Position numbers and translations under genes: made by a program. A stretch of 64,000 nt of DNA from Sulfuriroseicoccus oceanibius. GTDB taxonomy: Bacteria; Verrucomicrobiota; Verrucomicrobiia; Verrucomicrobiales; SLCJ01. The notes beneath the pieces are model-generated. The model had not been told where the DNA came from. It ran no database searches and worked only from the letters and a program-made list of their open reading frames with translations. The stretch is taken from NCBI RefSeq assembly GCF_010681825.2, contig NZ_CP066776.1, positions 1,364,001 to 1,428,000 of the forward strand, in the 5' to 3' direction. This document shows, in pieces, positions 1-64,000 of this stretch (positions are counted from its first letter, which is position 1; every line of letters begins with the position of its first letter).

Positions 1-138
1 CTCGGTGGTACGCCGCTGATGCTTTACTCGAAGGACGCAACCGACTTCACCGAAGCGGTGCTCTCCGAGTTGAACAAAGACGCACCAGCCGAGTTGCTCG
101 AAGAAGCCAAGGAAGCAGCTGCGGAAGCTGCCGAGTAA
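1..138 (+). CDS. C-terminal end of an OmpH/Skp-like periplasmic chaperone (partial)
   Basis: Only the last 45 codons are in the window, read in frame 1 up to a TAA stop. The visible tail has a short hydrophobic strand (PLMLYSKDATDFTEAVLSEL) followed by an Ala/Glu-rich end. A strand of the form 'LLYS..xDxTxxVLxxLN' near the C-terminus is typical of OmpH/Skp-family proteins, which hold unfolded outer-membrane proteins in the periplasm. That resemblance is the only basis for the name, because the coiled-coil body lies outside the window. A terminator hairpin follows 24 bp downstream, so the gene ends its transcription unit. Confidence 0.45.
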   Translation, partial: LGGTPLMLYSKDATDFTEAVLSELNKDAPAELLEEAKEAAAEAAE

Positions 139-161
139 GGCGAGCGATCAGACTCTCTATC

Positions 162-198
162 AAACGGCCAGTCCCACACCGGGGCTGGCCGTTTTTTT
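162..198 (+). terminator. Rho-independent terminator after the OmpH-like gene
   Basis: A 10-bp perfect inverted repeat (aaacggccag / ctggccgttt) with a GC-rich stem is followed directly by a T run. It lies just after the stop codon of the preceding gene. Confidence 0.85.
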
Positions 199-237
199 AT
201 GTGAGGGGAAGGGGGGGCATCCGCTAGTGGCGGGCGT

Positions 238-391
238 TTCTTGGAGTGCTGTGAGAATCACTGCTTTCGATTGCAGGCGAAGCCGGGGGGGATGGCCACA
301 AAGAGCACAAAAAGCCACGAAAAGTAGAGGCCATCGCTGGTGCTGTGTTCTTAGACGGGATCCACATGACTTTCCGCGAGCTGGTCAGCAA
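238..391. repeat. Dispersed repeat D, copy 1
   Basis: About 150 bp that recurs in direct orientation at 1476-1623 with a few mismatches and a small indel. Shared landmarks include gagaatcactgctttcgatt, gaggccatcgctggtgctgt and gagctggtcagcaa. The two copies bracket the SHD1-hydrolase gene. No convincing coding potential was seen: both strands give only short low-complexity frames. It ends about 75 bp before the stop codon of the neighbouring minus-strand gene. Confidence 0.8.
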
Positions 392-464
392 TGCATCAAC
401 ACCCATTAGGTCGCTGATGCAGCCGACTCGCCATCACTGCTCCAACTCATCCTTCCCATCGCTA

Positions 465-1403
465 TTACTTTGGGAGTGGCTGTTGTTTGATCCATTCGAT
501 TGCCTGATCGATCACCGCTGGAGGTGCTACTACATGTCCTCCAGGAAACGAGATGTGCTTTGCCTCCCAGCGATACCGCTTCAGCGCTTCAATATCAGAC
601 TGAACCCATGCGTTTGCCCCTTCGTCTTTGTCGCCATTGACTATCGCGACAGCCATACGTTTGGGATACTTCCTGCTCTGGTAATCAGAGCCTCCCAACC
701 ATCCTCCGAATGCGATAATTCCGGCAAATTGGACATCTATTCGACGGTGCGCGATGTCGTAGCAACGCATGGCCCCTCCTGAAGCTCCGCTCAAATAGAC
801 GCGCTCCGGATCATGAGGAACCTCTGCAGCCACATCAGCCAATATCTCGTCTTCAAGCAGCAACTCGAGCTCGCGATTCCCCATGCTGTTCTTGAGTTTG
901 TCGCACCCCACCACGATCCACCCTGCCTTTTCTGCTGACTCGCGGAGCTGGCCGAGGATGCCTCTGCCATTTCCACTTGGTGAGAACCCGTAGATCATCG
1001 GAGGAGGTTGATCAAAATCAAAGGAGGTTGGAACGTACACGTGATAGGTCACGCGGTGGTCACCCTTGGTTGTGCAGCTGACCACTTCCCCCGGCTTCCA
1101 CCTCTCTCGCATCGCTGCGCGTTTCTTTTCCGCAGCTAGCTCCGCGGCCTTCTGGTCGGCCAGCTCTTTTTCCTGTGCCTTCTTATACAGCTCTCGAACC
1201 AATGTCTGGTCAGCGGCGGAAAGATTTTCAAAGGGAGTGGCGACTTCCTTTCCGCCAGCCAGCTTGAGCCATACCCGGCCGCTCTCAACTTTTACGAACT
1301 CGGCATCCACTGTCCGATTGTCCTGCGACGTCCAGGTTCTCATCTCAGCCGACCAAGCGAATGTCGACAGGCAGAATAGCAGGGGGAAGGTACGAATTGG
1401 CAT
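465..1403 (-). CDS. Secreted SHD1-domain alpha/beta-hydrolase (esterase-like)
   Basis: A 312-residue protein that starts with a signal peptide (about residues 1-19). Residues 22-70 form an SHD1-like beta module (RTWTSQDNRTVDAEF..., FENLSAADQ), a domain often attached to secreted proteins of Planctomycetes and Verrucomicrobia. A charged helix (73-100) links it to an alpha/beta-hydrolase domain (105-310). A catalytic triad can be proposed: Ser208 in GASGG, Asp258 or Asp260 in NGDKD, and His290 in FPGGH. It probably cleaves an ester in the periplasm or outside the cell; the substrate is unknown. The gene stands alone on the minus strand between two copies of repeat D, which suggests it arrived or moved as a unit. 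Confidence 0.75.
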   Translation of the reverse strand: MPIRTFPLLFCLSTFAWSAEMRTWTSQDNRTVDAEFVKVESGRVWLKLAGGKEVATPFENLSAADQTLVRELYKKAQEKELADQKAAELAAEKKRAAMRERWKPGEVVSCTTKGDHRVTYHVYVPTSFDFDQPPPMIYGFSPSGNGRGILGQLRESAEKAGWIVVGCDKLKNSMGNRELELLLEDEILADVAAEVPHDPERVYLSGASGGAMRCYDIAHRRIDVQFAGIIAFGGWLGGSDYQSRKYPKRMAVAIVNGDKDEGANAWVQSDIEALKRYRWEAKHISFPGGHVVAPPAVIDQAIEWIKQQPLPK

Positions 1404-1475
1404 GCCAATTAAGAGCGTGTCTTAATTGTGTTAGGTAGCGAAAAATAGGAGGAAATAGATTTGGGCTGAGGGTGT

Positions 1476-1623
1476 TTGGAGTGCAGTGAGAATCACTGCT
1501 TTCGATTGCAGGCGTAGCCGGGGGGAGGCACAAAGAGCACAAAAAACAACGAAAAGTAGAGGCCATCGCTGGTGCTGTGTTATCAGACAGAATCCACATG
1601 AATTTCTGCGAGCTGGTCAGCAA
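1476..1623. repeat. Dispersed repeat D, copy 2
   Basis: Second copy of the repeat at 238-391, in the same orientation and about 85-90% identical by eye. Immediately to its right are the degenerate right end of an M element (1657-1745) and the next gene. The stretch 1404-1475 holds only the upstream region of the hydrolase gene. Confidence 0.8.
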
Positions 1624-1656
1624 GTCACCAGAAGCCTCAAGGCCGCACCTGCGTGA

Positions 1657-1745
1657 CGCTGGGGCGGACGTGGGGAATGCCTTGTCGGTGAACGGTCGAG
1701 CGGGTAGAGTGTCGCGGATGGTTAGAAGATATGCGCGTCCCACAT
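1657..1745. repeat. M element, right-end remnant
   Basis: Matches the right third of the M elements at 3025-3300 and 4081-4361: an 'aatgcct-tg-cg' block, then gtgtcgcggatggttagaa and a decayed terminal repeat (atgcgcgtccca). The left part is missing. The ATG of the following gene lies inside it. Confidence 0.65.
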
Positions 1746-2794
1746 GGCACTTAGGTGTCCTTCTGCTTCTTCTGTTTCCTTTGTGGGTGAATGCTGAGCA
1801 GGGCGACGCTCGGGCAGACTACCGGTATGAAACCGCTGCGGAGAGGAAGGTTCGGAAGGGTAAAATTCGTCTACTAGAAGAAGAGTTCCGGAGGAAGTAT
1901 GGGATGGGGAGCGAGGAATACACTCGTAAGAACTGCGAGAGTTCTTTGGTGCAAAGCGGCGGGCAGCTTTCGGCGTCATTAGCAAATTACATGATTAGGT
2001 ACCTCTCTAATGTCGATGACATGCGAAGCCTGACGCGTGTGGCTGTGCCTGGCCTGAAAGCAATAATTGCAGAAGGAACCGCGAGCCCGAGTCAGATGTT
2101 ATTGGTAAGTTTACACATTGGCGAACACGGGATGCGTGATGCTTTTGAAGAGGGGAGATCTGTAGTGAACGCGTCTCAGGAATGGGTTGGTATGGGGGGT
2201 ATCTATGGTGAGCGTGATGAAAGGCGTGTGGAGAAGTCCGTATTTTATGATATTGCTTTAAATTCCGAGGAAGGAGGGGGGCTTGTGGAAAAGGTGCGAT
2301 TAGATAAGCGTTTGTCTTTCCGCGCAGCAGTAGTTCGTTCAATTCGTTTTTTGCGAAGCGATGAAGTGTTGGGAGCGGTTGTTGATGAATATCTCTCTGA
2401 TGAGAGAGATGTTGTGCCGGCGTTTCCTCATTCCGACGGCAAATATCTTCGTGTGTGTGATATAGCAGCGCATGAACTTGAAATCATGTTTGGTTTGGAG
2501 GGTGCTAAAGGCGGGGGGAGATCTATTAGTAGGACCGCTTCTGAGCGCGAATCCCTTCGCGACCTCTATGAGGAGGCGAGGGCTGGGAATCGAAAGAACA
2601 ATGCCGATGTCGAACAACAGGGAGCAATGAGAGGTGGTCTGGGGACACTGGATTTCGAGGCAGATGCGAATCTTGATGATGATAGCGGACTGCTGGATGG
2701 AGGGGCTAGTGGTGTTCCCATGTGGGTCTGGTGCGCTGCGGCGATTTTGGGCGCGGGCTGTTATATCGTTGTGCGCGTCACAAAGGAGAGGTAG
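1718..2794 (+). CDS. Exported single-pass membrane protein of unknown function
   Basis: 358 residues, family not recognised. It starts with a signal peptide (MVRRYARPTWHLGVLLLLLF, then WVNA) and has a soluble, mainly helical and charged domain. It ends in one hydrophobic segment (GVPMWVWCAAAILGAGCYIV) and a basic tail, so a type I membrane topology facing the periplasm is likely. The start at 1718 is chosen because it gives a complete signal peptide. That ATG comes from the end of an M repeat element, so the present N-terminus may have been supplied by the repeat. Base composition is more AT-rich than in the core genes to the right. The neighbours are other orphan exported genes separated by repeats. 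Confidence 0.6.
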   Translation: MVRRYARPTWHLGVLLLLLFPLWVNAEQGDARADYRYETAAERKVRKGKIRLLEEEFRRKYGMGSEEYTRKNCESSLVQSGGQLSASLANYMIRYLSNVDDMRSLTRVAVPGLKAIIAEGTASPSQMLLVSLHIGEHGMRDAFEEGRSVVNASQEWVGMGGIYGERDERRVEKSVFYDIALNSEEGGGLVEKVRLDKRLSFRAAVVRSIRFLRSDEVLGAVVDEYLSDERDVVPAFPHSDGKYLRVCDIAAHELEIMFGLEGAKGGGRSISRTASERESLRDLYEEARAGNRKNNADVEQQGAMRGGLGTLDFEADANLDDDSGLLDGGASGVPMWVWCAAAILGAGCYIVVRVTKER

Positions 2795-2803
2795 CGAATT
2801 GGG

Positions 2804-3029
2804 TTAAAACCGGGACGGGCCTGAATGGCGCTAACTTAGGGTGCCAGGTCGTGTCGGGAGCGGCCATCGGGGAGGGGGCTGCGCCTTGGCGTTATCGCAC
2901 GCTCGGCCGGGGATTGGTGGGTGTATTTCCCTAGGGTGGCGCTCGCCAGAGGCTCGCTGACCCTAGGCTGTTATGAGACGCGCTTTCAGCGCGGAATTTA
3001 CGACGCTGGGGGCTAATTGAGCGCCGTTC
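2804..3029. repeat. R element, copy R1, preceded by an M-type end
   Basis: An M-like end (taaaaccgggacgggc, 2804-2820) runs into an R element. R is about 200 bp with imperfect terminal inverted repeats (left gaatggcgctaactta, right reading gcgctcaatta on the other strand). Its internal landmarks are gtgtcgggagcggccatcgg and ggctcgctgaccctagg. It also holds a small hairpin, cgcgct-ttc-agcgcg, at 2980-2994. The same family occurs at 7331, 40602, 53637 and 57033, and in decayed form at 45935. Confidence 0.75.
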
Positions 3030-3300
3030 CTGACAGGCATTTTCAGGGGGCTGATGATTGGGGGAGTTGAGGCAGAATGGTGTTGGTGGGGACTGGGCGG
3101 TGACCTGCGGTGTCGCTTAAGCCGTGCGGGCTTTGTTGTGCCCAGAAGGTGTGGGGATTCGGGCAGAACCGCGTGGAATTCGTCCATTTGTGCGAGAATC
3201 CGCGGGGATCGGTGGAGGCGGGCTGAAATGGCTTGCCGATGAGCTGTCGGGTGCGCAATGTGTCGCGGATGGTTAGGAAATGATGCATGTCCCCGTTTTA
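3025..3300. repeat. M element, copy M1
   Basis: About 275 bp, closely similar along its length to 4081-4361. Terminal inverted repeats follow the pattern aaaaccgggacaggcat (left, partly decayed here) and atgcatgtcccggtttt (right). No transposase is encoded, so it fits a MITE-like non-autonomous element. It directly abuts R1 on the left and an exported lipoprotein gene on the right. Confidence 0.75.
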
Positions 3301-3310
3301 TTGGCTCGAA

Positions 3311-4066
3311 ATGATGAGTAGTGTTTTTCGTTTAATGGTGACCCCCATGCTTGTTCTGGCTCTGCTTTCTTCTTCTTGTGGTGGAAGTGGTAATAGCGAG
3401 AAGGTGACGGAGCGTGATTTATATGTCGTAAATGGAGCCTCAGGTTGGACTAGCGAATGGTGGGTGAACGGTGAGCCGGTTTTCGTAGGGTGGGGCCAAT
3501 ACGGGAAGGACATATCCAAGTTCGTTGGAGATGGTGAAAATTTGATCCGGTTAAAGGCCTCTCCTCTTCGAGAGAATGTCGGCTCTGAGCCTGAGTTCAG
3601 ACTAGTTCGCAGTAAAAGTCTGTTTAAGCAGGGTGAGCTCCTACATGCGTTTTCGAGAGAGGGCGACGACTACGTACCATTTTCGATGAATCTATTAAGT
3701 GGTAGGAGTGTCATGTGGCGGGACGGTGAGGTTCTGTCCGATATACCCCAGGCTGAGCTGTCGGCTGTGGCAAACTATGCATTGAGTTGTGTTGCGGGCG
3801 GGGCGGATGAGAGGCGGGATGTCAATCTTGTGGAGTGGGATGCAGGGGCGGAAGGTTTTGGCGAGCTGTTGCTGGTGGATGCTCAAGTGGCTCCGATGGA
3901 TTCTTATTGTCTGAGGGTCGGAAGTAAATTGTGCTTAGTCTGGTCTGATCGTGGCGCTTTGTTGCGTGGAAGTGTTGAAATGGAAGGTGGTGGTAAAATG
4001 AACGTTTTTGTTGAGTTTTTATATATCTACAAGAAAGGTGGCGTTTGGTTCGTTTTGTTTGCGTAG
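3311..4066 (+). CDS. Lipoprotein of unknown function
   Basis: 251 residues, family not recognised. The N-terminus is a lipoprotein signal (MMSSVFRLMVTPMLVLALLS followed by the lipobox SSC), so the mature protein should be anchored by Cys to the inner or outer membrane. The rest is mostly beta-type sequence with no motif that points to a reaction. An upstream ATG at 3287 exists but lies in the M1 terminal repeat and would spoil the signal peptide, so 3311 is preferred. The gene sits between two full M elements (M1 and M2), has an AT-rich codon choice compared with the core genes, and has no visible operon partner. Confidence 0.6.
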   Translation: MMSSVFRLMVTPMLVLALLSSSCGGSGNSEKVTERDLYVVNGASGWTSEWWVNGEPVFVGWGQYGKDISKFVGDGENLIRLKASPLRENVGSEPEFRLVRSKSLFKQGELLHAFSREGDDYVPFSMNLLSGRSVMWRDGEVLSDIPQAELSAVANYALSCVAGGADERRDVNLVEWDAGAEGFGELLLVDAQVAPMDSYCLRVGSKLCLVWSDRGALLRGSVEMEGGGKMNVFVEFLYIYKKGGVWFVLFA

Positions 4067-4080
4067 AAAGTAGAAGTAGT

Positions 4081-4361
4081 TAAAACTGGGACTGGCATTT
4101 TCTGGGGGCTGCTGATCGGGGAAGTTGAGGCAGAGTGGTGGTGTTGGCGGGGACTGGGCGGCGATCTATGCGGGCTCACTTAAGCCGTGCGGAATTTGTT
4201 GTGCCCTGAAGGTGTGGGGATCCGGGCGAAACCGCGTGGAATCGGTCTATTTGAGGGAGAATCTGCGGGAATTGGCGGAGGCGGAGTGAAATGCCTTGCC
4301 GATGAGCAGTCGGGTGTGCAGAGTATCGCGGATGGTTAGAAATTATGCATGTCCCGAATTA
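4081..4361. repeat. M element, copy M2
   Basis: About 280 bp aligned throughout with M1. Shared blocks include ggggactgggcgg, cttaagccgtgcgg, gaaggtgtgggga, accgcgtggaat and tcgcggatggttag. The left end is taaaactgggactggcat and the right end is atgcatgtcccgaatta. The following 120 bp (4362-4484) hold no gene; they are the upstream region of the next lipoprotein gene. Confidence 0.8.
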
Positions 4362-4484
4362 CTTTATATTAACGATCCCTGTCTTTTCTGTTGCGCATCC
4401 GGCAGGGCGTTTGGGTCCAAGTGTTACTGAGAATCCTGGGGGCGGATTTTGTCTTTTTCGGTGTAGTTTTTAACTTGGGCTTCT

Positions 4485-4946
4485 ATGATGAAATTTGCTG
4501 CTGGTCTGTTTTTGTCGTTAATATTGTCTTCATGCGTTGTCTCGCCGATTACTAGAGTTGACGTATACAACAGTGACGGTGCCGCAAAAGACGGATATGA
4601 AATTAAGATATACCCTTTGAGAAGGGGGGATTTGCTTTGCGATGTTGCTTCGACCGACGGCCTTCAGAAGGAGGTGATTTCAGCTCTGATTATAGGTGTT
4701 GATGGGGATGTTCATGAGGTGTCTGTTGTTGATTCCAATGATCCTAGTGGTGATGAGTATGCTGAATATAGAGAGTATATCGACTTGTGGGATCAGTATG
4801 ATTCAAGATGGCGCAGGTACATCTTGAGATCTAGTGCCAGATTTTTACAAGGTGGTCAGGCTTGCCAAATTGTGCTGAAGCTGAGCGATGGCTCTGTACT
4901 TAGGAGGCAAATGACGAAGTACACTCGGTTGGGAACGCCGCTATAG
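4485..4946 (+). CDS. Small lipoprotein of unknown function
   Basis: 153 residues. It begins with a short lipoprotein signal peptide with lipobox LSSC (Cys17), and is therefore predicted to be membrane-anchored. The mature part is acidic and not recognisable; the stretch from about residue 95 is rich in Asp, Tyr and Arg. It lies between M2 and the M-derived 15-bp tandem array, and is a third member of the run of exported orphan genes on the + strand. AT-rich codon use suggests a different recent history from the housekeeping genes to the right. Confidence 0.55.
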   Translation: MMKFAAGLFLSLILSSCVVSPITRVDVYNSDGAAKDGYEIKIYPLRRGDLLCDVASTDGLQKEVISALIIGVDGDVHEVSVVDSNDPSGDEYAEYREYIDLWDQYDSRWRRYILRSSARFLQGGQACQIVLKLSDGSVLRRQMTKYTRLGTPL

Positions 4947-4979
4947 GAAATGACGCCATGCATCAACTAGGGTAAGGGT

Positions 4980-5100
4980 AAAACCGGGACAGATAAAACC
5001 GGGACAGATAAAACCGGGACAGATAAAACCGGGACAGATAAAACCGGGACAGATAAAACCGGGACAGATAAAACCGGGACAGATAAAACCGGGACAGATA
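4980..5100. repeat. Tandem array: eight 15-bp units made of the M terminal repeat
   Basis: Eight head-to-tail, essentially perfect copies of aaaaccgggacagat. The unit is the outer terminal sequence of the M element (aaaaccgggacag). The array occupies the place where the left end and interior of an M element would be; the M right third follows directly at 5101. Confidence 0.95.
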
Positions 5101-5172
5101 TGGCTTGCCGATGAGCTGTCGGGTGTGCAGAGTGTCGCGGATGGTTAGAAATGATGCGTGTCCCGGTTTTGA
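5101..5172. repeat. M element, right-end remnant joined to the tandem array
   Basis: Contains tggcttgccgatgagctgtc, gtgtcgcggatggttagaa and the right terminal repeat atgcgtgtcccggtttt, in the same order as in M1. The roughly 200-bp interior is missing. The rest of the interval up to 5361 shows no gene. Confidence 0.8.
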
Positions 5173-5361
5173 TTACCCTGTGCGAGCGCCAGTGGTTCCA
5201 CCTCCGATGAAAACTCCATGGTGGCATTTCATTCCGTTGCCGCTGCTCCTTCCTGTTGAGTTTATCGAGCACCCGTTGGAGCGAATGCGCAGGTGCAATC
5301 CAGAACAATATTATGGATAGATATATTGTTGCGATGTATCAATAATTGTAAATATTTCGCG

Positions 5362-5790
5362 ATGAGTGATTGTAGGCTGATATTGTCCGACCTCTTGCTA
5401 AGAGGTTTCGTGGCGTTCGGGGGGCTCAAGCTTGAGGACAGTAATTCTTTCCGGGGAGTTCATTTTTCTGGTGCTAGGTCAGACGAGTTAAAACAACTGG
5501 AGTCCTTGGTGTTTGATGCTCTTCAGGCGTCAAAATTTTGTCGGACGTTGCTAGGGAAGGGTTCTTTGAATGTCGTGTGGGTGAGTATTCCTGTTAGGGC
5601 AAAGGTTGATCCTGATTTTGTGTTTTTGTGGAACGGAATTGATAAGGTTGATCCTGATGGTTTATTTTGGGCTGTTGTTGAAGGGTTGGTTTATCAGCGA
5701 TGGATACGGATGGGGGTCAAACATCGTTCAAAGGCAATTTCTCGGGTACGGGCGTATGTTCTTCGAAAGGCAGGGTGGGAATTGAAATGA
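5362..5790 (+). CDS. Small soluble protein of unknown function
   Basis: 142 residues from the ATG at 5362. An in-frame ATG at 5293 would add 23 residues without a clear signal, and neither start has a strong ribosome-binding site. No signal peptide, membrane segment or known motif was seen. The sequence has a helical C-terminal half rich in Arg and Lys (KHRSKAISRVRAYVLRKAG). It is flanked by M-derived sequences on both sides. Existence as a real gene is supported only by length and a coherent AT-rich composition, so confidence is moderate. Confidence 0.4.
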   Translation: MSDCRLILSDLLLRGFVAFGGLKLEDSNSFRGVHFSGARSDELKQLESLVFDALQASKFCRTLLGKGSLNVVWVSIPVRAKVDPDFVFLWNGIDKVDPDGLFWAVVEGLVYQRWIRMGVKHRSKAISRVRAYVLRKAGWELK

Positions 5791-6246
5791 CTGCAGGTGT
5801 CAAGTGAGCCCGAGAACCCGATACGCCGGTTGGCAGAATAAGCCGCGTAAAACAAGGACAGGCATGAATGGACATAAAACCGGGACAGGCATTTTCTGGG
5901 ATCTGAAGGGCGGTTTCGGGCGTTATCGTTTACATGACGACGGCAAGATCCCTAGTGGTTCGCGATGACGAGGACACGTTCTACCATTAACTGCGCTCCG
6001 CTTCGTTCATGCTCAGTGTGGTTTCCTCCTCCGGAAACCAGAGGCAAGGTGCCGCTTGCGCGGCGAGGCATTGCATCAGCCGCTGTGTGCGACGGGCGTA
6101 TCTGTGTGGCGTGGATGCCACGTCGGGACGGGATTTCAGCCACCTGCGGCAGTGGCAGGTTGAAGGCTGGAAGGTGGCGGCAGATACGTTTGCGTTGGTT
6201 GGTTATTGGGTGTTAGGTGGCTGTTGTGAAAGGAATGTGCAGTTGG
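5791..6246. other. Gene-free stretch with M left-end fragments
   Basis: Two partial M-type left ends lie close together (5848-5869 and 5875-5902, the second reading ataaaaccgggacaggcat). Downstream is about 250 bp with short inverted repeats such as ggtttcctcctccggaaacc at 6018-6037 and accacctgcggcagtggcaggt-type symmetry near 6140. Nothing coding is supported here. The end of the stretch is the upstream region of the DUF1573 gene. Confidence 0.5.
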
Positions 6247-6914
6247 ATGATCGGCCGGTTGTTTCAGGCGCTCTTGGTTGTCGTTGTTGTTGCCGGTGAT
6301 GTTTGGGCAGGAGCGTTGACTTTTGAGTCTGCTGTGGTTGAGGTTTCGGTAGAGCCCGACAAGAATGAGGTGAGTGTGTGTTTTTTGCACGAGAACCAGA
6401 CGGGGGGCCGGTAGATGTGGTGGAGTTCCGCACCGGATGCGGGGCGTGTCTCAGTGTAGGGCCGAAGCGGATGGTGGAGTCTGGCGGCAAGGGGCATGTG
6501 GATGCACTGTTCAAGGTAGGGAGCAAGAGCGGAGCGGTTGAGAAATCGGTGACCGTGGTGATGGCGGATGCTTCTGGTGCTCGCTCCGAGCAGGTGTTGA
6601 CCTTGCGTGCGGTGGTTCCCGAGTTGGTGGTGGTTTCGGAGAAGAAGCTGCAGTGGCGGGTCGGGGAGGCGGGCGTCACGCGGTCCGTGGAAGTGACGAT
6701 GGATTGGGAGCGACCGATCCGTGTGATGGCTGCGACATCCACCAGGAAGAACATGGAGGTGAGCGTGGTGGAGGTCGTGGCGGGGCAGCGATACCGCATC
6801 GATGTGACTCCATTGGAGCTGCAGGGGGCTCAGCTAGGGATGATCCGGATCGATACGGATTGCCCGATTGAGAAGTACCGCAAGCATGTGATTTTTGCTC
6901 AGGTCACGCGATGA
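6247..6914 (+). pseudogene. DUF1573 exported protein gene, frameshifted at a G6 tract
   Basis: The first part (6247-6407) encodes a signal peptide (MIGRLFQALLVVVVVAG...) and the first strands of a DUF1573 domain ending in ENQTGG. The next frame continues exactly where the domain should (PVDVVEFRTGCGACLSVG, to 6914), including the sCG.C-type cysteines usual for DUF1573. One extra base in the G6 tract at 6402-6407 would restore a single protein of about 222 residues. As read, the first frame stops at a TAG at 6412-6414. The downstream rhodanese gene overlaps its end by 4 bp (ATGA), which shows the two once formed a translationally coupled pair. A sequencing error, a recent mutation or slippage-based switching are all possible. 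Confidence 0.7.
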
Positions 6915-7321
6915 AGCGATTGATTGTTCAATTGCTGGCGCTGAGTGTGGCGGTGGCGGTCGTTGCGATGCTGGTGCGGATGGTGCATCCGGATGCGGCG
7001 GAGTTGGGGGAGGCGCTGACCAAGGCCGATCTGGGTGAGGGAGAGATTTTGGCCCGCGATGCCCTGGCAATGGATAAACTGCTGTGGGTGGATCTGCGTC
7101 CGCACGCGGAGTATGAGCGCTTTCATGTGGACGGGGCGATCAATGTGTCGGTGCTGGAAGGCGATGATTTGTTGGACGCGTTCTTTGAGCAGCAGATGGA
7201 AGGGGTGGATCTCTATGCGGGTGGAGTGGTTTTGTATTGTGCGTCGACGGAGTGTGGAGAGAGCCACAGGGTGCGCTCGGAGTTGGAGGAGCTGGGGACG
7301 GGAATGACGGTGTACGTGTGA
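6911..7321 (+). CDS. Membrane-anchored rhodanese-like protein, C-terminally short
   Basis: 136 residues. It has an N-terminal membrane anchor (LIVQLLALSVAVAVVAMLV) followed by a rhodanese-like domain: WVDLRPHAEYERFHVDGAINV, then the active-site region VVLYCASTECGESHRV with the candidate catalytic Cys. The usual C-terminal strand and 'GGW..W' helix of rhodaneses are absent; the protein stops at MTVYV, about 10 bp before an R element begins. This suggests the end was lost when the repeat inserted. The overlap (ATGA) with the DUF1573 gene points to a shared transcript. Sulfur transfer or redox activity in the periplasm is possible, but the truncation makes function uncertain. Confidence 0.7.
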   Translation: MKRLIVQLLALSVAVAVVAMLVRMVHPDAAELGEALTKADLGEGEILARDALAMDKLLWVDLRPHAEYERFHVDGAINVSVLEGDDLLDAFFEQQMEGVDLYAGGVVLYCASTECGESHRVRSELEELGTGMTVYV

Positions 7322-7515
7322 GAATATGGACAGGGATGAGTGGCACTAATTTACGGTACCTGTTCGTGTCGGGAGCGGCCATCGGGGAGGGTGCTGCGCC
7401 TTGGCGTTATCGCACGCTCGGCCGGGGATTGGTGGGTGTATTTACCTAGGGTGGCGCTCGCCTGAGGCTCGCTGACCCTAGGCTGTTATGAGACGCGCTT
7501 TCAGCAACTCTGTTT

Positions 7516-8466
7516 CTAATTTTGTTTTATCGGCTCGAAATTGGGGTCGGAAAGAAGGCGGTTTACGAGTCTGACAAGCTTTCGGATCACGGCGGTGATG
7601 GCGACATGATGAGGTTTTCCTTTGGCGATCAGACGGCCATAAAATTCCTTCAAAATCGGGTTGTGGTTCGTGGCGCATAGAGCAGGCATGTAGAGGCTGC
7701 GCCGGAGTAAATGCCTTCCTCCGCGGACGTGCCTCTTGCCGCTATGAGTGCCGGTGTCTTTGTTGAATGGCGCAACTCCAACTAAAGCCGAAGCCTGGTT
7801 GTCGGTGATTGCGCCCAGTTCTGGCATTTCAGACAAGAAGACCGTGGATGCAGCCAGACCAAGTCCTTTGATCGACTCGATTTTGCGCTTCTTCTCACGC
7901 AGCACGGCGTCTTTCGCAATGAGTGTGTCGAGTTGCTTTTGGCAACGAGCAATCGCTCGCTCAAGGCTTTGGATTTGGGTCTTGAGCTCCTTCTTCACAA
8001 AGCTGTCGGTGACCTTTTGAAGGGCCGTTTTCTGAGCTGCAGCTTGGCGGGTGAAACGATCCTTAATCCTGGCGATCGCTGACATCTTCTCCTGCAGAGC
8101 TGTAGGTTTTACGCGGGATGCCGGGGTGATCGACTCTCCGAAGCGAGACAAGACCGTGGCATCCATCGCGTCAGTTTTCGCTGAGATTCCCATGGCCTCG
8201 GCAAATGCTCGTGCTCGCTTTGGATTAACCAGGCTGATGGGAATGTTTAGCTCCAATGCTTGAGCGAGGAGGCACTTTTCATAGCCACCGGTAGGCTCAC
8301 AGATGATGTGGATTTCGTCCTGTTGTTTGGATAGCTTGAGGAGCTCCGATTTTACCTTTGATGGAGTGTTGGGAACGGTCCAGGAGCGCTTTGTTTTGGG
8401 GTGATAAAAGTCGAGTTTATCTTTGCTGACATCGACGCCGATATAGTGTTTGTTCTGAGTGTTCAT
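7516..8466 (-). CDS. IS110-family DEDD recombinase/transposase
   Basis: 316 residues, normal length for the family. The N-terminal RuvC-like DEDD domain shows GVDVSKDKLD (Asp11), CEPTGGYEK (Glu) and SAKTDAMDA (the two Asp). A coiled-coil linker follows at about residues 120-195. The C-terminal Transposase_20 domain (IESIKGLGLAASTVFLSEMP, GVAPFNKDTG, GGRHLLRRSLYMPAL) carries the conserved Ser used as nucleophile in this family. By family knowledge it excises and integrates the element without a free double-strand break, guided by a bridge RNA from the element's own non-coding end. All key residues are intact, so it may be active. Confidence 0.95.
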   Translation of the reverse strand: MNTQNKHYIGVDVSKDKLDFYHPKTKRSWTVPNTPSKVKSELLKLSKQQDEIHIICEPTGGYEKCLLAQALELNIPISLVNPKRARAFAEAMGISAKTDAMDATVLSRFGESITPASRVKPTALQEKMSAIARIKDRFTRQAAAQKTALQKVTDSFVKKELKTQIQSLERAIARCQKQLDTLIAKDAVLREKKRKIESIKGLGLAASTVFLSEMPELGAITDNQASALVGVAPFNKDTGTHSGKRHVRGGRHLLRRSLYMPALCATNHNPILKEFYGRLIAKGKPHHVAITAVIRKLVRLVNRLLSDPNFEPIKQN

Positions 8467-8479
8467 CTGTATTTCAACC

Positions 8480-8690
8480 TTGGATCTACGAGCTCTCGGG
8501 CTCTTGCAACTCTACGAACTGCAGATGGATTTGAGGGAAACAGGCCTCCTTGCTGAAAGACGAGTTCAAGGACTCGAGGAGGAACGGAGTGACTGTTTCA
8601 GCGATCGAGGTGGGGGTGGCCACCCCCACCTTGATCAACCTCCGGTTTCGTATGAAACCGATGGAGCTAGGAATAGCTCAAATTGACCAA
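8480..8690 (-). ncRNA. Candidate bridge RNA of the IS110 element
   Basis: Seen on the minus strand upstream of the transposase. Two 5' hairpins are present (arms 8643-8649/8654-8660 and the long 8603-8636 palindrome). Next comes a loop closed by gaaacag/ctgtttc (8593-8599 with 8537-8543), then a second loop closed by 8521-8526 with 8484-8489. Loop 1 contains CUUUCAGC (8559-8552), complementary to the target strand GCTGAAAG next to the insertion. Loop 2 contains AGAGUUGC (8513-8506), identical to the element's right end plus core. Order (target loop, then donor loop) matches IS621. The left-target and right-donor guides are only weakly matched (TCCG, CCAAG). Exact RNA ends are not determined. 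Confidence 0.6.
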
Positions 8691-8737
8691 CCAAGCGCGG
8701 AATTGACGACGCTGAGGCCTGAGTTAGTGCCATTCGG

Positions 8738-9025
8738 GACAAGCATTTTCAGGTGGGCGGCTTGCGGGGCGGGGGATCGGTGGCGTTGGTTGGTGCTGCG
8801 GGGGGGGCAAGTGGTCGCTGCGCTCCGATGGTTTTGGTAGCCGGGTAAAATCCGGCGGTCCGTGGGGGCTTTGGGGGGCGGGTACAATCCGGCGGTCTGT
8901 ATAGTGCTTTGGGGGGCGGGTGAAATCCGGCGGTCCGTGGGGTGCGCTTGGGTGGCCGGGGAACGAAAGACGCCCGCGCCGCAGAGCGGGGCGGGCGTTA
9001 TGAATTTCTGGTAGCAGGAGGTGGT
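8738..9025. other. Gene-free stretch with three short degenerate repeats and a hairpin
   Basis: Three imperfect tandem copies of a roughly 38-50 bp unit (…aatccggcggtc-gt-g…ctttggggggcggg) lie at 8838-8960. A GC-rich hairpin follows (arms acgcccgc 8970-8977 and gcgggcgt 8991-8998). The hairpin could end transcription from the minus-strand gene at 9221-10459, but it lacks a clear U run on either side. No gene is supported. Confidence 0.45.
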
Positions 9026-9222
9026 TATACCATTTAAACGGTCACCTTGGCGTAACCGATGGGGGGAGGAATATGGTGTGAAGAAAGTGATCTTGGCGGG
9101 ATCTTTTTGAGTGATGCTGTGTTACTCACCGCTCAGGTAGCCCGCTAGCATCGCGGTTCGCGCCTTGCCTCACTCGAAAAAGCTCTCCGCCATTCCGCCA
9201 ATTTGACCGTTCAAATGGTATT
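9026..9222. repeat. 197-bp element with 18-bp terminal inverted repeats
   Basis: The ends are ataccatttaaacggtca (9026-9043) and tgaccgttcaaatggtat (9205-9222), inverted with one mismatch. Next to the termini the symmetry continues loosely (cttggcg / cgccaat). The interior has no coding potential. It looks like a MITE or large REP-like element. Its right end overlaps the stop codon (9221-9223) of the minus-strand gene next to it. Confidence 0.75.
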
Positions 9223-10459
9223 ATGCTTTTTGGTCGAGCTCGGCGACGATTTGGCGCAGGCGGGTGAAGCGGGCGTCGGCGGCGAAGGTGGTGGTGGCTT
9301 TGCCCATGGCGACGAGTGAGTCGTCGGTGCGTTCGAGCGAGTCGATTCCTTCGTCGAGAGCGCTGCTGCCGACCGGGCCGATGAGCGTGCCGTGGTAGAG
9401 GGTTTTGGTTTCGCCGGCTTTGAGTGTGAGTTTGGTTGGGTTGCCCATGAGGACGGGGTGCTCGTCGCTGTAGTCGAGTCCGTAGCCCCATGCGCTGATG
9501 GCGCTTTCCACGCCGACGGCGAATACACGGTCGACTCCGCCGTCGTAGCTGGCCCATGGTTTGTAATTGCGCCCGCCGTACTGCAGCCAGAGGTGGTTGA
9601 AGTAGAAGGTGAACTCGCCCTCTGCCACGCTGGCCGGGCCGTCGAAGAACGTGAGGTAGAGGCTTTGTTGGTTTGGATTGACCACGCTCATCCAGCCGAG
9701 GTCGGCAGTTTGTGGGATGCGTCCGGTGAGGAAGTCGGTGAAGCCGATCATGCCGGGGACGACCGAGATGTCCGTGCTGCCGCCGTCTGCGGTGGGTGCG
9801 TCCTTGAGGCTGGAGAACTCGCGGTTGAGAGCGAGCATTTCGCGTTGATCCGGGTCGTGGCTGACGACGGGTGTGTGGTAGCGGTCGGCCGAGGCGGAGA
9901 TGCGGCAGCCTTTTTCGATAAAGGGTTGGCCGGTGGTGTTGTGCCAGGCGCCGCCGAAGTCGAAGTCTTCGCCGCGGTCGTTGCGCATGCGCATGACCTG
10001 GTAGTGGACCGAGTGGCCGTCGAGGAGGATATCGAACTTCTCGTAGTGGATGTGTTCGGTTTCGGGGCCGCCCATGGTCGAATAGACGAAGCAATAGCCA
10101 TCGCGGGTGCCGGATTTCTCAACCTTCCAGTCGAGCTGGGCGGTGTGGCCGCAGCCTGGGATCTCGTAACCGCGCTTGGTGGAGGGATTGCCGAACTGCG
10201 GGAAGCATGGGAAATTGCCGGCCAGTTCGTGGACGAGTTTGATCCCCCAATCCTGATGTCTTGCCGGATCGAAGCCGCAGGTGGTGCCGCGGAATGCCGG
10301 AATCAGGTGGGTGTTCACATATCCGTGTTGGTTGCGGTAGCTGAACTCCGGGGTCATGCCGCCGAAGTCCTCGACCACGACGCGGACGTCGCCATTGGTC
10401 AGGACGCTGGCGGCGCGACCGCAGAGATCGGTGATGCGTTGTACAGAACAAGTGCTCAT
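9221..10459 (-). CDS. Aldose-1-epimerase-like (galactose-mutarotase fold) protein
   Basis: 412 residues from the ATG at 10459 (MSTCSVQRITDL). A longer in-frame start 75 bp upstream adds a Pro/Arg-rich stretch with no sign of conservation. No signal peptide is evident. The pattern of repeated beta strands with conserved His, Glu and Trp segments (HYEKFDILLDGHSVHYQVM, GGAWHNTTGQPF, LGWMSVVNPNQQSLYLTF) suggests a large carbohydrate-binding mutarotase-like fold; this is a resemblance, not a proven family match. Cytoplasmic sugar metabolism is a plausible setting. The stop codon is supplied by the end of a 197-bp repeat element, so the C-terminus may have been altered. The 178 bp upstream (10460-10637) hold only short gttggcgcg-type repeats and a cccatggc/gccatggg hairpin. 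Confidence 0.45.
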   Translation of the reverse strand: MSTCSVQRITDLCGRAASVLTNGDVRVVVEDFGGMTPEFSYRNQHGYVNTHLIPAFRGTTCGFDPARHQDWGIKLVHELAGNFPCFPQFGNPSTKRGYEIPGCGHTAQLDWKVEKSGTRDGYCFVYSTMGGPETEHIHYEKFDILLDGHSVHYQVMRMRNDRGEDFDFGGAWHNTTGQPFIEKGCRISASADRYHTPVVSHDPDQREMLALNREFSSLKDAPTADGGSTDISVVPGMIGFTDFLTGRIPQTADLGWMSVVNPNQQSLYLTFFDGPASVAEGEFTFYFNHLWLQYGGRNYKPWASYDGGVDRVFAVGVESAISAWGYGLDYSDEHPVLMGNPTKLTLKAGETKTLYHGTLIGPVGSSALDEGIDSLERTDDSLVAMGKATTTFAADARFTRLRQIVAELDQKA

Positions 10460-10637
10460 GGATGATAGGGGGGGGATTAGGGCGCCCCTACGGGGCTTGT
10501 TAATGGGGTGGGCGCTCACCCATGGCGTTGCCATGGGCTACGTTAGGTAGCGCCGTTGGCGCGTGGCCGTAGGAGGCGTTGGCGCGTTGGAGTTGGCGCG
10601 TGGCCTATGTCGGGTTTTCTTAATTTGGAGCCATTGG

Positions 10638-11399
10638 TTACAGGTCGAGCTCGAGTGAGACCGGGCAGTGGTCCGAGCCCATGATATCCGGGTGGATGGC
10701 GGCGGCTTTGAGTTGATCCTTGAGCTGGGTGCTGGCGCAGAAGTAATCGAGGCGCCAGCCGACGTTGCGTTTGCGGGCTCCGCCGCGGAAGCTCCACCAG
10801 CTGTAGTGGTCCGGGCCTTTTTCGAACTCGCGGAAGGTATCGACGAACCCAGCCTCCAAGAGCGCGGAGAATCCGGCGCGTTCTTCGTCGGAGAAGCCGG
10901 CGCTGAAGCGGTTGGCTTTTGGTCGGGCCAGATCGATTTCCTGGTGCGAGACATTCAGGTCGCCGGTGACGATGGTGGGTTTCTTTGCGTTGAGCCCACT
11001 AACGTACTCGCGGAAATCGACATCCCACTGCTGGCGGTAGGCCAGGCGCTTGAGTTCGTTTTGTGCGTTTGGTGTGTAGACGGTGACGAGGAAGAAGTCC
11101 GGGTATTCGAGTGTCACGACACGGCCTTCGGTGTCGTGTTCGGGGATGCCGATGCCGAGGGTGGTGGCGATGGGTTCTTGGCGAAAGAAGATGGCGGTGC
11201 CTGAGTAGCCCTTTTTCTCCGCCGAGTTCCACGCCGATTGGTAGCCGAGTTCCTCGAGGAAGGTGTGGTCGACCTGTTCCGGGCGGGCCTTGGTTTCCTG
11301 AACGCAGAAGAAGTCCGCTTCAGATTGTTTGAGGGTTTCGGCGAGCCCTTTGGTGAGGGCGGCCCGGATGCCATTCACGTTCCATGAGTAAAGTTTCAT
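10638..11399 (-). CDS. xthA: Exodeoxyribonuclease III (AP endonuclease)
   Basis: 253 residues from the ATG at 11399 (MKLYSWNVNGIRAAL), the typical start of the ExoA/XthA family. Motifs of the endonuclease/exonuclease/phosphatase fold are all visible: NVNGIRA, VQETK with the metal-binding Glu, GDLNVSHQEIDLARP with the catalytic Asp-x-Asn, and GSDHCPVSLEL with the Asp-His pair at the C-terminus. It removes abasic-site lesions and blocked 3' ends in base-excision repair in the cytoplasm. Normal length and complete motifs. It stands alone; an upstream in-frame ATG at 11435 would add 12 unconserved residues. Confidence 0.95.
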   Translation of the reverse strand: MKLYSWNVNGIRAALTKGLAETLKQSEADFFCVQETKARPEQVDHTFLEELGYQSAWNSAEKKGYSGTAIFFRQEPIATTLGIGIPEHDTEGRVVTLEYPDFFLVTVYTPNAQNELKRLAYRQQWDVDFREYVSGLNAKKPTIVTGDLNVSHQEIDLARPKANRFSAGFSDEERAGFSALLEAGFVDTFREFEKGPDHYSWWSFRGGARKRNVGWRLDYFCASTQLKDQLKAAAIHPDIMGSDHCPVSLELDL

Positions 11400-11626
11400 C
11401 GCGGGGAGCATGCGGTCGGGGCGGGGGAAACTCAAGAGCCTCGGCGTGAAAAGCGGCGGCTTGTTGGGAGTGGCTGACGATCCGTTATGGGATGGGCGGA
11501 TTCCTCGCTTTACAAGCCGCGAGGGCTCGGCTAGTTTGCGCGCTCCCTGATCCGATTGTTTCGGTCGTCGCCAGTGACGGAAGGGGATCCGGAGAGATCC
11601 GGTTGATCAACCTACGCTATCTACCG

Positions 11627-11989
11627 ATGAGCATCGTCATCACCATTCTTGCAGTTTTCCAAGTCGTCGGCTCCTTGCTGATGTTGCTGATTATCCTTAT
11701 GCAGCGTCCGAAGCAGGAGGGGCTTGGGGCCTCGTTCGGCGCGAACATGACCCAGGACCTTTTCGGCGCCCAGACCACCAACGTGTTGCAGAAAGCGACC
11801 ACGTGGCTGGCTGTGTTCTTCTTCGTGAACACCGTGGTGCTTGCCGTGCTGATCACCCGTCAGGACAACGCAGCCAAAGACGCAAGCGCGATCGTTGCGG
11901 GAGCTACCCCGGCAGTGGAAGAAGTTGCTGCGGATGCTGCAGTGGCACCTGCTGCTGACGACAACGCTGAGGCGCCAGCCGCCCAGTAA
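11627..11989 (+). CDS. secG: Protein-export membrane protein SecG
   Basis: 120 residues from ATG 11627. It has two transmembrane helices (about residues 2-22 and 55-77) joined by a conserved cytoplasmic loop (LMQRPKQEGLGASFGANMTQDLFGAQ). The family pattern is QxxKxxGLGxxFGG...LFG. The C-terminus is an Ala/Asp/Glu-rich low-complexity tail, longer than in E. coli. SecG is the accessory subunit of the SecYEG translocon and aids SecA-driven export. It is followed by a GC-rich hairpin, so it probably forms a one-gene unit. Confidence 0.93.
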   Translation: MSIVITILAVFQVVGSLLMLLIILMQRPKQEGLGASFGANMTQDLFGAQTTNVLQKATTWLAVFFFVNTVVLAVLITRQDNAAKDASAIVAGATPAVEEVAADAAVAPAADDNAEAPAAQ

Positions 11990-12000
11990 GTGAAAGTTTT

Positions 12001-12025
12001 TACCGCCCGGTGCTGCCGGGCGGTA
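12001..12025 (+). terminator. Hairpin after secG, likely terminator
   Basis: A perfect stem taccgcccgg / ccgggcggta with a 5-base loop starts 11 bp after the secG stop. The T-rich stretch lies before the stem and only a short one follows, so the efficiency is uncertain. A second GC-rich hairpin lies at 12077-12105 (ggcttccggt / accggaagcc), followed by a loose T-rich stretch. Confidence 0.5.
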
Positions 12026-12177
12026 CGTATTTCCCGACAGGCCGCGAGCGAGTGGCGTGATGCGGGAGATTCCTGGGGCTTCCGGTGCAGCGCAGACCGG
12101 AAGCCTTTGATCGTTTTAGGGGGAGGGCACCCGATGGGCATCCCCTGGCGCACGGATGGTATCAACGACCCTAATCT

Positions 12178-14187
12178 ATGAGTGAATCTGAGTCAGCAGC
12201 GCGGAACACCCGTCCGGTTCGTTTCTCCCACTGGTTCGGTTATGTGGGCTTCCGGGGCGCGGAGGCGCTGGTCAGTGCGATGTCTGCGCCGATGGCGTTT
12301 CGCTTTGGTGAGTTGATTGGGCGTGCGGTGTATCATTTGGCACCGAGCTACCGACGCCTGGCGCGGCGCAACCTGCGCATTGCCTTCGGGCGGGAGAAAG
12401 AGGATGCCGAGATCGCGAAGATGACGCGTGAGGTTTTCTCCAGCATGGGGGCGAACTTCGTGTCGTCGATCCGCTTCGCCAGCGGGCGCCTGGACGATTT
12501 GAAGAAAACGGTGACCATCGAGGGCGCCGAGGCCGTGATCGAGGCGTGCGACGCCGGACGTGGCGCGGTCTGTGTGGTGGCGCATGCCGGACCGTGGGAG
12601 ATTTTGAGTTTGGACCCGGGCGTGAAGGCACCGGGGCGCGAGGTGTCTGCCATTTACCAGGCGCTGGGCAACCCATTGATCAACGACCTGGTGCTGCGCC
12701 GACGCCAGCAAGCCGGAGTCGAATTGCTCGACCGCAAGGTGGGCTTCAACCGTGCCGGTGAGATCCTGCGCGGTGGGGGCGTGGTGGGAATCCTGGCCGA
12801 CCAGCATGCGGGCGATGCCGGGATGTTCATTCCGTTCATGGGGCGTCTGGCCTCGACGACGAATTTGCCGGCGCTGATGGCGAAGCGTGCGGGGGCGGAT
12901 GTGTTCACCACCGCGGTGCGCACGGTGGGCACTGCCAAGTGGGTGCTCAGTTACGAGAAGATCGAGCCGTACGGTGAGGTCAATGGCCGCGCGTGGTCGG
13001 ATCTCGATGCGATGACTTACGGCGTGAACCTGGGGATTGAGAAAGTGGTGCGGCGCTCGCCCGCCGATTGGTTCTGGGTTCATAACCGCTGGAAGACTCC
13101 GGATCCGGCCTTCCTGCTGACGCGGCACAAGCGCGGCGTGAAGTTCCCTCCGGGGATGGATCCAGCGACTGCCAAGCCATTCCGCGTGGTGATGCGCTCG
13201 CCGAACTGGCTGGGAGATGCCTGCATGGCGATGCCGGCGGTGCGTGCGATCAAGCGCGGGCGTCCGGATGTGGAGCTGACCATGATTGCTCCTGCCAAGT
13301 TTGCCGACATCTGGAACGAACTGCCAGAGGTGGATCACATCATCCCGCGCGAGGGCAAGGACTCGCCGAAGGATGTGGCGAAGAAGTTGTTGGCCAAGGG
13401 GACCTTCGATGCCGGGATTCTGCTGACCAACTCACCGCGCACGGCGATGGAAATGTGGCACGCGGACGTGCGCCGGATCGTTGGCTACCGCGCCAAGTGG
13501 CGGTCGTTTTTCCTCAATCAGTTCATCCCGCACAAGGTGGTGAAGAATGGTCCGCCGCTGCATCATGTCGAGCATTACATGCAGATGGCGCATCGGATCG
13601 GCGGCGATTGCTCCGACCGCACGTTGTTCGACGCGATCCCGCGTCGTGACGGTGCGGCGGTGATCGAGCCGTCGGCCGGGCATGCGGTGCGGATCGGGTT
13701 GTGTGCCGGGGCCGAGTATGGTCCGGCCAAGCGTTGGCCTCTGGAGTCGTTTGCAGAGATGGCGCGGATGGTGAACGAGAAGCGAGCTGAAGCCGGTGAG
13801 CTGCCGGTGGAATGGGTGCTCTTTGGTGCTCCGGGCGAGAAGCAGTTGGGCGAAGACCTGACCGTGGCGATCGGCGGGCATGTCGACAACTTGGTCGGCA
13901 AAACGTCGATCATCGGGCTGATGGACCACCTGCGTTCGTGTGAGTTCCTCGTCAGTAACGACACGGGAACGATGCACCTGGCGGCGTTGCTCGGTGTCGA
14001 GGCGGTGGCGATCTTTGGCTCGACCGAGCCGCGGTGGACGCGTCCGCTGGGCAAGGGACATACGATTTTGCGTGAGCATGTCGAGTGCAGCCCGTGCTTC
14101 CTGCGCGAGTGTCCGATCGACTTCCGCTGCATGAAGGCAATCACGCCGGAACGCGTGGCGGGCGAGGTGATGAAGCGATTGGGCTAA
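12178..14187 (+). CDS. Fusion of a lipid A acyltransferase (LpxL/HtrB-type) and an LPS heptosyltransferase (GT9)
   Basis: 669 residues. Residues 10-315 are a lauroyl/myristoyl acyltransferase domain with an H-x4-E active-site motif (His136, Glu141 in HAGPWE), the segment GILADQHAGDAGMFIPFMGR, and the closing WFWVHNRWK. Residues 336-669 are a family 9 glycosyltransferase similar to WaaF: VVMRSPNWLGDACMAMPAVR at its start, AEYGPAKRWP, and VSNDTGTMHLAALLGV near the end. Both activities build lipid A-core LPS at the inner membrane: one adds a secondary acyl chain, the other adds a heptose. They are usually separate proteins. The reading frame is uninterrupted between domains, so the fusion is real unless the assembly is wrong. 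Confidence 0.9.
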   Translation: MSESESAARNTRPVRFSHWFGYVGFRGAEALVSAMSAPMAFRFGELIGRAVYHLAPSYRRLARRNLRIAFGREKEDAEIAKMTREVFSSMGANFVSSIRFASGRLDDLKKTVTIEGAEAVIEACDAGRGAVCVVAHAGPWEILSLDPGVKAPGREVSAIYQALGNPLINDLVLRRRQQAGVELLDRKVGFNRAGEILRGGGVVGILADQHAGDAGMFIPFMGRLASTTNLPALMAKRAGADVFTTAVRTVGTAKWVLSYEKIEPYGEVNGRAWSDLDAMTYGVNLGIEKVVRRSPADWFWVHNRWKTPDPAFLLTRHKRGVKFPPGMDPATAKPFRVVMRSPNWLGDACMAMPAVRAIKRGRPDVELTMIAPAKFADIWNELPEVDHIIPREGKDSPKDVAKKLLAKGTFDAGILLTNSPRTAMEMWHADVRRIVGYRAKWRSFFLNQFIPHKVVKNGPPLHHVEHYMQMAHRIGGDCSDRTLFDAIPRRDGAAVIEPSAGHAVRIGLCAGAEYGPAKRWPLESFAEMARMVNEKRAEAGELPVEWVLFGAPGEKQLGEDLTVAIGGHVDNLVGKTSIIGLMDHLRSCEFLVSNDTGTMHLAALLGVEAVAIFGSTEPRWTRPLGKGHTILREHVECSPCFLRECPIDFRCMKAITPERVAGEVMKRLG

Positions 14188-14261
14188 CGGCAGGGTGCCT
14201 GTGCGATAGATTTTTCAAAGGTGATTGCAATATTTTGTGCCCATGGTTCGTTTGGGGCGCG

Positions 14262-16493
14262 ATGAATTTACGATCCACCACGATGATGGGGCTGCTGTGC
14301 GCGGCCGGAGTATTGGCACCGCTGCAGGCGGCGGATGTGTCCGTGATCCCGCAACCGGTGCAGGTTGCCGAGCTGTCCGGCGCTCCCTTTGCTGTAACTG
14401 CTGAGACCAAGCTGACCTTTTCGGCTGAGGGTGCCCGCGAGGCTGCCGAGTTGTTGGCCGAGAGTTTGCGCACGCCGACCGGTCTTGAGCTGGTGGTCGG
14501 GCAAGCGGATGCTGCGGCAGCCGGTGCGGTGCACTTTGAACTGGTGAAGATGGACGGTCTCGACCCCGAGGCGTATCAGTTGGTGGTGGAGAATGGCGGA
14601 GTGGTGATCAAGGCGGGTGCTGCCGCGGGATTGATCAATGGCGTGCAGACGTTCCGTCAGTTGTTGCCGAACGAAGTGTTTGCTCAGGCAAAGGCGGACG
14701 GTGTCGAGTGGTCGGTGCCGGCGGTGAAGATTTTCGACGAGCCGGGCTACGAGTGGCGCGGGATGATGCTCGACGTGTCGCGTTACTTCCTGACCAAGGA
14801 GTATGTGATGCGTTACATCGACATGATGGCGGCTCATAAAATGAACGTGCTCCATTGGCACCTCATCGACGACTGCGGCTGGCGTCTGGAGATCAAGAAG
14901 TATCCCAAGCTGACGGAGATCGGTGCTTGGCGCGGTGAAGGGGACCAGCGTCACGGTGGGTTTTACACCCACGAGGATGTGCGCGAGGTGGTCGAGTATG
15001 CCCGCAAGCGTAACGTGACGGTGGTGCCGGAGATTGAGATGCCGGCGCACACATTGTCGGCGCTGGTGGCTTATCCGGAGCTGGGTTGCTTTGGCAAGCA
15101 GTTCACGATGCCGACCAAGCACTCGATCTCGCCTGAGATCTACTGCGTGGGCAAAGAGACGACCTGGAAGTTTTTGGAAGATGTGATGGCTGAAGTGGCC
15201 GAGCTCTTCCCTGCGGAGTACGTCCACATCGGCGGCGATGAGGCGAAGTATGACCGCTGGAACCAGTGCCCGGATTGCCAGGGGCGGGTGAAAGAAGAAG
15301 GGCTGAAGAATTCACACGAGCTCCAAGGCTGGGCGACCGACCGCCTCGGCGAGATCCTGAAAAAGCACAACAAGCGCATCATCGGCTGGGCCGAGGTGCT
15401 CGACTGCGGTGTGGCGAGCGACACCGGAATCATGGCGTGGAACAATCCAAACCACGTGAAGAACGGAGCCGCGAATGGTCACCCTGTGGTTTCGTCGTTG
15501 GTGCGCCACACGTACTTCGACACGCCGGAGAGTAAGTTGCCAGGCGAAAAGCCGGGTGCCCGCTGGACCCCGCCGGTCTCGCTTTCCGACGCCTATAACT
15601 GGAACCCGACTCCCGCTGGTCTGACCAAGGAGCAGGAGAAGAACATCCTCGGCGTCAATGGCTGCATCTGGACTGATATGTTCCTGCACGCCCCACAGCT
15701 TACCGATCGCCCAGACGAAGGGACGACGCGCTCCGAAGCGTACGTTGATTATCTCAGCCTGCCGCGGATGTCGGCGCTGGCCGAGGTGGGGTGGACGCCG
15801 ACGGACAAGCGCGACTACCAGGATTTCCTCGAGCGCATGAGCAGCCACTACCTGCGCTATCAGCAAGCGGGGTATAACTTCCGCCTGCCGGTGCCAAGCA
15901 TGCAGGTGCGTCGGATGCCGGATGGGGCGCTTGAGGTGGCCGGAAGCTCGCCGATTGACGGTGGCGCGGTGCACTACACGCTCGACGGCAGCCAGCCGGA
16001 TGCGAACTCGCCAACGCTGGATGGTAAAGTGAGCGCGCCAAAGGATGCGCAGGTGAAAGCCGTGACCGTTGCAGCCGACGGCATGACCAGCCTCGTCTAT
16101 ACCTTCACCGACCAGGTCAGCAAGTTTGCCAAATACGGCACGCAGATTGGTGAGTGGAAGTCGGGGCAGGTCGGTGATCGCAAGCCGAAGGAAGTCATCT
16201 TTGACGCCACCGGACTGATCGACCGCAATGGCACGTATGTCGTGACGTTCCTCTACACTGGCGGAAGGCAGCGTCTGGATATCGATGGCATCGAGATCGT
16301 GCGCAACGACGTCGACTCGATGGGTAAAGACATCCACCACGGGTTCACTGGAGGGCAGGCCAAGAACAACGAGTACACCGTGAAAGTCGATGGTTACGAG
16401 ACCGGGGCTTCGTTCAAGGTAAAGGCGCTGATCTACGGCGACGAAGGCAGCGACTCGAATGGTGTCGTGCTCATCCGCCGCAAGGAGGACTAA
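14262..16493 (+). CDS. Secreted beta-N-acetylhexosaminidase, GH20
   Basis: 743 residues from ATG 14262 with a signal peptide (MMGLLCAAGVLAPLQAADV). The order is a GH20b N-terminal domain (about 30-155), then the GH20 catalytic barrel (158-520). The barrel carries HWHLIDDCGWRLEIKKYP, VVPEIEMPAHTL and the catalytic Asp326-Glu327 pair in HIGGDEA. A chitobiase C-terminal-like module (GGAVHYTLDGSQPDANSP) and a final beta-rich domain follow. It should release terminal GlcNAc or GalNAc from chitin, glycoproteins or polysaccharides outside the cytoplasm, using substrate-assisted catalysis. A strong terminator follows, so it is a single transcription unit. Confidence 0.95.
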   Translation: MNLRSTTMMGLLCAAGVLAPLQAADVSVIPQPVQVAELSGAPFAVTAETKLTFSAEGAREAAELLAESLRTPTGLELVVGQADAAAAGAVHFELVKMDGLDPEAYQLVVENGGVVIKAGAAAGLINGVQTFRQLLPNEVFAQAKADGVEWSVPAVKIFDEPGYEWRGMMLDVSRYFLTKEYVMRYIDMMAAHKMNVLHWHLIDDCGWRLEIKKYPKLTEIGAWRGEGDQRHGGFYTHEDVREVVEYARKRNVTVVPEIEMPAHTLSALVAYPELGCFGKQFTMPTKHSISPEIYCVGKETTWKFLEDVMAEVAELFPAEYVHIGGDEAKYDRWNQCPDCQGRVKEEGLKNSHELQGWATDRLGEILKKHNKRIIGWAEVLDCGVASDTGIMAWNNPNHVKNGAANGHPVVSSLVRHTYFDTPESKLPGEKPGARWTPPVSLSDAYNWNPTPAGLTKEQEKNILGVNGCIWTDMFLHAPQLTDRPDEGTTRSEAYVDYLSLPRMSALAEVGWTPTDKRDYQDFLERMSSHYLRYQQAGYNFRLPVPSMQVRRMPDGALEVAGSSPIDGGAVHYTLDGSQPDANSPTLDGKVSAPKDAQVKAVTVAADGMTSLVYTFTDQVSKFAKYGTQIGEWKSGQVGDRKPKEVIFDATGLIDRNGTYVVTFLYTGGRQRLDIDGIEIVRNDVDSMGKDIHHGFTGGQAKNNEYTVKVDGYETGASFKVKALIYGDEGSDSNGVVLIRRKED

Positions 16494-16511
16494 GCCGACG
16501 TAGAATTCACC

Positions 16512-16547
16512 AGGCGCGGGGGCTTTATGGTTCCCGCGCCTTTTTTT
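16512..16547 (+). terminator. Rho-independent terminator after the GH20 gene
   Basis: A 9-bp stem (aggcgcggg / cccgcgcct) is followed by seven T residues, 19 bp after the stop codon. Confidence 0.9.
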
Positions 16548-16640
16548 GTGGGGTGGCTCGAGGTTATGCCGCCCCGTTGGGGCTCGGTGTGTTGGCGGTC
16601 TGGTGTCCCACGCCTTCGGCATGGGGTAGTGTGCCAAAGC

Positions 16641-17945
16641 TTCTGCAAAAAGGGTCATGATGATTGATTAGGTTTTTAACAAAACAAGAACCCCTAATCG
16701 TCACACCATGACCCCACGACCAGATAAGACCACAACGCCGCAGTTGAAAAGTATTCTTGCCGAGCAGGAAGATTTTCTGAGGCCCTTGGTTCAGAAATTG
16801 ATGCAGGAGATGCTCGAAGAAGAAATGAACGAGACACTCCAGGCGGTAAAATCAGAACGCAGCGACAGACGCCGAGGTTATCGCAGCGGCAGTTATCAAC
16901 GCAGTCTCCTGACACGGGTAGGAAGGATCGAGCTGCGCGTCCCTCAAGATCGCGACGGACTCTTCAGCACCGAGATCTTCGATCGCTATCAACGCAGCGA
17001 GAAGGCTTTGGTAAGCACCCTGATCGAAATGTACGTGCAGGGCGTCTCGACACGTAAAGTCGCGCAGATCACCGAGGAGCTCTGCGGTCACCGGGTCAGC
17101 GCCAGTGTGGTAAGCAGGCTGAACAAAACGTTGGACGAAGAGCTTGAGAACTTTGCCCGACGCAAGCTCAACCACGCTTATCCTTACCTCATCCTGGATG
17201 CCCGCTACGAAAAGGTTCGAGAGAACGGCGTGGTGCGCAGCCAGGCTGTGTTGATCGCCATTGGCATCAGTTGGGATGGCCGACGGGAGGTCCTTGCTAC
17301 CGAGCTCGATCAAAGGGAAAGCGGAAGCAGCTGGAAGAACTTCCTACTTCAACTCAAGCAACGCGGACTGACGGGTGTTGAGTTCTGCGTGACTGATAAC
17401 CATGCCGGCCTGCGACGAGCTATCAGCGAAGTGCTTCCCGAGGCGCTGTGGCAACGCTGCTACGTCCACTTCCTTCGCAACGCTCTTGATCATCTACCTC
17501 GCAAGCATGACGACGACTGCTGCACCGAGCTGCGCTGGATCTATGACCGTCGAGACATCAATGAAGCGCGTCAGGATCTGCGGGCATGGTTGGCGAAGTG
17601 GGGAGGCAAATACCACAAGCTCTGTGACTGGGTCGAAAGTGAGATCGAAGAAACGCTCACCTTTTATCGACTTCCCAGAGAGCATCACAAGCATCTCAAA
17701 AGCACGAATATGCTCGAGCGACTCAATGAGGAGATTAAGCGTCGTACGCACATTATCCGAACCTTCCCCAACCAGGCTGCAGCCCAACGTTTAATCCGGG
17801 CTGTCACGCATCAAGTCCATGAGCAGTGGATCGATCAACACCGCTACCTGAACATGGATCACCTCAAAGAAGCCCAAAAGCTCAGCCTTACTTCAAATCA
17901 AACGTCCGCAGCCTGATCATCATCCATCAAACCCTTTTTGCAGAA
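16641..17945 (+). mobile_element. IS256-family insertion sequence
   Basis: The transposase is flanked by imperfect terminal inverted repeats that start ttctgcaaaaagggt at 16641 and end accctttttgcagaa at 17945. Inside the left end a further similarity (atgatgatt) extends the repeat. No 8-9 bp target duplication can be seen: left flank gccaaagc, right flank cttgacgt. The element lies in a repeat-like stretch (cgccttcggcatgggg on the left, ccggcatgggctatgttgggg on the right). Confidence 0.88.
16708..17916 (+). CDS. IS256-family (mutator-type) transposase
   Basis: 402 residues, the usual size. The N-terminal part has the family segment RRGYRSGSYQRSLLTRVG and a DNA-binding helix-turn-helix region. 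The catalytic DDE core shows YLILDARYEKVRENG (first Asp), CVTDNHAGLRRAI (second Asp), the C/H-rich segment WQRCYVHFLRNALDHLP, and STNMLERLNEEIKRRT with the final Glu. It moves the element through a circular copy-out intermediate. The frame is complete with no mutations, so activity is possible. Confidence 0.95.
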   Translation: MTPRPDKTTTPQLKSILAEQEDFLRPLVQKLMQEMLEEEMNETLQAVKSERSDRRRGYRSGSYQRSLLTRVGRIELRVPQDRDGLFSTEIFDRYQRSEKALVSTLIEMYVQGVSTRKVAQITEELCGHRVSASVVSRLNKTLDEELENFARRKLNHAYPYLILDARYEKVRENGVVRSQAVLIAIGISWDGRREVLATELDQRESGSSWKNFLLQLKQRGLTGVEFCVTDNHAGLRRAISEVLPEALWQRCYVHFLRNALDHLPRKHDDDCCTELRWIYDRRDINEARQDLRAWLAKWGGKYHKLCDWVESEIEETLTFYRLPREHHKHLKSTNMLERLNEEIKRRTHIIRTFPNQAAAQRLIRAVTHQVHEQWIDQHRYLNMDHLKEAQKLSLTSNQTSAA

Positions 17946-18126
17946 CTTGACGTACATAACCCGGCATGGGCTATGTTGGGGCGCACCTCCGGTGCTGGGG
18001 AGTGCGCGCTGCGCGCGGGGGGCAGGGGTGCCAAGGCGATGCTTGGCGTTCCAGAGGGGGCGGAGGGGCCGTCGATCTTCGTATCGGCGGTGGAGGGGAT
18101 CCGGTGGAAGCGCTGGCTGGAAATAC

Positions 18127-18161
18127 AAAAACGGCCGCGCTCCTGGGGAGGGGCGCGGCCG
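18127..18161 (-). terminator. Terminator of the gltX unit
   Basis: The stem cggccgcgc / gcgcggccg (18132-18140 with 18153-18161) is followed, on the minus strand, by a TTTTTGT run. It lies 15 bp past the gltX stop. Between 17946 and 18126 only repeat-like GC-rich sequence is seen. Confidence 0.85.
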
Positions 18162-18175
18162 TGGTGGGAATTGAT

Positions 18176-19507
18176 TTAGCCTTTGGCTTGCTCGAGCACG
18201 CTGATGGCGCGGGCGAGGGTGGTTTCTTTGCCGAGGATCTCGATGAGAGGCATCAGGTCAGGACCTCCTGCTTTGCCGGTGGTGAGCACGCGCAGTGGGA
18301 ACATGAGCTTGCCCATCTTGGTGCCGAGTTCACCTGCCAATGCGTTGAGTGCTGGCTTGATGTGGTCGGCATCCCATTCGGTCGCGTCGATGGATTCGAG
18401 TGCGCCGACGATGGCTGCTGCTGTTTCGAGTTGTCCTTCTTTGCCGAAGGCTTTGGCCTTGGCGTCGTCGGCGAGCGTTGCGGTGCTGCCGAAGAAGTAG
18501 CCGAACCATTCAGGTAGTTCGCTGGTAAGGCGGACTTTCTCGCGTACGAGGTCGAGGATGCTGATGAGGAGGTCGCGGTCGTCGGTCGGGATTCCGGCGC
18601 TTTCGAGTGCAGGCAAGATGAGGTCGAGGACTTTTGCGGCGTCTGCTTGCTGGAGGTACTGCTGGTTGAACCAACGGCATTTGTCCAAATCGAAGACCGC
18701 GCTCTTACGGTTGATTCCATCGAATCCGAAGCGCTCGACGATTTCGCTCAATGGGAGTACTTCGTCTTCGATCTTAGGCGACCAGCCCAGCAGCGAGAGG
18801 AAGTTGATCACCGCCTCAGGAAGGAATCCACCTTCGATATAACTGCGGACCGATGCACCCTCATCGCGCTTCGACATCTTTGATCCATTGTCGTTCAAGA
18901 TGAGCGGGGTGTGGGCGAAGATTGGAGGTTCGACTCCGAATGCCTCATAGAGCTGAACGTGCTTGTGCGTGTTGCTCAAGTGGTCGTCGCCACGGATCAC
19001 GTGGGTGATCTTCATTTCGATGTCGTCCACCACGTTGACGAAGTGGAAAACGTAGCCGCCGTTGCTGCGTTTGACGACCATGTCCGGTGTGTTGGATGTA
19101 TCGCGGTAGTCGATGGTGACGTCGCCTGCGACTTCGTCGTGGACGGTGATTGGCTCGCGCTTGAAGCGGAAGCGCCAGGCGCCCTCGTCTTCGTAGACGC
19201 GGCCTGCCTCGACGAGTTTTTCGAAATAGCGGTCGTAGATCTCCTTGCGCTGCGACTGGCAGTACGGGCCGTAGTCGCCTCCTTTGTCCGGACCTTCATC
19301 CCAGTCGAGGCCGAGCCACGCCATGCCCTCGAAGATCGCTGCGAATGCTTCTTCGGTGTTGCGTTCGTCGTCGGTGTCTTCCACGCGCAGGATGAACTTG
19401 CCCTCTGCGCCGTGTTTGCGGGCGTAGAGCCAGTTGAAGAGCGCGGTGCGTGCGCCGCCCACGTGGAGGTAGCCGGTTGGGCTGGGTGCGAATCGGGTAC
19501 GGATCAT
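18176..19507 (-). CDS. gltX: Glutamyl-tRNA synthetase
   Basis: 443 residues; class I synthetase that charges tRNA-Glu in the cytoplasm. The HIGH-type motif is in FAPSPTGYLHVGGARTA at residues 7-23. The KMSKS-type motif is GSKMSKRDEGASV near residue 235. The segment VIRGDDHLSNTHKHVQLYEAFG between them is typical. The protein is slightly short for the family (usually 460-490), with the anticodon-binding domain still recognisable. Whether it is discriminating or also charges tRNA-Gln cannot be told from the sequence. It has its own terminator and an upstream terminator-like palindrome, so it is a single unit. Confidence 0.96.
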   Translation of the reverse strand: MIRTRFAPSPTGYLHVGGARTALFNWLYARKHGAEGKFILRVEDTDDERNTEEAFAAIFEGMAWLGLDWDEGPDKGGDYGPYCQSQRKEIYDRYFEKLVEAGRVYEDEGAWRFRFKREPITVHDEVAGDVTIDYRDTSNTPDMVVKRSNGGYVFHFVNVVDDIEMKITHVIRGDDHLSNTHKHVQLYEAFGVEPPIFAHTPLILNDNGSKMSKRDEGASVRSYIEGGFLPEAVINFLSLLGWSPKIEDEVLPLSEIVERFGFDGINRKSAVFDLDKCRWFNQQYLQQADAAKVLDLILPALESAGIPTDDRDLLISILDLVREKVRLTSELPEWFGYFFGSTATLADDAKAKAFGKEGQLETAAAIVGALESIDATEWDADHIKPALNALAGELGTKMGKLMFPLRVLTTGKAGGPDLMPLIEILGKETTLARAISVLEQAKG

Positions 19508-19601
19508 AATCGGGTGTCTCGTGAAAATTGGGTGACCGCGGGATCGATCAAGAGAGAAACGGTGGCGAGGCGTGAGGGGATGTCAATGCTGGCTGTGGGA
19601 C

Positions 19602-19637
19602 ACAAAAATAGGTCCTATAAGACTTATAGGACCTATT
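19602..19637 (-). terminator. Near-perfect palindrome, likely terminator of the resB-ccsA unit
   Basis: Fifteen-base arms (aataggtcctataag / cttataggacctatt) with one central base are followed on the minus strand by TTTTTG. It lies 30 bp past the ccsA stop and about 95 bp upstream of gltX. The sequence resembles short tataggacctat-type repeats, so it may also be a dispersed palindrome. Confidence 0.65.
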
Positions 19638-19666
19638 GAATGATTGCTCAGCGATGAGGTGGCCCC

Positions 19667-21643
19667 TTACGCCTTGGTCGGCTTGCGGTGGGTCACCACG
19701 GTCAGGCCGGCCATGACGACAATCGCCACGCACGACCAGCCGAGGGCTTCCAGTGCGCCTTCGCGGAAGCCGTACGAGTGAAGACCCACACCGAGGAGGT
19801 TGGTGCCGAACCATGACCACAGCGTGATAGCAATGCCGAGGATGGACATTGCCATGAACCCAGGGTCCCGGCAGATGCCGCCGAGTCGGGCGTGAAGCAT
19901 CAAGGCATTCCACAGCACGATGATGAGCGCGCCGTTTTCCTTTGGGTCCCAGCCCCAGAAACGGCCCCAGCTTTGGTCGGCCCAGATACCACCAAGCACG
20001 GTGCCCACGAACGAGAACAACAAAGCAAAGCAGACGATGCCGTAGGTCGAGGCATAGAGTGCACGGTTGCCGTCCTTGCCGAGAATGTTCGGGCTGATCA
20101 TGTTGGCGATGCCGTAGATCAGGCCGAGGAAGCCGGCGAGGAAGCAGGCGGAATAGCCGAGGGTGATGATGATGACGTGGGTGGTGAGCCAGAAGTTGCT
20201 GTCGAGCACGGCTTGCTTCACTTCCATGGTGTCGCCATCGAACGAGAGTTGGCGGGCGATGATGAGAGAAAGCACGCCGAGGCAGGCTGCGACGAAGCTG
20301 CCGATGCCATTGCGCAGGACGCCCTTTTCCAACAAAAGCGCGACGGCAGCGCCACCCCAGCCGACGAAGACGGCGGACGAGTAGAGGTTGGTCACGGGCG
20401 GGCGGCCGGAGAGGTAGATGCGCAATGCGATGCCGATGGTGTGGACGATCAGGGCAATGACGATGATCCAGAAGGCGGAGACGGTGAGCTGCTCACGCCA
20501 GATCAGCCAACCGGCCAGAATGATGAGTCCGGCGATGATGTAGATCACCAGTGAGATCATGAAGGGATCCGCCCCATTGAACCAGAACTCGGTCTGGGAC
20601 TTGTCGGTGGCTGCAAAACCTTGGCTGTCGATCCAAGCGAGGTAGTCGCTAACGGCCTGGTTGAACGATGCGCCATTGTCCTTGGCGATGGCTCGGTAGC
20701 CGTCGCCGATGCGCGCCCATGCCATCAGTGCGGCGTCTTCGGTTTTGGTGCGCTCCGGGGCGATGGCGGCGGCACCGGCTTTGCGCCATTGGGAGATGTC
20801 GGCGCCTGCTTCCAGAGGTGGCAGCGGGTGCATGGCGAGTGCGGTGTTGGAGGAATCGATCTCCTGCATCATCGCCATCAGTTGGCTGATCTTGGCGATT
20901 TGGAGGGATTGGTCTTCGTTGAGGCGGTTGGCGACGTCGGTGTCCGAACCTTCCAAATCGACGCCCTGCATGGCGGCGGAGGCCTCACGCATCATGCGGG
21001 TGAAGTCCTGTAGTGTGGCTTCGTAGTAGGCGGTGCCGGGTGGCTGGATGGCGCTGCTGATATTGAGAAACTCACCAACGCGCTGGGCGACGGCGGTGAT
21101 CTGTTTGTCGAACGTGGTGATGCGGTCCTTGGGCTTCTGGGCCGCGGTGGTGGCGAGCTGGTTGATGCGGTCGCGGGCGGCGAGGATGGTGCGCGCGCTG
21201 AAGCGTTTTTCCATCGACCCCTCTTCGCCGAAGAGAGCCTTCACGTTGTCGTTTTCCACCAGGATGATGTCGCGGGTGGCAGCGGCCGGGCCGTCGAAGA
21301 GAACTTCTGCGAGCCAGGCGTTGCGGTCGAGGACCCACGAGTCGCCGCGGCCCATGCGACCCGACTTTACCGTGGCGTGAGCTGGCTTTTTCGCCATGTC
21401 GGTGCCGGAAATTACGCCCTTGCCGTGGATGGCAAGCAGTTGGTTGCGGGCGAGGGTGTCGAGCGGTTTGATGCGCCCGCTTTTGAGCACAGGGATGCGT
21501 CCAAACTCAGCGAAGTTCGGGCCGGATTCCGGTGTCGAGCGGGGCGATGTCATTTGCTTTGCCACGGCGACCAATGTGATGAGCGCGAGGACCCATGCCG
21601 TGATCTTGGTGGACTTGGAAAGCTTGGTGCGTTGCGTAGCCAT
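19667..21643 (-). CDS. ccsA: Cytochrome c maturation protein CcsA/ResC with a long N-terminal extension
   Basis: 658 residues. The C-terminal third is a polytopic CcsA domain with the tryptophan-rich haem-handling motif GGIWADQSWGRFWGWDPKEN. Conserved His are seen in LTTHVIIITLGYS and VGLHSYGF. With ResB it carries haem across the membrane and attaches it to apocytochromes c (system II). The first roughly 350 residues are unusual: one membrane anchor, then a long soluble, probably periplasmic region (FAEFGRIPVLKSGRIKPLDTLARNQLL...) before the membrane domain. The resB gene lies 21 bp upstream on the same strand. Confidence 0.92.
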   Translation of the reverse strand: MATQRTKLSKSTKITAWVLALITLVAVAKQMTSPRSTPESGPNFAEFGRIPVLKSGRIKPLDTLARNQLLAIHGKGVISGTDMAKKPAHATVKSGRMGRGDSWVLDRNAWLAEVLFDGPAAATRDIILVENDNVKALFGEEGSMEKRFSARTILAARDRINQLATTAAQKPKDRITTFDKQITAVAQRVGEFLNISSAIQPPGTAYYEATLQDFTRMMREASAAMQGVDLEGSDTDVANRLNEDQSLQIAKISQLMAMMQEIDSSNTALAMHPLPPLEAGADISQWRKAGAAAIAPERTKTEDAALMAWARIGDGYRAIAKDNGASFNQAVSDYLAWIDSQGFAATDKSQTEFWFNGADPFMISLVIYIIAGLIILAGWLIWREQLTVSAFWIIVIALIVHTIGIALRIYLSGRPPVTNLYSSAVFVGWGGAAVALLLEKGVLRNGIGSFVAACLGVLSLIIARQLSFDGDTMEVKQAVLDSNFWLTTHVIIITLGYSACFLAGFLGLIYGIANMISPNILGKDGNRALYASTYGIVCFALLFSFVGTVLGGIWADQSWGRFWGWDPKENGALIIVLWNALMLHARLGGICRDPGFMAMSILGIAITLWSWFGTNLLGVGLHSYGFREGALEALGWSCVAIVVMAGLTVVTHRKPTKA

Positions 21644-21664
21644 GACGGATCGATGGTTGAGGGG

Positions 21665-22918
21665 TTAGGCTGCGGTGGCTTTGGATTTGCGGTTGGACGA
21701 CTTGCTGGCGAAGCGGTTCAGCGAGTAGCCGAACTGCCACAGCATGCCGATGCTGACAACGATGGTGCCGATGTAAGGGAACGACCAAACCGGGTTCTCC
21801 ACGACCTGCAGGAAGGTGGTGGTTTCCTGTTGTCCGAAGCTGTGTTGGAAGAGCGTGAACCCATTGGTGCGCAGCGGGTGGTTCATCCAGATGCGGTGGG
21901 CCTGTCCTTCGCGGTCCTCGTCCGTGGTGATGCGGACGTGGGAGCTGAAGTCCTTGGCGATGTCGCTGCCTGGGTAGCGGTTGAACTGGAAGTCGTCGAG
22001 CGTGACGCTGAACGGCATGTAGACGCGGCGCGGGCGCAGGCGCAGGGTGAACGTGCGGTCGCCGAGTTGGATCACGTCGGCACCGGTCCATGAGGTTGAG
22101 AGGAAGTAAGTGCCGAGTTCACGCTGGGTGGCGGTTTCCGTCAGGGTGACGAGAGCGGCCGGATGGTTGGGTGGGTTGCCGTCTTCGCGTGAGTTGTAAT
22201 TGATTGGCCGGTACGAGAAGTTGGCACCGAGACCGGTGGTGGCTTTTGGTGCGGCGAAGCCGGCGGGTGCGTTGGCGCGCATGGCGACGATCGCGTTCTC
22301 GTAGTGGTCTTCGATTTTCGCGGTGATGCCGGAATCCGCGAGTGGGATCGAGGCACCGATTTTCAGCATGCCGCGGTTGGCGACATAGTGTTTTTCGCGG
22401 GTTGGGTCGGTGACGTCGACCAGAGCGAGTTCTTCTTTGATCGGGACGCTGACTTCCGAGAAGTTGACTGTTTCGCCTTCGTTGATGGTCATGCGGGACT
22501 CGACGGCGGTGAGACCGGTGAAGAGCTCGCCTAGCATGAGGAAGACAATCCCGAGGTGGATCAGGTGGATGCCGAGCTTTTTCCACGACAACTTGAAGTG
22601 GATGATCGGCGCCATGATCAGGTTGATCAGCAACAACCCGCCAATGAGGTAGCCGCCCGGCATGAAGAGCCGGAAGCGAACGGTTTTCGGGATGTAGTCG
22701 CCGGTGAGCTCATCGACCACGCCACCACTGGTGAAGTCGTAGTACGTGATGAAGCTGCGGAAGTAGTGCTGCTGCACTTCCCAGATGCCGACGTCTTTCT
22801 GCGCCCACGTGCCGAAGAAGACGAGCACGATGGCGAAGAAGAGGAGGGTGATATTCAGGCGCAGCGATGCGAAGAACGCGGCGACCTGACCGAGAGCGGA
22901 TTTGCGGGGGATTCCCAT
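21665..22918 (-). CDS. resB: ResB-like cytochrome c biogenesis protein
   Basis: 417 residues. The N-terminal segment FFASLRLNITLLFFAIVLVF is the ResB-type first helix with the usual 'LaslkltiilLlllalvs' pattern. Further membrane segments lie near residues 75-130, then a large periplasmic domain and a final helix near 380-400. It works with CcsA to deliver and reduce haem for covalent attachment to c-type cytochromes. It is translated just before ccsA with a 21-bp gap, so the two form an operon. A lipoprotein gene precedes it by 45 bp and may be co-transcribed. Confidence 0.9.
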   Translation of the reverse strand: MGIPRKSALGQVAAFFASLRLNITLLFFAIVLVFFGTWAQKDVGIWEVQQHYFRSFITYYDFTSGGVVDELTGDYIPKTVRFRLFMPGGYLIGGLLLINLIMAPIIHFKLSWKKLGIHLIHLGIVFLMLGELFTGLTAVESRMTINEGETVNFSEVSVPIKEELALVDVTDPTREKHYVANRGMLKIGASIPLADSGITAKIEDHYENAIVAMRANAPAGFAAPKATTGLGANFSYRPINYNSREDGNPPNHPAALVTLTETATQRELGTYFLSTSWTGADVIQLGDRTFTLRLRPRRVYMPFSVTLDDFQFNRYPGSDIAKDFSSHVRITTDEDREGQAHRIWMNHPLRTNGFTLFQHSFGQQETTTFLQVVENPVWSFPYIGTIVVSIGMLWQFGYSLNRFASKSSNRKSKATAA

Positions 22919-22963
22919 AATCGTACGGACAGGAGAGGTGGAGCTAGTACGGGCTCTGGTGCG

Positions 22964-23608
22964 TTATTTTTCGCCTTTTACGCGGATGCTGCGGAGGCAG
23001 TTCATGAACGCGTCGCGCTGGGCGTCGACGATGTCGCCGCTGGCGCTGATTTTGAAGAAGTAGGTGTCGCCGGGGACGGGGACGATGGCGGCGATGGTTT
23101 GGCGCGAGCGGTCTGCTGTTGCCATGTCGAAGACGAGTGCGGTTTCTTCGCCTACCGGTACCTTGATGGCCGAGGCGATGAGCTCCTCTTCGCTCAGAGA
23201 GTCGAGTCCGAGTTGGCCGCGCCAGCGGTTGACGTTTGGCCCGACCGCGCCCTTGATGCCGGCGGTGACGGTGATCATGGCGAGAGGCGAGCCATTTTCG
23301 TCATTGATAGCGTAGCGTGCGCGATCGAACGAGTTGGCGTTGTTGATCTTCGTCCATTCGGCGGGCACGTCCCACTCGATCGGATTGGATGCGGGTGCCG
23401 CGGGAGGAAGCATGCTGGAACCGCCGAGAGATGGCATCGATCCACCATGAGGCGATGCGGGCTGCGTTGGTTTGGCAGCGTTTGGTGGGACGATGACTTC
23501 GTAAACCTGGACGCCGTCCGAGGAGTCGGAACATGCGGTGAGGGCGATGGCCAGAGGGGCTGCGGCAACCACGGCGAGGTTGCGGATCAGAGAGCTCGTT
23601 CTACGCAT
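22964..23608 (-). CDS. Lipoprotein of unknown function upstream of resB
   Basis: 214 residues. The signal peptide ends in a lipobox (LTACSDSSDG, Cys26), then comes a Pro/Ser-rich linker (about 45-75). A compact domain from about residue 76 follows (IEWDVPAEWTKINNANSFDRARYAI..., IVPVPGDTYFFKISASGDIV). This domain has the look of a small ligand-binding or chaperone-like module; no enzyme motif is visible. It lies 45 bp before resB on the same strand, so a helper role in cytochrome c maturation or respiration is a reasonable inference, not a demonstrated one. Confidence 0.65.
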   Translation of the reverse strand: MRRTSSLIRNLAVVAAAPLAIALTACSDSSDGVQVYEVIVPPNAAKPTQPASPHGGSMPSLGGSSMLPPAAPASNPIEWDVPAEWTKINNANSFDRARYAINDENGSPLAMITVTAGIKGAVGPNVNRWRGQLGLDSLSEEELIASAIKVPVGEETALVFDMATADRSRQTIAAIVPVPGDTYFFKISASGDIVDAQRDAFMNCLRSIRVKGEK

Positions 23609-23775
23609 GCGCGAAGGTAGAGCGGTTTGTGCGGATTTCCAGTGAAACCGATGGGGGATGCCGCCGGATTATCCAATGGCTGGCAGATTCTTTGCAGTGG
23701 CGTATGATTCGGGTTGTCAACGCGCCTGCGATGGCTATGACGAGCAGGGACAAGGAACCTTGAAATTCCTAATTT

Positions 23776-25158
23776 ATGTACATTAGCGTCTTTGAACTCT
23801 TCTCGATCGGCATCGGCCCATCCAGCTCGCACACGGTCGGGCCGATGCGCGCAGCAGTGCGCTTTCTCGGCGGGCTCGCTGAAGGAGGCCTGACCGATCA
23901 GGTGGCGAGAGTGCGGGTGGATCTTTACGGATCGCTGGCATTGACCGGCAAGGGCCACGGTACAGACACTGCCGTGCTGATGGGGTTGGAGGGGAGTGAA
24001 CCTGAGACGATCGACCCACGGGGTGTGCCTGAGCGAGAGGAGCGGATTCGCACCGAATGCACGCTCAAGCTGGGTGGGGAGCGGAAGGTGTTGTTCAACC
24101 CGAAGACAGACTTGCAGTTTTTGCGTGAGGAGGTGTTGGATGCGCACCCGAATGGGATGCGGTTTATCGCGTTGGATGGCGAGGGTGCCGAGCTGTTTGC
24201 GGAGACTTACTATTCGGTCGGTGGTGGTTTTGTTGTGCGGGAAGATGAGCTGGAGACAGTGGAGGAATCCGAGATTGCCGATCAGGTGCCGTATCCATTT
24301 GATTCGGCAGATGAGTTGTTGGCTCAGTGCGCCGAGCATGGTCTGAGCATCGACGAGTTGATGATGGCGAACGAATGCGCGCTGCGTTCCAAGGACGAGG
24401 TCGAGGAGTATCTCGACGCGGTTTGGACGGCGATGCAGGAATGTGTGCAGGCAGGTTTGGAGCACAGCGGAACATTGCCGGGCGGGCTGAAGGTGCCGCG
24501 ACGCGCGGCGAGTGTGTACCAGTCGCTTTTGGCGCGGCCTGAGGCGGCGATGTGCGACCCGCTGACGGTGTTGGACTGGGTGAACTTGTACGCGCTGGCG
24601 GTGAACGAAGAGAATGCGGCCGGCGGCAGGGTGGTGACGGCTCCGACCAATGGAGCGGCTGGGATTATTCCGGCGGTGCTTCATTATGCGACCCGTTTCC
24701 AGCCACGCAGGGATGAAGTCCACGGGGTGCGTGGCTTTTTGCTGACCTCGGCGGCGATTGGCAGTCTTTACAAGAAGAACGCCTCGATTTCGGGCGCGGA
24801 CGTGGGGTGCCAGGGAGAAGTGGGTGTGGCCTGTTCCATGGCGGCAGGGGCGTTGGCGGGATATCTTGGTGGGTCGCCGTCGCAGGTTTGTAATGCGGCG
24901 GAGATCGGGATGGAGCACAACCTGGGGCTGACGTGTGACCCAATTGGCGGGTTGGTTCAGATTCCGTGCATCGAGCGCAATGCGATGGGCTCGGTGAAAG
25001 CGATCAACGCGGCACGGATCGCGATGCGGGGCGATGGGCACCACATTGTCAGCCTGGACAAAGTGATCCGGACGATGCTTTCGACCGGGCGCGACATGAT
25101 GACCAAGTACAAAGAGACGGCCCGCGGCGGCCTGGCGGTGAATGTGGTCGAGTGTTGA
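23776..25158 (+). CDS. sdaA: L-serine ammonia-lyase, iron-sulfur dependent
   Basis: 460 residues, single-chain form with the beta domain first ([26 protein letters not shown]) and the alpha domain after about residue 185. Cluster-binding cysteines are seen in [21 protein letters not shown] and [19 protein letters not shown]. It converts L-serine to pyruvate and ammonia with a 4Fe-4S cluster in the cytoplasm. A possible promoter lies upstream (TTGTCA at about 23715, 16 bp, then TATGAC). The next gene follows 61 bp downstream on the same strand. Confidence 0.95.
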
Positions 25159-25219
25159 TGCTCCCGCAGCGATGGAGTGTGGGGTTGCAGAGCGTCGTGG
25201 ATTGCTCCACCGTGCGCCT

Positions 25220-25879
25220 ATGATCATCGGCAATTCTGGATCCTCTATCGGGCGCAAGGCAGCGGGGCTGTCGCGAGTGGGGGTGTGTTCGTTGTTGCTT
25301 GCTGCGTTGGCTGGTGCCGGCGCGGTTTATGCGAACGATGGTGGCAAGGAGGATAAGAGCAAAGAGTCGAAGAAGAAGGGGCCGAGCTTCAAGGGCTTGA
25401 AGATGTTGTCGGTGGGCAAGCCTAGTTACGGCTTGCGGATTCCCGGGTTTGAGGAGGATCGTTTGACGACGCTGACGGACGTCGAGGTTCTGACCAAGCT
25501 GGATGAGAATTTTTTGCGCATCGAAGGGATGCGTTTTCAAGAGGTGCGGGAAGACGACCGGCAGGGTTTGTCGGTTTGGATCACGCAGGGGATTTACGCG
25601 CTTCAGACCAAGACGCTGACCTCCGACCACGATACGGTGGTGCGCGGCGAGGGCTTTGTGATGAAGGGTGAAGGCTGCGTGTATTCACAGGGGCAGGATG
25701 GTGTGCGGCTTTTGGGGCGGGTGGATTCCCGATTCTCGAGTGACCCGGCAGGGCTGAAGTTGCCGCGTGCCGAGGCACCGGAAGAGGAGCCTGCAGGTGA
25801 TGAAAGCGAGCCAGCCGCGGCTCAAGAAAAGGCGGATGATGGAGCGGGCGACGCTGCAGCCGCTGCCGACAACAATTGA
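25220..25879 (+). CDS. LptC-like LPS export protein
   Basis: 219 residues from ATG 25220, with an N-terminal membrane anchor or signal (VGVCSLLLAALAGAGAVYA). The middle part (about 55-165) contains LPS-bridge-like beta repeats: YGLRIPGFEEDRLTTLTDVEVL, ENFLRIEGMRFQEV and GIYALQTKTLTSDHDTVVRGEGFVMKGEGCVY. The last 50 residues are an Ala/Glu-rich tail. The name rests mainly on position: lptA-like and lptB genes follow directly, as in the conserved lptC-lptA-lptB order. It would link the LptB2FG extractor to the periplasmic bridge. An upstream in-frame ATG at 25142 overlaps sdaA and is less likely. Confidence 0.65.
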   Translation: MIIGNSGSSIGRKAAGLSRVGVCSLLLAALAGAGAVYANDGGKEDKSKESKKKGPSFKGLKMLSVGKPSYGLRIPGFEEDRLTTLTDVEVLTKLDENFLRIEGMRFQEVREDDRQGLSVWITQGIYALQTKTLTSDHDTVVRGEGFVMKGEGCVYSQGQDGVRLLGRVDSRFSSDPAGLKLPRAEAPEEEPAGDESEPAAAQEKADDGAGDAAAAADNN

Positions 25880-25964
25880 TGATCCGCTGGAAATGGCGTG
25901 TCGATGCTGCTAGTGTCGCGCATCGCGTTGGTCGCCGACCAGCAATGAGCAAACTGATCGTAAG

Positions 25965-26534
25965 ATGATGAAAAGAATGATCCGACAGGCGGCCTTGGTC
26001 GCGGCAGTGACTTTGGGCGCGGCTTTCGTGGGCGTGACGCACGCGGAAACTCCGATCCAGATCACCTCCGAGGGAGGCGCCTCGATTAGCACGGAGACCA
26101 ACACGTTGACCTACATGGAGAACGTGGTCTTCTTCCACGCGGATCAGAACCTCAAGGTCACCTGTGATCGATTGGAGATTGTTCAGGCCAAAGCGCCCGC
26201 GGCTGATGAAGCCAAGGAAGAGGGCGAGACCGAAGAAGGCGCTGAAGGCGGCGAGGAACGCGAGGCTCAGATTGAGACCGCAATCGCCATTGGCAACGTG
26301 GTGATCACCAAAGTGGACGCCGACGGCAATGAGAAGATCGGAAAGTGCGAGCGTGCGGTTTTTGATGCAAAGACCAACAACGTGACCATGAGCGGAAGCC
26401 CGAGTTTGCTTGACCGCAAGAACCTGATCAGCGCGGCGAAGCCGAGCACCGTGTTCATCCTCAAAGAGAGCGGTGAGCATCAGTTCAAGGGGCCGATCAA
26501 GACACGTTTCGTGGGCAACGACGATGCGAACTAA
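25965..26534 (+). CDS. lptA: LptA-like periplasmic LPS transport protein
   Basis: 189 residues with a signal peptide ending near THA (residue 27). The OstA/LptA-type beta domain begins ITSEGGASISTETNTLTYMENVVFF and continues with KVTCDRLEIVQA. A Glu-rich insert (about 75-105) separates this from AIGNVVITKVDADGNEKIGKCERAVFDAKTNNVTMSGSP, the usual second half. It would form the periplasmic bridge that carries LPS from the inner to the outer membrane. The gene lies between the LptC-like gene and lptB on the same strand. The acidic insert is unusual compared with proteobacterial LptA. Confidence 0.85.
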   Translation: MMKRMIRQAALVAAVTLGAAFVGVTHAETPIQITSEGGASISTETNTLTYMENVVFFHADQNLKVTCDRLEIVQAKAPAADEAKEEGETEEGAEGGEEREAQIETAIAIGNVVITKVDADGNEKIGKCERAVFDAKTNNVTMSGSPSLLDRKNLISAAKPSTVFILKESGEHQFKGPIKTRFVGNDDAN

Positions 26535-26577
26535 GCCGGATCACTGGCTTACTGAGATTTAGTTCAAGGACACGACT

Positions 26578-27315
26578 GTGGAAGACAAAGATTACCTGCT
26601 CTATACCGAAGGCCTGAAGAAGGTTTACGACGGACGCGCCGTGGTCAACGGGGTGGACATCAACGTGAAGCACGGGGAGATTGTCGGATTGCTGGGGCCG
26701 AATGGTGCTGGTAAGACGACGACGTTCTATATGGTCGTGGGGTTGGTGCCTCCGAATGGCGGGCGCGTGGTCTTCAATGGCAATGAGGTGACGACCGACC
26801 CCATGTACATGCGCGGCCGCATGGGCATGGGCTATCTGCCGCAGGAAGAGTCGATTTTCCGCAAGTTGACCGTGCGCCAGAACATCATGGCCGTGATGGA
26901 AACGCGGACGGATTTGAGCAAGTCCGAGAGGGAAGACCGCTGCCAGGCGCTGCTCGAGCGCTTTGGCATTCAGAAGTTGGCCAATAGTGTGGCCCTGACC
27001 CTGAGTGGTGGTGAGAAGCGCCGCTTGACGATTGCGCGATCGCTGGTGACCGAGCCGAAGTTGTTGATGCTCGACGAGCCATTCTCCGGGGTGGACCCGA
27101 TTGCCGTGAGTGAGATCCAGGAGATCATCCGTGACCTGCGTGAGGGCGGGTTGGCGATTTTAATTACAGATCATAATGTTCGGGAAACATTAAATATCGT
27201 CGACCGCGCTTACTTGATATTCGAGGGCAAAGTGATCCGAGAAGGCACCCAGGACTTCTTAATTAACGATCCGCTCAGTCGAGAGTTGTATCTCGGGGAG
27301 CGATTTAGTATGTAA
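26578..27315 (+). CDS. lptB: LPS export ABC transporter ATP-binding protein LptB
   Basis: 245 residues starting with GTG at 26578, with an aagga ribosome-binding site 7-8 bp upstream. All ABC ATPase motifs are present: Walker A GPNGAGKT (40-47), Q-loop YLPQEESIFRKL, signature LSGGEKRRLTIARSL, Walker B LLMLDEPFSGVDP, and the switch His in ILITDHNVRETL. The LptB-specific stretches 'GYLPQE.SIFRKL' and 'AYLIFEGKVIREGT' are clear. It powers removal of LPS from the inner membrane together with LptF/LptG, which are not in the window. Confidence 0.96.
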   Translation: MEDKDYLLYTEGLKKVYDGRAVVNGVDINVKHGEIVGLLGPNGAGKTTTFYMVVGLVPPNGGRVVFNGNEVTTDPMYMRGRMGMGYLPQEESIFRKLTVRQNIMAVMETRTDLSKSEREDRCQALLERFGIQKLANSVALTLSGGEKRRLTIARSLVTEPKLLMLDEPFSGVDPIAVSEIQEIIRDLREGGLAILITDHNVRETLNIVDRAYLIFEGKVIREGTQDFLINDPLSRELYLGERFSM

Positions 27316-27379
27316 GGGGTTGGCTGGGGAAGCCGCTTCGGTTCTACCTCGGCTGTTTAACCCAAACCCCTAATATTAC

Positions 27380-27994
27380 ATGCAAACCGTAAATGTGAAT
27401 CTGCCAATCACGGTCACTGGCCGTGGCGTCTCTGTTACCGATTCGATCCGGGATTACGCAATCAAGAAAGTGGAGGGGCTTCACCTCGACTATCCGCGTA
27501 TCATCGAAGCCAAAGTGCTGATCGACGTTCAGGGGTACCGGCAGATCGCGGAGATTATTCTGTTTTGCGCCAACCATATCACGATTGACGCCACCACGGA
27601 GCACGAGGACCTCTACGCGGCAATCGACGAAACGATCAGTAAAATTGCCCGCCGGATGCGTAAGCACAAGACGCGCCTGCTCAAGAAGCAGCGTCCGCGC
27701 AAGGGCTCGATCCGCCACATTGAAGAGCAGGTCTTCCCATCGTCTGTGCTCGATGAGATGCAGGAGGAGGAAGAGACCGGATTCGATGTCGAACCGCTGA
27801 TCGTCCACAAAGAGAATTACAAAGTGAAGCCTCTCTACCGTGATGAGGCGATCATGGAAATGGAAATGAGTGATCGCCCATTCATCGTGTTTGAGAACGC
27901 GACCAACCACCAGCTCTGCGTGCTGTATCGTCGTCGTGACGGCGACTACGCCATGATTGAGCCACACCTTCAGAGCGAGCAGCAAGCGGAGTGA
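27380..27994 (+). CDS. hpf: Ribosome hibernation-promoting factor, long form
   Basis: 204 residues. Residues 1-105 form the HPF/YfiA beta-alpha-beta domain that sits in the decoding centre of the idle 30S subunit (VNLPITVTGRGVSVTDSIRDYAIKKVEGL). A basic linker follows (HKTRLLKKQRPRKGS). Residues 145-195 form the C-terminal dimerisation domain of long HPF (DRPFIVFENATNHQLCVLYRRRDGDYAMIEP). It therefore likely makes 100S dimers. In many proteobacteria hpf follows lptB with rpoN between; here rpoN is absent and hpf follows directly. A strong terminator closes the unit. Confidence 0.95.
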   Translation: MQTVNVNLPITVTGRGVSVTDSIRDYAIKKVEGLHLDYPRIIEAKVLIDVQGYRQIAEIILFCANHITIDATTEHEDLYAAIDETISKIARRMRKHKTRLLKKQRPRKGSIRHIEEQVFPSSVLDEMQEEEETGFDVEPLIVHKENYKVKPLYRDEAIMEMEMSDRPFIVFENATNHQLCVLYRRRDGDYAMIEPHLQSEQQAE

Positions 27995-28026
27995 CCCGCC
28001 GCTCGATCTGATGTGAGAATCAGAGT

Positions 28027-28072
28027 CCGCCGCACAGCGTCAGCAATGACAGCTGTGCGGCGGAATTTTTTT
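28027..28072 (+). terminator. Rho-independent terminator after hpf
   Basis: A 12-bp perfect stem (ccgccgcacagc / gctgtgcggcgg) is followed by aattttttt. It ends the lptC-lptA-lptB-hpf run. Confidence 0.93.
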
Positions 28073-28201
28073 GTCTGGTGGGGGCTCGTATCGGCAACGG
28101 GTTGCTCTGGTTGATTCCTGGGACGCATCGCCTATCTTGGCGCGGCGAGTGGGGTTGCCGACCGACCGGTGACCGCCTCATCACCCGCAAGATTACGATT
28201 G

Positions 28202-28726
28202 ATGCATTCACAAGACGACATTCAGTACGCCCTCGAGACGACCCGCATCCTGCACGAGCCGGACCGCCGGATCGATACCTTTGGAACTACCAAGTTCGAG
28301 TTCACGATGATTTCGGAACTGATGGATACGGTGGGGGCGGTGCGTGTGCGCGAGGGGGAGATCGAGTCGGGCAAGCCGTTGTTGATCACACCGGAGTCCC
28401 GCGAGGGGATGCAGTTTGAAGGGTTTGGCGAGCAGGCCGAGCAGTTCCGTCAGTGGTGGGATGCGCAGGGGAAGAATTTCGCGTTTTTGAAGTACGGCTT
28501 TGTGATCCGGAAGTTCAATGTACGTGAGCACATCGTGCACGAGCCGGTAGAGGATGTTTGTGATCGCATTGTGAGGGATGCGGTGTCCCGCAGCAATCCG
28601 ATGTCGGCGGTGATTGCAGGGGTGGACGATGCGTGGGAGATCTCGTTGCTGAGGTTTTCGATGGATATGATCGAGAAATCGCAAGGGATTAACATTTTTG
28701 ATTTCAAGCGTCGCGGGTTGTTGTGA
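28202..28726 (+). CDS. Conserved-looking cytoplasmic protein of unknown function
   Basis: 174 residues from ATG 28202 (MHSQDDIQYALETTRILHEP). No signal peptide or membrane segment. The sequence is a balanced alpha/beta mix with no gap-prone stretches (TFGTTKFEFTMISELMDTVGAVRVREGEIESGKPLLITP, then FLKYGFVIRKFNVREHIVHEP), so it is almost certainly a real folded protein, but no family is recognised. It lies between hpf and a LysM protein on the same strand, 53 bp before the latter. A role tied to ribosome hibernation or the envelope would be a guess only. Confidence 0.7.
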   Translation: MHSQDDIQYALETTRILHEPDRRIDTFGTTKFEFTMISELMDTVGAVRVREGEIESGKPLLITPESREGMQFEGFGEQAEQFRQWWDAQGKNFAFLKYGFVIRKFNVREHIVHEPVEDVCDRIVRDAVSRSNPMSAVIAGVDDAWEISLLRFSMDMIEKSQGINIFDFKRRGLL

Positions 28727-28779
28727 TAGCCCTGAGATGGTAGCGCCAGAGGTGTGAGTCCGGTGATGGGCTGGCTGGT

Positions 28780-29658
28780 GTGGACGGGAAATCCTACAAA
28801 TTGCGATTGATGACGGCTTGGATTAAGGCAGCTCTATTTTTACTGTGTTTCGCGGTTCTGGGTGGGGTGGTGGCGAGTGTGATGTGGTTCAAAGTCCACG
28901 TCTTTGAAAAGGGAGCGGAAGCCAAGGATGAGTTAGAGGAAATCCGCAAGGTGAAGGTGGCGCCGCACGACTTTTCGCCCCGGTTGTTTTCCGAGGCGGT
29001 GACGGCACTGGCTGATAAGGATCAGGAGGGTGCCCGCGCCAAACTGGTGGAGATTCTTCAGTTTCACCGTGAAGGAAGCCATGGCGATGCCGCGCTTCGA
29101 TTGCTGGGCGAGTTGAACATGGATCAACTGATGAGTGCCGATGCATCGCTGGGCAAGCGGTCGATCGAGGTGGCATCCGGTCAGTCGGTTAATTCGATTG
29201 CGCGTCAGAACCAGTGCACGTTCCACTACATCGTGCGGGTCAATGGTTTGACCAATCCGGCGGCGCTACAACCTCATGACCGACTGTGGGTGTGCCCGCT
29301 GGATTTCAAGGTGGTGGTGCGGCTCGACGCAAGCCGGCTGTACCTGATGCGTGATGACAAGTTTTTCAAAGTCTATGACCTGCTGGCGGTCAGGCGCCCT
29401 CCGGGGATGCGTGTGCCGGTGAGAACGAAGGTGACGGACAAGAAGGTTTATATTAACGGTCGCCAGGTGATGTTAAGCAGCGAAAGCTATCATCAGGCGG
29501 AGAAGGCAGTGGATTTTGGCAACTCCCTTAGTCTGCGGTCGGTATCCGAGGGGGAGGATGTTCCCGAGCGGTCCTTTGGTGTGTTCATGCGGGAAAGCGA
29601 TGTGGATGAGTTGATGACGGTGCTGCGCGTGGGCAACCGGGTGGAGATCAACCCGTAA
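28780..29658 (+). CDS. Membrane-anchored LysM protein with a degenerate L,D-transpeptidase-like domain
   Basis: 292 residues from GTG 28780 (an ATG at 28810 is an alternative). An N-terminal membrane anchor (about 13-37) leads to a short helical region (65-115) and a LysM domain at about 127-172 (IEVASGQSVNSIARQNQCTFHYIVRVNGL). Residues 176-290 resemble a YkuD L,D-transpeptidase: VVRLDASRLYLMRDDKFFKVYDLLA, ending RSFGVFMRESDVDELMTVL. In active enzymes this region carries the HG..S.GC.R motif with the catalytic Cys. Here it reads RSFGVFMRESD, with no Cys or His. It is probably a peptidoglycan-binding, non-enzymatic relative. Confidence 0.75.
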   Translation: MDGKSYKLRLMTAWIKAALFLLCFAVLGGVVASVMWFKVHVFEKGAEAKDELEEIRKVKVAPHDFSPRLFSEAVTALADKDQEGARAKLVEILQFHREGSHGDAALRLLGELNMDQLMSADASLGKRSIEVASGQSVNSIARQNQCTFHYIVRVNGLTNPAALQPHDRLWVCPLDFKVVVRLDASRLYLMRDDKFFKVYDLLAVRRPPGMRVPVRTKVTDKKVYINGRQVMLSSESYHQAEKAVDFGNSLSLRSVSEGEDVPERSFGVFMRESDVDELMTVLRVGNRVEINP

Positions 29659-29684
29659 CCGAGCGCGCGCTGCTGGAAACGAAG

Positions 29685-29716
29685 AAAGCCACCGGCCGGT
29701 GTGGCGCGGTGGCTTT
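29685..29716. terminator. Bidirectional terminator between convergent genes
   Basis: The stem aaagccacc / ggtggcttt lies between the LysM gene (+) and the TPR gene (-), with A/T on either side able to act in both directions. Confidence 0.65.
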
Positions 29717-29747
29717 GGTTGATTGAGTTTGCTTGGTAGCCGCCGGA

Positions 29748-30644
29748 CTATTGAGCGGTGTTGATCGCGCGGTAGTGTTCGCGGGCGCGTTTGGTGACTT
29801 CGTCAGCGGTTGCGGTGTCGCCGGACTCCTTGAGTAGATCGATATAGTTGGAAATGACGACCTCGTACTCTTCTGGGTCGGTTTCATTTCCTTCTTCGAG
29901 AATTTCGACGGCGCGCTGGAAGTGTTCGATGGCTTCGTCGAGTTCGCCCTGACCGTAGAGGATACTGCCGAGGTTGGAGTAGGACTGAGCGATCTCCGCA
30001 CTGTTCTGAGCGAGCAGTTTCTCACGGATGGCGAGAGCTTGTTTGGCGATCTCCAACGCTTCCGGATAATGGGCGGCGGTGAGATAAAGTGCGGCCAGGT
30101 TGTTATATAGAGCCGCGACGGTGAGGTCTTCCTTGCCGTAGATGCGCTCGCAAATGTTGATGGCGCTGACGTAATGCTCTTCTGCGCGATCGAAGAGTCC
30201 TTCCTCGCGGTAGAGCATGGCGAGGTTGTTGCGCAGGTTGGCGGCTTCTTCCAAATCTGGCGGGGTGAGCGACTCAAGCTCCTCGATCGCCTGCTCGTAG
30301 AGTTTGGAGGCTGCTCGCATGTTGCCTGCGGCGTCGGTGCAGATGGCGCGGCCCATGGCGACCCGGGCGCGGTCTACGTCGGACCCTCCATGTTGGTCGA
30401 TGAGATAGGCGGCCTCTTTGTAGGCGTTGGCGGATTCATCGAACTCGCCGACGTGGCGAAGGATCTCCGCGTTGATCAGCAACGCTTCGATCAGGCCGGG
30501 GTATTCGGAGTCGTCTTGAACCGCCACGCGGCGTGCCGATTCGGTGGCGGCCGCGGCGGCCGTCATGGCATCAGCAAACTTGCCTTCTTCGAAAAGAGAT
30601 TGGGCGCGGTTCTCGAGAATTCGGGATCTATCTCCAGTGGACAT
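29748..30644 (-). CDS. Tetratricopeptide-repeat protein
   Basis: 298 residues made almost wholly of TPR or kinesin-light-chain-like helical hairpins. Examples are AQSLFEEGKFADAMTAAAAATESA near the start, then NNLAMLYREEGLFDRAEEHYVSAI, YNNLAALYLTAAHYPEALEIAKQAL and YSNLGSILYGQGELDEAIEHFQRAV. At least six repeats can be counted. There is no signal peptide, so it likely acts in the cytoplasm as a protein-binding scaffold. The partner is unknown. It stands alone between a terminator and the recO 3' end. Confidence 0.88.
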   Translation of the reverse strand: MSTGDRSRILENRAQSLFEEGKFADAMTAAAAATESARRVAVQDDSEYPGLIEALLINAEILRHVGEFDESANAYKEAAYLIDQHGGSDVDRARVAMGRAICTDAAGNMRAASKLYEQAIEELESLTPPDLEEAANLRNNLAMLYREEGLFDRAEEHYVSAINICERIYGKEDLTVAALYNNLAALYLTAAHYPEALEIAKQALAIREKLLAQNSAEIAQSYSNLGSILYGQGELDEAIEHFQRAVEILEEGNETDPEEYEVVISNYIDLLKESGDTATADEVTKRAREHYRAINTAQ

Positions 30645-30776
30645 GGGATTTTTAAGCGGATGGATGGAATGGTAGGATGCGGGATTTTAGAGATCCGTCA
30701 TACCGGTGTCGACATCCAAATTGCTGCTAATTCTGAAAGCTCAGGTGGCAGATTTTATAAATTTGAGTGGCTATGG

Positions 30777-31337
30777 CTAGCGCAGTGGAGGGAGATCGAT
30801 GCGCGAGGCGAGTGATGCGCGTTGTTTGGGGATTTTTGGGAGGGCGTCGGCGAGTGCGCGGGTGATGATGCGGTGTGGTGTGGGTTCGTCGGTGGGGATG
30901 ATCCCGAGCTCCTTGGCGAGTTCGGATTCGAAATGAGTCACGGCTTTGGGGGTGACTGTGTTTTGGTCGAGGAAGTCGAGGGCGCGGGTGAGCAGGTGGT
31001 GGATGCCGGGGATCGGGGTGTCGGGTTCGACGGCCAGATGAGCGCATTCGCAGAAATACCCAGCCGCGAGCATGGTCGTGTAGTCCTTGCGGATGCCGAG
31101 GCGCGGGGTGTGCAGTGCGGCCTCGGTGAGCGTATGGATTTCCGAGCGCAGGGAGCGCTTCCACTCGATTTCGCAGGTGAAAAAGTGGTCGAGCATGCCG
31201 CGGAACGGACTTTTGGGGCGCCGGCTGCCTTTGGCGATGGTTTTGATCAGCCCGTGGTTGTCCGTGCACCAGGTGACGATGACGCTGGTGTCGCTGAATG
31301 GGGTCAGGCGGAGCAGGTGGGCGATGGATTTTTCCAC
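30777..31337 (-). CDS. recO: DNA repair protein RecO
   Basis: 186 residues from GTG 31337 ([39 protein letters not shown]), which is the standard RecO OB-fold beginning. The helical C-terminal domain follows. RecO loads RecA onto SSB-coated DNA in the RecFOR recombination pathway. It is shorter than the usual 220-250 residues, and the four-Cys zinc site of many RecO proteins is not seen. The gene is divergent from prfB, with a 70-bp shared upstream region. Longer upstream frames overlap prfB and are not likely. Confidence 0.85.
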
Positions 31338-31407
31338 GGTGGGCGAAGCGGTGCGATCCGGGGTTGCGGGAGGGGGGGAATTCGGTGAAGAATACTCATC
31401 CCGTCTT

Positions 31408-32547
31408 ATGAGTGAAGCGCAATCATCGTCCAAGTCCCCCGAAGTCATCGACCTCGATTCCATTGACACCTCGGCGCTGGCCGCGCGGGTGGCGGAACTC
31501 GAGAAGTTTTTGAAGCTCGATACCCTGCAAGGGGAGCTGGCGAAGCTGGAGGAAGCGATGACGGCCGATGATTTTTGGAACGACAAAGATGCCGCGCAGC
31601 AGACCATGAGCAAGGTCAACCGGATCAAGGGGGTGATCAATCCATTCCGCGAGCTGCAGCAGCGGGTGGAAGACGTGGACGTGATGATTGAGTTGGCCAA
31701 GGAGGAGGGCGATGATGCCGCCGCCCGCGAGGTGGTGGACGAGCTGGAGTCCATGGAGGCCGCGTTGTCCGAGTTTGAGCTGCGTCAGTTCCTCAGTGGT
31801 GAGTTTGACGGAGGCGGCGCATTCGTAACGATCCATGCGGGGGCTGGTGGAACCGAGTCCTGCGACTGGGCGGACATGCTTTTCCGGATGTACCGTCGCT
31901 GGGCGGAGCGCAAGGGGTTCAAGACCGAGACCCTGGATGTGACCGATGGTGATGGCGCGGGCATCCGCAGTGCGACGATCAAGGTGAGTGGCGAATATGC
32001 CTACGGCTTTATGCAAGCCGAGCGCGGGGTGCACCGTTTGGTTCGGATTTCGCCATTTGATTCACAAAACCGCCGCCACACCAGCTTTGCCAGCGTGGAC
32101 GTGACTCCGGAGGTGACCGATGACATCGAGATCGAGGTCGAGGAAAAGGACATCAAAGTGGATACCTTCCGCTCCGGTGGAAAAGGTGGGCAGAACGTGA
32201 ACAAAGTGGAGACTGCGGTGCGCATGACCCACGTGCCGACCGGCGTGGTGGTTGCGTGTCAGAACGAGCGCAGTCAGGGCCGCAACCGCGAGCTCGCGCT
32301 CAAAATGCTCAAGGCCAAGCTCTATCAGATCGAGCAGGACAAAAAGGCTTCCGAGATGGAGAAGCAGTATGGAGAGAAGGGCGAAATCGCCTGGGGTAGC
32401 CAGATCCGCTCGTACGTTTTCCAGCCGTATCAGATGGTGAAGGACCACCGGACCGGGTTCGAGTCGGGTAACATCGAAAACGTCATGGATGGAGCGATCG
32501 ATGGCTTCATCGAAGCCAAGCTTCGCGGGCGCAAGGCGGGTGAGTAG
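31408..32547 (+). CDS. prfB: Peptide chain release factor 2
   Basis: 379 residues from ATG 31408. It recognises UGA and UAA stop codons and triggers release of the finished chain. The SPF tripeptide that defines RF2 is seen in [18 protein letters not shown], and the GGQ hydrolysis loop in [18 protein letters not shown]. Unlike E. coli prfB, the frame is continuous: no in-frame UGA or +1 shift site is present near codon 26, so the usual autoregulatory frameshift is absent. trmD follows 35 bp later on the same strand. Confidence 0.96.
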
Positions 32548-32582
32548 GCTTTTGATCCGGGCAATCTTGCAGGGCATTGCAG

Positions 32583-33257
32583 ATGGAGATTGATATCATC
32601 ACATTGTTTCCCGAGATCGCGCTCGCCCCGTTGGGGGAGTCGATCATCAAGCGTGCCCAGAAGGCAGGGATTGTAGAGATCCGCGCCCACAATTTACGCG
32701 ATTGGGCGGAGGGCAAGCACCGTCGGGTGGACGACTATTTGTGCGGTGGGGGGCAGGGGATGCTGCTCAAGCCCGAGCCGATTTTCAAAGCGATCGAAGA
32801 ACTGCGACGTGAGAACACACGGGTGTTGTTGATGACACCGCAGGGCAAGCAGTTCAAGCAATCGGACGCGCGGCGGCTGGCGGAGTGTGGCGACCATTTG
32901 ATCATCCTCTGTGGCCACTATGAGGGGGTGGATTTCCGTGTGGTCGAGCAACTGGTGGATGAGGAGCTCTCGATCGGTGATTACGTGCTGACCAATGGTG
33001 CGATTGCCGCGGCCGTTGTGGTGGATGCCGTGGTGCGTTTGTTGCCGGGAGCGTTGGGGGATGCACGTTCGTCGGAAGAGGAATCGTTCAGTGATCCTGG
33101 GTTGCTAGAAGCTCCGTCCTACACCAAGCCGATCGAGTTTCGCGGTCTGAAAGTGCCGGATGTGTTTTTGTCCGGGCATCACGCCAAGATCGAGGCGTGG
33201 AAGCGCGAGAAGGCGATCGAGCGCACCAAGGCAAACCGTCCGGATTTGTTGGATTAA
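32583..33257 (+). CDS. trmD: tRNA (guanine-N1)-methyltransferase
   Basis: 224 residues from ATG 32583 (MEIDIITLFPE). SPOUT-class enzyme that makes m1G37 next to the anticodon and so prevents +1 frameshifts. The trefoil-knot SAM site is seen in LIILCGHYEGVDFRVVEQLVDEELSIGDYVLTNGA and the segment DDYLCGGGQGMLLKPEPIF. The usual rpsP-rimM-trmD-rplS neighbours are not present; here it follows prfB. After the stop, 180 bp without a gene lead to the carotenoid cluster. Confidence 0.96.
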   Translation: MEIDIITLFPEIALAPLGESIIKRAQKAGIVEIRAHNLRDWAEGKHRRVDDYLCGGGQGMLLKPEPIFKAIEELRRENTRVLLMTPQGKQFKQSDARRLAECGDHLIILCGHYEGVDFRVVEQLVDEELSIGDYVLTNGAIAAAVVVDAVVRLLPGALGDARSSEEESFSDPGLLEAPSYTKPIEFRGLKVPDVFLSGHHAKIEAWKREKAIERTKANRPDLLD

Positions 33258-33438
33258 GTTTGCTGGGTTGCTAGTTTTCAGTGTTCAGGTTTGCTGCGGC
33301 GTTATGGTGCGTGGCAGGGGCTGGTTGTATTGGCGCTTTTCCTCCAAGTTTGGCGTGGGGGGCTTTTGTTTGGATGTGCTGATTATTTCAAACAAATGAC
33401 GATACGTCCGGCGTTGGTTGGTTTTCGTATTTCAGATT

Positions 33439-34965
33439 GTGAACAAGAAGATCATCATCATCGGAGCGGGGCCGGGCGGATTGACGAGCGGCATGTTGTT
33501 GGCGCATCGTGGGTATGATGTGACGATCATCGAAAAGGCATCGGCGGTGGGGGGGCGTAATGCGGCGATTCGAGCGGGCGACTACGTGTTTGATACGGGG
33601 CCGACGTTTTTGCACCAGAAGTTCACGCTGGACGAGATTTTCGCGGAGACGGGGCGCAAGCCGGAGGACTACATGGAGTTTGTGAAGCTCGATCCGATGA
33701 CGCGGCTTTCGTGGGGCGATGTGTCGTTGGAGACGAGTTTCGACCAGCGGACGATGGCTGAGAATATCGAGAAGTCGTTCCCTGGCGAGGCCACCAACTA
33801 CAAGCGGTTCATGGCGGACCACCACGAGAAGTTGCGCGCGATCTTTCCTTGTTTGTTGCAGCCTTACCACCAGCTGAGCTCGTTTTTGAGCGGGCGTTTG
33901 CTCAAGGCATTGCCGTATGTGGCTACCAAGAAGTCGGTGATGGACGTGTTGGGCGAGTACTTTAATGACGAACGCTTGAAGCTGGCTTTCACGTTTCAGG
34001 CGAAGTACCTGGGGATGTCGCCTTGGAACTGTCCGGGGTTGTTTAGCATTTTGTCCTACATCGAATATGCCCATGGGATTTACCATGTGCAGGGTGGGCT
34101 TTCGAAGATCTCGGAGGGGATGTGTGAGGTGTTTCTCGAAGAGGGGGGCAAGTTGATGCTCGACTCCGAGGTGACGGAAATTGATTACCACGGGCGCAGG
34201 GCGGCGACGGTGCAATTGGCCGACGGGCGCAAGTTGGAGTGCGATGATTTGATTGTGAACGCGGACTACGCGCACGCGAGGTCTACGATTTTCGGATCAC
34301 GCAATGTCGACCGCGAGAGCTTGCTGAAGAAGAAGTACTCGTGTTCGACCTTCATGTTGTACCTTGGGTTGGACAAACTCTATGCCGACGAGCCGCATCA
34401 TCACGTGATGTTTGCCGACGACTACCATCAGAACCTGCGCGACATCCAAGGGGAGCGCGTGGTGTCGGATGACATGTCGATCTACGTGCGCAACTCAAGT
34501 GTGACGGATCCAACAGTGGCTCCTGAGGGGCATTCCCAGCTGTACATTCTGGTGCCGACGATCAATACGCGGAATGGTTACCCGTTGGAGGAGAACCTGC
34601 AGGCCTATCGTGACAAGGTGATCGACCGGATTATCGAGCGCACGGGGATGAAGGATTTGCGTGAGCACATTGTGGAAGAGCGCTGCATCACTCCGCAGGG
34701 GTGGGAGGATGCGAACATCTTCCTCGGCGCGACTTTCAACCTCGCACACACCTTGGATCAGATGTTGTATCTGCGTCCGCAGAACCGTCTCAAAGGTTTT
34801 GAGAATGTGTACTTGGTAGGAGGTGGAACGCATCCGGGCAGCGGCTTGCCGACGATTTACGAGAGCGCGCGGATTTCCTCGAACTTGATTTGTGAGAGTT
34901 ACGGCAAGGTGCGTGAGCGGGTGGACTTTGCTTCGCAGATCCTGAATGGAGGAGGTGCCCAGTGA
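33439..34965 (+). CDS. crtN: CrtN-like C30 carotenoid desaturase
   Basis: 508 residues from GTG 33439 (VNKKIIIIGAGPGGLTSGML); the ADP-binding GxGxxG motif is at the N-terminus. Resemblance to staphylococcal 4,4'-diapophytoene desaturase is seen in FDTGPTFLHQKF, YSCSTFMLYLGLDKLYADE, SIYVRNSSVTDPTVAPEGHSQLY and the C-terminal FAD segment LVGGGTHPGSGLPTIYESA. It would introduce conjugated double bonds into the C30 precursor made by a CrtM/squalene synthase that is not in the window. The stop codon overlaps the next gene's GTG by 4 bp (GTGA), which indicates translational coupling. A CrtI-type role cannot be excluded. Confidence 0.85.
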   Translation: MNKKIIIIGAGPGGLTSGMLLAHRGYDVTIIEKASAVGGRNAAIRAGDYVFDTGPTFLHQKFTLDEIFAETGRKPEDYMEFVKLDPMTRLSWGDVSLETSFDQRTMAENIEKSFPGEATNYKRFMADHHEKLRAIFPCLLQPYHQLSSFLSGRLLKALPYVATKKSVMDVLGEYFNDERLKLAFTFQAKYLGMSPWNCPGLFSILSYIEYAHGIYHVQGGLSKISEGMCEVFLEEGGKLMLDSEVTEIDYHGRRAATVQLADGRKLECDDLIVNADYAHARSTIFGSRNVDRESLLKKKYSCSTFMLYLGLDKLYADEPHHHVMFADDYHQNLRDIQGERVVSDDMSIYVRNSSVTDPTVAPEGHSQLYILVPTINTRNGYPLEENLQAYRDKVIDRIIERTGMKDLREHIVEERCITPQGWEDANIFLGATFNLAHTLDQMLYLRPQNRLKGFENVYLVGGGTHPGSGLPTIYESARISSNLICESYGKVRERVDFASQILNGGGAQ

Positions 34966-35546
34966 AGTGGCTGAGCCTGGCGTTGGTAATGGCTGCGCTG
35001 AGTGTCGTGTCTGTGCGGGCTGATGCCGATGCCAAATCAGCGCGCTTGTATTATGCTTGGCATCAGATGTGTCTGGTGGACGATACCGATGCGATTGACC
35101 GCCAGATTGCGAGATATGAGAAGAAGCTGAAGGCGGATGCGAACGACCATTTGGCCAAGGCGTACTTGGGCAGCGCGTGTGCGTTGCGCGCCAAGGCGAG
35201 CTTTTGGGGCCCTACCAAGCTGAAGTTTTTGCGTCGGGGGGAGAAGTTGATGAATGGCGCGGTGAATGCGGCGCCGAATGATGCCCGCGTACGGATGGTG
35301 CGGGCGATTGGGTTTTATAAGATACCCAAGCGTTTCGACAAACGGCCGACCTCGCTCAAGGACTTCGAGAAGTTGATCCCAGTGGCAACCGGTAAGAACA
35401 ATGCGCTGGAGGTCAATGAACGGCAGGCCGTGCTCTACTACGCGTGGCTCGCGTTCAAGGAAGAAGGGCACGAGCAAGCGGCCGAGTTGAAGGCTGCGTG
35501 TCATCGGCTGGCGCCAAACTCAAAGTACGGCAAGCTCACCAAGTAA
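34962..35546 (+). CDS. Exported helical-repeat protein in the carotenoid cluster
   Basis: 194 residues from GTG 34962, with a clear ggaggaggt ribosome-binding site. The signal peptide (MKWLSLALVMAALSVVSVRA) is followed by TPR-like helices: QIARYEKKLKADANDHLAKAYLGSACALRAK, LMNGAVNAAPNDARVRMVRA and LYYAWLAFKEEGHEQAAELKA. No catalytic motif. It is translationally coupled to crtN and followed by the SRPBCC gene 11 bp later, so it belongs to the same transcript. It might hold carotenoid-modifying proteins or lipids at the membrane; this is inference only. Confidence 0.65.
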   Translation: MKWLSLALVMAALSVVSVRADADAKSARLYYAWHQMCLVDDTDAIDRQIARYEKKLKADANDHLAKAYLGSACALRAKASFWGPTKLKFLRRGEKLMNGAVNAAPNDARVRMVRAIGFYKIPKRFDKRPTSLKDFEKLIPVATGKNNALEVNERQAVLYYAWLAFKEEGHEQAAELKAACHRLAPNSKYGKLTK

Positions 35547-35557
35547 CGGAGGATCTC

Positions 35558-36067
35558 ATGTATCATCTGCACCGCGAACAATGGCTCGACTGCACGCTGG
35601 ATGAGGCATGGTCGTTCTTTTCATCGCCGCGTAATCTGGATCGGCTGACACCTGATGCGGTAGGGTTCAAGATCACTCACCTCGAGAGTGATGTGATGCA
35701 TCCCGGGCAGATCATTGCCTACAAAGTGAAGGTGGCGCCGATGGTGTGGGTGAATTGGGTAACGGAGATCACCCATGTGGAGAACGGGCGGATGTTTGTC
35801 GATGACCAGCGTGTGGGGCCTTACAAGTTGTGGCATCACACCCACCGCTTTGAGGAGAAAGACGGTGGGGTTTTAATGACGGACGATGTCTGCTACGAGA
35901 TGCCTTTTGGTCCGTTGGGTGCTCTGGTGCACAAATTGTTTGTTCACGATCAGCTGCAGTACATTTTCGGTGAGCGGCGCCGTCTGTGTGCCGAGATTTT
36001 TTCCGGCGGTGAGGCTACTTCAGAAAGCGGCGAATCATTGGGAGCTTCTCCGCATACGGAGGAATGA
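35558..36067 (+). CDS. SRPBCC-family (cyclase/ligand-binding) protein
   Basis: 169 residues with a good ribosome-binding site (ggagg). The helix-grip fold pattern is typical: LHREQWLDCTLDEAWSFFSSPRNLDRLTPDAVGFKI at the start, VNWVTEITHVENGRMFVDDQRVGPYKLWHHTHRFEE in the middle and a long C-terminal helix. Such proteins bind hydrophobic ligands such as lipids, polyketides or isoprenoids. In this cluster a carotenoid or its precursor is a natural guess. Its last 53 bp overlap the 3' end of the convergent aldH gene, so its tail (SGGEATSESGESLGASPHTEE) is encoded opposite the AldH C-terminus. Confidence 0.75.
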   Translation: MYHLHREQWLDCTLDEAWSFFSSPRNLDRLTPDAVGFKITHLESDVMHPGQIIAYKVKVAPMVWVNWVTEITHVENGRMFVDDQRVGPYKLWHHTHRFEEKDGGVLMTDDVCYEMPFGPLGALVHKLFVHDQLQYIFGERRRLCAEIFSGGEATSESGESLGASPHTEE

Positions 36068-37385
36068 TCTCGAAAAGATCCTTGAGGAACGGGCGACGGA
36101 CGACAGGGCGTTGGTAGGTGAAGGATTCCACCCCGAAGCGTCCGCGGTAACGTCCATGACCGCTGGCTCCGACACCACCGAAGGGAAGGTTCAGATTGCC
36201 ACTTTGTTTCATGGTGTCGTTGATGCACACGCTTCCCGAGCGGATGGCGTGGGTCAGCTCGCGAGTGAACGATTTGTCGCTGGAGAAAAGATAGAGCGCG
36301 AGCGGGCTGGTGAATTTACGCAGGCGGGTGATGAGCTCGTTGCGGTTGCTGAATTTAACGATAGGCAGCACTGGTCCGAAGATTTCCTCGTTCAGCGCCG
36401 GGTCACTCCATTGGGCATCGGGTAGCAAACGCGGTGCGATGCGCAGGGCGTCAGCGTCATCGGATTCGAAGCAAACTTCGGTGCCGGTGATGAGCGATTG
36501 GATGCGGTCGTAGTGGCGGCGGTTGATAATGTGCGCCATCTCCTGATGCCATGGGGTGGTGCGGAGGAGCTCGGTCATGGCGGCCACCAGCTCAGCGTGT
36601 GCGTTTTCATGCACCGCGACGAAGTCTGGAGCGAAGCAGGTTTGGCCGCCGTTGAAGAACTTTCCAATCAGAATGCGGCGTGCGGTTTGCTCGATGTCGG
36701 TGTGCTCATCGACGACCACCGGGCACTTGCCACCAAGCTCCAGAATGCAGGGGGTGAGATGGGCGGCGGCTTGTTGGGCCACGATGCGGCCGACTTCCGT
36801 GCTGCCGGTGAAGAAGATGAAGTCGAAGGGTTGGGCAAGAAGCTCACGTGAGGTCGATGCGTCACCCGTGATGACTGTGGCGTGCGCTGGATCGAAGGTG
36901 TCGGCGATGAGTTTGGTGAGCAGTTGCTCCGATGGGGGGGCGAGCTCTGATGGTTTGAGGATGACCGTGTTGCCGGCGGCGATGGCGGAGATGAGTGGAG
37001 CGATCGATAGTTGGATCGGGTAGTTCCACGGAGCAATGATCAACGTGACTCCGAATGGATCGCGCTGGATGGAGGCGCGGGACGGGTGAAAGTGCAGCGG
37101 AGTGCGGGCCCGTCCGGGTTTGACCCACTTGGCGAGCTTGCGGGTGACGAGGCGGATCTCTTCGAGCAGGAAGTGGTACTCCGCGACGTGGGCTTCGAGT
37201 TCCGGTTTTCCTAGGTCCTGGTGCAATGCATCGATCAGCGCATCGCGGTTCGCGATGAGGTTTTTCTCCAACAAATTGAGCGCATTGATTCGCTGCTGCA
37301 GCGGCAAGGTGTTACCCGATTCGAAGTACGCCTTGTGCTGTGTAATCGACCGAATGATCTGGTCCTGTGATGTGTGTGAATCCAT
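36015..37385 (-). CDS. aldH: Aldehyde dehydrogenase, AldH type (carotenoid aldehyde to acid)
   Basis: 456 residues from ATG 37385. Class 3-like aldehyde dehydrogenase with the NAD(P)-binding segment VTLIIAPWNYPIQLSIAPL, FFTGSTEVGR, the general-base motif ELGGKCPVV and the catalytic Cys in FNGGQTCFAPD. In staphyloxanthin synthesis AldH oxidises 4,4'-diaponeurosporenal to the carboxylic acid; the surrounding crtN, crtP, crtQ and crtO genes make that the likely role. A general fatty-aldehyde role is possible. It is on the opposite strand from the rest of the cluster and divergent from crtP (84 bp between the starts). Confidence 0.85.
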   Translation of the reverse strand: MDSHTSQDQIIRSITQHKAYFESGNTLPLQQRINALNLLEKNLIANRDALIDALHQDLGKPELEAHVAEYHFLLEEIRLVTRKLAKWVKPGRARTPLHFHPSRASIQRDPFGVTLIIAPWNYPIQLSIAPLISAIAAGNTVILKPSELAPPSEQLLTKLIADTFDPAHATVITGDASTSRELLAQPFDFIFFTGSTEVGRIVAQQAAAHLTPCILELGGKCPVVVDEHTDIEQTARRILIGKFFNGGQTCFAPDFVAVHENAHAELVAAMTELLRTTPWHQEMAHIINRRHYDRIQSLITGTEVCFESDDADALRIAPRLLPDAQWSDPALNEEIFGPVLPIVKFSNRNELITRLRKFTSPLALYLFSSDKSFTRELTHAIRSGSVCINDTMKQSGNLNLPFGGVGASGHGRYRGRFGVESFTYQRPVVRRPFLKDLFEIIPPYAEKLPMIRRFLK

Positions 37386-37469
37386 AACGCTAAGAGGGGC
37401 GTAGAACGGAAGCGTGATTGCGTTGGCTATCATGTCCCCGATGCCTCGAAAAAAGGAAGGAATGAAACG

Positions 37470-38975
37470 ATGAAAAGAACGACAGTGTCAGTGATTGGTG
37501 CGGGGCTTGGAGGCTTGTCTGCTGCGATTTCCTTGAAAGCGGCAGGGTACGACGTGGCGGTCTATGAGAAGAACGCGCGGATTGGAGGGAAGCTCAACTT
37601 GCTGGAGAAGGACGAATATACATTTGATCTAGGGCCGTCGATTTTCACGTTGCCGCAGTTCTTCCGGGATTTGTTTGAGAGGGCGGGGCGCAACATGGAC
37701 GACTATGTGCAGTTGGAGAAAGTCACGCCGCATTGGCGGAACTTTTTCGAGGACGGGTTCGTCTTCGACCTTTACGAAGAGGACGAGCGGATGCGTCAGG
37801 AGTTTACCTCCAAGCTCAATGGCAGCGGGGAGAAGGCGTGGCAGGAGTACCAGCGCTTTTTGGAGTACGCCCGCCAGCAGTACGACATCGTGGACGAAGG
37901 CTATTTCCGGCACGGATTGGACAACTTGTGGGAGTTCTTGAGGTATTACGGGCTGCGGCGCTTGGGTAAGGAGATCGACTACAAGCGCTCGATGGCGGAG
38001 TCGATTGCGGACTACTTCTCCGACCCGCGGATGCGGAGCATTTTCGAGTACTTTATCAAGTATGTGGGGTCGTCGGCTCTGGATGCTCCGGGATACATGA
38101 ACCTGATGCCGGTGATCCAGGTGGACTACGGGCTTTGGTATGTGAAGGGGGGGATGTATGCGCTGGCCGAGGGGCTTGGAAAGCTGATGGAGGAGATGGA
38201 GATTCCGGTGCACCTCAATGCCGATGTGGCGAAGATCAACCGCGAAGGGAAAACGGTGACCGGCTTGACCTTGGTGGATGGCACGGTGGTGTCATCGGAT
38301 CTGGTGGTGAGCAACATGGAGGTTGTCCCAACCTATGATCGCTTGCTCGGTGAGAGCCCGCGTTTCCTCAAGCGCTTGGAGAAGTTCGCTCCGGCGTGTT
38401 CCGGGATTGTGATCCATTTGGGGACCAACAAAGAGTTCCCGCAGTTGGCGCATCACAACTTTTTCTTCTCCAACAACCAGCACAAGCACTTCAAGACGGT
38501 GTTCCACGACGGGCGCTTGCCTGAGGATCCGACATTGTATGTCGTCGCTCCTACCCGCACCGATCCAAGCAAGGCACCTGAGGGTTGCGACAACATCAAG
38601 ATCCTGCCACACATCCCGCCGATCGATCCGGAGAACCCAGTGAGCCACGCAGAGTACCTCGCGTTGCGTGATCGGGTGATCGACAAGATGGAGCGCAGTG
38701 GAATCACCGGGCTGCGCGACAGCGTGGTGACCGAGGATTTTCTCACGCCCGTCGATATCGAGCAAATGTACCGTTCCAACCGTGGGTCGATCTACGGAGT
38801 GGTCTCTGATTGGAAGAAGAACCATGGGTTCAAGGCACCGAAGACCAGCCGCAAGTACCGCAATTTGTACTTCTGCGGCGGGAGCACCAACCCGGGCGGT
38901 GGAATGCCGATGGTCGTGCTTTCCGGGCAAAAAGTAGCCGACCGCATCATCGCAAAGCATCCAGCTTCATGCTGA
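37470..38975 (+). CDS. crtP: CrtP-like C30 carotenoid terminal oxidase
   Basis: 501 residues. FAD-binding motif VSVIGAGLGGLSAAISLKAA at the start. Many segments follow 4,4'-diaponeurosporene oxidase of Staphylococcus: FDLGPSIFTLPQFF, FIKYVGSSALDAPGYM, GLWYVKGGMYALAEGLGKL, NMEVVPTYDRLL, LAHHNFFFSNN, ILPHIPPIDPE, and YRSNRGSIYGVVSDWKKNHG. It would oxidise the terminal methyl of the C30 chain to an aldehyde. It shares more with CrtP than the first desaturase of the cluster does, which is why the two are given different names. The stop codon overlaps the start of crtQ by 7 bp. Confidence 0.92.
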   Translation: MKRTTVSVIGAGLGGLSAAISLKAAGYDVAVYEKNARIGGKLNLLEKDEYTFDLGPSIFTLPQFFRDLFERAGRNMDDYVQLEKVTPHWRNFFEDGFVFDLYEEDERMRQEFTSKLNGSGEKAWQEYQRFLEYARQQYDIVDEGYFRHGLDNLWEFLRYYGLRRLGKEIDYKRSMAESIADYFSDPRMRSIFEYFIKYVGSSALDAPGYMNLMPVIQVDYGLWYVKGGMYALAEGLGKLMEEMEIPVHLNADVAKINREGKTVTGLTLVDGTVVSSDLVVSNMEVVPTYDRLLGESPRFLKRLEKFAPACSGIVIHLGTNKEFPQLAHHNFFFSNNQHKHFKTVFHDGRLPEDPTLYVVAPTRTDPSKAPEGCDNIKILPHIPPIDPENPVSHAEYLALRDRVIDKMERSGITGLRDSVVTEDFLTPVDIEQMYRSNRGSIYGVVSDWKKNHGFKAPKTSRKYRNLYFCGGSTNPGGGMPMVVLSGQKVADRIIAKHPASC

Positions 38976-40060
38976 TCCTACTTCCCATCCTGGCGATCAT
39001 CTGTGCACCTGCTTTGTGGCTGGTGCTGGGACGACCACGCTTTTTGGCGAAGGTTGGCAGTGACGAAGAGGCGACGATCAAAGTGTCGGTCGTCATTCCC
39101 GCGCGGGATGAGGAGATCAATATCGGGGCATTGTTGGATAGCCTGAACGCGCAAACCCGGCCGGCGCATGAAGTGATCGTTGTCGATGACGGTTCCAGCG
39201 ACCGGACGGCTGAGATCGCCCGTGAAAAGGGGGCGAGGGTGATCAGTGGAAAGGAGTTGCCAGATGGCTGGAATGGCAAGCCTTGGGCCTGCACTCAGGG
39301 AGCGGAGGCTGCTACGGGAGATTGGTATTTGTTTCTCGATGCGGACACGCGGCTGGCGCCGGACGCTTTGTCGAAGTTGGTCGGTGCTGCTTGGCGCAAT
39401 GGAGGTGCTGTGTCTGTCTGTCCGCACCATCAGGTGGAGCAGCCGTACGAGGAGTTGTCCGTGTTTTTCAACGTGATGATGCTGGCGGGGGTGAACGCAT
39501 TTGGGTTTTGTGAAGAGGAGGCGTGTGCGTTGTTCGGCCAGTGCTTGTTAATTTCGGCGGAGGATTATGAGTTGGTGGGGGGGCACGAGTCGGTGAAGGG
39601 GAAAGTGTTGGAGAACTTTTATCTGGCGGACCAGTTGAGCCGTTGTGGTGTGGCGCGTGAGTGTTATGTCGGGCTTCGGGCGGTGTGGATGAGGATGTTT
39701 CCTGAAGGGTTCGACCAGCTGTACTCAAGCTGGATGAAAGGGTTTGCTGCTGGAGCCGGGCATGCGGCGGCGCGTGCGATTGTATTTTCTTCGATCTGGC
39801 TGACTGGTGCGATGCTGGCAATGGTCGGGCTTTTCATTGCGCCGTTCGTCGGGGTGACATGCGCGGCGCTTTGTGTGACGACCTATCTACTCTATGTCGG
39901 GCAATGTTTGTGGGTCTTCCGGTTGGCAGGATCATTCTCGCAGTGGAATGCGTGGCTGTTCCCGATCAGTCTGCTTTTCTATCAGTGGACGTTTTTCTCT
40001 GCACTGAGGGCGCACAAGCAGGGGCGGAAGGTGAAGTGGAAAGGTAGGGAGGTCGGTTGA
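38969..40060 (+). CDS. crtQ: CrtQ-like carotenoic acid glycosyltransferase (GT2)
   Basis: 363 residues. One N-terminal membrane segment (LILLPILAIICAPALWLVL) precedes a GT-A family 2 domain: KVSVVIPARDEEINIGALLDSL, EVIVVDDGSSDRT, DGWNGKPWACTQGA and the DxD in YLFLDADTRLAP. Three hydrophobic segments lie near the C-terminus (about residues 275-345). It would attach glucose or another sugar to the C30 carotenoic acid as an ester at the inner membrane. It overlaps crtP (7 bp) and crtO (4 bp, ATGA), showing a tightly coupled three-gene block. Confidence 0.93.
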   Translation: MLILLPILAIICAPALWLVLGRPRFLAKVGSDEEATIKVSVVIPARDEEINIGALLDSLNAQTRPAHEVIVVDDGSSDRTAEIAREKGARVISGKELPDGWNGKPWACTQGAEAATGDWYLFLDADTRLAPDALSKLVGAAWRNGGAVSVCPHHQVEQPYEELSVFFNVMMLAGVNAFGFCEEEACALFGQCLLISAEDYELVGGHESVKGKVLENFYLADQLSRCGVARECYVGLRAVWMRMFPEGFDQLYSSWMKGFAAGAGHAAARAIVFSSIWLTGAMLAMVGLFIAPFVGVTCAALCVTTYLLYVGQCLWVFRLAGSFSQWNAWLFPISLLFYQWTFFSALRAHKQGRKVKWKGREVG

Positions 40061-40542
40061 TGATCGATCTCCCCTTGTGGTTGGTGGCGGTGATCAACTG
40101 CGTCGGGATCCCGCTGGTGCATTTGTTTTTTGCGTGGTCGGCGTTGGGACGTCCGGCGGATGCATTTGATCCGGAATCCCCGTGGTACCGCGAGCGGAAG
40201 TGGGAGGCGGGAGGTGCTTTCTATCAACGCTGGTTTCGGGTGCGTTCGTGGAAATCCAAGCTTCCTGACGGGGCGGCATGGTTCAAAGGCATGGGCAAGG
40301 CCAAGTTGGAGTCGACCGATTCGGATTATCTTCAAGCGTTCCTCGTGGAGACGTGCCGCGGCGAGTGGTCGCATTGGCTGCAATTGTTTGTGATCAGTGG
40401 GTTCGTTGTGTGGAACCCATGGCCGGCGAACCTGGTGATCGTGATCTACGCGGCGGTCTCCAACTTGCCCTGCATCATCAATCTACGCCACGTGCGGGTG
40501 CGGATGCGGCGGGTGGGGCGGCGGTCAGCCAATCGCGGGTGA
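40057..40542 (+). CDS. crtO: CrtO-like glycosyl-carotenoate acyltransferase
   Basis: 161 residues with an N-terminal membrane segment (LWLVAVINCVGIPLVHLFFAW) and two more near the C-terminus. The family pattern is clear: WYRERKWEAGGAFYQRWFRV, RSWKSKLPDGAAWFKGMGK, YLQAFLVETCRGEWSHWLQL and IVIYAAVSNLPCIINLRHVRVRM. It closely follows staphylococcal CrtO, which esterifies the sugar of the glycosylated carotenoid with a fatty acid. As the last gene of the block it would complete a staphyloxanthin-like glycolipid pigment. An R element begins about 60 bp downstream. Confidence 0.93.
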   Translation: MMIDLPLWLVAVINCVGIPLVHLFFAWSALGRPADAFDPESPWYRERKWEAGGAFYQRWFRVRSWKSKLPDGAAWFKGMGKAKLESTDSDYLQAFLVETCRGEWSHWLQLFVISGFVVWNPWPANLVIVIYAAVSNLPCIINLRHVRVRMRRVGRRSANRG

Positions 40543-40601
40543 TTCACGCTTTGCTGCGGGGATCACGATGCGACGATCAGGGTGGATCTATGTTGGCGTG
40601 T

Positions 40602-40815
40602 TCTGAATGTTACTGACCTAAGGCATACCGCCGTGTCGGGAGCGGCCGACGGGTGGGTGCTGCGCCTTGGCAGTATCGTCGGCTTGGCCGGGGTTGCTTC
40701 GGGGCGGGATATCCCAGGGTGAGGTCGCCTGAGGCTCCCGTCACCCCGGGCTGGTTCGCGGCACCCCTCCGGGGAGGAATTAGCGATGCGGGACTTTGTT
40801 CAGTGTCACTCTTTG
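40602..40815. repeat. R element, copy R3
   Basis: Left terminal gaatgttactgacctaagg, core blocks gtgtcgggagcggcc and gtcgcctgaggctcccgtcacc, right terminal reading aagagtgacactgaac on the opposite strand. More diverged than R1 and R2. The stop codon (40806-40808) of the giant ATPase gene lies inside its right terminus. Confidence 0.7.
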
Positions 40816-43800
40816 GTGTCGTCGCTTGCTGGCGGGTCTCCCTGGGTGACCTTTGGCTCGATGTCGATTGGCGGCTTGGCGCTGCGCGAGGATTTCTCCA
40901 TGTCGGTGATGGTCGGGTCATCGTCGTCGTCGCCGGAGGTCGGGACGAGGTTGATGTCGACTTTGACGGGCACTGCGCGCAGTCCTTCGATGAGGGCTTT
41001 GAGTTGGGCCAGGGTTTCGCGTTCCAGTGTTTGCGGGCTGGACTTGGCGGCGGCGGCCTGGGCGATCCCGAGCTGGATGGCGTTGAGTCCGTCGTTGAAC
41101 TCACTCATTTGAGCGACCACGCGGGCGACGGGGTCGTTTTCTCCGCCGGCTCCGAGGAGTTTGTTTTTGTTAAAGCCCTTTTTGATTTCGGCCCAGCGGG
41201 CGGCCTGGGTTTCCGTCAGCATGTTTTCCATCTCGCGGAACTTGAGCATGTTGGACTCGGCGCCGGTGGTGAGTGTTTGGCTTTCGTTTTCGTAGTGGTC
41301 GGTGATGAGTCCTACGACCTCCTCGTCGGTCATGAGCGGCAGCACTTTTTCGGCGATGCGGTTCATGTTTCGGTATGAGCCCTGGAGTTTGAAGGCGGGT
41401 TCCGTGCGGTAGGCGTCTTCCTGAGCCGCGCTGCGGATGTACTCGAGGTTTACGCGGAGGATGGAATCGCGAACGCGGGAGAGGTGTTGGACGACGCGTA
41501 CCATTTCGTCGATTTCGGCGGGCGTGTAATTGCCTTCGAAATCGATGCCTTCCTGGCTTCCGGTGTCGGCGATGCGCATGATGGCGTAAACGTCTTTCTG
41601 CGACCGGCTGGAGAGCTTGTTGAGGATTGGGTTCGAGGTCAGTGCGTTCTCGATGTAGGACGCTTTGAAGTCATTGGCGTGGCCGCCGATGATGTCGCCG
41701 AGGTTGTAGGTATCGGCGCGGTTGGCGAGCATGTCCGGGATTTGGAACTTGCCGCCGGTTTCGGTGTATGGATTGCCGGCCATGACGACGGCGACCTTCT
41801 TGCCGCGGAGGTCGTAGGTGCGCGCCTTGCCTTGGTAGACACCCTCGATTTTGCGTTGGGCGTCACAGAGTGAGATGAACTTCTGCAGGAACTCCGAGTG
41901 GGTGTGCTGGATGTCATCGAGGTAGATCATCACGTTGTCACCCATCTCTAGTGCCAAGTTGAGTTTGATGACCTCCTCACGGGCAGCGGCATTCGGAGCT
42001 TCGGCAGGGTCGAGCGAGACGACATTGTGGCCGAGCGCCGGGCCGTTGATCTTCATGAAGGTCAAGCCCAGGCGGTTGGCGACGTATTCCATCAGTGTGG
42101 TTTTGCCGTATCCCGGAGGCGAGATCAGCAGTAACAGCCCCATGCGATCGGTACGGGTGTCCTTGCCGGCGGTGCCGAGTTGTTTGGCGAGGTTGTCGCC
42201 GACAATTGGCAGGAAGACATTGTTGAGCAGTTTGTTGCGGACGAACGCGCTCATCACCTTTGGTTCGAACTCGGAGAGCCTCATCTCCTCGCGCTTTTCC
42301 TCCACCAGTCGTTGTTTGAGTTCCTGATAGGCTTGGAAGGTCGGGACGCCTACGCGCTCGAAGTTCTCCATCCGGTCGCGGAACGCATTGTAGTCCAGCT
42401 GATAGGCCCCTGCGTTCACGACGTCGTGGTCACCAATCAGTCCGTCGATTTGAACTCTGGTACGGACTTGGTGGATGTCGCGCAGGTCGAATCCGCCACG
42501 GGTCAAATGGGCTGCGGCCTCGGCGATCACTGCAGCGGGGATTTCGGCGTCGTCTTGTGAGCGGGCGAAACCGGCAAGCCAGTCCTTGAGCGTGGTGAAG
42601 CGGTCCAGAGGGAGCTCAATGTCCTGCAGGCTTTCGTCAAAGCTGGCCTCAGCGTGTTTGACGACCAGTTGGTGTTTGAACTTTTTGACCAACTCGGCGG
42701 CGTCGGGGGAGACGATGAAGTGCTCGTTGCGAGCGAGCTCCTCGAACAAGTAAAGCGCTGCGGAATCCGGGCGTGCGGTGTGGAATGCACGCGTGCCAGT
42801 CCACTCCGAGATCGCGGATTCAAGAGGTCCGACCAGGGTGTGGCGTTCACTGGAGTTGTCACCGAAGATCTCGCGGCGTTTTGCGTAGGCTTGGATTTGG
42901 CGGGCGAGTGTGGATTTCTCATCGCCGTGCCAGCTGAGCCAGAAAACCTGGGCGAGTGCACGGGTTTCCGGGCTGAAGCGAAGCAGCCCGATCTTGCCGT
43001 GGATAGGGATGATGGCCTCCAGCAATTTGTGGGCATCGAGATCATGCACGCCCTTGGTGTAGTTCTCCGCGTAGCGTGGCTGCATGAACTTTTGAACCGC
43101 AGGCAGCAAGCCGTTGGCGAGCAACTCCTCCAGCTCGTCCATGCGGTGGTTTTTGAGAAATTCCCACGCCAGAAACTCGGCGCGGTAGACTTCGTCGTTC
43201 TCTGAAACGACTTCCTGTTGCCAGACATCGCGGGTGGCGAGGAATGCCTCATCGCGGATCGGCTCGAAGAAGTCGGTGCCTGCCAGGTGGAAGCACATTT
43301 CCTCGTCCTGCGGGACAATGGTCAGCTGCAGCGGCTGGGTGTTGACGTTGAACTGATGCTTGCCAAAGCGCAGCACGTTGGTGCCATCGACGAAGAGCTC
43401 ATTGCGGTCCTTGAGCGCGCGCACCGCATCCTCGCGGATGGTCTTGAGGCGGGTCTGGATGTCGTCGGCTTTGACACTGTCGCCGAGCTCGGTGAGCTGG
43501 GTGATGATGTCGCGGACCTTTTCGATCATCAAGTCATCGGCGAAGTAGCCGTTGATCTCGTTGATCTCTTTGAAATTGGAGATCCGGTTGTCGATACCGG
43601 CGAGCACCCGTTGCGCGGACTTGACCAGTGTGTTGACGCGTTTGTTTCTGGTTTCGAGGAGCTGCTGTTTTCGTCCCTCGAACGCATTGTAGACTTCCTC
43701 GCGTTTGGCGGAGAGTTCCTCGACGTAGTCGTCGAACTCGGAGAAGCGTCCTTCGAGTTCTTCGATCTGGACCATGACCTTGGTCAGGTACTCTTCGGTC

Positions 43801-45926
43801 TTTTCGGGAGTGTCGCAGAGATCGAGGTAGTTGACGACGGCTTGCCCGAGAAGCTTGAGTTGAGCGCCGAACTGCGCCACCGCTTCGCCCTGGGCGAGCG
43901 ACTTGCGCTTGTTCTTCAGTTCGGCTTTGGCCCCATTGAGAACGCTGTAGATGTCCGAGATGCTCTCGATGATCGTGGTCGTCTGGGTGGAATCCTCGAT
44001 CTTGAGGTTCGATACGACGTCGATGAGCATTTCGAGTTCCTGCCCGGTGGCGCTGATCGCTTCGCCGAGCTCCTCGGCTTCGGTCACCTTGCCGAGTTGC
44101 TCCAAGACCTTGCGATGCTCGTCGACTTGGGCTCGGTAGGGATCGAGAGCTTCGGGTTGGAGCAGGAATGCGACGGTCTTTTCGGAAACCGAGTCGGCGG
44201 TCGTAGCGATGGATTCCTCCAAGCCATCCACGCGCTCCAGATCCATGTAGCGCATCTCGCGCAGGCCGATGACTTCTCCGCGAAGTGCGCGCAGGCCCGC
44301 GAGTTGGCGGACAAACCCGAGGATGTCATCCGGCGGTGAATTTTCCGCGGCCCGGACTTGTTTGCCCGTGCGCTCGGTGAGGTCTTCGATCCGTTCTGCC
44401 GCGCTGTTGCGCAGTCGTTGGACTTTGTCGAATTCGGAAATAGCCGATTCCGCGGCTTGTTTGATGCCGGCGATTGGTTTGGCCAGGGCACCCGCTTCTT
44501 CCTGTTCGATCCAGAAATAGCTGTCGAGCAAGTCGCCGGAGAGCTTTGCCAGATCGATGTAGAGTCCGGCGTAGTTGTCGTCCTTGTGCAGCAGGGTGAT
44601 CAGCTCACGGCATTCAGCCATGGCTCGGACGAGCTCGGCGTTGCCGATTTTGAAAAGATAGCTGTCCTGGGACTGCTGTTGGGAGATGACGGCGTCGTCC
44701 GAGAGGATCGGCGTTTGCCAGACCTGGATGACGTGGTGTTTTTGTGCTTCGAGCTCTGTTTTGAAATAGAGCAGCTCACCGTTATCGAAGATGGAGTAAC
44801 CATTGCAAACCACAGGCGGCTGCACATTGCGCTCAATCAGGTTGTAGTTGAGCAGGACGTAGTCGCCGGAGGTTCGGTTGTAGAAGGCGTATAAGGTGTC
44901 CTCGCCGTTTGCGGAGCTGATTTTGCGCTCGAAGCGCATGTGCTCCAGCCCGTGGTCGAAGGTTTTGAGCTCGCCGCTCAGGAGATAGTAGCCATTGGCG
45001 AAGATGATGCCGTGGTCGTCGGGGAGCAGTACACAGGATTCGCCGATGGCGTCGATGCGGTTCACCGATTGTGTCTTCTCGTTAAAAACGAGGTAGCGAA
45101 CCTTTTCTTCGCGGTAGGGGAGGATCTTGAGAAGGATCAGCGGCCCGACGATGGCGTACTCGATTTCCGCGTCGTCCAAGGTTTGATCGTGATCCTCGAC
45201 GGGTTCTTGATAGATACCCAGCCCATCGGTGGTGTTGTCTTCGACTTTGATCGTGAGGTCACCGCCGACGGTTTCGACGAAGACGCGGTCCTCGATGCTG
45301 AGGTGAGGGTGTTCGCCGGGGCGCTGCATGTCGCGCGTTGCGCGTTGCCAGGTGAACTCGTGTTGGTCGGGGAAAGTGTATTCGTGATCCGAGCGGTTGC
45401 CCTGATATTCCAGAGTACCGTCACTCTTGATCAGGAATTTGAAGGTCTTGATGTCGTCGATGCTCTTGCCGACTCGAAGCGCCAGATAGAGAACCGGCCC
45501 CTTTCGCATGAACTTGGCGAAAACGGTCTCACGGTAATATTTGTAGAGGTAGGCGAAGTCCTCGCGGAACGAGCGGCTGTCGATGACCTCATCCAAGCTG
45601 AGCTTGTGGAAGGTATGGTCGCTGGGCTCGTAGCGGTAGGCGTCGAAAACGTCTTCGGGGTCGGTCGTTTGTTTGAGGCCGAACTGAATGTTGTAGCCGA
45701 AGAAGAAGCGGTTGTTGCCGATCGAGATCATGTCCCGCGGCGTGCAGTTGTGCTCGGTGGTGATCCGCTCGGTGGAAACGAGCGCGCTCTCTACGGCGCC
45801 GAAGATGTCCTTGCGTTGTGTGTTGAGCGCATCGAGCCGCTGGCCCAGATCCTCGGACTGGGTGAGCAAGCGTGCGCGGATCACTTCGTAGGCGCCGCCT
45901 TCGAGTTGTTTGGAGTCTTCGGACAT
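40806..45926 (-). CDS. Giant AAA+ ATPase (DNA repair ATPase/DUF3686-like)
   Basis: 1706 residues. Residues 1-430 are a beta-rich repeat region (RDMISIGNNRFFFGYNIQFGLKQTT..., SGDYVLLNYNLIERNVQPP). About 490-850 is long coiled coil (EDLTERTGKQVRAAENS, KNKRKSLAQGEAVAQFG). A helical part (about 880-1240) leads to an AAA+ module. In it Walker A PPGYGK lies at 1270-1275, Walker B VMIYLDDIQ near 1331, and the sensor-like VAVVMAGNPYTETGGKF follows. The arrangement matches proteins annotated 'DNA repair ATPase', whose role is unproven. The flotillin and YqiJ-like genes lie upstream on the same strand, with a decayed R repeat between. An acidic C-terminus ends inside R3. Confidence 0.75.
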   Translation of the reverse strand: MSEDSKQLEGGAYEVIRARLLTQSEDLGQRLDALNTQRKDIFGAVESALVSTERITTEHNCTPRDMISIGNNRFFFGYNIQFGLKQTTDPEDVFDAYRYEPSDHTFHKLSLDEVIDSRSFREDFAYLYKYYRETVFAKFMRKGPVLYLALRVGKSIDDIKTFKFLIKSDGTLEYQGNRSDHEYTFPDQHEFTWQRATRDMQRPGEHPHLSIEDRVFVETVGGDLTIKVEDNTTDGLGIYQEPVEDHDQTLDDAEIEYAIVGPLILLKILPYREEKVRYLVFNEKTQSVNRIDAIGESCVLLPDDHGIIFANGYYLLSGELKTFDHGLEHMRFERKISSANGEDTLYAFYNRTSGDYVLLNYNLIERNVQPPVVCNGYSIFDNGELLYFKTELEAQKHHVIQVWQTPILSDDAVISQQQSQDSYLFKIGNAELVRAMAECRELITLLHKDDNYAGLYIDLAKLSGDLLDSYFWIEQEEAGALAKPIAGIKQAAESAISEFDKVQRLRNSAAERIEDLTERTGKQVRAAENSPPDDILGFVRQLAGLRALRGEVIGLREMRYMDLERVDGLEESIATTADSVSEKTVAFLLQPEALDPYRAQVDEHRKVLEQLGKVTEAEELGEAISATGQELEMLIDVVSNLKIEDSTQTTTIIESISDIYSVLNGAKAELKNKRKSLAQGEAVAQFGAQLKLLGQAVVNYLDLCDTPEKTEEYLTKVMVQIEELEGRFSEFDDYVEELSAKREEVYNAFEGRKQQLLETRNKRVNTLVKSAQRVLAGIDNRISNFKEINEINGYFADDLMIEKVRDIITQLTELGDSVKADDIQTRLKTIREDAVRALKDRNELFVDGTNVLRFGKHQFNVNTQPLQLTIVPQDEEMCFHLAGTDFFEPIRDEAFLATRDVWQQEVVSENDEVYRAEFLAWEFLKNHRMDELEELLANGLLPAVQKFMQPRYAENYTKGVHDLDAHKLLEAIIPIHGKIGLLRFSPETRALAQVFWLSWHGDEKSTLARQIQAYAKRREIFGDNSSERHTLVGPLESAISEWTGTRAFHTARPDSAALYLFEELARNEHFIVSPDAAELVKKFKHQLVVKHAEASFDESLQDIELPLDRFTTLKDWLAGFARSQDDAEIPAAVIAEAAAHLTRGGFDLRDIHQVRTRVQIDGLIGDHDVVNAGAYQLDYNAFRDRMENFERVGVPTFQAYQELKQRLVEEKREEMRLSEFEPKVMSAFVRNKLLNNVFLPIVGDNLAKQLGTAGKDTRTDRMGLLLLISPPGYGKTTLMEYVANRLGLTFMKINGPALGHNVVSLDPAEAPNAAAREEVIKLNLALEMGDNVMIYLDDIQHTHSEFLQKFISLCDAQRKIEGVYQGKARTYDLRGKKVAVVMAGNPYTETGGKFQIPDMLANRADTYNLGDIIGGHANDFKASYIENALTSNPILNKLSSRSQKDVYAIMRIADTGSQEGIDFEGNYTPAEIDEMVRVVQHLSRVRDSILRVNLEYIRSAAQEDAYRTEPAFKLQGSYRNMNRIAEKVLPLMTDEEVVGLITDHYENESQTLTTGAESNMLKFREMENMLTETQAARWAEIKKGFNKNKLLGAGGENDPVARVVAQMSEFNDGLNAIQLGIAQAAAAKSSPQTLERETLAQLKALIEGLRAVPVKVDINLVPTSGDDDDDPTITDMEKSSRSAKPPIDIEPKVTQGDPPASDDTKE

Positions 45927-45934
45927 GGAGAGTA

Positions 45935-46125
45935 ATGGGCGTATCGCAGGGGGGCGCGCTGGTGCTCAGCGGCCAGATCTGATGTGCCGTGCGGAATGGA
46001 CGGGCATCAGGTGGTTTCTGCGCATCGGCGGCATCGCATGCTCGGCCGATTGGTCTGGTCTGCTAGCCCGGGGTGAAGTCGCATCATGCGCTTTTCACCC
46101 CAGGCTGATTTCTGTCGCCATTAAG
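45935..46125. repeat. Decayed R element, copy R6
   Basis: Weak similarity to the R family (catcggcggcatcgcatgctcggccgattgg and gggtgaagtcgcatcatgcg parallel the core of R4). The termini are not convincing. It fills the gap between the flotillin stop codon and the ATPase start codon. Confidence 0.4.
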
Positions 46126-46198
46126 GCATGTGCAGCCTGTGAATCCAGTTCGGAAAAACAGGGCGGCCTATTCTCAAATGGGGAACAGGTCTCGGTTA

Positions 46199-48271
46199 TC
46201 AGTTCATCAGTGAGCTGACCTTTTGGTCGGCCAGGCCGAAGCGCTTGGCAGAACCAAGCAGGCCAATGATCTTGTCGCGGGTTTCCCCTTCGGCTTGTGG
46301 GATCATTTTGCCCAACACACCGGCGATGCTGAGGTTCTTGAGGTCCTCGCTTTCGATGCCGAAGTCGTCGATCCACTGGCTGAGCTGGCTCTTGAAGTAG
46401 TCAGGGTCGCCATTGAAGAACGTCTCTTTGATGTCCGAGATGGTGTAGGAGTTGTCGACGATGCGGTCGACCACCTTGCCCTGGGTAACAGCGTTGGTGA
46501 TACGGTCGAAGAACTGAGTCTCGCCACCGACGATATCGATCTTGGCTTGTTTGAGCGCTTCGCCCACGACGATGGCCTGTTGTTCGGCAATCTGGCGCTG
46601 GACGTCGATCTGAGCCAGGTCGATGGCCTTTTCCTTCTCCAGCTTGAGCTTGAACTCTTCGTGCTCCTGACCGGCTTCTTCGAAGAGCTTCATCGCTGCA
46701 GCCTTTTGCTCGATGCCCTTGGCTTCCGCTTCGAACTTCAGCGCATCGACTTCGGCTTGGGCGGCGCCTTCCTTCTGCAGGGCGTCGGCTCCTGCGAGCT
46801 TCACCTCGACGAGACCGAGGCCTTCGGCGGCAGTTTCCTTGGCGACGGCTTCGGCGAGCATCTTCTTGGCGTTGGCCTCTTTCTCGCTGGCGGTGAGTTC
46901 GGCCTCGGCGAGGATAATGCGTTCCTCCGACTGCAGTTCGCTGGCAGCCTTGCTGGCGGATGCTGCTTTTTCGACCATGTAGGCCTCTTCGTCGGCCTTG
47001 AGCTGGGCGGCCTGGCGGCGTGCTTCGGCTTCCTTGACCTGGGTGATGAGCTTTTCCTGAGCCTCGGCTTCGGCCAAAGTGACTTTGACCTGCTTCTCAC
47101 GGTCGGCACCGGCAAATGCTTCGGTGTCTTTGATCTTTTCCTGCTCGATGACCACGGTCTTTTCGAGGGCCACGCGGTCTTTGATGACTTCTTGAATGTT
47201 CTTCTTCTCGACCTCGACGGCTTTCTCCTTCTCGATCGCCTTCAGTTCGGTCACGCGCATGCGCTCGATCTCTTCGAGTTGGCGTTCGCGTTCGACGCGT
47301 TCCAGTTCCACTCCATCGGTACGTTCCTTGTTGCGCAGGGCGACGAGGATCTGGCGCTGTTTGTTTTCCTCGGCGATCTGGATTTCCTCTTCGGCGCGGA
47401 TGCGGGCGTTTTCGGCCTTCTGGCGTTCCTCTTCGCGGACGCGGGCGGTTTCGGCCTCTTCGCGGTACTGGACGATCTCGACTTCGCGCTTTTGTTTGGC
47501 TTCGGTTTCTGCCAGTTGACGCTCCAGTTCGAGGATGGCCTCGCGGGCTTCGACGTCTTGCTGGGTAATGACCTTTTCCTTATCCCTCTGGATGTTGTTG
47601 GCGAGCTTTGCCTGTGCGGCGGTGAGGTCGGTGATTTTCTTGATGCCTTCGGCGTCGAGAATGTTATTGGCGTCGAGTGCTTCGAGCGGGGTTTGCTCGA
47701 GGTAATCGATTGCGGCGTCGTCGAGGATAAAGCCGTTCAGGTCTTTGCCGATGACCTGAAGGATGTCGTCGCGGAAGGTATCGCGTTCTTCGTAGAGTTC
47801 GACGAAATCGAAGCGCTTACCGACGGTCTTCAGGGCTTCAGAGAACTTGGCGTCGAAGAGCGCACGGATTTCCTCTTCGGATGAGGCGCGGTCACAGCCG
47901 ATGGATTCGGCAACCCGCAGCACGTCTTCCATGACGTTGTTCACGCGGACGAAGAACACGACCTTGATATCGGCACGCATGTTGTCCTTACAGATCAGGC
48001 CGTTCTTGCCTGTTCGGTCGATCTCGATGCGTTTGACCGAGATGTCCATTGGGTCGGCTCGGTTGAGCAAAGGGATCACCAAGCCGCCATTGAAGATGAC
48101 CTTGGTTTTTGGGAAGCCGGTGACTACCAATGCGGTGCCCTTTTCCACCTTGCGGTAGAACGACGTGAAAATGTAGAGCAGGGCGAATACGGAGGCCGCC
48201 GAGATGGCGATGGTGACCAGGAGCGCCGCGGTGCCGGTCAATCCCAGGAGGGCGAGGGTGGACAGAGTCAT
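46199..48271 (-). CDS. Flotillin-family SPFH protein (YqiK-like)
   Basis: 690 residues from ATG 48271. An N-terminal membrane segment (about 8-38) is followed by an SPFH/Band-7 domain (about 40-225: YRKVEKGTALVVTGFPKTKVIFNGG, MDISVKRIEIDRTGKNGL). A very long charged coiled coil rich in Ala, Glu and Lys comes next (about 230-560), then a compact C-terminal part (VVDRIVDNSYTISDIKETFF...). Flotillins form membrane cages or lipid domains. A YqiJ/NfeD-like gene lies 14 bp upstream, the usual partner order. The giant AAA+ ATPase gene follows downstream on the same strand. Confidence 0.9.
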   Translation of the reverse strand: MTLSTLALLGLTGTAALLVTIAISAASVFALLYIFTSFYRKVEKGTALVVTGFPKTKVIFNGGLVIPLLNRADPMDISVKRIEIDRTGKNGLICKDNMRADIKVVFFVRVNNVMEDVLRVAESIGCDRASSEEEIRALFDAKFSEALKTVGKRFDFVELYEERDTFRDDILQVIGKDLNGFILDDAAIDYLEQTPLEALDANNILDAEGIKKITDLTAAQAKLANNIQRDKEKVITQQDVEAREAILELERQLAETEAKQKREVEIVQYREEAETARVREEERQKAENARIRAEEEIQIAEENKQRQILVALRNKERTDGVELERVERERQLEEIERMRVTELKAIEKEKAVEVEKKNIQEVIKDRVALEKTVVIEQEKIKDTEAFAGADREKQVKVTLAEAEAQEKLITQVKEAEARRQAAQLKADEEAYMVEKAASASKAASELQSEERIILAEAELTASEKEANAKKMLAEAVAKETAAEGLGLVEVKLAGADALQKEGAAQAEVDALKFEAEAKGIEQKAAAMKLFEEAGQEHEEFKLKLEKEKAIDLAQIDVQRQIAEQQAIVVGEALKQAKIDIVGGETQFFDRITNAVTQGKVVDRIVDNSYTISDIKETFFNGDPDYFKSQLSQWIDDFGIESEDLKNLSIAGVLGKMIPQAEGETRDKIIGLLGSAKRFGLADQKVSSLMN

Positions 48272-48285
48272 GGGTGTGTTTGTGT

Positions 48286-48918
48286 TTAGTTGGGTGGGTT
48301 CTGGATGGGGTGGACCGTGTACAGTCCGGATTGTTGGTCGTAGGAGACGACTTTGATCGTCTCGCCGCGTGGGATCTCGCCCTCGGGGCAAATGCAATTG
48401 ATGCTGGCCGGTGCGCCTTCCTTGCGGGCGACTTCGGCTTGTCCGTAGGCGGCATCGACCTTGCGGCTGATGACGACACCGGTTTGTCCCAGGATGGGTT
48501 CGACGATTTCCGATTCTCTGAGTTTGCGGAAAAATGGAGCCAGCGGCCAGGTGATGAGTTTGGCGGCTGGGATTGCGATCAGAGACGAGATCCCCAGAAT
48601 GATCCATCCTGTGCGGTTGTCTGCTTCGGGGTTGAAGAGATCGTTGCCAGTGATGGAGAAGAACCAAGTGCAAATGGCCAGGAACGTGGCGATGCCGGTC
48701 AATGGAACCGAACCGCCGTTGAGGAACTTAATGATCCCACTCAATGGACCCAGGCTGGCCAGGTTCGTGCCGCCGTCGGCATCCATGTCGATATCGACGT
48801 CCAGCGCATCCAAGCCCACCCCGAAGAACGAGACGATCCAGTAGAGCAGGATCATGCCCAGAAAGACCGAGATCGCCAGATTGTAGGGCTGTGAGAGATG
48901 GTGGAGGAACTCTTGCAT
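48286..48918 (-). CDS. YqiJ/NfeD-like membrane protein with OB-fold tail
   Basis: 210 residues. Membrane segments lie at about 14-36 (AISVFLGMILLYWIVSFFGVG), 75-92 and 105-130. A C-terminal OB-fold-like domain follows (EPILGQTGVVISRKVDAAYGQAEVARKEG, GETIKVVSYDQQSGLYTVHPI). Proteins of this class pair with flotillins and are thought to help place or stabilise them. The flotillin gene starts 14 bp downstream, so the two are co-translated. An acidic loop after the first helix (DALDVDIDMDADGG) is typical of YqiJ relatives. Confidence 0.85.
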   Translation of the reverse strand: MQEFLHHLSQPYNLAISVFLGMILLYWIVSFFGVGLDALDVDIDMDADGGTNLASLGPLSGIIKFLNGGSVPLTGIATFLAICTWFFSITGNDLFNPEADNRTGWIILGISSLIAIPAAKLITWPLAPFFRKLRESEIVEPILGQTGVVISRKVDAAYGQAEVARKEGAPASINCICPEGEIPRGETIKVVSYDQQSGLYTVHPIQNPPN

Positions 48919-49278
48919 GAACGTCGCGATTCGGGAACCAAAGCGTATAGGCTCCCATCTGTGTTAGGGCGACGTTTTCTTCACCGATATGCGTATTTTG
49001 TGCAAGGAAATTGAGGTGTTAGGCGGGAGTTGGAGGGGATTCGCGATGTTGTCCTGATGCGATCAAAAGAGGGAAGCGGGGCGGATGGTGCGGGCAAAGA
49101 ATGAACATCTAGGCAAGACCTAAAGAGGGAGGCTGGTTAAAAGGTGATTAGTTGGTGTTATATTGTTGTATTGTTTGGGCATTTTTATGTTATGCCCGGA
49201 TGTGTTCCGCTTTGTGTTCTCCGGGCGTGGGTGCGGGTGGGGCATTAGCGCTTCTTTGAGTTACTCTCCCGTCAGGAT
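48919..49278. other. Upstream region between divergent units
   Basis: 360 bp without a gene between yqiJ-like (-) and the CotH-like gene (+). A short hairpin (gggcat / atgccc, 49178-49198) lies about 80 bp before the CotH start. It should contain promoters for both directions, but none is clear enough to mark. No riboswitch structure was recognised. Confidence 0.5.
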
Positions 49279-52200
49279 ATGAATACACGGTTTTCCTTGT
49301 CTTGGTCCAAGTCACTGCTGGGTAGGTCTTTTTCTTACATTAATACAGCGGTGCTTTGTTGGTGTGTGGCTGGTGGTGCGGCTTGGGGGGCTGGTTCGGT
49401 TGTTGTTAATGAATTTCATTACAATTCGAAGGATAACTCGAGTCTTGAGGAGTTTGTGGAGTTGTACAATCCGGGGGATGCCGCTTACGACTTGAGTGGG
49501 CATCGGCTGGATGATGCGGTGTTTTATGAGTTTCCTGAGGGGACGGTTTTGCCGGCGGGCGGGTATTTGGTGGTGGCGCAACAGCCGCAAGTTCTGGAGG
49601 CAAAGTATGGAATTACCGGCGTTCTCGGGCCGTGGTCGGGCAAGCTTTCTTCGGGCGGAGAGGAGATCGAGGTTCGTAACGCGCTGGATACCAAAGTGGA
49701 CAGTGTGAAGTATCGGGCGGGCTTTCCATGGCCGACGATGGCCGATGGCGCTGGCCCGTCCGCGGAGTTGATCCATCCGTTGCTGGACAACGGCTTGGGT
49801 TCGTCGTGGCGCTCCAGTGTGCCCGGGGAGGAAGTCGCGTACCTGCCTGGAATGGCGTCAGGATGGCGTTATTTCAGGGGGATTGATCAGGCTCCAAGTG
49901 CGGGTTCGCAGTGGAGGGATCCATTATTTGACGATAGTTCGTGGGAAATTGGGCAGGCTGGATTCGGCTATGGGTACGATACTGGTAACAACACCTCTCT
50001 GGAGGATATGTACCAGAGTTATACATCAGTCTATTTGCGACGATCGTTTACGATTGATGGTGGTTCTGTGCCGACGTCGATGAAGTTGCGTATGCGTGTG
50101 GATGACGGGTGTGTGGTGTGGATCAATGGTCAGGAAGTGGCGCGCTTTCACGTGCCCGATGGCGAGCTGGGGTATGATTCTGCGGCGATCAACCATGAAC
50201 GCGAGGAGGAGGAGATTACCCTTCTTGGTACGGACTCGTATCTGGTGGCGGGAACCAACGTGGTGGCGGTACACGCACTCAATACCCGGGTCGGTAGTAG
50301 TGACATGGCGTTTGATATGTCGCTGAGTTCGACTGGTGCGGAAGAATTTCCAGCTAGTCCTGGGGCGGCGAACCGGACAAGCATCGCGCTCGCGGATGCG
50401 CCGCCATCGGTGACATCTGTGAGTCATGCACCGGCCAGTCCGACGACAGGTGAGCCGGTGGAGATTGCGGCGGCGATTTCAGATGAGGATGGGATGGGCG
50501 CGGTGCGTCTTGAATGGCAGCAGGTGGATCCTGGGAGTTATATCCGTCTGACCGACGCTGCATACGAGACATCCTGGCAAAGTGTTCCGATGACTGACGG
50601 CGGGGATGGGGTTTACCGTGCGAGCTTACCGGGGGAACTGCAGACCCATCGGCGACTGATGCGTTACAGGATTGTGGCGACCGATGCGCTGGGTAACGAA
50701 CAACGGTTTCCTTACGAGGACGACGAGCAGCCAAACTTTGCGTACTTCGTTTATGATGGGGTTCCTGAGTGGACCGGTGCGCTTCGGCCTACGGCGTATG
50801 CGGGAGCGGACGCGACGGAGGCGGTCACTTATGGTGTGGATGTGATGGCGTCCATGCCGGCGATTCATTTGATAGCGGACTCAGGGGATGTGACCAATTC
50901 CCAGTATAATGCGAGTTTCCACAAGGTGAGGTTCCGCGGAACCCTGATCCAAAAGGGTGTGGTTTATGATCACGTTGAGTTCCGTAACCGAGGTCAGGCT
51001 TCCACGTATGTGAGTGGCAAAAACAAGTGGAAGATCTACTTCAATCGGGCCCGGGATTATCAGGCATATGATAACTACGGTCGGCCATATCGTGAAACTT
51101 GGAATGAGTTGCCAATCAATGCCAATGCGAGCCCATGGGCGGCAATCAACCGTGGGTCGGCCGGAGTGGAAGAAACCTCAAGCCACCGTCTTTATGCGCT
51201 GGGCGGCATGGCTGCGCTCAACACCCAGTACTTCCAGTTTCGCGTGATTGACGATGTGTCCGAGCAGGGTGCCGATCAATACAGTGGTGACCTGTGGGGA
51301 TTGTATATGGGGTTTGAGCCGACCGAGGGGAACTTTATCGATGAGCATGACCTGCAGGATGGGAACCTATATTCCATTGAGGGGAACGAAGGCGACAAAG
51401 AGCGGCAGGGGCCTCCGCCAGCTACTGCGGACGACTCTGATTGGGTCGCGTTCCGCGATGGGTTGGCGCAAAGTGGCCAAACAGAGCAGTGGTACCGTGA
51501 TCACGTGGATCTCGACATATTGTACACGTTCCTTGCGATCAACCGGCTGATTGGCAATGTGGATGTGCGTCCTGGTGATAACTATCGTTTCTATCACCGG
51601 CCGAGTGACGGGCGGTGGGTGATCATCGCGTACGATTTGGACATGATGTACATTCCGGCCCACCACTGGGGCGGGACGATGGACGGAGTGGTGGTGGCTG
51701 GAGCTCCCAATGTGTTCCGGGCGATCATGAGGCATCCGGAGATTGCGCGGGAATACCGCAACCGTTGCCGTGAGATCCTTTCGTTGGTGGGATCTGATAG
51801 TGGCGCGGCAGGAGGGCAGATTGGGCAGTTGATTGCAGAGTATGCGTCGTTTGTGAACCCGGTGGGGCAGGAGAAAACGTGGGCCGACATTGATGCTGCA
51901 ATGTGGAACCTTCATCCGAGAACCGAGGGTAACGGGGCGAACTCCGGGCAAAGCAGTCACAAGGGGAACTTCTACCGTGCGGTTTACCACGATAGCCGTG
52001 GTGGTCTGGGGGGAACCTTGTCGAGTGCCTGGACCCGCACTCTGGTGGATGCGGACAGCGATGGGTTTTCCGACCATGAAGGCATGATGCGTTACTTTGT
52101 CGAATACTCGACCAATGCGTGGGACGGTGGGTTCTGGTCCAGACTGGCGGTGAACGGCGTCGATCCTGATCCTGACCGTCAGCTAGGTTATGGGTACCAA

Positions 52201-53580
52201 TATCTTCAGTTTGAGGCGAACTATGGAGGGTGGGGCGACGCGAACAACAATCCGGGAGAGGAGGCTCTGCATGATGATTTTCCGCAGAAGCCGACCATCA
52301 GTGCGCTGAACCCAAGTTTCCCAGTGGACGATCTGGCATTCCGTTGCTCCGCCTTTGCGGATCCGGATGGCGCGCAGACGCATGCGGCGACTCAGTGGAG
52401 GATTGCGCAAATCAGTGCGCCTGGTGTGCCGGGCTTTGTGGCGGGTGAGCCATGGAAATACGAGCTGGATGCGACCTGGACGTCGCCGGAGATCGCAGCG
52501 GGAACGAGTGAGTTCAAGTTTCCACTGGGCCTGGCATCGGCGGGGAACCGCTACCGCGTGCGTGTCCGGCATCAAGACAACTCGGGCAATTGGTCGTACT
52601 GGTCCGAGCCGATTACTTTCGATGCGGTGGCGGCGGCGCCTTACACGCTGCTGCACTACTGGAACTTCAACAACTCGGACGAGGCTCCGGCATTCTCCAT
52701 GCTCGGAGGATCGGAGTCGGCGGCGGGGGCTGTGGTGTACGATGACGGCGGGGACTTCGCTGCATTGAATGCGCGCAATGGCGACTCTGCTGGTATGCAT
52801 CAGCGGGTGAATAGTCCGCTGACCCCAGGCACGGAGCTGCGCTTTGACCTCCCAACGCGAGGCTTCGGGGATGTTCTGATCCAATATGAGGCGCGCCGAT
52901 CCGGCTCGGGAGCTGGCATTCAACTCGTTGATTATACGGTGGATGGCGGGGAGTCGTGGCAACGTCACTCTGAGGTATCAGTTGCGGATATTGATGGTGA
53001 GGCGGTGCCGGTGATCCCTCTGGATTTCAGTAGAACTCCAGGGGCGGTGGACAATCCGCGGTTTGGGATCCGCATCACGTTTTTGCAGGGCAGTGGCGGT
53101 ACTGCGGGTAACAACCGCTTTGACAACCTGACAGTGGAAGGACGCCCGGTGGTGCCCGATTTCGAGGCGTGGAGAAGCCGGCAGTTCAGCGTCGATGAGC
53201 TGGAGGATGAGTCGATTTCAGGCGGGGATGCCGATCCGACGGGGGCGGGGATGACGAACCTGATGCGTCATGCTGCCGGTCTCGGGAGGGATGATGCGGT
53301 TACTGATGATAACGGCTACTCATTGATTCAACGCATCGATCCCGATGATGCGCCGGTGTATCGGTTCCGCTACAACCCAGCTGCGACTGATCTTCGGTGG
53401 AAGGTAGAAGCCGGAGCGGTGCCTGGATCGTGGACTCACGTGCTTTTTGACTCGGAGCTGACGCCAGCGCCGACGATGAAGGATGGGTGGGTTGAGATTG
53501 TGTTGCCGGACTCGTTGGACGGAGGGAGTGTGCGTGATCCGCGGATGTTCGTTCGTCTGCAGATTTTGTCGACGCCGTGA
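49279..53580 (+). CDS. Large secreted CotH-kinase/lamin-tail-domain protein
   Basis: 1433 residues. A signal peptide lies near residues 15-38. A lamin-tail domain follows (VVVNEFHYNSKDNSSLEEFVELYNPGD to about 165), then a jelly-roll-like domain (about 190-365). A CotH kinase-like domain comes next (about 540-880: FRNRGQASTYVSGKNKWKIYF, LWGLYMGFEP and the metal-site-like WVIIAYDLDMMYIP). Two or three beta-sandwich domains complete it. CotH kinases phosphorylate secreted proteins using extracellular ATP in Bacillus; here the substrate is unknown. There is no PEP-CTERM or other sorting tail, so it is probably released or bound by its beta domains. It is a single unit ending before an R element. 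Confidence 0.85.
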   Translation: MNTRFSLSWSKSLLGRSFSYINTAVLCWCVAGGAAWGAGSVVVNEFHYNSKDNSSLEEFVELYNPGDAAYDLSGHRLDDAVFYEFPEGTVLPAGGYLVVAQQPQVLEAKYGITGVLGPWSGKLSSGGEEIEVRNALDTKVDSVKYRAGFPWPTMADGAGPSAELIHPLLDNGLGSSWRSSVPGEEVAYLPGMASGWRYFRGIDQAPSAGSQWRDPLFDDSSWEIGQAGFGYGYDTGNNTSLEDMYQSYTSVYLRRSFTIDGGSVPTSMKLRMRVDDGCVVWINGQEVARFHVPDGELGYDSAAINHEREEEEITLLGTDSYLVAGTNVVAVHALNTRVGSSDMAFDMSLSSTGAEEFPASPGAANRTSIALADAPPSVTSVSHAPASPTTGEPVEIAAAISDEDGMGAVRLEWQQVDPGSYIRLTDAAYETSWQSVPMTDGGDGVYRASLPGELQTHRRLMRYRIVATDALGNEQRFPYEDDEQPNFAYFVYDGVPEWTGALRPTAYAGADATEAVTYGVDVMASMPAIHLIADSGDVTNSQYNASFHKVRFRGTLIQKGVVYDHVEFRNRGQASTYVSGKNKWKIYFNRARDYQAYDNYGRPYRETWNELPINANASPWAAINRGSAGVEETSSHRLYALGGMAALNTQYFQFRVIDDVSEQGADQYSGDLWGLYMGFEPTEGNFIDEHDLQDGNLYSIEGNEGDKERQGPPPATADDSDWVAFRDGLAQSGQTEQWYRDHVDLDILYTFLAINRLIGNVDVRPGDNYRFYHRPSDGRWVIIAYDLDMMYIPAHHWGGTMDGVVVAGAPNVFRAIMRHPEIAREYRNRCREILSLVGSDSGAAGGQIGQLIAEYASFVNPVGQEKTWADIDAAMWNLHPRTEGNGANSGQSSHKGNFYRAVYHDSRGGLGGTLSSAWTRTLVDADSDGFSDHEGMMRYFVEYSTNAWDGGFWSRLAVNGVDPDPDRQLGYGYQYLQFEANYGGWGDANNNPGEEALHDDFPQKPTISALNPSFPVDDLAFRCSAFADPDGAQTHAATQWRIAQISAPGVPGFVAGEPWKYELDATWTSPEIAAGTSEFKFPLGLASAGNRYRVRVRHQDNSGNWSYWSEPITFDAVAAAPYTLLHYWNFNNSDEAPAFSMLGGSESAAGAVVYDDGGDFAALNARNGDSAGMHQRVNSPLTPGTELRFDLPTRGFGDVLIQYEARRSGSGAGIQLVDYTVDGGESWQRHSEVSVADIDGEAVPVIPLDFSRTPGAVDNPRFGIRITFLQGSGGTAGNNRFDNLTVEGRPVVPDFEAWRSRQFSVDELEDESISGGDADPTGAGMTNLMRHAAGLGRDDAVTDDNGYSLIQRIDPDDAPVYRFRYNPAATDLRWKVEAGAVPGSWTHVLFDSELTPAPTMKDGWVEIVLPDSLDGGSVRDPRMFVRLQILSTP

Positions 53581-53636
53581 TTTTGAGGTGCGGGGCGTGG
53601 GTTGGAAATAGGTTAGGAATGCCATGCGGGTGTGTT

Positions 53637-53845
53637 CCGAATGCTGTGGAATCAAGGTGTATTGCCATGTGGGAGCGGCCGTCGGGTGGGTGCTGCGCTT
53701 TGGTGGCATCGCACACTCGGCCGGGAATGGAGGGATGGTTTTCCTGGGGGGCGCTCGCCTGAGGCTCGCTGACCCAGGCTGGTATGAGACGCGCATTCAG
53801 CGCGGAATTGAGGGTGACGGGGCTCTGGTTGGTGCCATTCCGCTG
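53637..53845. repeat. R element, copy R4
   Basis: Core very close to R1: gtgggagcggccgtcgggtggg, ggcgctcgcctgaggctcgctgaccca and gagacgcgcattcagcgcgg, with the small hairpin intact. Ends gaatgctgtggaatcaagg and (inverted) gaatggcaccaacc. The remaining gap to 54075 has no gene and carries the upstream region of the PEP-CTERM gene. Confidence 0.8.
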
Positions 53846-54075
53846 TGCCCCATAAAAAAACATGTTCATGTTTTGTGGGGGCGGGGACGTGACCTAGCGC
53901 ATGGGACTGCTGCGGGCATTTTCCACGGCGGTTGCTATGCGTCCACCGCCCCAATTGCCGGATGTCTTTAGGTAGTCGTCTGGTCGTTCGTATCTCGGCT
54001 GGCTTTATAGCTCGGCGGATATGGGTAGGGGCGGAGGGAATTGGAAAACGACCAAGAACAAAACCCGACAACGTT

Positions 54076-54906
54076 ATGAAAAAACACCTCACCACCGGCG
54101 CAGCGATGCTGCTTCTAACCGCGGCTGCAAATGCTGCTGTGATCAACTTTAGCGATGACTTCGCAGGTAGCACCAGGACGGATCCAGGTGACGACTCCGC
54201 AGCTACCGCAACCAAACATCACCTGAATTATTCGGAAACAGCCAACACCACGACAGAGATCCGAACCCAGGAAGGCCCATTCAATAATGGAGGGACGCTC
54301 TTCCTCGCGGCACTCGCGAACGAAGCGCAGAGTGCAACCTATTTGGCGTCCAATACAGGGTTGGGAGCGGGCGTGGGCGATCAAATCTGGGTCACCAGTT
54401 CGGCTCTGACTCTGACTGCCGACTTTGCGAGCAACTGGAAGGACGTTTCAGCCGCAGTCACCAGTGGCTTCATGCTTGAAGGAGCAACGAGTGACTTGAT
54501 TGTCAGCTGGAACCCCGGAGGTACGAACTACTCGGTGGGGCTCGGGGCATTGAGCATCACCGCTCCTACCGATGTGGTGGGGAGTTCGCTTTTCAGTGGC
54601 AGCGCGTCGGCTCCTACCGGCACGACCTTTGGAACCGTCAGTCTCTCGCTGATCGAGAATGGAGCCAACTACGACTTCACTCTGACGATGGGAGGGAGCA
54701 CGAATTCCTTCTCCGTTGGCCAGGCATCGCTCGGATCGATCGAGGGGATTGGTTTCTACAATGCGGCCAACGGTGGTGGAGGTAACACCAATATCGACAA
54801 CGTCACGCTGACCGGCATTACCGGTGTGGCCGCGGTGCCGGAGCCATCATCGGCTGCGCTGCTCGGATTGGGTGGCGTGGCGATGATCTTGCGCCGTCGC
54901 AAGTAG
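54076..54906 (+). CDS. PEP-CTERM sorting-domain protein
   Basis: 276 residues. Signal peptide (MKKHLTTGAAMLLLTAAANA), then a beta-rich extracellular domain of about 230 residues with no catalytic motif. It ends with a textbook PEP-CTERM tail: VPEPSSAALLGLGGVAMILR followed by RRK. Such proteins are cut and anchored or released by exosortase/XrtA at the cell surface, often in step with exopolysaccharide production. No exosortase is in the window. The function of the exposed domain is unknown. A terminator follows. Confidence 0.92.
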   Translation: MKKHLTTGAAMLLLTAAANAAVINFSDDFAGSTRTDPGDDSAATATKHHLNYSETANTTTEIRTQEGPFNNGGTLFLAALANEAQSATYLASNTGLGAGVGDQIWVTSSALTLTADFASNWKDVSAAVTSGFMLEGATSDLIVSWNPGGTNYSVGLGALSITAPTDVVGSSLFSGSASAPTGTTFGTVSLSLIENGANYDFTLTMGGSTNSFSVGQASLGSIEGIGFYNAANGGGGNTNIDNVTLTGITGVAAVPEPSSAALLGLGGVAMILRRRK

Positions 54907-54943
54907 AGCTTCGCTCGAAGCTGCTTTTGCAGATTATTTGATT

Positions 54944-54995
54944 AATGGAGTCTTGGAGGATGGGAGAATGCCCACCGCCGAGACTCCATTTTTTT
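54944..54995 (+). terminator. Rho-independent terminator after the PEP-CTERM gene
   Basis: The stem aatggagtct / agactccatt (with a large loop) is followed by seven T residues. A smaller hairpin (agcttcg / cgaagct) precedes it at 54907-54922. Confidence 0.85.
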
Positions 54996-54999
54996 GGTA

Positions 55000-56445
55000 T
55001 TACCCCTTACGGTTCTTGAATTCTTCGTAGGCGTCGAGCGCTTGTTTGCGACCTCCTGCGAGGTCGACGATTGGGAATGGATAATCCTTGCCCAGAGTGA
55101 TGCCTGCTTTTTCGAGCTCGGCTTTTGATAGGTTCCACGGTTCGTGGATGGATTTGCCGGGGAGTTTGGCGAGTTCGGGGAGGTATTTGCGAACGTAGTC
55201 TCCATCCGGGTCGAAGCGGTGGGCCTGGGTGACCGGGTTGAAGATGCGGAAATAGGGAGCGGCGTCGGCACCGGATCCTGCGACCCATTGCCATCCCATG
55301 ATGTTGTTGGCGAGGTCGGCGTCGACCAGGGTGTCGGCGAACCATTCGGCACCGGTCTGCCATGGTTGGAGCATGTGTTTGACCAGCAGCGAGCCGACGA
55401 TCATGCGGACGCGGTTGTGCATCCAGCCGGTTTCCCACAGCTGGCGCAAGGCGGCGTCGATGATGGGGTAGCCGGTTTTTCCGCGGCGCCAGCGTTCGGC
55501 CAGCTCATCGTCCGCCGACCACGGGAATTGATCGTATTCCTCCTTCAGGCTGCGGGTGATTGAGTGAGGGAAGTGGAACATCAAGTGGTGGGCGAAATCG
55601 CGCCAATAGAGCTGGCGGATGACGCTCTTTTCCACGTCTTTGACCTTGGCCGTGCGCAACTGGTGGATGATTTCACGCACGCTGATCTGGCCGAAATGCA
55701 GCCATGGCGAGAGCTTGCTGGTGCCGTCGATCGACGGGATGTCGCGCTGGTCGGAGTAGTCTGCGGCGGCATTTTCGGTGAACTGGGCGAGTCGTTCTTC
55801 CCCTCCCTGGCGGGTTGGGTTCCAGTGGTCGGCCAGTTTTTCGTGCCATGGGATCGTGGGCAGGAGCGCGAGATCGTCGATGTCCTGTGCGGGGGAATTG
55901 GCGAACTTGTCCTTGAGATCGGGCATGGTCAGGGGCTGCCCGACCTCGTGGGTGATGCAGTGCTTCCAGAATGGAGTGAAGACTTGGAATGGCTTGCCTG
56001 ATTGGTTGGCGATGTCGGTGGGCTCGTGGATCAACGAGGCACCGAAGCTCTTGGCGGTGATGCCAGCTTTCTGCAGAGCGCTTTTGATTGCGGTGTCGGT
56101 GGCGACGCCGTGGGGTTCGTAGCGGCGGTTCCAAAAAACACCGCAGGCGTTGTGCTCACGGACGAGTTCCAGGAGATCGCTTTCGACATCGGTGGTGGTC
56201 TTTAGATGCAGCGCACCGCCGAGTTGTTTGATTTGGTCGCCCAAGTCACGCAATGCCTGATGCAGCCACCACCGGGATGCGCCCCCTTCGCCGGACTTTT
56301 CGAGCTCCGCTGCGTCGTGGAGAAAGAGCGCAAGCACCGGGGCACCGGTGGCCACGGCAGCGGCGAGTGCCGGGTTGTCCGCCAGGCGTAGGTCACGGCG
56401 GAACCAGACAATGGCGGGGGGTGTGTTAGTCGTGGTTTTGCTCAT
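55000..56445 (-). CDS. phrB: Deoxyribodipyrimidine photolyase
   Basis: 481 residues. The N-terminal antenna domain is Rossmann-like (AIVWFRRDLRLADNPALAAAV). The FAD domain carries SPWLHFGQISVREI, TGYPIIDAALRQLWETGWMHNR and ADLANNIMGWQWVAGSGADAAPYFRIFNP, the classic class I CPD photolyase signatures including the Trp-rich segment. It repairs UV-made cyclobutane dimers using blue light. Normal length. A divergent 6-4 or cryptochrome role is unlikely given the class I pattern. It suits a pigmented, light-exposed organism. Confidence 0.95.
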   Translation of the reverse strand: MSKTTTNTPPAIVWFRRDLRLADNPALAAAVATGAPVLALFLHDAAELEKSGEGGASRWWLHQALRDLGDQIKQLGGALHLKTTTDVESDLLELVREHNACGVFWNRRYEPHGVATDTAIKSALQKAGITAKSFGASLIHEPTDIANQSGKPFQVFTPFWKHCITHEVGQPLTMPDLKDKFANSPAQDIDDLALLPTIPWHEKLADHWNPTRQGGEERLAQFTENAAADYSDQRDIPSIDGTSKLSPWLHFGQISVREIIHQLRTAKVKDVEKSVIRQLYWRDFAHHLMFHFPHSITRSLKEEYDQFPWSADDELAERWRRGKTGYPIIDAALRQLWETGWMHNRVRMIVGSLLVKHMLQPWQTGAEWFADTLVDADLANNIMGWQWVAGSGADAAPYFRIFNPVTQAHRFDPDGDYVRKYLPELAKLPGKSIHEPWNLSKAELEKAGITLGKDYPFPIVDLAGGRKQALDAYEEFKNRKG

Positions 56446-56483
56446 GGCGGGGGGGGGCAGCGGATGGGGAGGGGGCGGATTGC

Positions 56484-56987
56484 TTAGCTCAATTCCGAGC
56501 GTGGGACGAAGCGGGAGTTTTCCACGTCTTTGACGACGTTGTCGTAGGGGAAGATACGGCCGTTCATGGTGATGTAGATGCCGGCGGGCAGGGCTTGCAC
56601 CGCGGCGATGGCGCAGCCGATGTTGAAGATGGCATCGCTGGTTTTGAACATGGCAGGCTCGAGTGCTCCGGTGAAGACGATGGTTTTGTCCTGAATGTCG
56701 GCCAGAGCCATGGCGGACTCGACCATGGTGTCGGTGCCATGGGTGACGATGATGCGTTGGCCGGGGGTGGCTTTGATTGTGTCTGCGAGCACCTGACGGT
56801 CGGCGTCGGTGATCTCCAGGCTGTCTTTTTGCAACAGCGGGGTGATCTGGTAATCCACGGTGACCGGTAGTTCTTCCAGCACGCGTTTGATATTCGGGCA
56901 GCCGACCTGATAGGTGCTTTTGGCATCGAAGTAGATTTTATCGATGGTGCCGCCGGTGGTGATGATTTGGATGGGCTCGTGGATCAT
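56484..56987 (-). CDS. One-domain asparaginase-like protein
   Basis: 167 residues that match the N-terminal domain of L-asparaginase I/II: IQIITTGGTIDKIYF with the nucleophilic Thr, then IIVTHGTDTMVESAMAL with the second Thr and the Asp of the active site, and KTIVFTGALEPAMF. The C-terminal domain that completes the usual 320-residue enzyme is absent; short proteins of this kind are known in many bacteria and form a separate subfamily. Amide hydrolysis is possible but not certain. The gene stands alone; an R element lies 45 bp upstream of its start. Confidence 0.85.
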   Translation of the reverse strand: MIHEPIQIITTGGTIDKIYFDAKSTYQVGCPNIKRVLEELPVTVDYQITPLLQKDSLEITDADRQVLADTIKATPGQRIIVTHGTDTMVESAMALADIQDKTIVFTGALEPAMFKTSDAIFNIGCAIAAVQALPAGIYITMNGRIFPYDNVVKDVENSRFVPRSELS

Positions 56988-57032
56988 GGCGTGGAGTTAG
57001 CGTTGGATCGTGGGAAAGATGTGTGTCTTGAT

Positions 57033-57228
57033 GGTGCTGAATCAAGGCGTATTGACGTGATGGGAGCGGCCATCGGGAGTGCGCTGCGCTTTGGAGAAGC
57101 CGTCCGCTCGGCCGAGGGGAGGGTGGTCGGGTTTACCTGGGGTGGCGCTCGCCGGAGGCTCGCTGACCCCAGGCTGTTATGAAACTCGCCTTCAGCGAGG
57201 CATTAGCCATGAGTCAGTGCCATTCACT
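57033..57228. repeat. R element, copy R5
   Basis: Core blocks gatgggagcggccatcgggag, ggtggcgctcgccggaggctcgctgacccc and gaaactcgccttcagcgaggc. The right end, inverted, reads gaatggcactgactcatg, close to the family consensus. The gap from the asparaginase gene to the pnt terminator contains little else. Confidence 0.8.
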
Positions 57229-57251
57229 TGTGCCCGTTATTGGGGCGGGAT

Positions 57252-57296
57252 CAAAAAGAAAAAAGCGGGCGCTCCGGAGTGACCGGAACGCCCGCT
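57252..57296 (-). terminator. Terminator of the pnt operon
   Basis: The stem agcgggcg / cgcccgct (57264-57271 with 57289-57296) is followed on the minus strand by a run of T with one C (TTTTTTCTTTTT). It lies 25 bp past the pntB stop. Confidence 0.88.
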
Positions 57297-57321
57297 GGTA
57301 GATAGGTGCTGGAGACTCGGC

Positions 57322-58752
57322 TTACTCGCTGAACTCGCTGACGAGTCCGCTGAGGGTGGCCTTGGCGTCGCCGTAGAGCATGCGCACGTTGTCTTTGAAG
57401 AAGAGCGCGTTCTCCAGGCCGGAGAAGCCGCGGCCCTTGCCTCGCTTGAGGCAGTAGACGGTGCGTGCCTTGTGCACGTTGATGATAGGCATGCCGTAGA
57501 TCGGGCTGGCCTCGTCATCGAGCGCGGCTGGGTTGACCACGTCGTTGGCGCCGATGACCACGGCGACGTCGACGGTGTCGATCACGCGGTTGATGGCGTC
57601 CATCTCCCACAGTTGCTCGTAAGGAACGTCGGCTTCAGCGAGGAGCACGTTCATGTGACCTGGCATACGGCCGGCTACCGGGTGCACGGCGAACTCGACC
57701 TGGCAGCCTTTGGACTCGAGGATCTCCGCAAGTTCCTTCACCGCGTGTTGGGCCTGGGCAACGGCCATGCCGTAACCAGGGACGAAGACCACGTGGCGGG
57801 CGGCTTCAAGCACGTAGTAGGCGTCTTCAGCCGATGCTGCTTTCATTTCGCCTTCCATGGCGGTGCCTGCTTTACCTGCAGCGGAGCCGAAGCCACCGAA
57901 GAGGACGTTGCCGAGGCTGCGGTTCATTGCCTTACACATGATGCCGGTAAGGATGAGTCCGCTGGCGCCGACGAGGCAGCCTGCAACCACGAGCACGTTG
58001 TTGAGGATGATGAATCCTGCGAACGCAGCTGCGATACCCGAGTAGGAGTTGAGCAAGGCGATCACCACAGGCATGTCGCCACCACCGATTGGGATGGTGC
58101 TGAGCACGCCGAGCACGAGTGCGGCCGAGATCAGGACGATGACGGTGGTCAGAGCGCATGCGCCGGATGGAGCGATGGTGAAGGTCACCACAGCGCCGAT
58201 GGCGGTGAGCAGGAGCAGGATGTTGAGGATGCCGGAGCCCGGGAACGAGATCGGCTGGCCGGGAAGCTTCTCGGAGAGTTTGCCCCAGGCGACCAAGCTG
58301 CCGGTGAACGTGATGCCACCGATGAGGATGGTCAGCGCGATGGCCAGTGCGGCGAACCAAGCTGGAACGGTGACACCGCTCTGGGCTGCAAGGTTGGTCA
58401 GGTAGGTCTCAACGCCGCCTTTGACGGTGTAGATTTTGACGAACTCGACCACACCGATCAACAAACTGGCGAGACCACCGAGGCCGTTGAAGATTGCGAC
58501 CATTTCCGGCATGCCGGTCATTGGGACGCGGGTGGCAGCGATGGCGCCGATGGCTCCACCGAGGAGGACGCCGCCGATGATCATTGGCCAGGCCAACCCG
58601 CCGTAGAGCAAGGTGGCGACGATGGCGATCATCATGCCGACTGCGGAGAGGCGGTTGCCGCTACGCGCGGTGTCGGCGTGACCGAGCATCTTGATGCCGA
58701 AAATGAACAGCACCGACGCAATGATGTAGAGGAGGTTGATAACGACAGCCAT
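57322..58752 (-). CDS. pntB: NAD(P) transhydrogenase subunit beta
   Basis: 476 residues. About eight membrane helices lie in the first 270 residues. The NADP(H)-binding domain III follows: VVFVPGYGMAVAQAQHAVKELAEIL, FAVHPVAGRMPGHMNVLLAEADVPY, VAVVIGANDVVNPAALDDEASPIYGMPI. It couples proton entry to hydride transfer from NADH to NADP+, giving NADPH for biosynthesis and redox defence. Its start codon overlaps the pntAB stop codon by 1 bp, so translation is coupled. Confidence 0.96.
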   Translation of the reverse strand: MAVVINLLYIIASVLFIFGIKMLGHADTARSGNRLSAVGMMIAIVATLLYGGLAWPMIIGGVLLGGAIGAIAATRVPMTGMPEMVAIFNGLGGLASLLIGVVEFVKIYTVKGGVETYLTNLAAQSGVTVPAWFAALAIALTILIGGITFTGSLVAWGKLSEKLPGQPISFPGSGILNILLLLTAIGAVVTFTIAPSGACALTTVIVLISAALVLGVLSTIPIGGGDMPVVIALLNSYSGIAAAFAGFIILNNVLVVAGCLVGASGLILTGIMCKAMNRSLGNVLFGGFGSAAGKAGTAMEGEMKAASAEDAYYVLEAARHVVFVPGYGMAVAQAQHAVKELAEILESKGCQVEFAVHPVAGRMPGHMNVLLAEADVPYEQLWEMDAINRVIDTVDVAVVIGANDVVNPAALDDEASPIYGMPIINVHKARTVYCLKRGKGRGFSGLENALFFKDNVRMLYGDAKATLSGLVSEFSE

Positions 58753-59054
58753 TACTTCTTCCCTCCTTTGTTCTTAGCTTGGAACATGGCGAGCATGCGG
58801 TCGGTCACCAGGTATCCGCCAACCACGTTGACAGAGGCGAAGACGAGGGCCGCGAAGGCGATCCACTTGGTGACCGGGCTTTCGCCCACGTTGAGAGCCA
58901 TCAGCGCACCGACAATGGCGATGCCGGAGATGGCGTTGGATCCCGACATCAGCGGGGTATGCAGTTGCGATGGCACCTTTGAGATCAGTTCCACACCGAG
59001 GAAAATCGCCAGTGTGAACGCAAAGAGCAGCAACAAGAGTGGAGCTAAATCCAT
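58752..59054 (-). CDS. pntAB: NAD(P) transhydrogenase subunit alpha, membrane part
   Basis: 100 residues, with three or four membrane helices. Typical segments are FLGVELISKVPSQLHTPLMSGSNAISGIAIVGA and GGYLVTDRMLAMFQ. It is the separate membrane segment of the split alpha subunit (the three-subunit form found in many bacteria). It lies between the soluble alpha-1 gene and pntB in one operon, with a 37-bp gap to the former. Confidence 0.95.
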   Translation of the reverse strand: MDLAPLLLLLFAFTLAIFLGVELISKVPSQLHTPLMSGSNAISGIAIVGALMALNVGESPVTKWIAFAALVFASVNVVGGYLVTDRMLAMFQAKNKGGKK

Positions 59055-59091
59055 AATATGTGTGAGTTAGTGGGTTGGACTCTTGCCCGGG

Positions 59092-60216
59092 TTAGGCATT
59101 GGCGAATTTTTCATGGACGATCGCGCCTTCGTGGGTCATCAGGCAGCCGGCAATGATCTCGTCCTCGCGGTCGAGCTTGATTGTCTTGGCTTCTTCGTCC
59201 CAGAAGTGCTCGATGAAGTTGACCAGGTTGGAGGCGAACATGAGGCTGGCGTCTTGCGCCGAGTGGTTCTCAATGGTGTCGCATCCGATGATCTGGACGC
59301 CTTCTTCGGTGATCACGGTTTCGCCTGGCTTTGATCCTTCGACGTTGCCGCCGGTTGGGGAGGCTGCCAGGTCGACGATCACGCTGCCCGGAGCCATTCC
59401 CTTGAGCATGTCCTTGGTAAGGAGCAGTGGGGCAGGGCGGCCGAACAACTTGGCGGTGGTGATGACCACATCCGAGTCGCTGCAGACTTTGGCCATGCCT
59501 TGGCGCTGGAGTTCGAGTTGCTCTGGTGTGAGCTCTTTGGCGTAGCCTTGTTCAGTTTGGCCCATTTCGCCGAGGTCGATCTGAACGAACTTGGCACCGA
59601 GCGACTGGACTTGCTCGGCAACCACCGGGCGGGTGTCGAAGGCTTCGACGCGTGCGCCGAGACGCTTGGCGGTAGCGATGGCCTGAAGGCCTGCGACGCC
59701 GACGCCGATGACGAAGTACTTGGCTGGCTGGATGGTGCCGGCCGGGGTCATCATCATTGGTAGGATCTTCGGCGATGCGTCCGCTCCCATGAGAACGGCG
59801 GCATATCCGGCGATGCTGGCCTGTGAGCTCAGCGCATCCATTTTCTGAGCGAGCGTGGTACGCGGCATCATCTCCAAGCTCACTGCGCTGACGCTTGCAC
59901 TAGCAAAGTCGGCCATCGGGGAACTGTCGGAGAATGGGTTGAGGAAGCTGATGTGCAGCGCTCCTTTTTTCAATTGAGCAATGGTCTCTTTCGGCGGGGA
60001 CTGCACACGAAGCACGACATCGGCCTGGCTGATGGCGTCAGGTCCCACGATGGTGGCACCAGCTTCTTCGAATGCGGCGTCTGGGATAGCACTCCCGACT
60101 CCCGCGTTGGTTTCCACTGCGACGGACAACCCGAGGCGAACCAGACGGCGCACCGTGTCTGGCACGGCGGCAACCCGCTTCTCGGATTCCTTTTCTTTAG
60201 CGATAAAAACCTGCAT
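59092..60216 (-). CDS. pntAA: NAD(P) transhydrogenase subunit alpha, soluble NAD-binding part
   Basis: 374 residues from ATG 60216 (MQVFIAKEKESEKRVAAVPDTVRRL), the usual beginning of the alanine dehydrogenase/PNT family. The NAD(H)-binding Rossmann motif is YFVIGVGVAGLQAIATAKRLGARVEAFDTR. The mobile loop region is QTEQGYAKELTPEQLELQRQGM. It binds NADH and passes hydride to the PntB domain at the inner face of the membrane. First gene of the pntAA-pntAB-pntB operon. Confidence 0.96.
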   Translation of the reverse strand: MQVFIAKEKESEKRVAAVPDTVRRLVRLGLSVAVETNAGVGSAIPDAAFEEAGATIVGPDAISQADVVLRVQSPPKETIAQLKKGALHISFLNPFSDSSPMADFASASVSAVSLEMMPRTTLAQKMDALSSQASIAGYAAVLMGADASPKILPMMMTPAGTIQPAKYFVIGVGVAGLQAIATAKRLGARVEAFDTRPVVAEQVQSLGAKFVQIDLGEMGQTEQGYAKELTPEQLELQRQGMAKVCSDSDVVITTAKLFGRPAPLLLTKDMLKGMAPGSVIVDLAASPTGGNVEGSKPGETVITEEGVQIIGCDTIENHSAQDASLMFASNLVNFIEHFWDEEAKTIKLDREDEIIAGCLMTHEGAIVHEKFANA

Positions 60217-60354
60217 AGGCACCGCACTGATCATCCAATAACCCACCTAGTCAAACCTGCCAACGTGACATGCCCGTGAATTCCTACGGATTTCCCAAGG
60301 ATTCCGCCTAATTGGTCAATGCCTCGGCAGATCTGACTCCAAACGATGATTGGA

Positions 60355-61284
60355 TCAAGCGCCCGTGACCTCGTCATTCCACAGCTTGATCCAGCGGTCG
60401 TAGGCTTTTGGGATCGGAGCTTCGAAGTCGAGGCGCTCGCCGGTGACGGGGTGGTCAATGGACAGACGCCAGGCGTGGAGCATGAGGCGGCCGGTCTTGG
60501 CGCTCTGGCGGGCGGGCTTGGCGTAGATCGGGTCGCCGATGAGCGGGTGCCCGAGATGTAGCATGTGGACGCGGATTTGGTGGGTGCGTCCGGTGTGCAG
60601 CGTGCAGACGACGAGTGAGCTGTCGGTGGAGTGGTCGGTGGCGACGACTTTGTAGTCGGTGATGGACGCTTTGCCCGAGCCTGGGTCGACGACGGCCATC
60701 TTCATGCGGTTGACTGGATGGCGGCCGATGTTAGTGAAGACGCGGCCTTCGGGTTTGCTCGGCGTGCCCTGGGTGACGGCGAGGTAGACTTTGTCTGTGG
60801 TGCGGGTGGAGAATTGTTCCACCAGCGAGCGGTGTGCGATGTCGGATTTGGCGACAACCAGGCAGCCCGAGGTGTCTTTGTCGAGGCGGTGGACGATGCC
60901 AGGGCGTTCGTGGCCGCCGATGCCGGAGAGTTTCCCGCGGCAATGGTGGAGCAGCGCGTTGACGATGGTGCCGTCTTCGTTGCCGGCGGCGGGGTGGACG
61001 ACCATGCCTTCGGCTTTGTTGAGCACGATGAGTTCGTCGTCTTCGTAGAGGACGTCGACCGGGATGTCCTGGGGCTGGGCCTCGATGGGCTTTGGATCCG
61101 GAATTTGGATGGTCACCACGTCGCCGCTGCCCACGGGTTGCTTGGGTTTGGCCTTGGCGTGGTTGAGCTGGATGTCGCCGGACTTGATCAAGGACTGGAT
61201 GCGCGAGCGTGAAAGGTCCGGGGCATGGCGGGTCACGAAGACGTCCAAGCGTTCGCCGATATGATCTGTGACCGTGATTTCCAT
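60355..61284 (-). CDS. rluD: Ribosomal large-subunit pseudouridine synthase (RluD type)
   Basis: 309 residues from ATG 61284 (MEITVTDHIGERLDVFV). An N-terminal S4 RNA-binding domain (RSRIQSLIKSGDIQLNHAKAK) precedes the RluA-type catalytic domain, with the active-site Asp in RPGIVHRLDKDTSGCLVVAKS and the following HTGRTHQIRVHMLHLGHPLIGD. Together these fit RluD or RluC, which change uridines in 23S rRNA; the exact target cannot be told from sequence alone. It stands alone on the minus strand. Confidence 0.93.
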   Translation of the reverse strand: MEITVTDHIGERLDVFVTRHAPDLSRSRIQSLIKSGDIQLNHAKAKPKQPVGSGDVVTIQIPDPKPIEAQPQDIPVDVLYEDDELIVLNKAEGMVVHPAAGNEDGTIVNALLHHCRGKLSGIGGHERPGIVHRLDKDTSGCLVVAKSDIAHRSLVEQFSTRTTDKVYLAVTQGTPSKPEGRVFTNIGRHPVNRMKMAVVDPGSGKASITDYKVVATDHSTDSSLVVCTLHTGRTHQIRVHMLHLGHPLIGDPIYAKPARQSAKTGRLMLHAWRLSIDHPVTGERLDFEAPIPKAYDRWIKLWNDEVTGA

Positions 61285-62038
61285 AGGGGGAATGGATGCC
61301 ACGGATGAGCAGAGCTGGCAAGCGGTCAGCGTGGCGGTTGGTTCGAGTTTGGGGGCTCACGCAAAGGTCCAAAGATCTCGATGGGCGGAATGGTGTAGAG
61401 GAGGGCGGGGAGGTTTTACGTGTTAGGTGGTTATGTTTTAGGGGAGTGCGGCTGCGCCGGATGGTTCGGCTTGCCGACCTGGAGATCGGCGTTCCTGCGG
61501 CCGTGCGGTGACTTTTTCGAGGGCCCTTAATCCAAATCGGCGTAATCGGCGTAATCGGCGGATCTTCAAAAGCGAACTGGAGTGGTGTCCGGTGTGACGG
61601 GGAGCTGTGGATAGCTCACGCAAAGACGCGGAGGCGCAGAGGGGGGGGAGGTAGATTGCTCGCTGCGCTCGTTTGATTAGGTGGCCGTACTGGAGAACGG
61701 CGGTCCGGCAGGGGGCTTGTGTGGAGAGCGATTGAACAGGATGCAAATCTGAGGAATCGGCGTAATCTGCGGATCATCAAAAGCGAACATGAGTGGCGTC
61801 CGCTGCGCCAGAGGTCTTTGGGATCTTTGGGGCTTTGCGTGAGTCACATTCCGAGAGGAGTTCGTGGGGGGGGGGGGCGCAGCGCTATAGATCCTTGGTT
61901 TGCGCCCCGGTGTGAGTTGCTACAAAAAACTGAGGGCCAGCCCTGTCCGGATGATTTGACGCTGTGGGTCGTCCGCCCTATGCTCCCGCAACAGAAAATT
62001 CTGGGATTAGATCTCCCGATTTCCCCTTCTACAAAACC
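61285..62038. other. Gene-free stretch with degenerate repeats
   Basis: About 750 bp without a supportable gene. It has 9-bp tandem units (cggcgtaat, 61536-61560). Two direct copies of a longer segment are visible (cggcgtaat-cggcggatcttcaaaagcgaact at about 61545-61577 and the like at about 61757-61788). A G12 homopolymer lies at 61866-61877. Short runs resembling other verrucomicrobial repeats (ctcacgcaaag) occur twice. The end is the upstream region of trxB. The G12 tract is a likely site of assembly or slippage errors. Confidence 0.6.
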
Positions 62039-62968
62039 ATGGAAAACGTAGTTATCATCGGAACTGGCTGCGCCGGCTATACCGCGGCGATTTACACCGG
62101 ACGTGCGAACTTGAACCCACTGATCCTTGCTGGAACGCAGATCGGCGGTCAGCTGACCACCACCACCGAGGTGGAGAACTTCCCAGGCTTCCCTGACGGA
62201 ATCATGGGTCCTGAGCTCATGATGAACATGCAGACCCAGGCGACCAAGTTCGGCGCCCGCGTCGAGTACAAGAGCGCTCTCAACGTGGAGAAGCAGGAAG
62301 ATGGTACTTTCAAGATTCAGGTTGGCGAAGATGAGTTCATCGAATCGAAGACCGTGATCGTGGCGACCGGTGCCGCGCCGCGTCACCTCGGGTTGCCAAA
62401 CGAGAAAGAATTGATCGGCCACGGTCTGACATCGTGCGCGACCTGTGACGGTGCATTCTACCGCGACGTGCCTGTGGCAGTGGTGGGCGGCGGCGACTCC
62501 GCATGTGAAGAAGCTGACTTCCTCACTCGTTTCGCCAGCAAGGTCTACCTCGTACACCGCCGCGACGAACTGCGTGCCTCGAAGATCATGGCCGAGCGTG
62601 CGCTTGCCAACGAGAAGATCGAACCTCTCTGGAACTCGACCATCGCCGAGTACCTCACCGACGACGAAGGCGAAGTGCGTGCCATGTTGCTGGAAGATAC
62701 CCAGAACGGCGAGCAGCGCGAAGTGGAAGTGAAGTGTGTGTTCGTGGCAATCGGGCACACTCCTAACACCTCGTTCCTCGAGGGGACCTGCGAGTTGGAC
62801 GAAAACGGCTACCTGCTCCAGAAGCACGGAATGCAGACCAGCGTTGAGGGCATCTTCGCCGCCGGTGACGTGGCAGACCACGAGTACCGCCAGGCAATCA
62901 CAGCTGCGGGTCAGGGATGCGCCGCCGCTCTGGAAGCCGAGCGCTACCTCGCCAACCTTGGCGCGTAA
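62039..62968 (+). CDS. trxB: Thioredoxin reductase
   Basis: 309 residues from ATG 62039. FAD-binding [22 protein letters not shown], redox-active pair in [11 protein letters not shown] (CATC), NADPH-binding [17 protein letters not shown], and the C-terminal FAD segment [22 protein letters not shown]. It passes electrons from NADPH to thioredoxin, and the CATC motif is that of the low-molecular-weight bacterial class. The first motif reads GTGCAG rather than the usual GSGPAG, a small oddity. purE follows 27 bp later. Confidence 0.97.
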
Positions 62969-62995
62969 TTAGTACCAGACTCACCACCTTTTATC

Positions 62996-63544
62996 ATGTC
63001 GAACACAGAAACCGTTTATCAGTCGACCGACCGCCCCGTGGTTGGAATCATCATGGGCAGCACGTCGGATTGGCCGACCATGGAGCACGCCGCCAACATC
63101 CTTGAGGAGTTTGGCGTGCCGTATGAGAACAAGGTGGTGAGTGCCCACCGTACTCCCGAGTTGCTTGTCGATTACGCGACCAAGGCGGTGGAGCGCGGGA
63201 TCAAAGTGATCATCGCCGGTGCGGGTGGCGCGGCGCATTTGCCGGGCATGACCGCGTCGATGACGTCGCTGCCTGTGTTGGGCGTGCCGGTGCAGTCGAA
63301 GGCACTGAGTGGTTTGGATTCGTTGTTGTCGATCGTGCAGATGCCTGGCGGTGTGCCGGTGCAGACGCTGGCGATTGGCAATGCGGGGGCGAAGAACGCA
63401 GGGCTTTCCGCTGTGGCGATCCTTGCGCTTGGCAGCGATGACCTGCGCGCCAAGTTGGACGCGTACCGTGCAAAGCAGACTGCGGCTGTTTACGACAGCC
63501 AGAACGACCTGCCTGTGCCGGCATCGACACCGGTTGAATTGTAA
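62996..63544 (+). CDS. purE: N5-carboxyaminoimidazole ribonucleotide mutase
   Basis: 182 residues, class I PurE. Substrate-binding motifs are [43 protein letters not shown] and [19 protein letters not shown]. It moves the carboxyl group of N5-CAIR to give CAIR in purine synthesis. The purK gene follows 22 bp downstream, as is common. The C-terminal 25 residues are a short extension not seen in the shortest PurE proteins. Confidence 0.97.
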
Positions 63545-63566
63545 ATCATAGCCAAAGCGAGACATC

Positions 63567-64000
63567 ATGAGCAGCGATACTTCGATTCAGCCACCGGCGA
63601 CCATTGGCGTGGTTGGTGGTGGGCAGTTGGGCCGCATGATGGTGCTGGAAGCCCGGCGCATGGGGTTCCGCACCGTGGTCTTTACCGATGAGGCACCGGG
63701 TTGCCCGGGTGGCCAGGTGGCGGATGAGGAGATCAACGCGACCTTCGATGACGCCGAGGCCAAGGAGGACTTCCTTTCGAAGATCGACGTCTGCACTTAC
63801 GAGTTCGAGAACATTCCGGCGGACTTCATTGCTTCGATCGAGGCGGAGCTGCCGGTGCATCCGAGCAAGTTCGCGTTGGAGACCTGCCAGCATCGCGAGC
63901 GCGAGAAGCTCTTCCTCCGCGGCCACGATATCCCATGTGCGCCGTTTGCGGTGGTCGATTCGGCCGAGTCTCTGGCGGACGCGCTGGAGCAAATTGGCAC
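63567..64000 (+). CDS. purK: N5-carboxyaminoimidazole ribonucleotide synthase (partial, cut by window end)
   Basis: The first 144 codons are present. ATP-grasp enzyme PurK: IGVVGGGQLGRMMVLEARRMG at the start and CTYEFENIPADF further on, both typical. It makes N5-CAIR from AIR, bicarbonate and ATP, the substrate of PurE encoded just upstream. The rest of the gene lies outside the window. Confidence 0.95.
   Translation, partial: MSSDTSIQPPATIGVVGGGQLGRMMVLEARRMGFRTVVFTDEAPGCPGGQVADEEINATFDDAEAKEDFLSKIDVCTYEFENIPADFIASIEAELPVHPSKFALETCQHREREKLFLRGHDIPCAPFAVVDSAESLADALEQIG

Follow-up and report, generated by a model that had tools for sequence, protein, structure and literature searches.

Transposases of the RAYT type are for the most part considered domesticated and immobile, and their role in the host is an open question in the field. 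Known cases of genes flanked by MITEs mostly involve DDE-type elements and a single cargo locus. According to Quentin et al. (2018, PMC6006769), RAYT genes are usually present in one copy and do not transpose as a unit. The same source describes the insertion of IS608-type HUH transposases into the lagging-strand template (PMC6006769), and blaPER-1 provides an example of a passenger gene flanked by MITEs (PMC3934969).

We analyzed a window of 64,000 nucleotides from Sulfuriroseicoccus oceanibius (C1:1364001-1428000, in a genome of 3.50 Mb on a single contig) in which ends and copies of a repeat, M, alternate with four small orphan genes (Table 1). The M family shares with RAYT/TnpA-REP and REPtrons (PMC6006769) the HUH and YxxLNPVRA motifs, a match to REP_Tyr_transpos, inverted flanking ends, intergenic repeats, and a logic based on ssDNA. 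It differs from them in having two intact transposase frames along with many deleted copies with definite ends, which is IS-like, and in its low copy number rather than hundreds of hairpin REPs. With IS200/IS605 elements (IS608 and ISDra2), M has in common a Y1 HUH transposase, the lack of a visible target duplication, and an orientation tied to replication. In contrast to those elements, its transposase falls below the Y1_Tnp cut-off, has a long C-terminal part, and lies between near-perfect inverted ends without a tnpB gene.

Other resemblances concern the layout. As in MITEs and mobile insertion cassettes, short noncoding derivatives of an autonomous element surround passenger genes, and as in composite transposons and mobile insertion cassettes, a gene lies between two copies of one element. 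Non-autonomous elements that flank passenger genes are known; what is unusual here is that the element belongs to the HUH/RAYT group and that a different exported orphan is found at almost every site, across about nine loci that are without exception oriented with replication. Integron cassettes likewise form arrays of one-gene units with AT-rich orphans, a single direction, and repeats as separators. Unlike these cassettes, however, the M units contain no attC, have no integrase nearby, and are dispersed over the chromosome.

Table 1. Features of the window and of related sites elsewhere on C1. Positions without a prefix are those of the window.
Feature	Position	Strand	Remarks
M right end	1676-1742	+	67 bp, 79% identical to parent positions 1281-1347
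Orphan gene 1	1718-2794	+	GC 0.51; signal peptide, C-terminal TM by inspection
M left end	2805-2822	+	10 bp past gene 1 stop
D3 repeat	about 2823-3031 (2813-3050 as uninterrupted D3)	+	dispersed, TIR-like GGCGCTAACTTAG/CTAATTGAGCGCC; inside M left end
Remainder of D3-split M copy, including right end	3032-3300	+	
Orphan gene 2	3287-4066	+	GC 0.49; lipoprotein-like
Complete M, 281 bp	4081-4361	+	14 bp past gene 2 stop; right 177 bp 94% identical to parent
Orphan gene 3	4485-4946	+	GC 0.45; lipoprotein-like
Eight tandem 15-bp M left ends (TAAAACCGGGACAGA)	4979-5098	+	
M right end	5097-5172	+	96% identical to parent; tandem left ends directly before
Orphan gene 4	5293-5790	+	GC 0.44; without export signal
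N left end, 29 bp (second RAYT family)	5785-5813	+	overlaps gene 4 stop codon
Lone M left end	5848-5865	+	
M left end and 5' fragment of transposase gene	5875-6193	+	first ~235 bp of element, ~80 bp inserted
Segment copied between loci	5875-7318	+	left end, tnpA fragment, DUF1573 gene (frameshifted), truncated rhodanese gene
Other N left-end sites	C1:1048324, 1049920, 354918, 59973, 60226, 1833444		
Integron arrays	C1:2974275-3003036; 2268741-2304372; 2725869-2734593		

The M element, its parent, and a second family of ends

M begins with TAAAACCGGGACAGGCAT and ends with ATGCRTGTCCCGGTTTTA. With up to three mismatches, an 18-mer from the left end matched the window 14 times, compared to 0.06 matches expected from shuffles, and a 22-mer from the right end matched four times, compared to 0.00. 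Across the whole genome, the same left-end search gave 27 matches and its reversed control none, while a search with M itself returned 19 matches at nine loci. All of the M ends and copies listed in the initial annotation were thus present in the window, with a near-zero chance expectation for the ends. Their coordinates were right, with the refinements given in Table 1; among these, the first feature is a right end only (1676-1742), and 2805-2822 together with 3032-3300 probably constitute one M copy that was divided by a D3 repeat.

The parent of M is a complete element of 1,353 bp (C1:1834102-1835454) that carries a 355-aa ORF between M-type ends. This ORF contains the motifs ENHFHV (HUH) and YVDLNPVRA (Y motif) and matches the NCBIfam model REP_Tyr_transpos (NF047646; E 9.4e-11) with 41.8 bits, which is below the equivalog cut-off of 80 bits. 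Its score against Pfam Y1_Tnp was 13.3 bits, under the cut-off of 23. A second copy of the element, whose 355-aa frame is also intact and 96% identical, lies at C1:355622-356686. A scan for the transposase over the contigs of other genomes returned distant relatives only. When aligned to the parent, M copies consist of both ends plus variable remnants of the transposase gene, which points to an internally deleted or decayed RAYT-type derivative. M is thus very probably the non-autonomous form, decayed in most copies, of a RAYT-type transposable element of the HUH (Y1) class. Among themselves, the copies are 80-95% alike. The suggestion that M is MITE-like agrees with these data, given that the complete copy in the window is short and noncoding with inverted ends and that a RAYT-type autonomous parent resides in the same genome.

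Single-strand folding of the M ends was no better than that of shuffles, leaving a REP hairpin structure unsupported, and with only 27 end matches genome-wide there is nothing like the flanking hairpins in more than 100 copies, with a GT[AG]G foot, that characterize REPtrons. HUH elements need not produce a target-site duplication, and none was evident at M from reading the end flanks in this genome. Direct repeats around whole units at 710, 751, and 61 kb were considered as a target duplication and rejected: both the repeats of 280 bp at 751 kb and portions of the one at 61 kb match other sequences in the genome and thus provide no evidence for one.

A second RAYT family, N, also contributes ends. 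Its left-end motif, AATGACTGCAGGTGTCAAGTGAG, has one site at the 3' end of gene 4 and six others, every one of them at M loci, and was absent from 400 kb of background and from the integron array. At position 59973 of C1 the motif marks the upstream boundary of a RAYT-like gene of 426 aa (REP_Tyr_transpos, E 1e-17), which identifies it as the left end of another RAYT family. Copies of N elsewhere are reduced to their first 24-90 bp, and lone N left ends of 24-30 bp mark the 3' side of orphan genes at M loci. The RAYT parent, the N left end at the end of gene 4, and the replication-linked orientation described below go beyond the initial annotation.

Single-gene bracketing by M ends is genome-wide

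The four genes in the window are small, AT-rich, and on the plus strand, as the initial annotation had described. Their GC contents (0.51, 0.49, 0.45, and 0.44) contrast with that of the window (0.58), and N-terminal signals are present in genes 1 to 3. The cassette-like arrangement proposed for them takes the form of a right end, one gene, and a left end. A search of the genome for other single genes bracketed by M, which had been recommended as a check, found that the pattern recurs at other loci.

Right ends of M were found at 14 sites distributed over nine chromosomal loci. At 13 of these sites, the right end is followed by a same-strand gene with a GC content of 0.43-0.52, and the majority of them carry export signals and fall into no known family. 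For comparison, we used 317 ORFs in 380 kb sampled across the chromosome (GC 0.58), only 3.2% of which had a GC content of <0.525; the binomial probability of a low-GC gene behind 13 of 14 right ends is 4e-19. About 10 of the 13 genes behind right ends had a hydrophobic N terminus, compared to 70 of the 317 background ORFs. Downstream, the distance from the stop codon to the M left end was 10-32 bp for genes 1, 2, and 3 and the 710-kb gene, and 54-94 bp at 751, 793, and 1834 kb. M ends stand on both sides of the gene in the window (four times) and at 710, 751, 793, and 1834 kb, with mixed M/N bracketing at 61, 354, and 1047 kb. The bracketed stretches nearly always contain exactly one gene, and the units occur singly or in pairs among ordinary genes such as lysS, a pckG-like gene, rpoC, valS, and an ABC-F ATPase gene (named from translations). 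Low-GC genes lacking both M and attC were scarce in a 400-kb sample, and none of 13 sampled copies of the unrelated repeat D3, which served as a control, adjoined a low-GC gene. Single-gene bracketing by M ends is a feature of the whole genome, with about eight loci beyond the window.

Genes 1 to 4 had no meaningful match in Pfam, NCBIfam, PADLOC, or PHROGs. With these searches empty, we rejected defence, phage, or known-family identities for them, and PDB matches of gene 1 to gp41 coiled coils were treated as an artefact. For those of the genes that were searched, no phage or plasmid relatives were found. The orphans at M loci are mutually unrelated with a single exception: the sole homologue found for gene 1 (36-39% identical) is at the 710-kb M locus, where it likewise has a right end on one side and a left end on the other. 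No counterpart of gene 1 was present in 56 further genomes of the order, nor one of gene 4 in 386. The only homologue of gene 2 elsewhere is a 28%-identical lipoprotein gene in a single distant genome, where it lies downstream of gpsA and adjoins a Gmx_para_CXXCG-like gene that, at 22 bits, narrowly missed the cut-off. Relatives without M that share the gene order, which the initial annotation had said would speak against its reading, were not seen.

Another arrangement was observed upstream of the parent element. At C1:1832000-1833384, an Rhs core with a variable tip (TIGR03696) is followed by a small exported gene, an N left end, and, last, the complete RAYT element. The Rhs core and the small exported gene beside M at this 1.83-Mb locus are a possible toxin-immunity pair. 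Based on the Rhs tip that starts the locus and on the Gmx_para_CXXCG-like neighbor of the gene 2 homologue, we guess that toxin-immunity proteins may be among the exported orphans.

DNA beside an M left end has been copied between two M loci. Beginning at the same first base of the left end, the window segment 5875-7318 corresponds to C1:1836270-1837628 (1.45 kb, about 95% identical), and both copies come directly after an M-bracketed orphan gene. The window copy is probably the derived one, because it is there that the DUF1573 gene is frameshifted and the rhodanese gene truncated. The idea that M supports gene gain through recombination is partly supported by this copied segment; however, no identical or near-identical orphan-gene unit was found at two sites among the M loci. 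At 1047 kb, two units have between them an incomplete copy (77%) of the rpoC terminator and right end, and an internal piece of rpoC (149 bp) is repeated with 94% identity (C1:1047090-1047238 and 1049941-1050089). The second piece follows immediately on an N left end, just past the final orphan gene at this locus. Homologous recombination or the transposase could equally have caused the rearrangements at element ends in 5875-7318 and at 1047 kb.

Farther right in the window, an IS110-family transposase gene (7516-8466, minus strand) splits a D3 repeat (7328-8756). A CCGGCGGTCCGTGGGG-type sequence of ~38 bp is found in three tandem copies at 8831-8943, to the right of the array, and similar repeats occur elsewhere in the genome.

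Orientation with replication, here and in a congener

GC skew stays below zero from 2.31 Mb across position 0 up to 0.44 Mb and above zero between 0.61 and 2.14 Mb, with the integron stretch at 2.99 Mb as an exception, so that the sign switches between 0.44 and 0.61 Mb and between 2.14 and 2.31 Mb. M is on the minus strand at 61 and 354 kb and on the plus strand at each of the seven loci between 710 and 2023 kb. Judged by GC skew, it is co-oriented with the replication fork at nine of nine loci, and replication-linked insertion of M into ssDNA is well supported. Given the lagging-strand insertion of IS608-type transposases, the mechanism itself accounts for the shared direction within the window, with no need for a cassette model. 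About 12 of the 13 sampled D3 copies were also oriented with replication, which suggests that D3 is another ssDNA-linked repeat. Since D3 shows the same strand bias with no association to low-GC genes, the gene association of M is a separate fact.

The congener G001 contains several transposase copies that are ~50% identical to that of the M parent (the four compared were 81-91% identical), along with inverted ends related to those of M (AGGACACCCATWAT). Several copies with related ends indicate a multicopy, IS-like element in the genus. In this genome, 18 of 21 right ends agreed with the regional skew (P = 0.0015). Only 11 of the 21 were followed by a same-strand gene, and the excess of low-GC genes was weak (4/20, P = 0.05). 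The orientation bias therefore generalizes to the congener, and the association with low-GC genes does so weakly. One congener orphan, r99, is bracketed by an M-type right end and an N-type transposase gene, so that orphan genes flanked by RAYT ends, the right end in front and the left end at the back, are seen in two species. Separately, on congener contig C6 (L112 900-1600), a RAYT right end is located inside the attC of an integron cassette. Beyond it come a small gene that carries an attC itself and a second, inverted RAYT end, an arrangement that represents RAYT insertion into an integron array.

Origin of the bracketed genes

We propose that the full element, composed of the left end TAAAACCGGGACAGGCAT, the 355-aa transposase, and the right end ATGCRTGTCCCGGTTTTA, would insert from single strands exposed at replication forks, such that each copy would point fork-ward. 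The orphan genes would not have been resident at these sites beforehand. Instead, they may have been carried or captured between element ends, either as single-gene composite units or between the inner ends of two neighboring copies, and recombination between element copies could have spread them further. The window would then represent four right end-gene-left end units in a row. We favor the view that the orphan genes were carried or captured by element ends rather than invaded in place, and give it a probability of about 0.5. A bolder version is doubtful, namely that RAYT ends constitute a gene-cassette system of their own. Here, one gene with a short left end on its 3' side (15-30 bp, M or N) would be inserted behind an M right end by the HUH transposase acting on ssDNA at the fork, and exported orphans would be gathered and shuffled much as in integrons with unrelated enzymes and sites.

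The main rival to carriage or capture is insertion around AT-rich islands, which we regard as possible. The AT-rich orphans would have arrived otherwise, with M (and N) later entering AT-rich, dispensable gaps on both sides, and the layout would reflect insertion preference and survival. Replication-coupled insertion by itself accounts for the common orientation, and the intergenic gaps would be short and operon-like without M. In addition, M copies are 80-95% alike compared to 36-39% for the paralogous pair of gene 1 and the 710-kb gene; the copies thus look younger than the split of these genes, and M may have joined them late, which tells against carriage. However, insertion around residents does not readily explain why right ends adjoin low-GC genes at nearly all sites when the equally strand-biased D3 never does, why low-GC genes without M or attC are so scarce, why one gene, nearly always, fills each bracketed stretch, or why M and N left ends sit just past stop codons. 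That the right end might instead be kept for expression is improbable. Under this explanation, M would supply a putative outward promoter or ribosome-binding site, and selection would retain copies upstream of promoterless orphans. Right ends are indeed immediately upstream of same-strand genes at 13 of 14 sites and may provide the start codons of genes 1 and 2: a possible ATG of gene 1 (1718) is inside the right end at 1676-1742, as is the ATG of gene 2 (3287) in its own right end, with an alternative ATG at 3311. Yet the left ends on the 3' side are left unexplained, and right ends in the congener precede same-strand genes in about half of cases only.

The genome does encode an integron integrase (C1:2974275-2975528; TIGR02249, 327 bits), and 123 attC-like sites were detected genome-wide, few of them solitary and nearly all in three arrays. 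Together with the congener right end that lies within an attC, beside a cassette gene with its own attC, these features would suit an origin of the orphans as cassettes of the chromosomal integron in which M replaced or interrupted attC sites. We consider this origin most improbable. Using a covariance model built from the genome's own attC sites, the genome-wide search found no attC at any M locus, and matches in the 64-kb window were at chance level. The lack of attC indicates that M-bracketed genes are not integron cassettes. Furthermore, M genes had a lower GC content than array genes (0.47 versus 0.51, P = 4e-4), export signals were more common among them than among cassette genes, and no homology was found between the M genes of this genome and its integron array genes.

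Carriage or capture by element ends aside, the chromosome contains an IS-like RAYT family with non-autonomous derivatives that bracket a different exported orphan at almost all sites. If it is true that the genes travel with these ends, the family would offer an integrase-free route to single-gene gain.

Follow-up and report, generated by a model that had tools for sequence, protein, structure and literature searches.

Co-inheritance of a YqiK-type flotillin and a giant AAA+ ATPase, and their association with PspA: a candidate membrane-remodelling module

A 64,000-nucleotide stretch of the Sulfuriroseicoccus oceanibius genome (hereafter the window) carries adjacent genes for a YqiJ-like membrane protein, a YqiK-type flotillin and a giant soluble AAA+ ATPase. 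We found that the flotillin and the ATPase are co-inherited, with near-obligate co-occurrence in three separate samples of genomes, and that the stress protein PspA, the ESCRT-III-like phage-shock protein, tracks the pair even where its gene is unlinked. These findings are consistent with the idea that the trio is a flotillin-scaffolded AAA+ remodelling module of a PspA-type envelope-stress response, a reading to which we assign a probability of roughly 0.55.

The locus and its three proteins

The S. oceanibius genome is a single contig of 3.50 Mb. The three reading frames of the trio lie on one strand, in the order and at the coordinates given by a preliminary description of the window (Table 1). 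The YqiJ and flotillin genes are separated by 14 bp. The gap before the ATPase gene is 272 bp, compared with a median of 87 bp in other genomes, and contains a strong hairpin, so co-transcription of the ATPase gene with the other two is likely but not certain. GC-rich intergenic hairpins flank the ATPase gene on both sides, at 40742-40754 (+) and 46063-46075 (-), with the exact half-site CACCCCGGGCTNG in both, and resemble copies of a palindromic repeat of intergenic regions. No convincing sigma-54 site was found ahead of the YqiJ gene, and a sigma-70 promoter search at the locus returned one weak site on the opposite strand, the number expected by chance.

Table 1. Features of the trio, in window coordinates
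Feature	Position	Strand	Basis and remarks
YqiJ-like (NfeD2-type) inner-membrane protein	48286..48918	-	ORF, 210 aa; three predicted membrane segments and an NfeD-like C-terminal part
YqiK-type flotillin (SPFH)	46199..48271	-	690 aa from the ATG at 48271; a single membrane segment at the N-terminus; long coiled-coil region
Flotillin-ATPase intergenic gap	45927..46198	-	272 bp; strong GC-rich hairpin, no T-run; fold z-score -3.3
Giant soluble AAA+ ATPase, DUF3686 / 'DNA repair ATPase'	40806..45926	-	1706 aa
ATPase residues 26-471, DUF3686, predicted beta-propeller	44514..45851	-	Pfam span; AlphaFold2 pLDDT 88
ATPase residues 482-845, predicted helical/coiled-coil arm including DUF7902 (592-676)	43392..44483	-	AlphaFold2 secondary structure; Pfam
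ATPase residues about 1215-1605, predicted single AAA+ module	41112..42284	-	Pfam AAA; AlphaFold2 and Foldseek

Downstream of the trio, a gene run converges on it. Positions 33439-40542 encode two flavin amine-oxidase (desaturase-like) proteins, an aldehyde dehydrogenase, a family-2 glycosyltransferase and a CrtO acyltransferase, which together look like a diaponeurosporenoate/staphyloxanthin-type carotenoid pathway. Upstream lies a divergent CotH/lamin-tail gene (49279-53580), whose 1433-aa product combines a lamin-tail domain with a CotH-kinase domain; the gene after it encodes a PEP-CTERM protein (53962-54906). Several other Verrucomicrobiota carry a gene of a ~125-aa family between flotillin and ATPase (L028:5905-6327, L034:8272-8661, L035:10160-10603, L060:5112-5564 and L061:2233-2658); this family is absent from the window's gap. 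In one Bacteroidetes genome (L116:5959-14881), the YqiJ-flotillin pair and the ATPase gene are transcribed divergently instead of in one direction.

The first protein is probably of the multi-TM YqiJ/YuaF type, an assignment that is weak for the window's protein and clear for members of its family: Pfam YqiJ_N and NfeD match the former at E 0.0032 and a sub-threshold 0.12, and the latter at up to 1.8e-9 and 6.8e-4. Hydropathy places hydrophobic segments at residues 11-41, 71-89 and 104-124, in agreement with the membrane part of the preliminary description; the OB-fold that it also named is weakly suggested by these family matches. A sequence search of solved structures gave no match for this protein. 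The second protein has one N-terminal membrane segment, and a profile of its family matches Escherichia coli YqiK at 6e-60, which points to a YqiK homologue of the membrane SPFH type. Pfam reported no domain in it, its NCBIfam FloT match fell under the cut-off, and the solved-structure search returned QmcA only, weakly. It is the only flotillin of YqiK type in the genome.

The DUF3686 ATPase is likewise present in a single copy. Its Pfam matches are to DUF3686 (E 6.4e-184), DUF7902 (3.8e-27) and AAA (7.7e-7, residues 1265-1310), and hydropathy detected no membrane segment in it; the YqiJ-like protein has three and the flotillin one. Two AlphaFold2 models, one of residues 1-845 and one of residues 820-1650, were each built from ~70 aligned relatives; both have a mean pLDDT of 88 and bear out the beta-repeat, coiled-coil and AAA+ parts previously described for it. 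Many beta-propellers are among the closest solved folds of the N-terminal model (Sec12, YCF48, the clathrin terminal domain and others), so that the predicted relationship is to a fold class and not to one specific relative; long helices follow the propeller in the model. For the AAA+ part, Foldseek placed NorQ, RuvB, CbbQ and MCM closest, at E about 1e-5 to 1e-4. NorQ and CbbQ stand near the top of the list with RuvB and MCM scoring almost equally, in what is a comparison of folds and not a phylogeny of AAA+ clades. Two strands between the post-Walker-B helix and the next core strand resemble, in the model, that AAA+ superclade's pre-sensor-1 hairpin. The motifs comprise Walker A SPPGYGKTT (K1275), Walker B LDDI (D1337/D1338), sensor 1 N1385, R1403 and sensor 2 R1519. 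The Walker B pair is Asp-Asp where Asp-Glu is usual. The residues K1275, D1337, D1338, N1385, R1403 and R1519 are identical in 73 of 73 aligned ATPases, and an active enzyme is accordingly to be expected on sequence grounds.

Databases label the protein 'ATPase involved in DNA repair'; on that reading it would lie beside the flotillin pair by chance. A sequence search of solved structures does return RuvB, weakly and as the only match. However, this match covers the P-loop region alone, no DNA-binding domain was found in the ATPase, and inheritance with a membrane flotillin is near perfect, as described below. We regard a DNA-repair function as scarcely credible. No protease domain was found in the protein, and our literature search found no paper on 'DUF3686'.

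Co-inheritance of flotillin and ATPase

We counted the two families in 637 genomes from three samples: 289 Verrucomicrobiota, 199 Flavobacteriaceae (the family of an Aquimarina) and 149 members of the family of a Rhodopirellula. Both were present in 130 genomes, the ATPase alone in 7, the flotillin alone in 1 and neither in 499. The preliminary description, which had proposed a co-occurrence count, held that its idea would fail if the ATPase occurred mostly apart from the flotillin; these numbers show the opposite. Among the Verrucomicrobiota, the ATPase was found in 27 of 289 genomes and the flotillin, at the cut-off of E 1e-60 used for the main count, in 26, all 26 shared (Fisher p 4e-36, relatedness ignored); by genus, the same 16 of 153 carry both. 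The Flavobacteriaceae had 19/199 and 18/199, with 18 in common, and the Rhodopirellula family 91/149 and 87/149, with 86 in common. The five ATPase-only cases in this last family are matches that lie near a contig start or are partial, and its flotillin-only case, the only one in the study, is a 124-residue fragment. Relaxing the Verrucomicrobiota cut-off to E 1e-25, for weaker YqiK matches, added five genomes with an E. coli-like YqiK that scores 150-174 bits, compared with at least 600 for the main set, and these five are without the ATPase. In several genomes flotillin and ATPase lie on different contigs or far apart, indicating that the link between them is not solely physical.

The genes are nevertheless usually neighbors. 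The trio is adjacent in 22 of the 27 Verrucomicrobiota genomes that carry the ATPase. From 80 named loci we used for linkage counts the 62 with at least 3.5 kb of sequence upstream of the ATPase; among these, a flotillin gene was present in 60/62 and a YqiJ gene in 56/62. Loci with flotillin and ATPase occur in Verrucomicrobiota, Planctomycetota, Bacteroidota, Bacillota, Thermodesulfobacteriota, Chlorobiota, Kiritimatiellota, Lentisphaerota, Myxococcota and Pseudomonadota; the closest relatives of the window's ATPase are from Verrucomicrobiota, for example an uncultured Rubritalea at 68% identity. Trees of the two proteins from 88 loci have 43 of 62-64 supported splits in common and a distance correlation of 0.75, while 10 flotillin splits contradict the ATPase tree, which argues that the two have mostly, but not always, traveled together. 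A control set of 14 genomes contained no DUF3686.

The ATPase is encoded in 12 records of a plasmid collection, some of them chromosome-sized. This plasmid occurrence and the patchy distribution would suit a dedicated anti-phage defense system; the preliminary description had named phage and toxins among the possible targets. However, no record in a phage collection encodes the ATPase, and PADLOC gave no convincing match for any protein of the trio. Among 140 neighboring proteins, PADLOC found no recurrent defense family beyond a generic HTH model (4 members), the other matches shown being single, in a count that has no random baseline. PspA operons respond to membrane damage in general, so induction of such an operon by phage would not be specific. 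The upregulation of PA3728-PA3732 during phage infection of Pseudomonas aeruginosa (PMC12041424), part of an operon discussed below, bears on a phage role only indirectly. A defense system of this kind is very unlikely, and we found nothing in support of the suggested role against toxins.

Association with PspA and related operons

Ravi et al. 2024 (PMC11237479) described operons that combine CesT/Tir-PspA with a band-7/flotillin protein, an AAA+ protein with coiled coil and beta-propeller, and YqiJ/YuaF, together with a PspA-less 'abbreviated' form, and proposed chaperone-like or ESCRT-like roles. The window's trio has the same three proteins with identical domain architecture, down to the predicted N-terminal beta-propeller and coiled coil of the ATPase, and is a further instance of the abbreviated form, from which none of the features compared sets it apart. 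It differs from the full form in that no CesT/Tir-PspA dyad is in the operon. The arrangement is already published. What the present counts add is the quantified near-obligate partnership of flotillin and ATPase and the unlinked association with PspA. We found no functional test of a YqiJ-flotillin-ATPase operon in the literature.

In the Verrucomicrobiota sample, PspA (E 1e-5 or better) was detected in 18 of the 27 genomes with the ATPase and in 15 of the 262 without it (Fisher p 2e-13, kinship unmodelled); by genus, the figures are 11/16 and 9/137. The association is statistical and holds even where the genes are unlinked. The window genome's one PspA gene lies about 0.48 Mb from the trio, in a locus (G000:C1:922000-931000; L140:4176-13130) that also encodes DUF350, a K+ channel with an RCK domain, a CesT-like protein, AdoMet decarboxylase and an AAA+ ATPase of its own, and that resembles the polyamine-linked PspA operons of PMC11237479. 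Across the 62 named loci, PspA is linked in 18 and a CesT-like gene in 17, mainly in Bacteroidota, where the PspA-linked loci often have a divergent gene for a LexA/XRE-like regulator. On two plasmids, pQBR103 and one from Hymenobacter, PspA, YqiJ, flotillin and ATPase stand in a single run, which in pQBR103 reads YjfI, PspA, rhomboid, DUF2491, DUF350, DUF1190, glutathionylspermidine-synthase-like, a YqiJ-matching hypothetical protein, SPFH and ATPase.

PspA is also found near the flotillin in the five Verrucomicrobiota genomes that lack the ATPase (L188:7543-11532, L189:4455-8301, L191:8192-10302, L190:8747-12973 and L187:8512-11013), at a distance of at most about 1.1 kb; three of them have a recognizable YqiJ gene between the two, and one more has it next to the flotillin. 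This indicates that PspA accompanies YqiJ-YqiK generally and that the giant ATPase marks one subtype. A conserved ~171-aa protein (SGRISQQDYDF...) often precedes PspA or YqiJ-YqiK in these ATPase-less loci.

The YqiJ/YqiK pair was described by Hinderhofer et al. 2009 (PMC2636767). E. coli YqiJ-YqiK and Bacillus subtilis YuaF-YuaG (FloT) have, as in the window, a gene for an NfeD2-type protein followed by one for a flotillin; unlike in the window, no ATPase gene stands alongside E. coli YqiJ-YqiK. In B. subtilis, the SPFH protein YdjI recruits PspA to the membrane (PMC8581546). The P. aeruginosa bacABCDEF genes, PA3732-PA3727 (PMC2587700, PMC10948618), are co-transcribed, and a sigma-54 site has been proposed for them (PMC10948618). 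BacB is PspA-like, BacC (PA14_16160) a short homologue of NfeD and BacD (PA14_16180) the SPFH protein PaFlo3 (PMC13086221); the gene after PaFlo3, PA14_16190/PA3728, is labelled 'ATPase' (PMC8190622) and appears in lists of genes that were mutated in several studies of cystic fibrosis (PMC8190622, PMC4199492). With PspA, short NfeD, SPFH and 'ATPase' in succession, bacABCDEF is very probably an instance of the flotillin-ATPase system, with PspA and the CesT-like BacA inside the operon in contrast to the window. From its position and published label, and not from its sequence, bacE (PA3728) would be the giant ATPase.

A proposed mechanism and what it would mean

From these observations we infer physical contact, an oligomeric state, clients and a remodelling activity for the trio, as follows. 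The YqiJ-like protein and the flotillin would build an SPFH scaffold bound to the membrane at its cytoplasmic side. The soluble ATPase would dock on this scaffold, with the beta-propeller and the coiled-coil arm as probable contacts, and the AAA+ ring would spend ATP on remodelling or extracting proteins at that patch of membrane. The likeliest clients would be assemblies of the ESCRT-III-like PspA family, together with membrane complexes that have been damaged. By analogy, HflK/HflC-FtsH also joins an SPFH scaffold to an AAA+ motor; FtsH, however, is a protease, whereas the window's ATPase is soluble, has no detected protease domain and combines a predicted beta-propeller with a MoxR/RuvB-like AAA+ module. 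The membrane-bound remodelling machine for stress guessed at in the preliminary description fits the co-occurrence, the linkage of the trio in ten phyla and the PspA association. Against the PspA-response reading, PspA went undetected in 9 of the 27 Verrucomicrobiota genomes with the ATPase, the window genome's PspA sits in another operon with its own AAA+ protein, YqiK flotillins without the ATPase exist in E. coli and in the five Verrucomicrobiota genomes, where PspA is again near the flotillin, and the closest AAA+ folds to the ATPase resemble MoxR and RuvB more than Vps4.

The genomes without detected PspA would be accounted for by a PspA-free quality control of membrane proteins, in which the flotillin would confine unfolded membrane proteins for the ATPase to unfold or disaggregate, much as HflK/C-FtsH minus the protease. 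NorQ and CbbQ, MoxR-type AAA+ proteins and among the closest solved folds to the ATPase, are remodelling chaperones, which favors such a function; they are small and have VWA partners, whereas the window's protein has about 1200 residues before its AAA+ module and a flotillin partner. In addition, flotillin microdomains of Staphylococcus aureus stabilize unfolded proteins (PMC11222466). Against quality control stand the strength of the PspA association and the many lineages whose operon itself includes PspA; we rank this reading first among the rivals but consider it unlikely overall.

Second in rank is the possibility that the ATPase mainly assembles and disassembles the flotillin cage itself, as scaffold turnover with no separate client. 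The partnership of flotillin and ATPase persists where PspA is absent or unlinked, and in the examples read the ATPase-linked flotillins run to 643-731 aa, more than the 553 of E. coli YqiK and the 579-603 of ATPase-less relatives with clear starts. However, E. coli-type YqiK needs no such ATPase, and we judge cage turnover improbable. Phage defense and DNA repair follow, in that order. Within the preferred reading of a PspA-type stress module, a more specific and doubtful proposal is that the ATPase serves as the flotillin's motor: a soluble, propeller-armed AAA+ ring in or on the cage that takes apart PspA/ESCRT-III-like polymers at the membrane, as a bacterial Vps4 counterpart that comes from another AAA+ clade, the MoxR/RuvB type.

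Flotillins are widespread and their role is largely obscure; a near-exclusive ATPase partner focuses the problem on a single partner with a single activity. A protein annotated misleadingly as a 'DNA repair ATPase' now has a candidate membrane-stress function that is open to test. For PspA membrane-repair systems, many of which have no obvious AAA+ partner, the ATPase offers a candidate motor.
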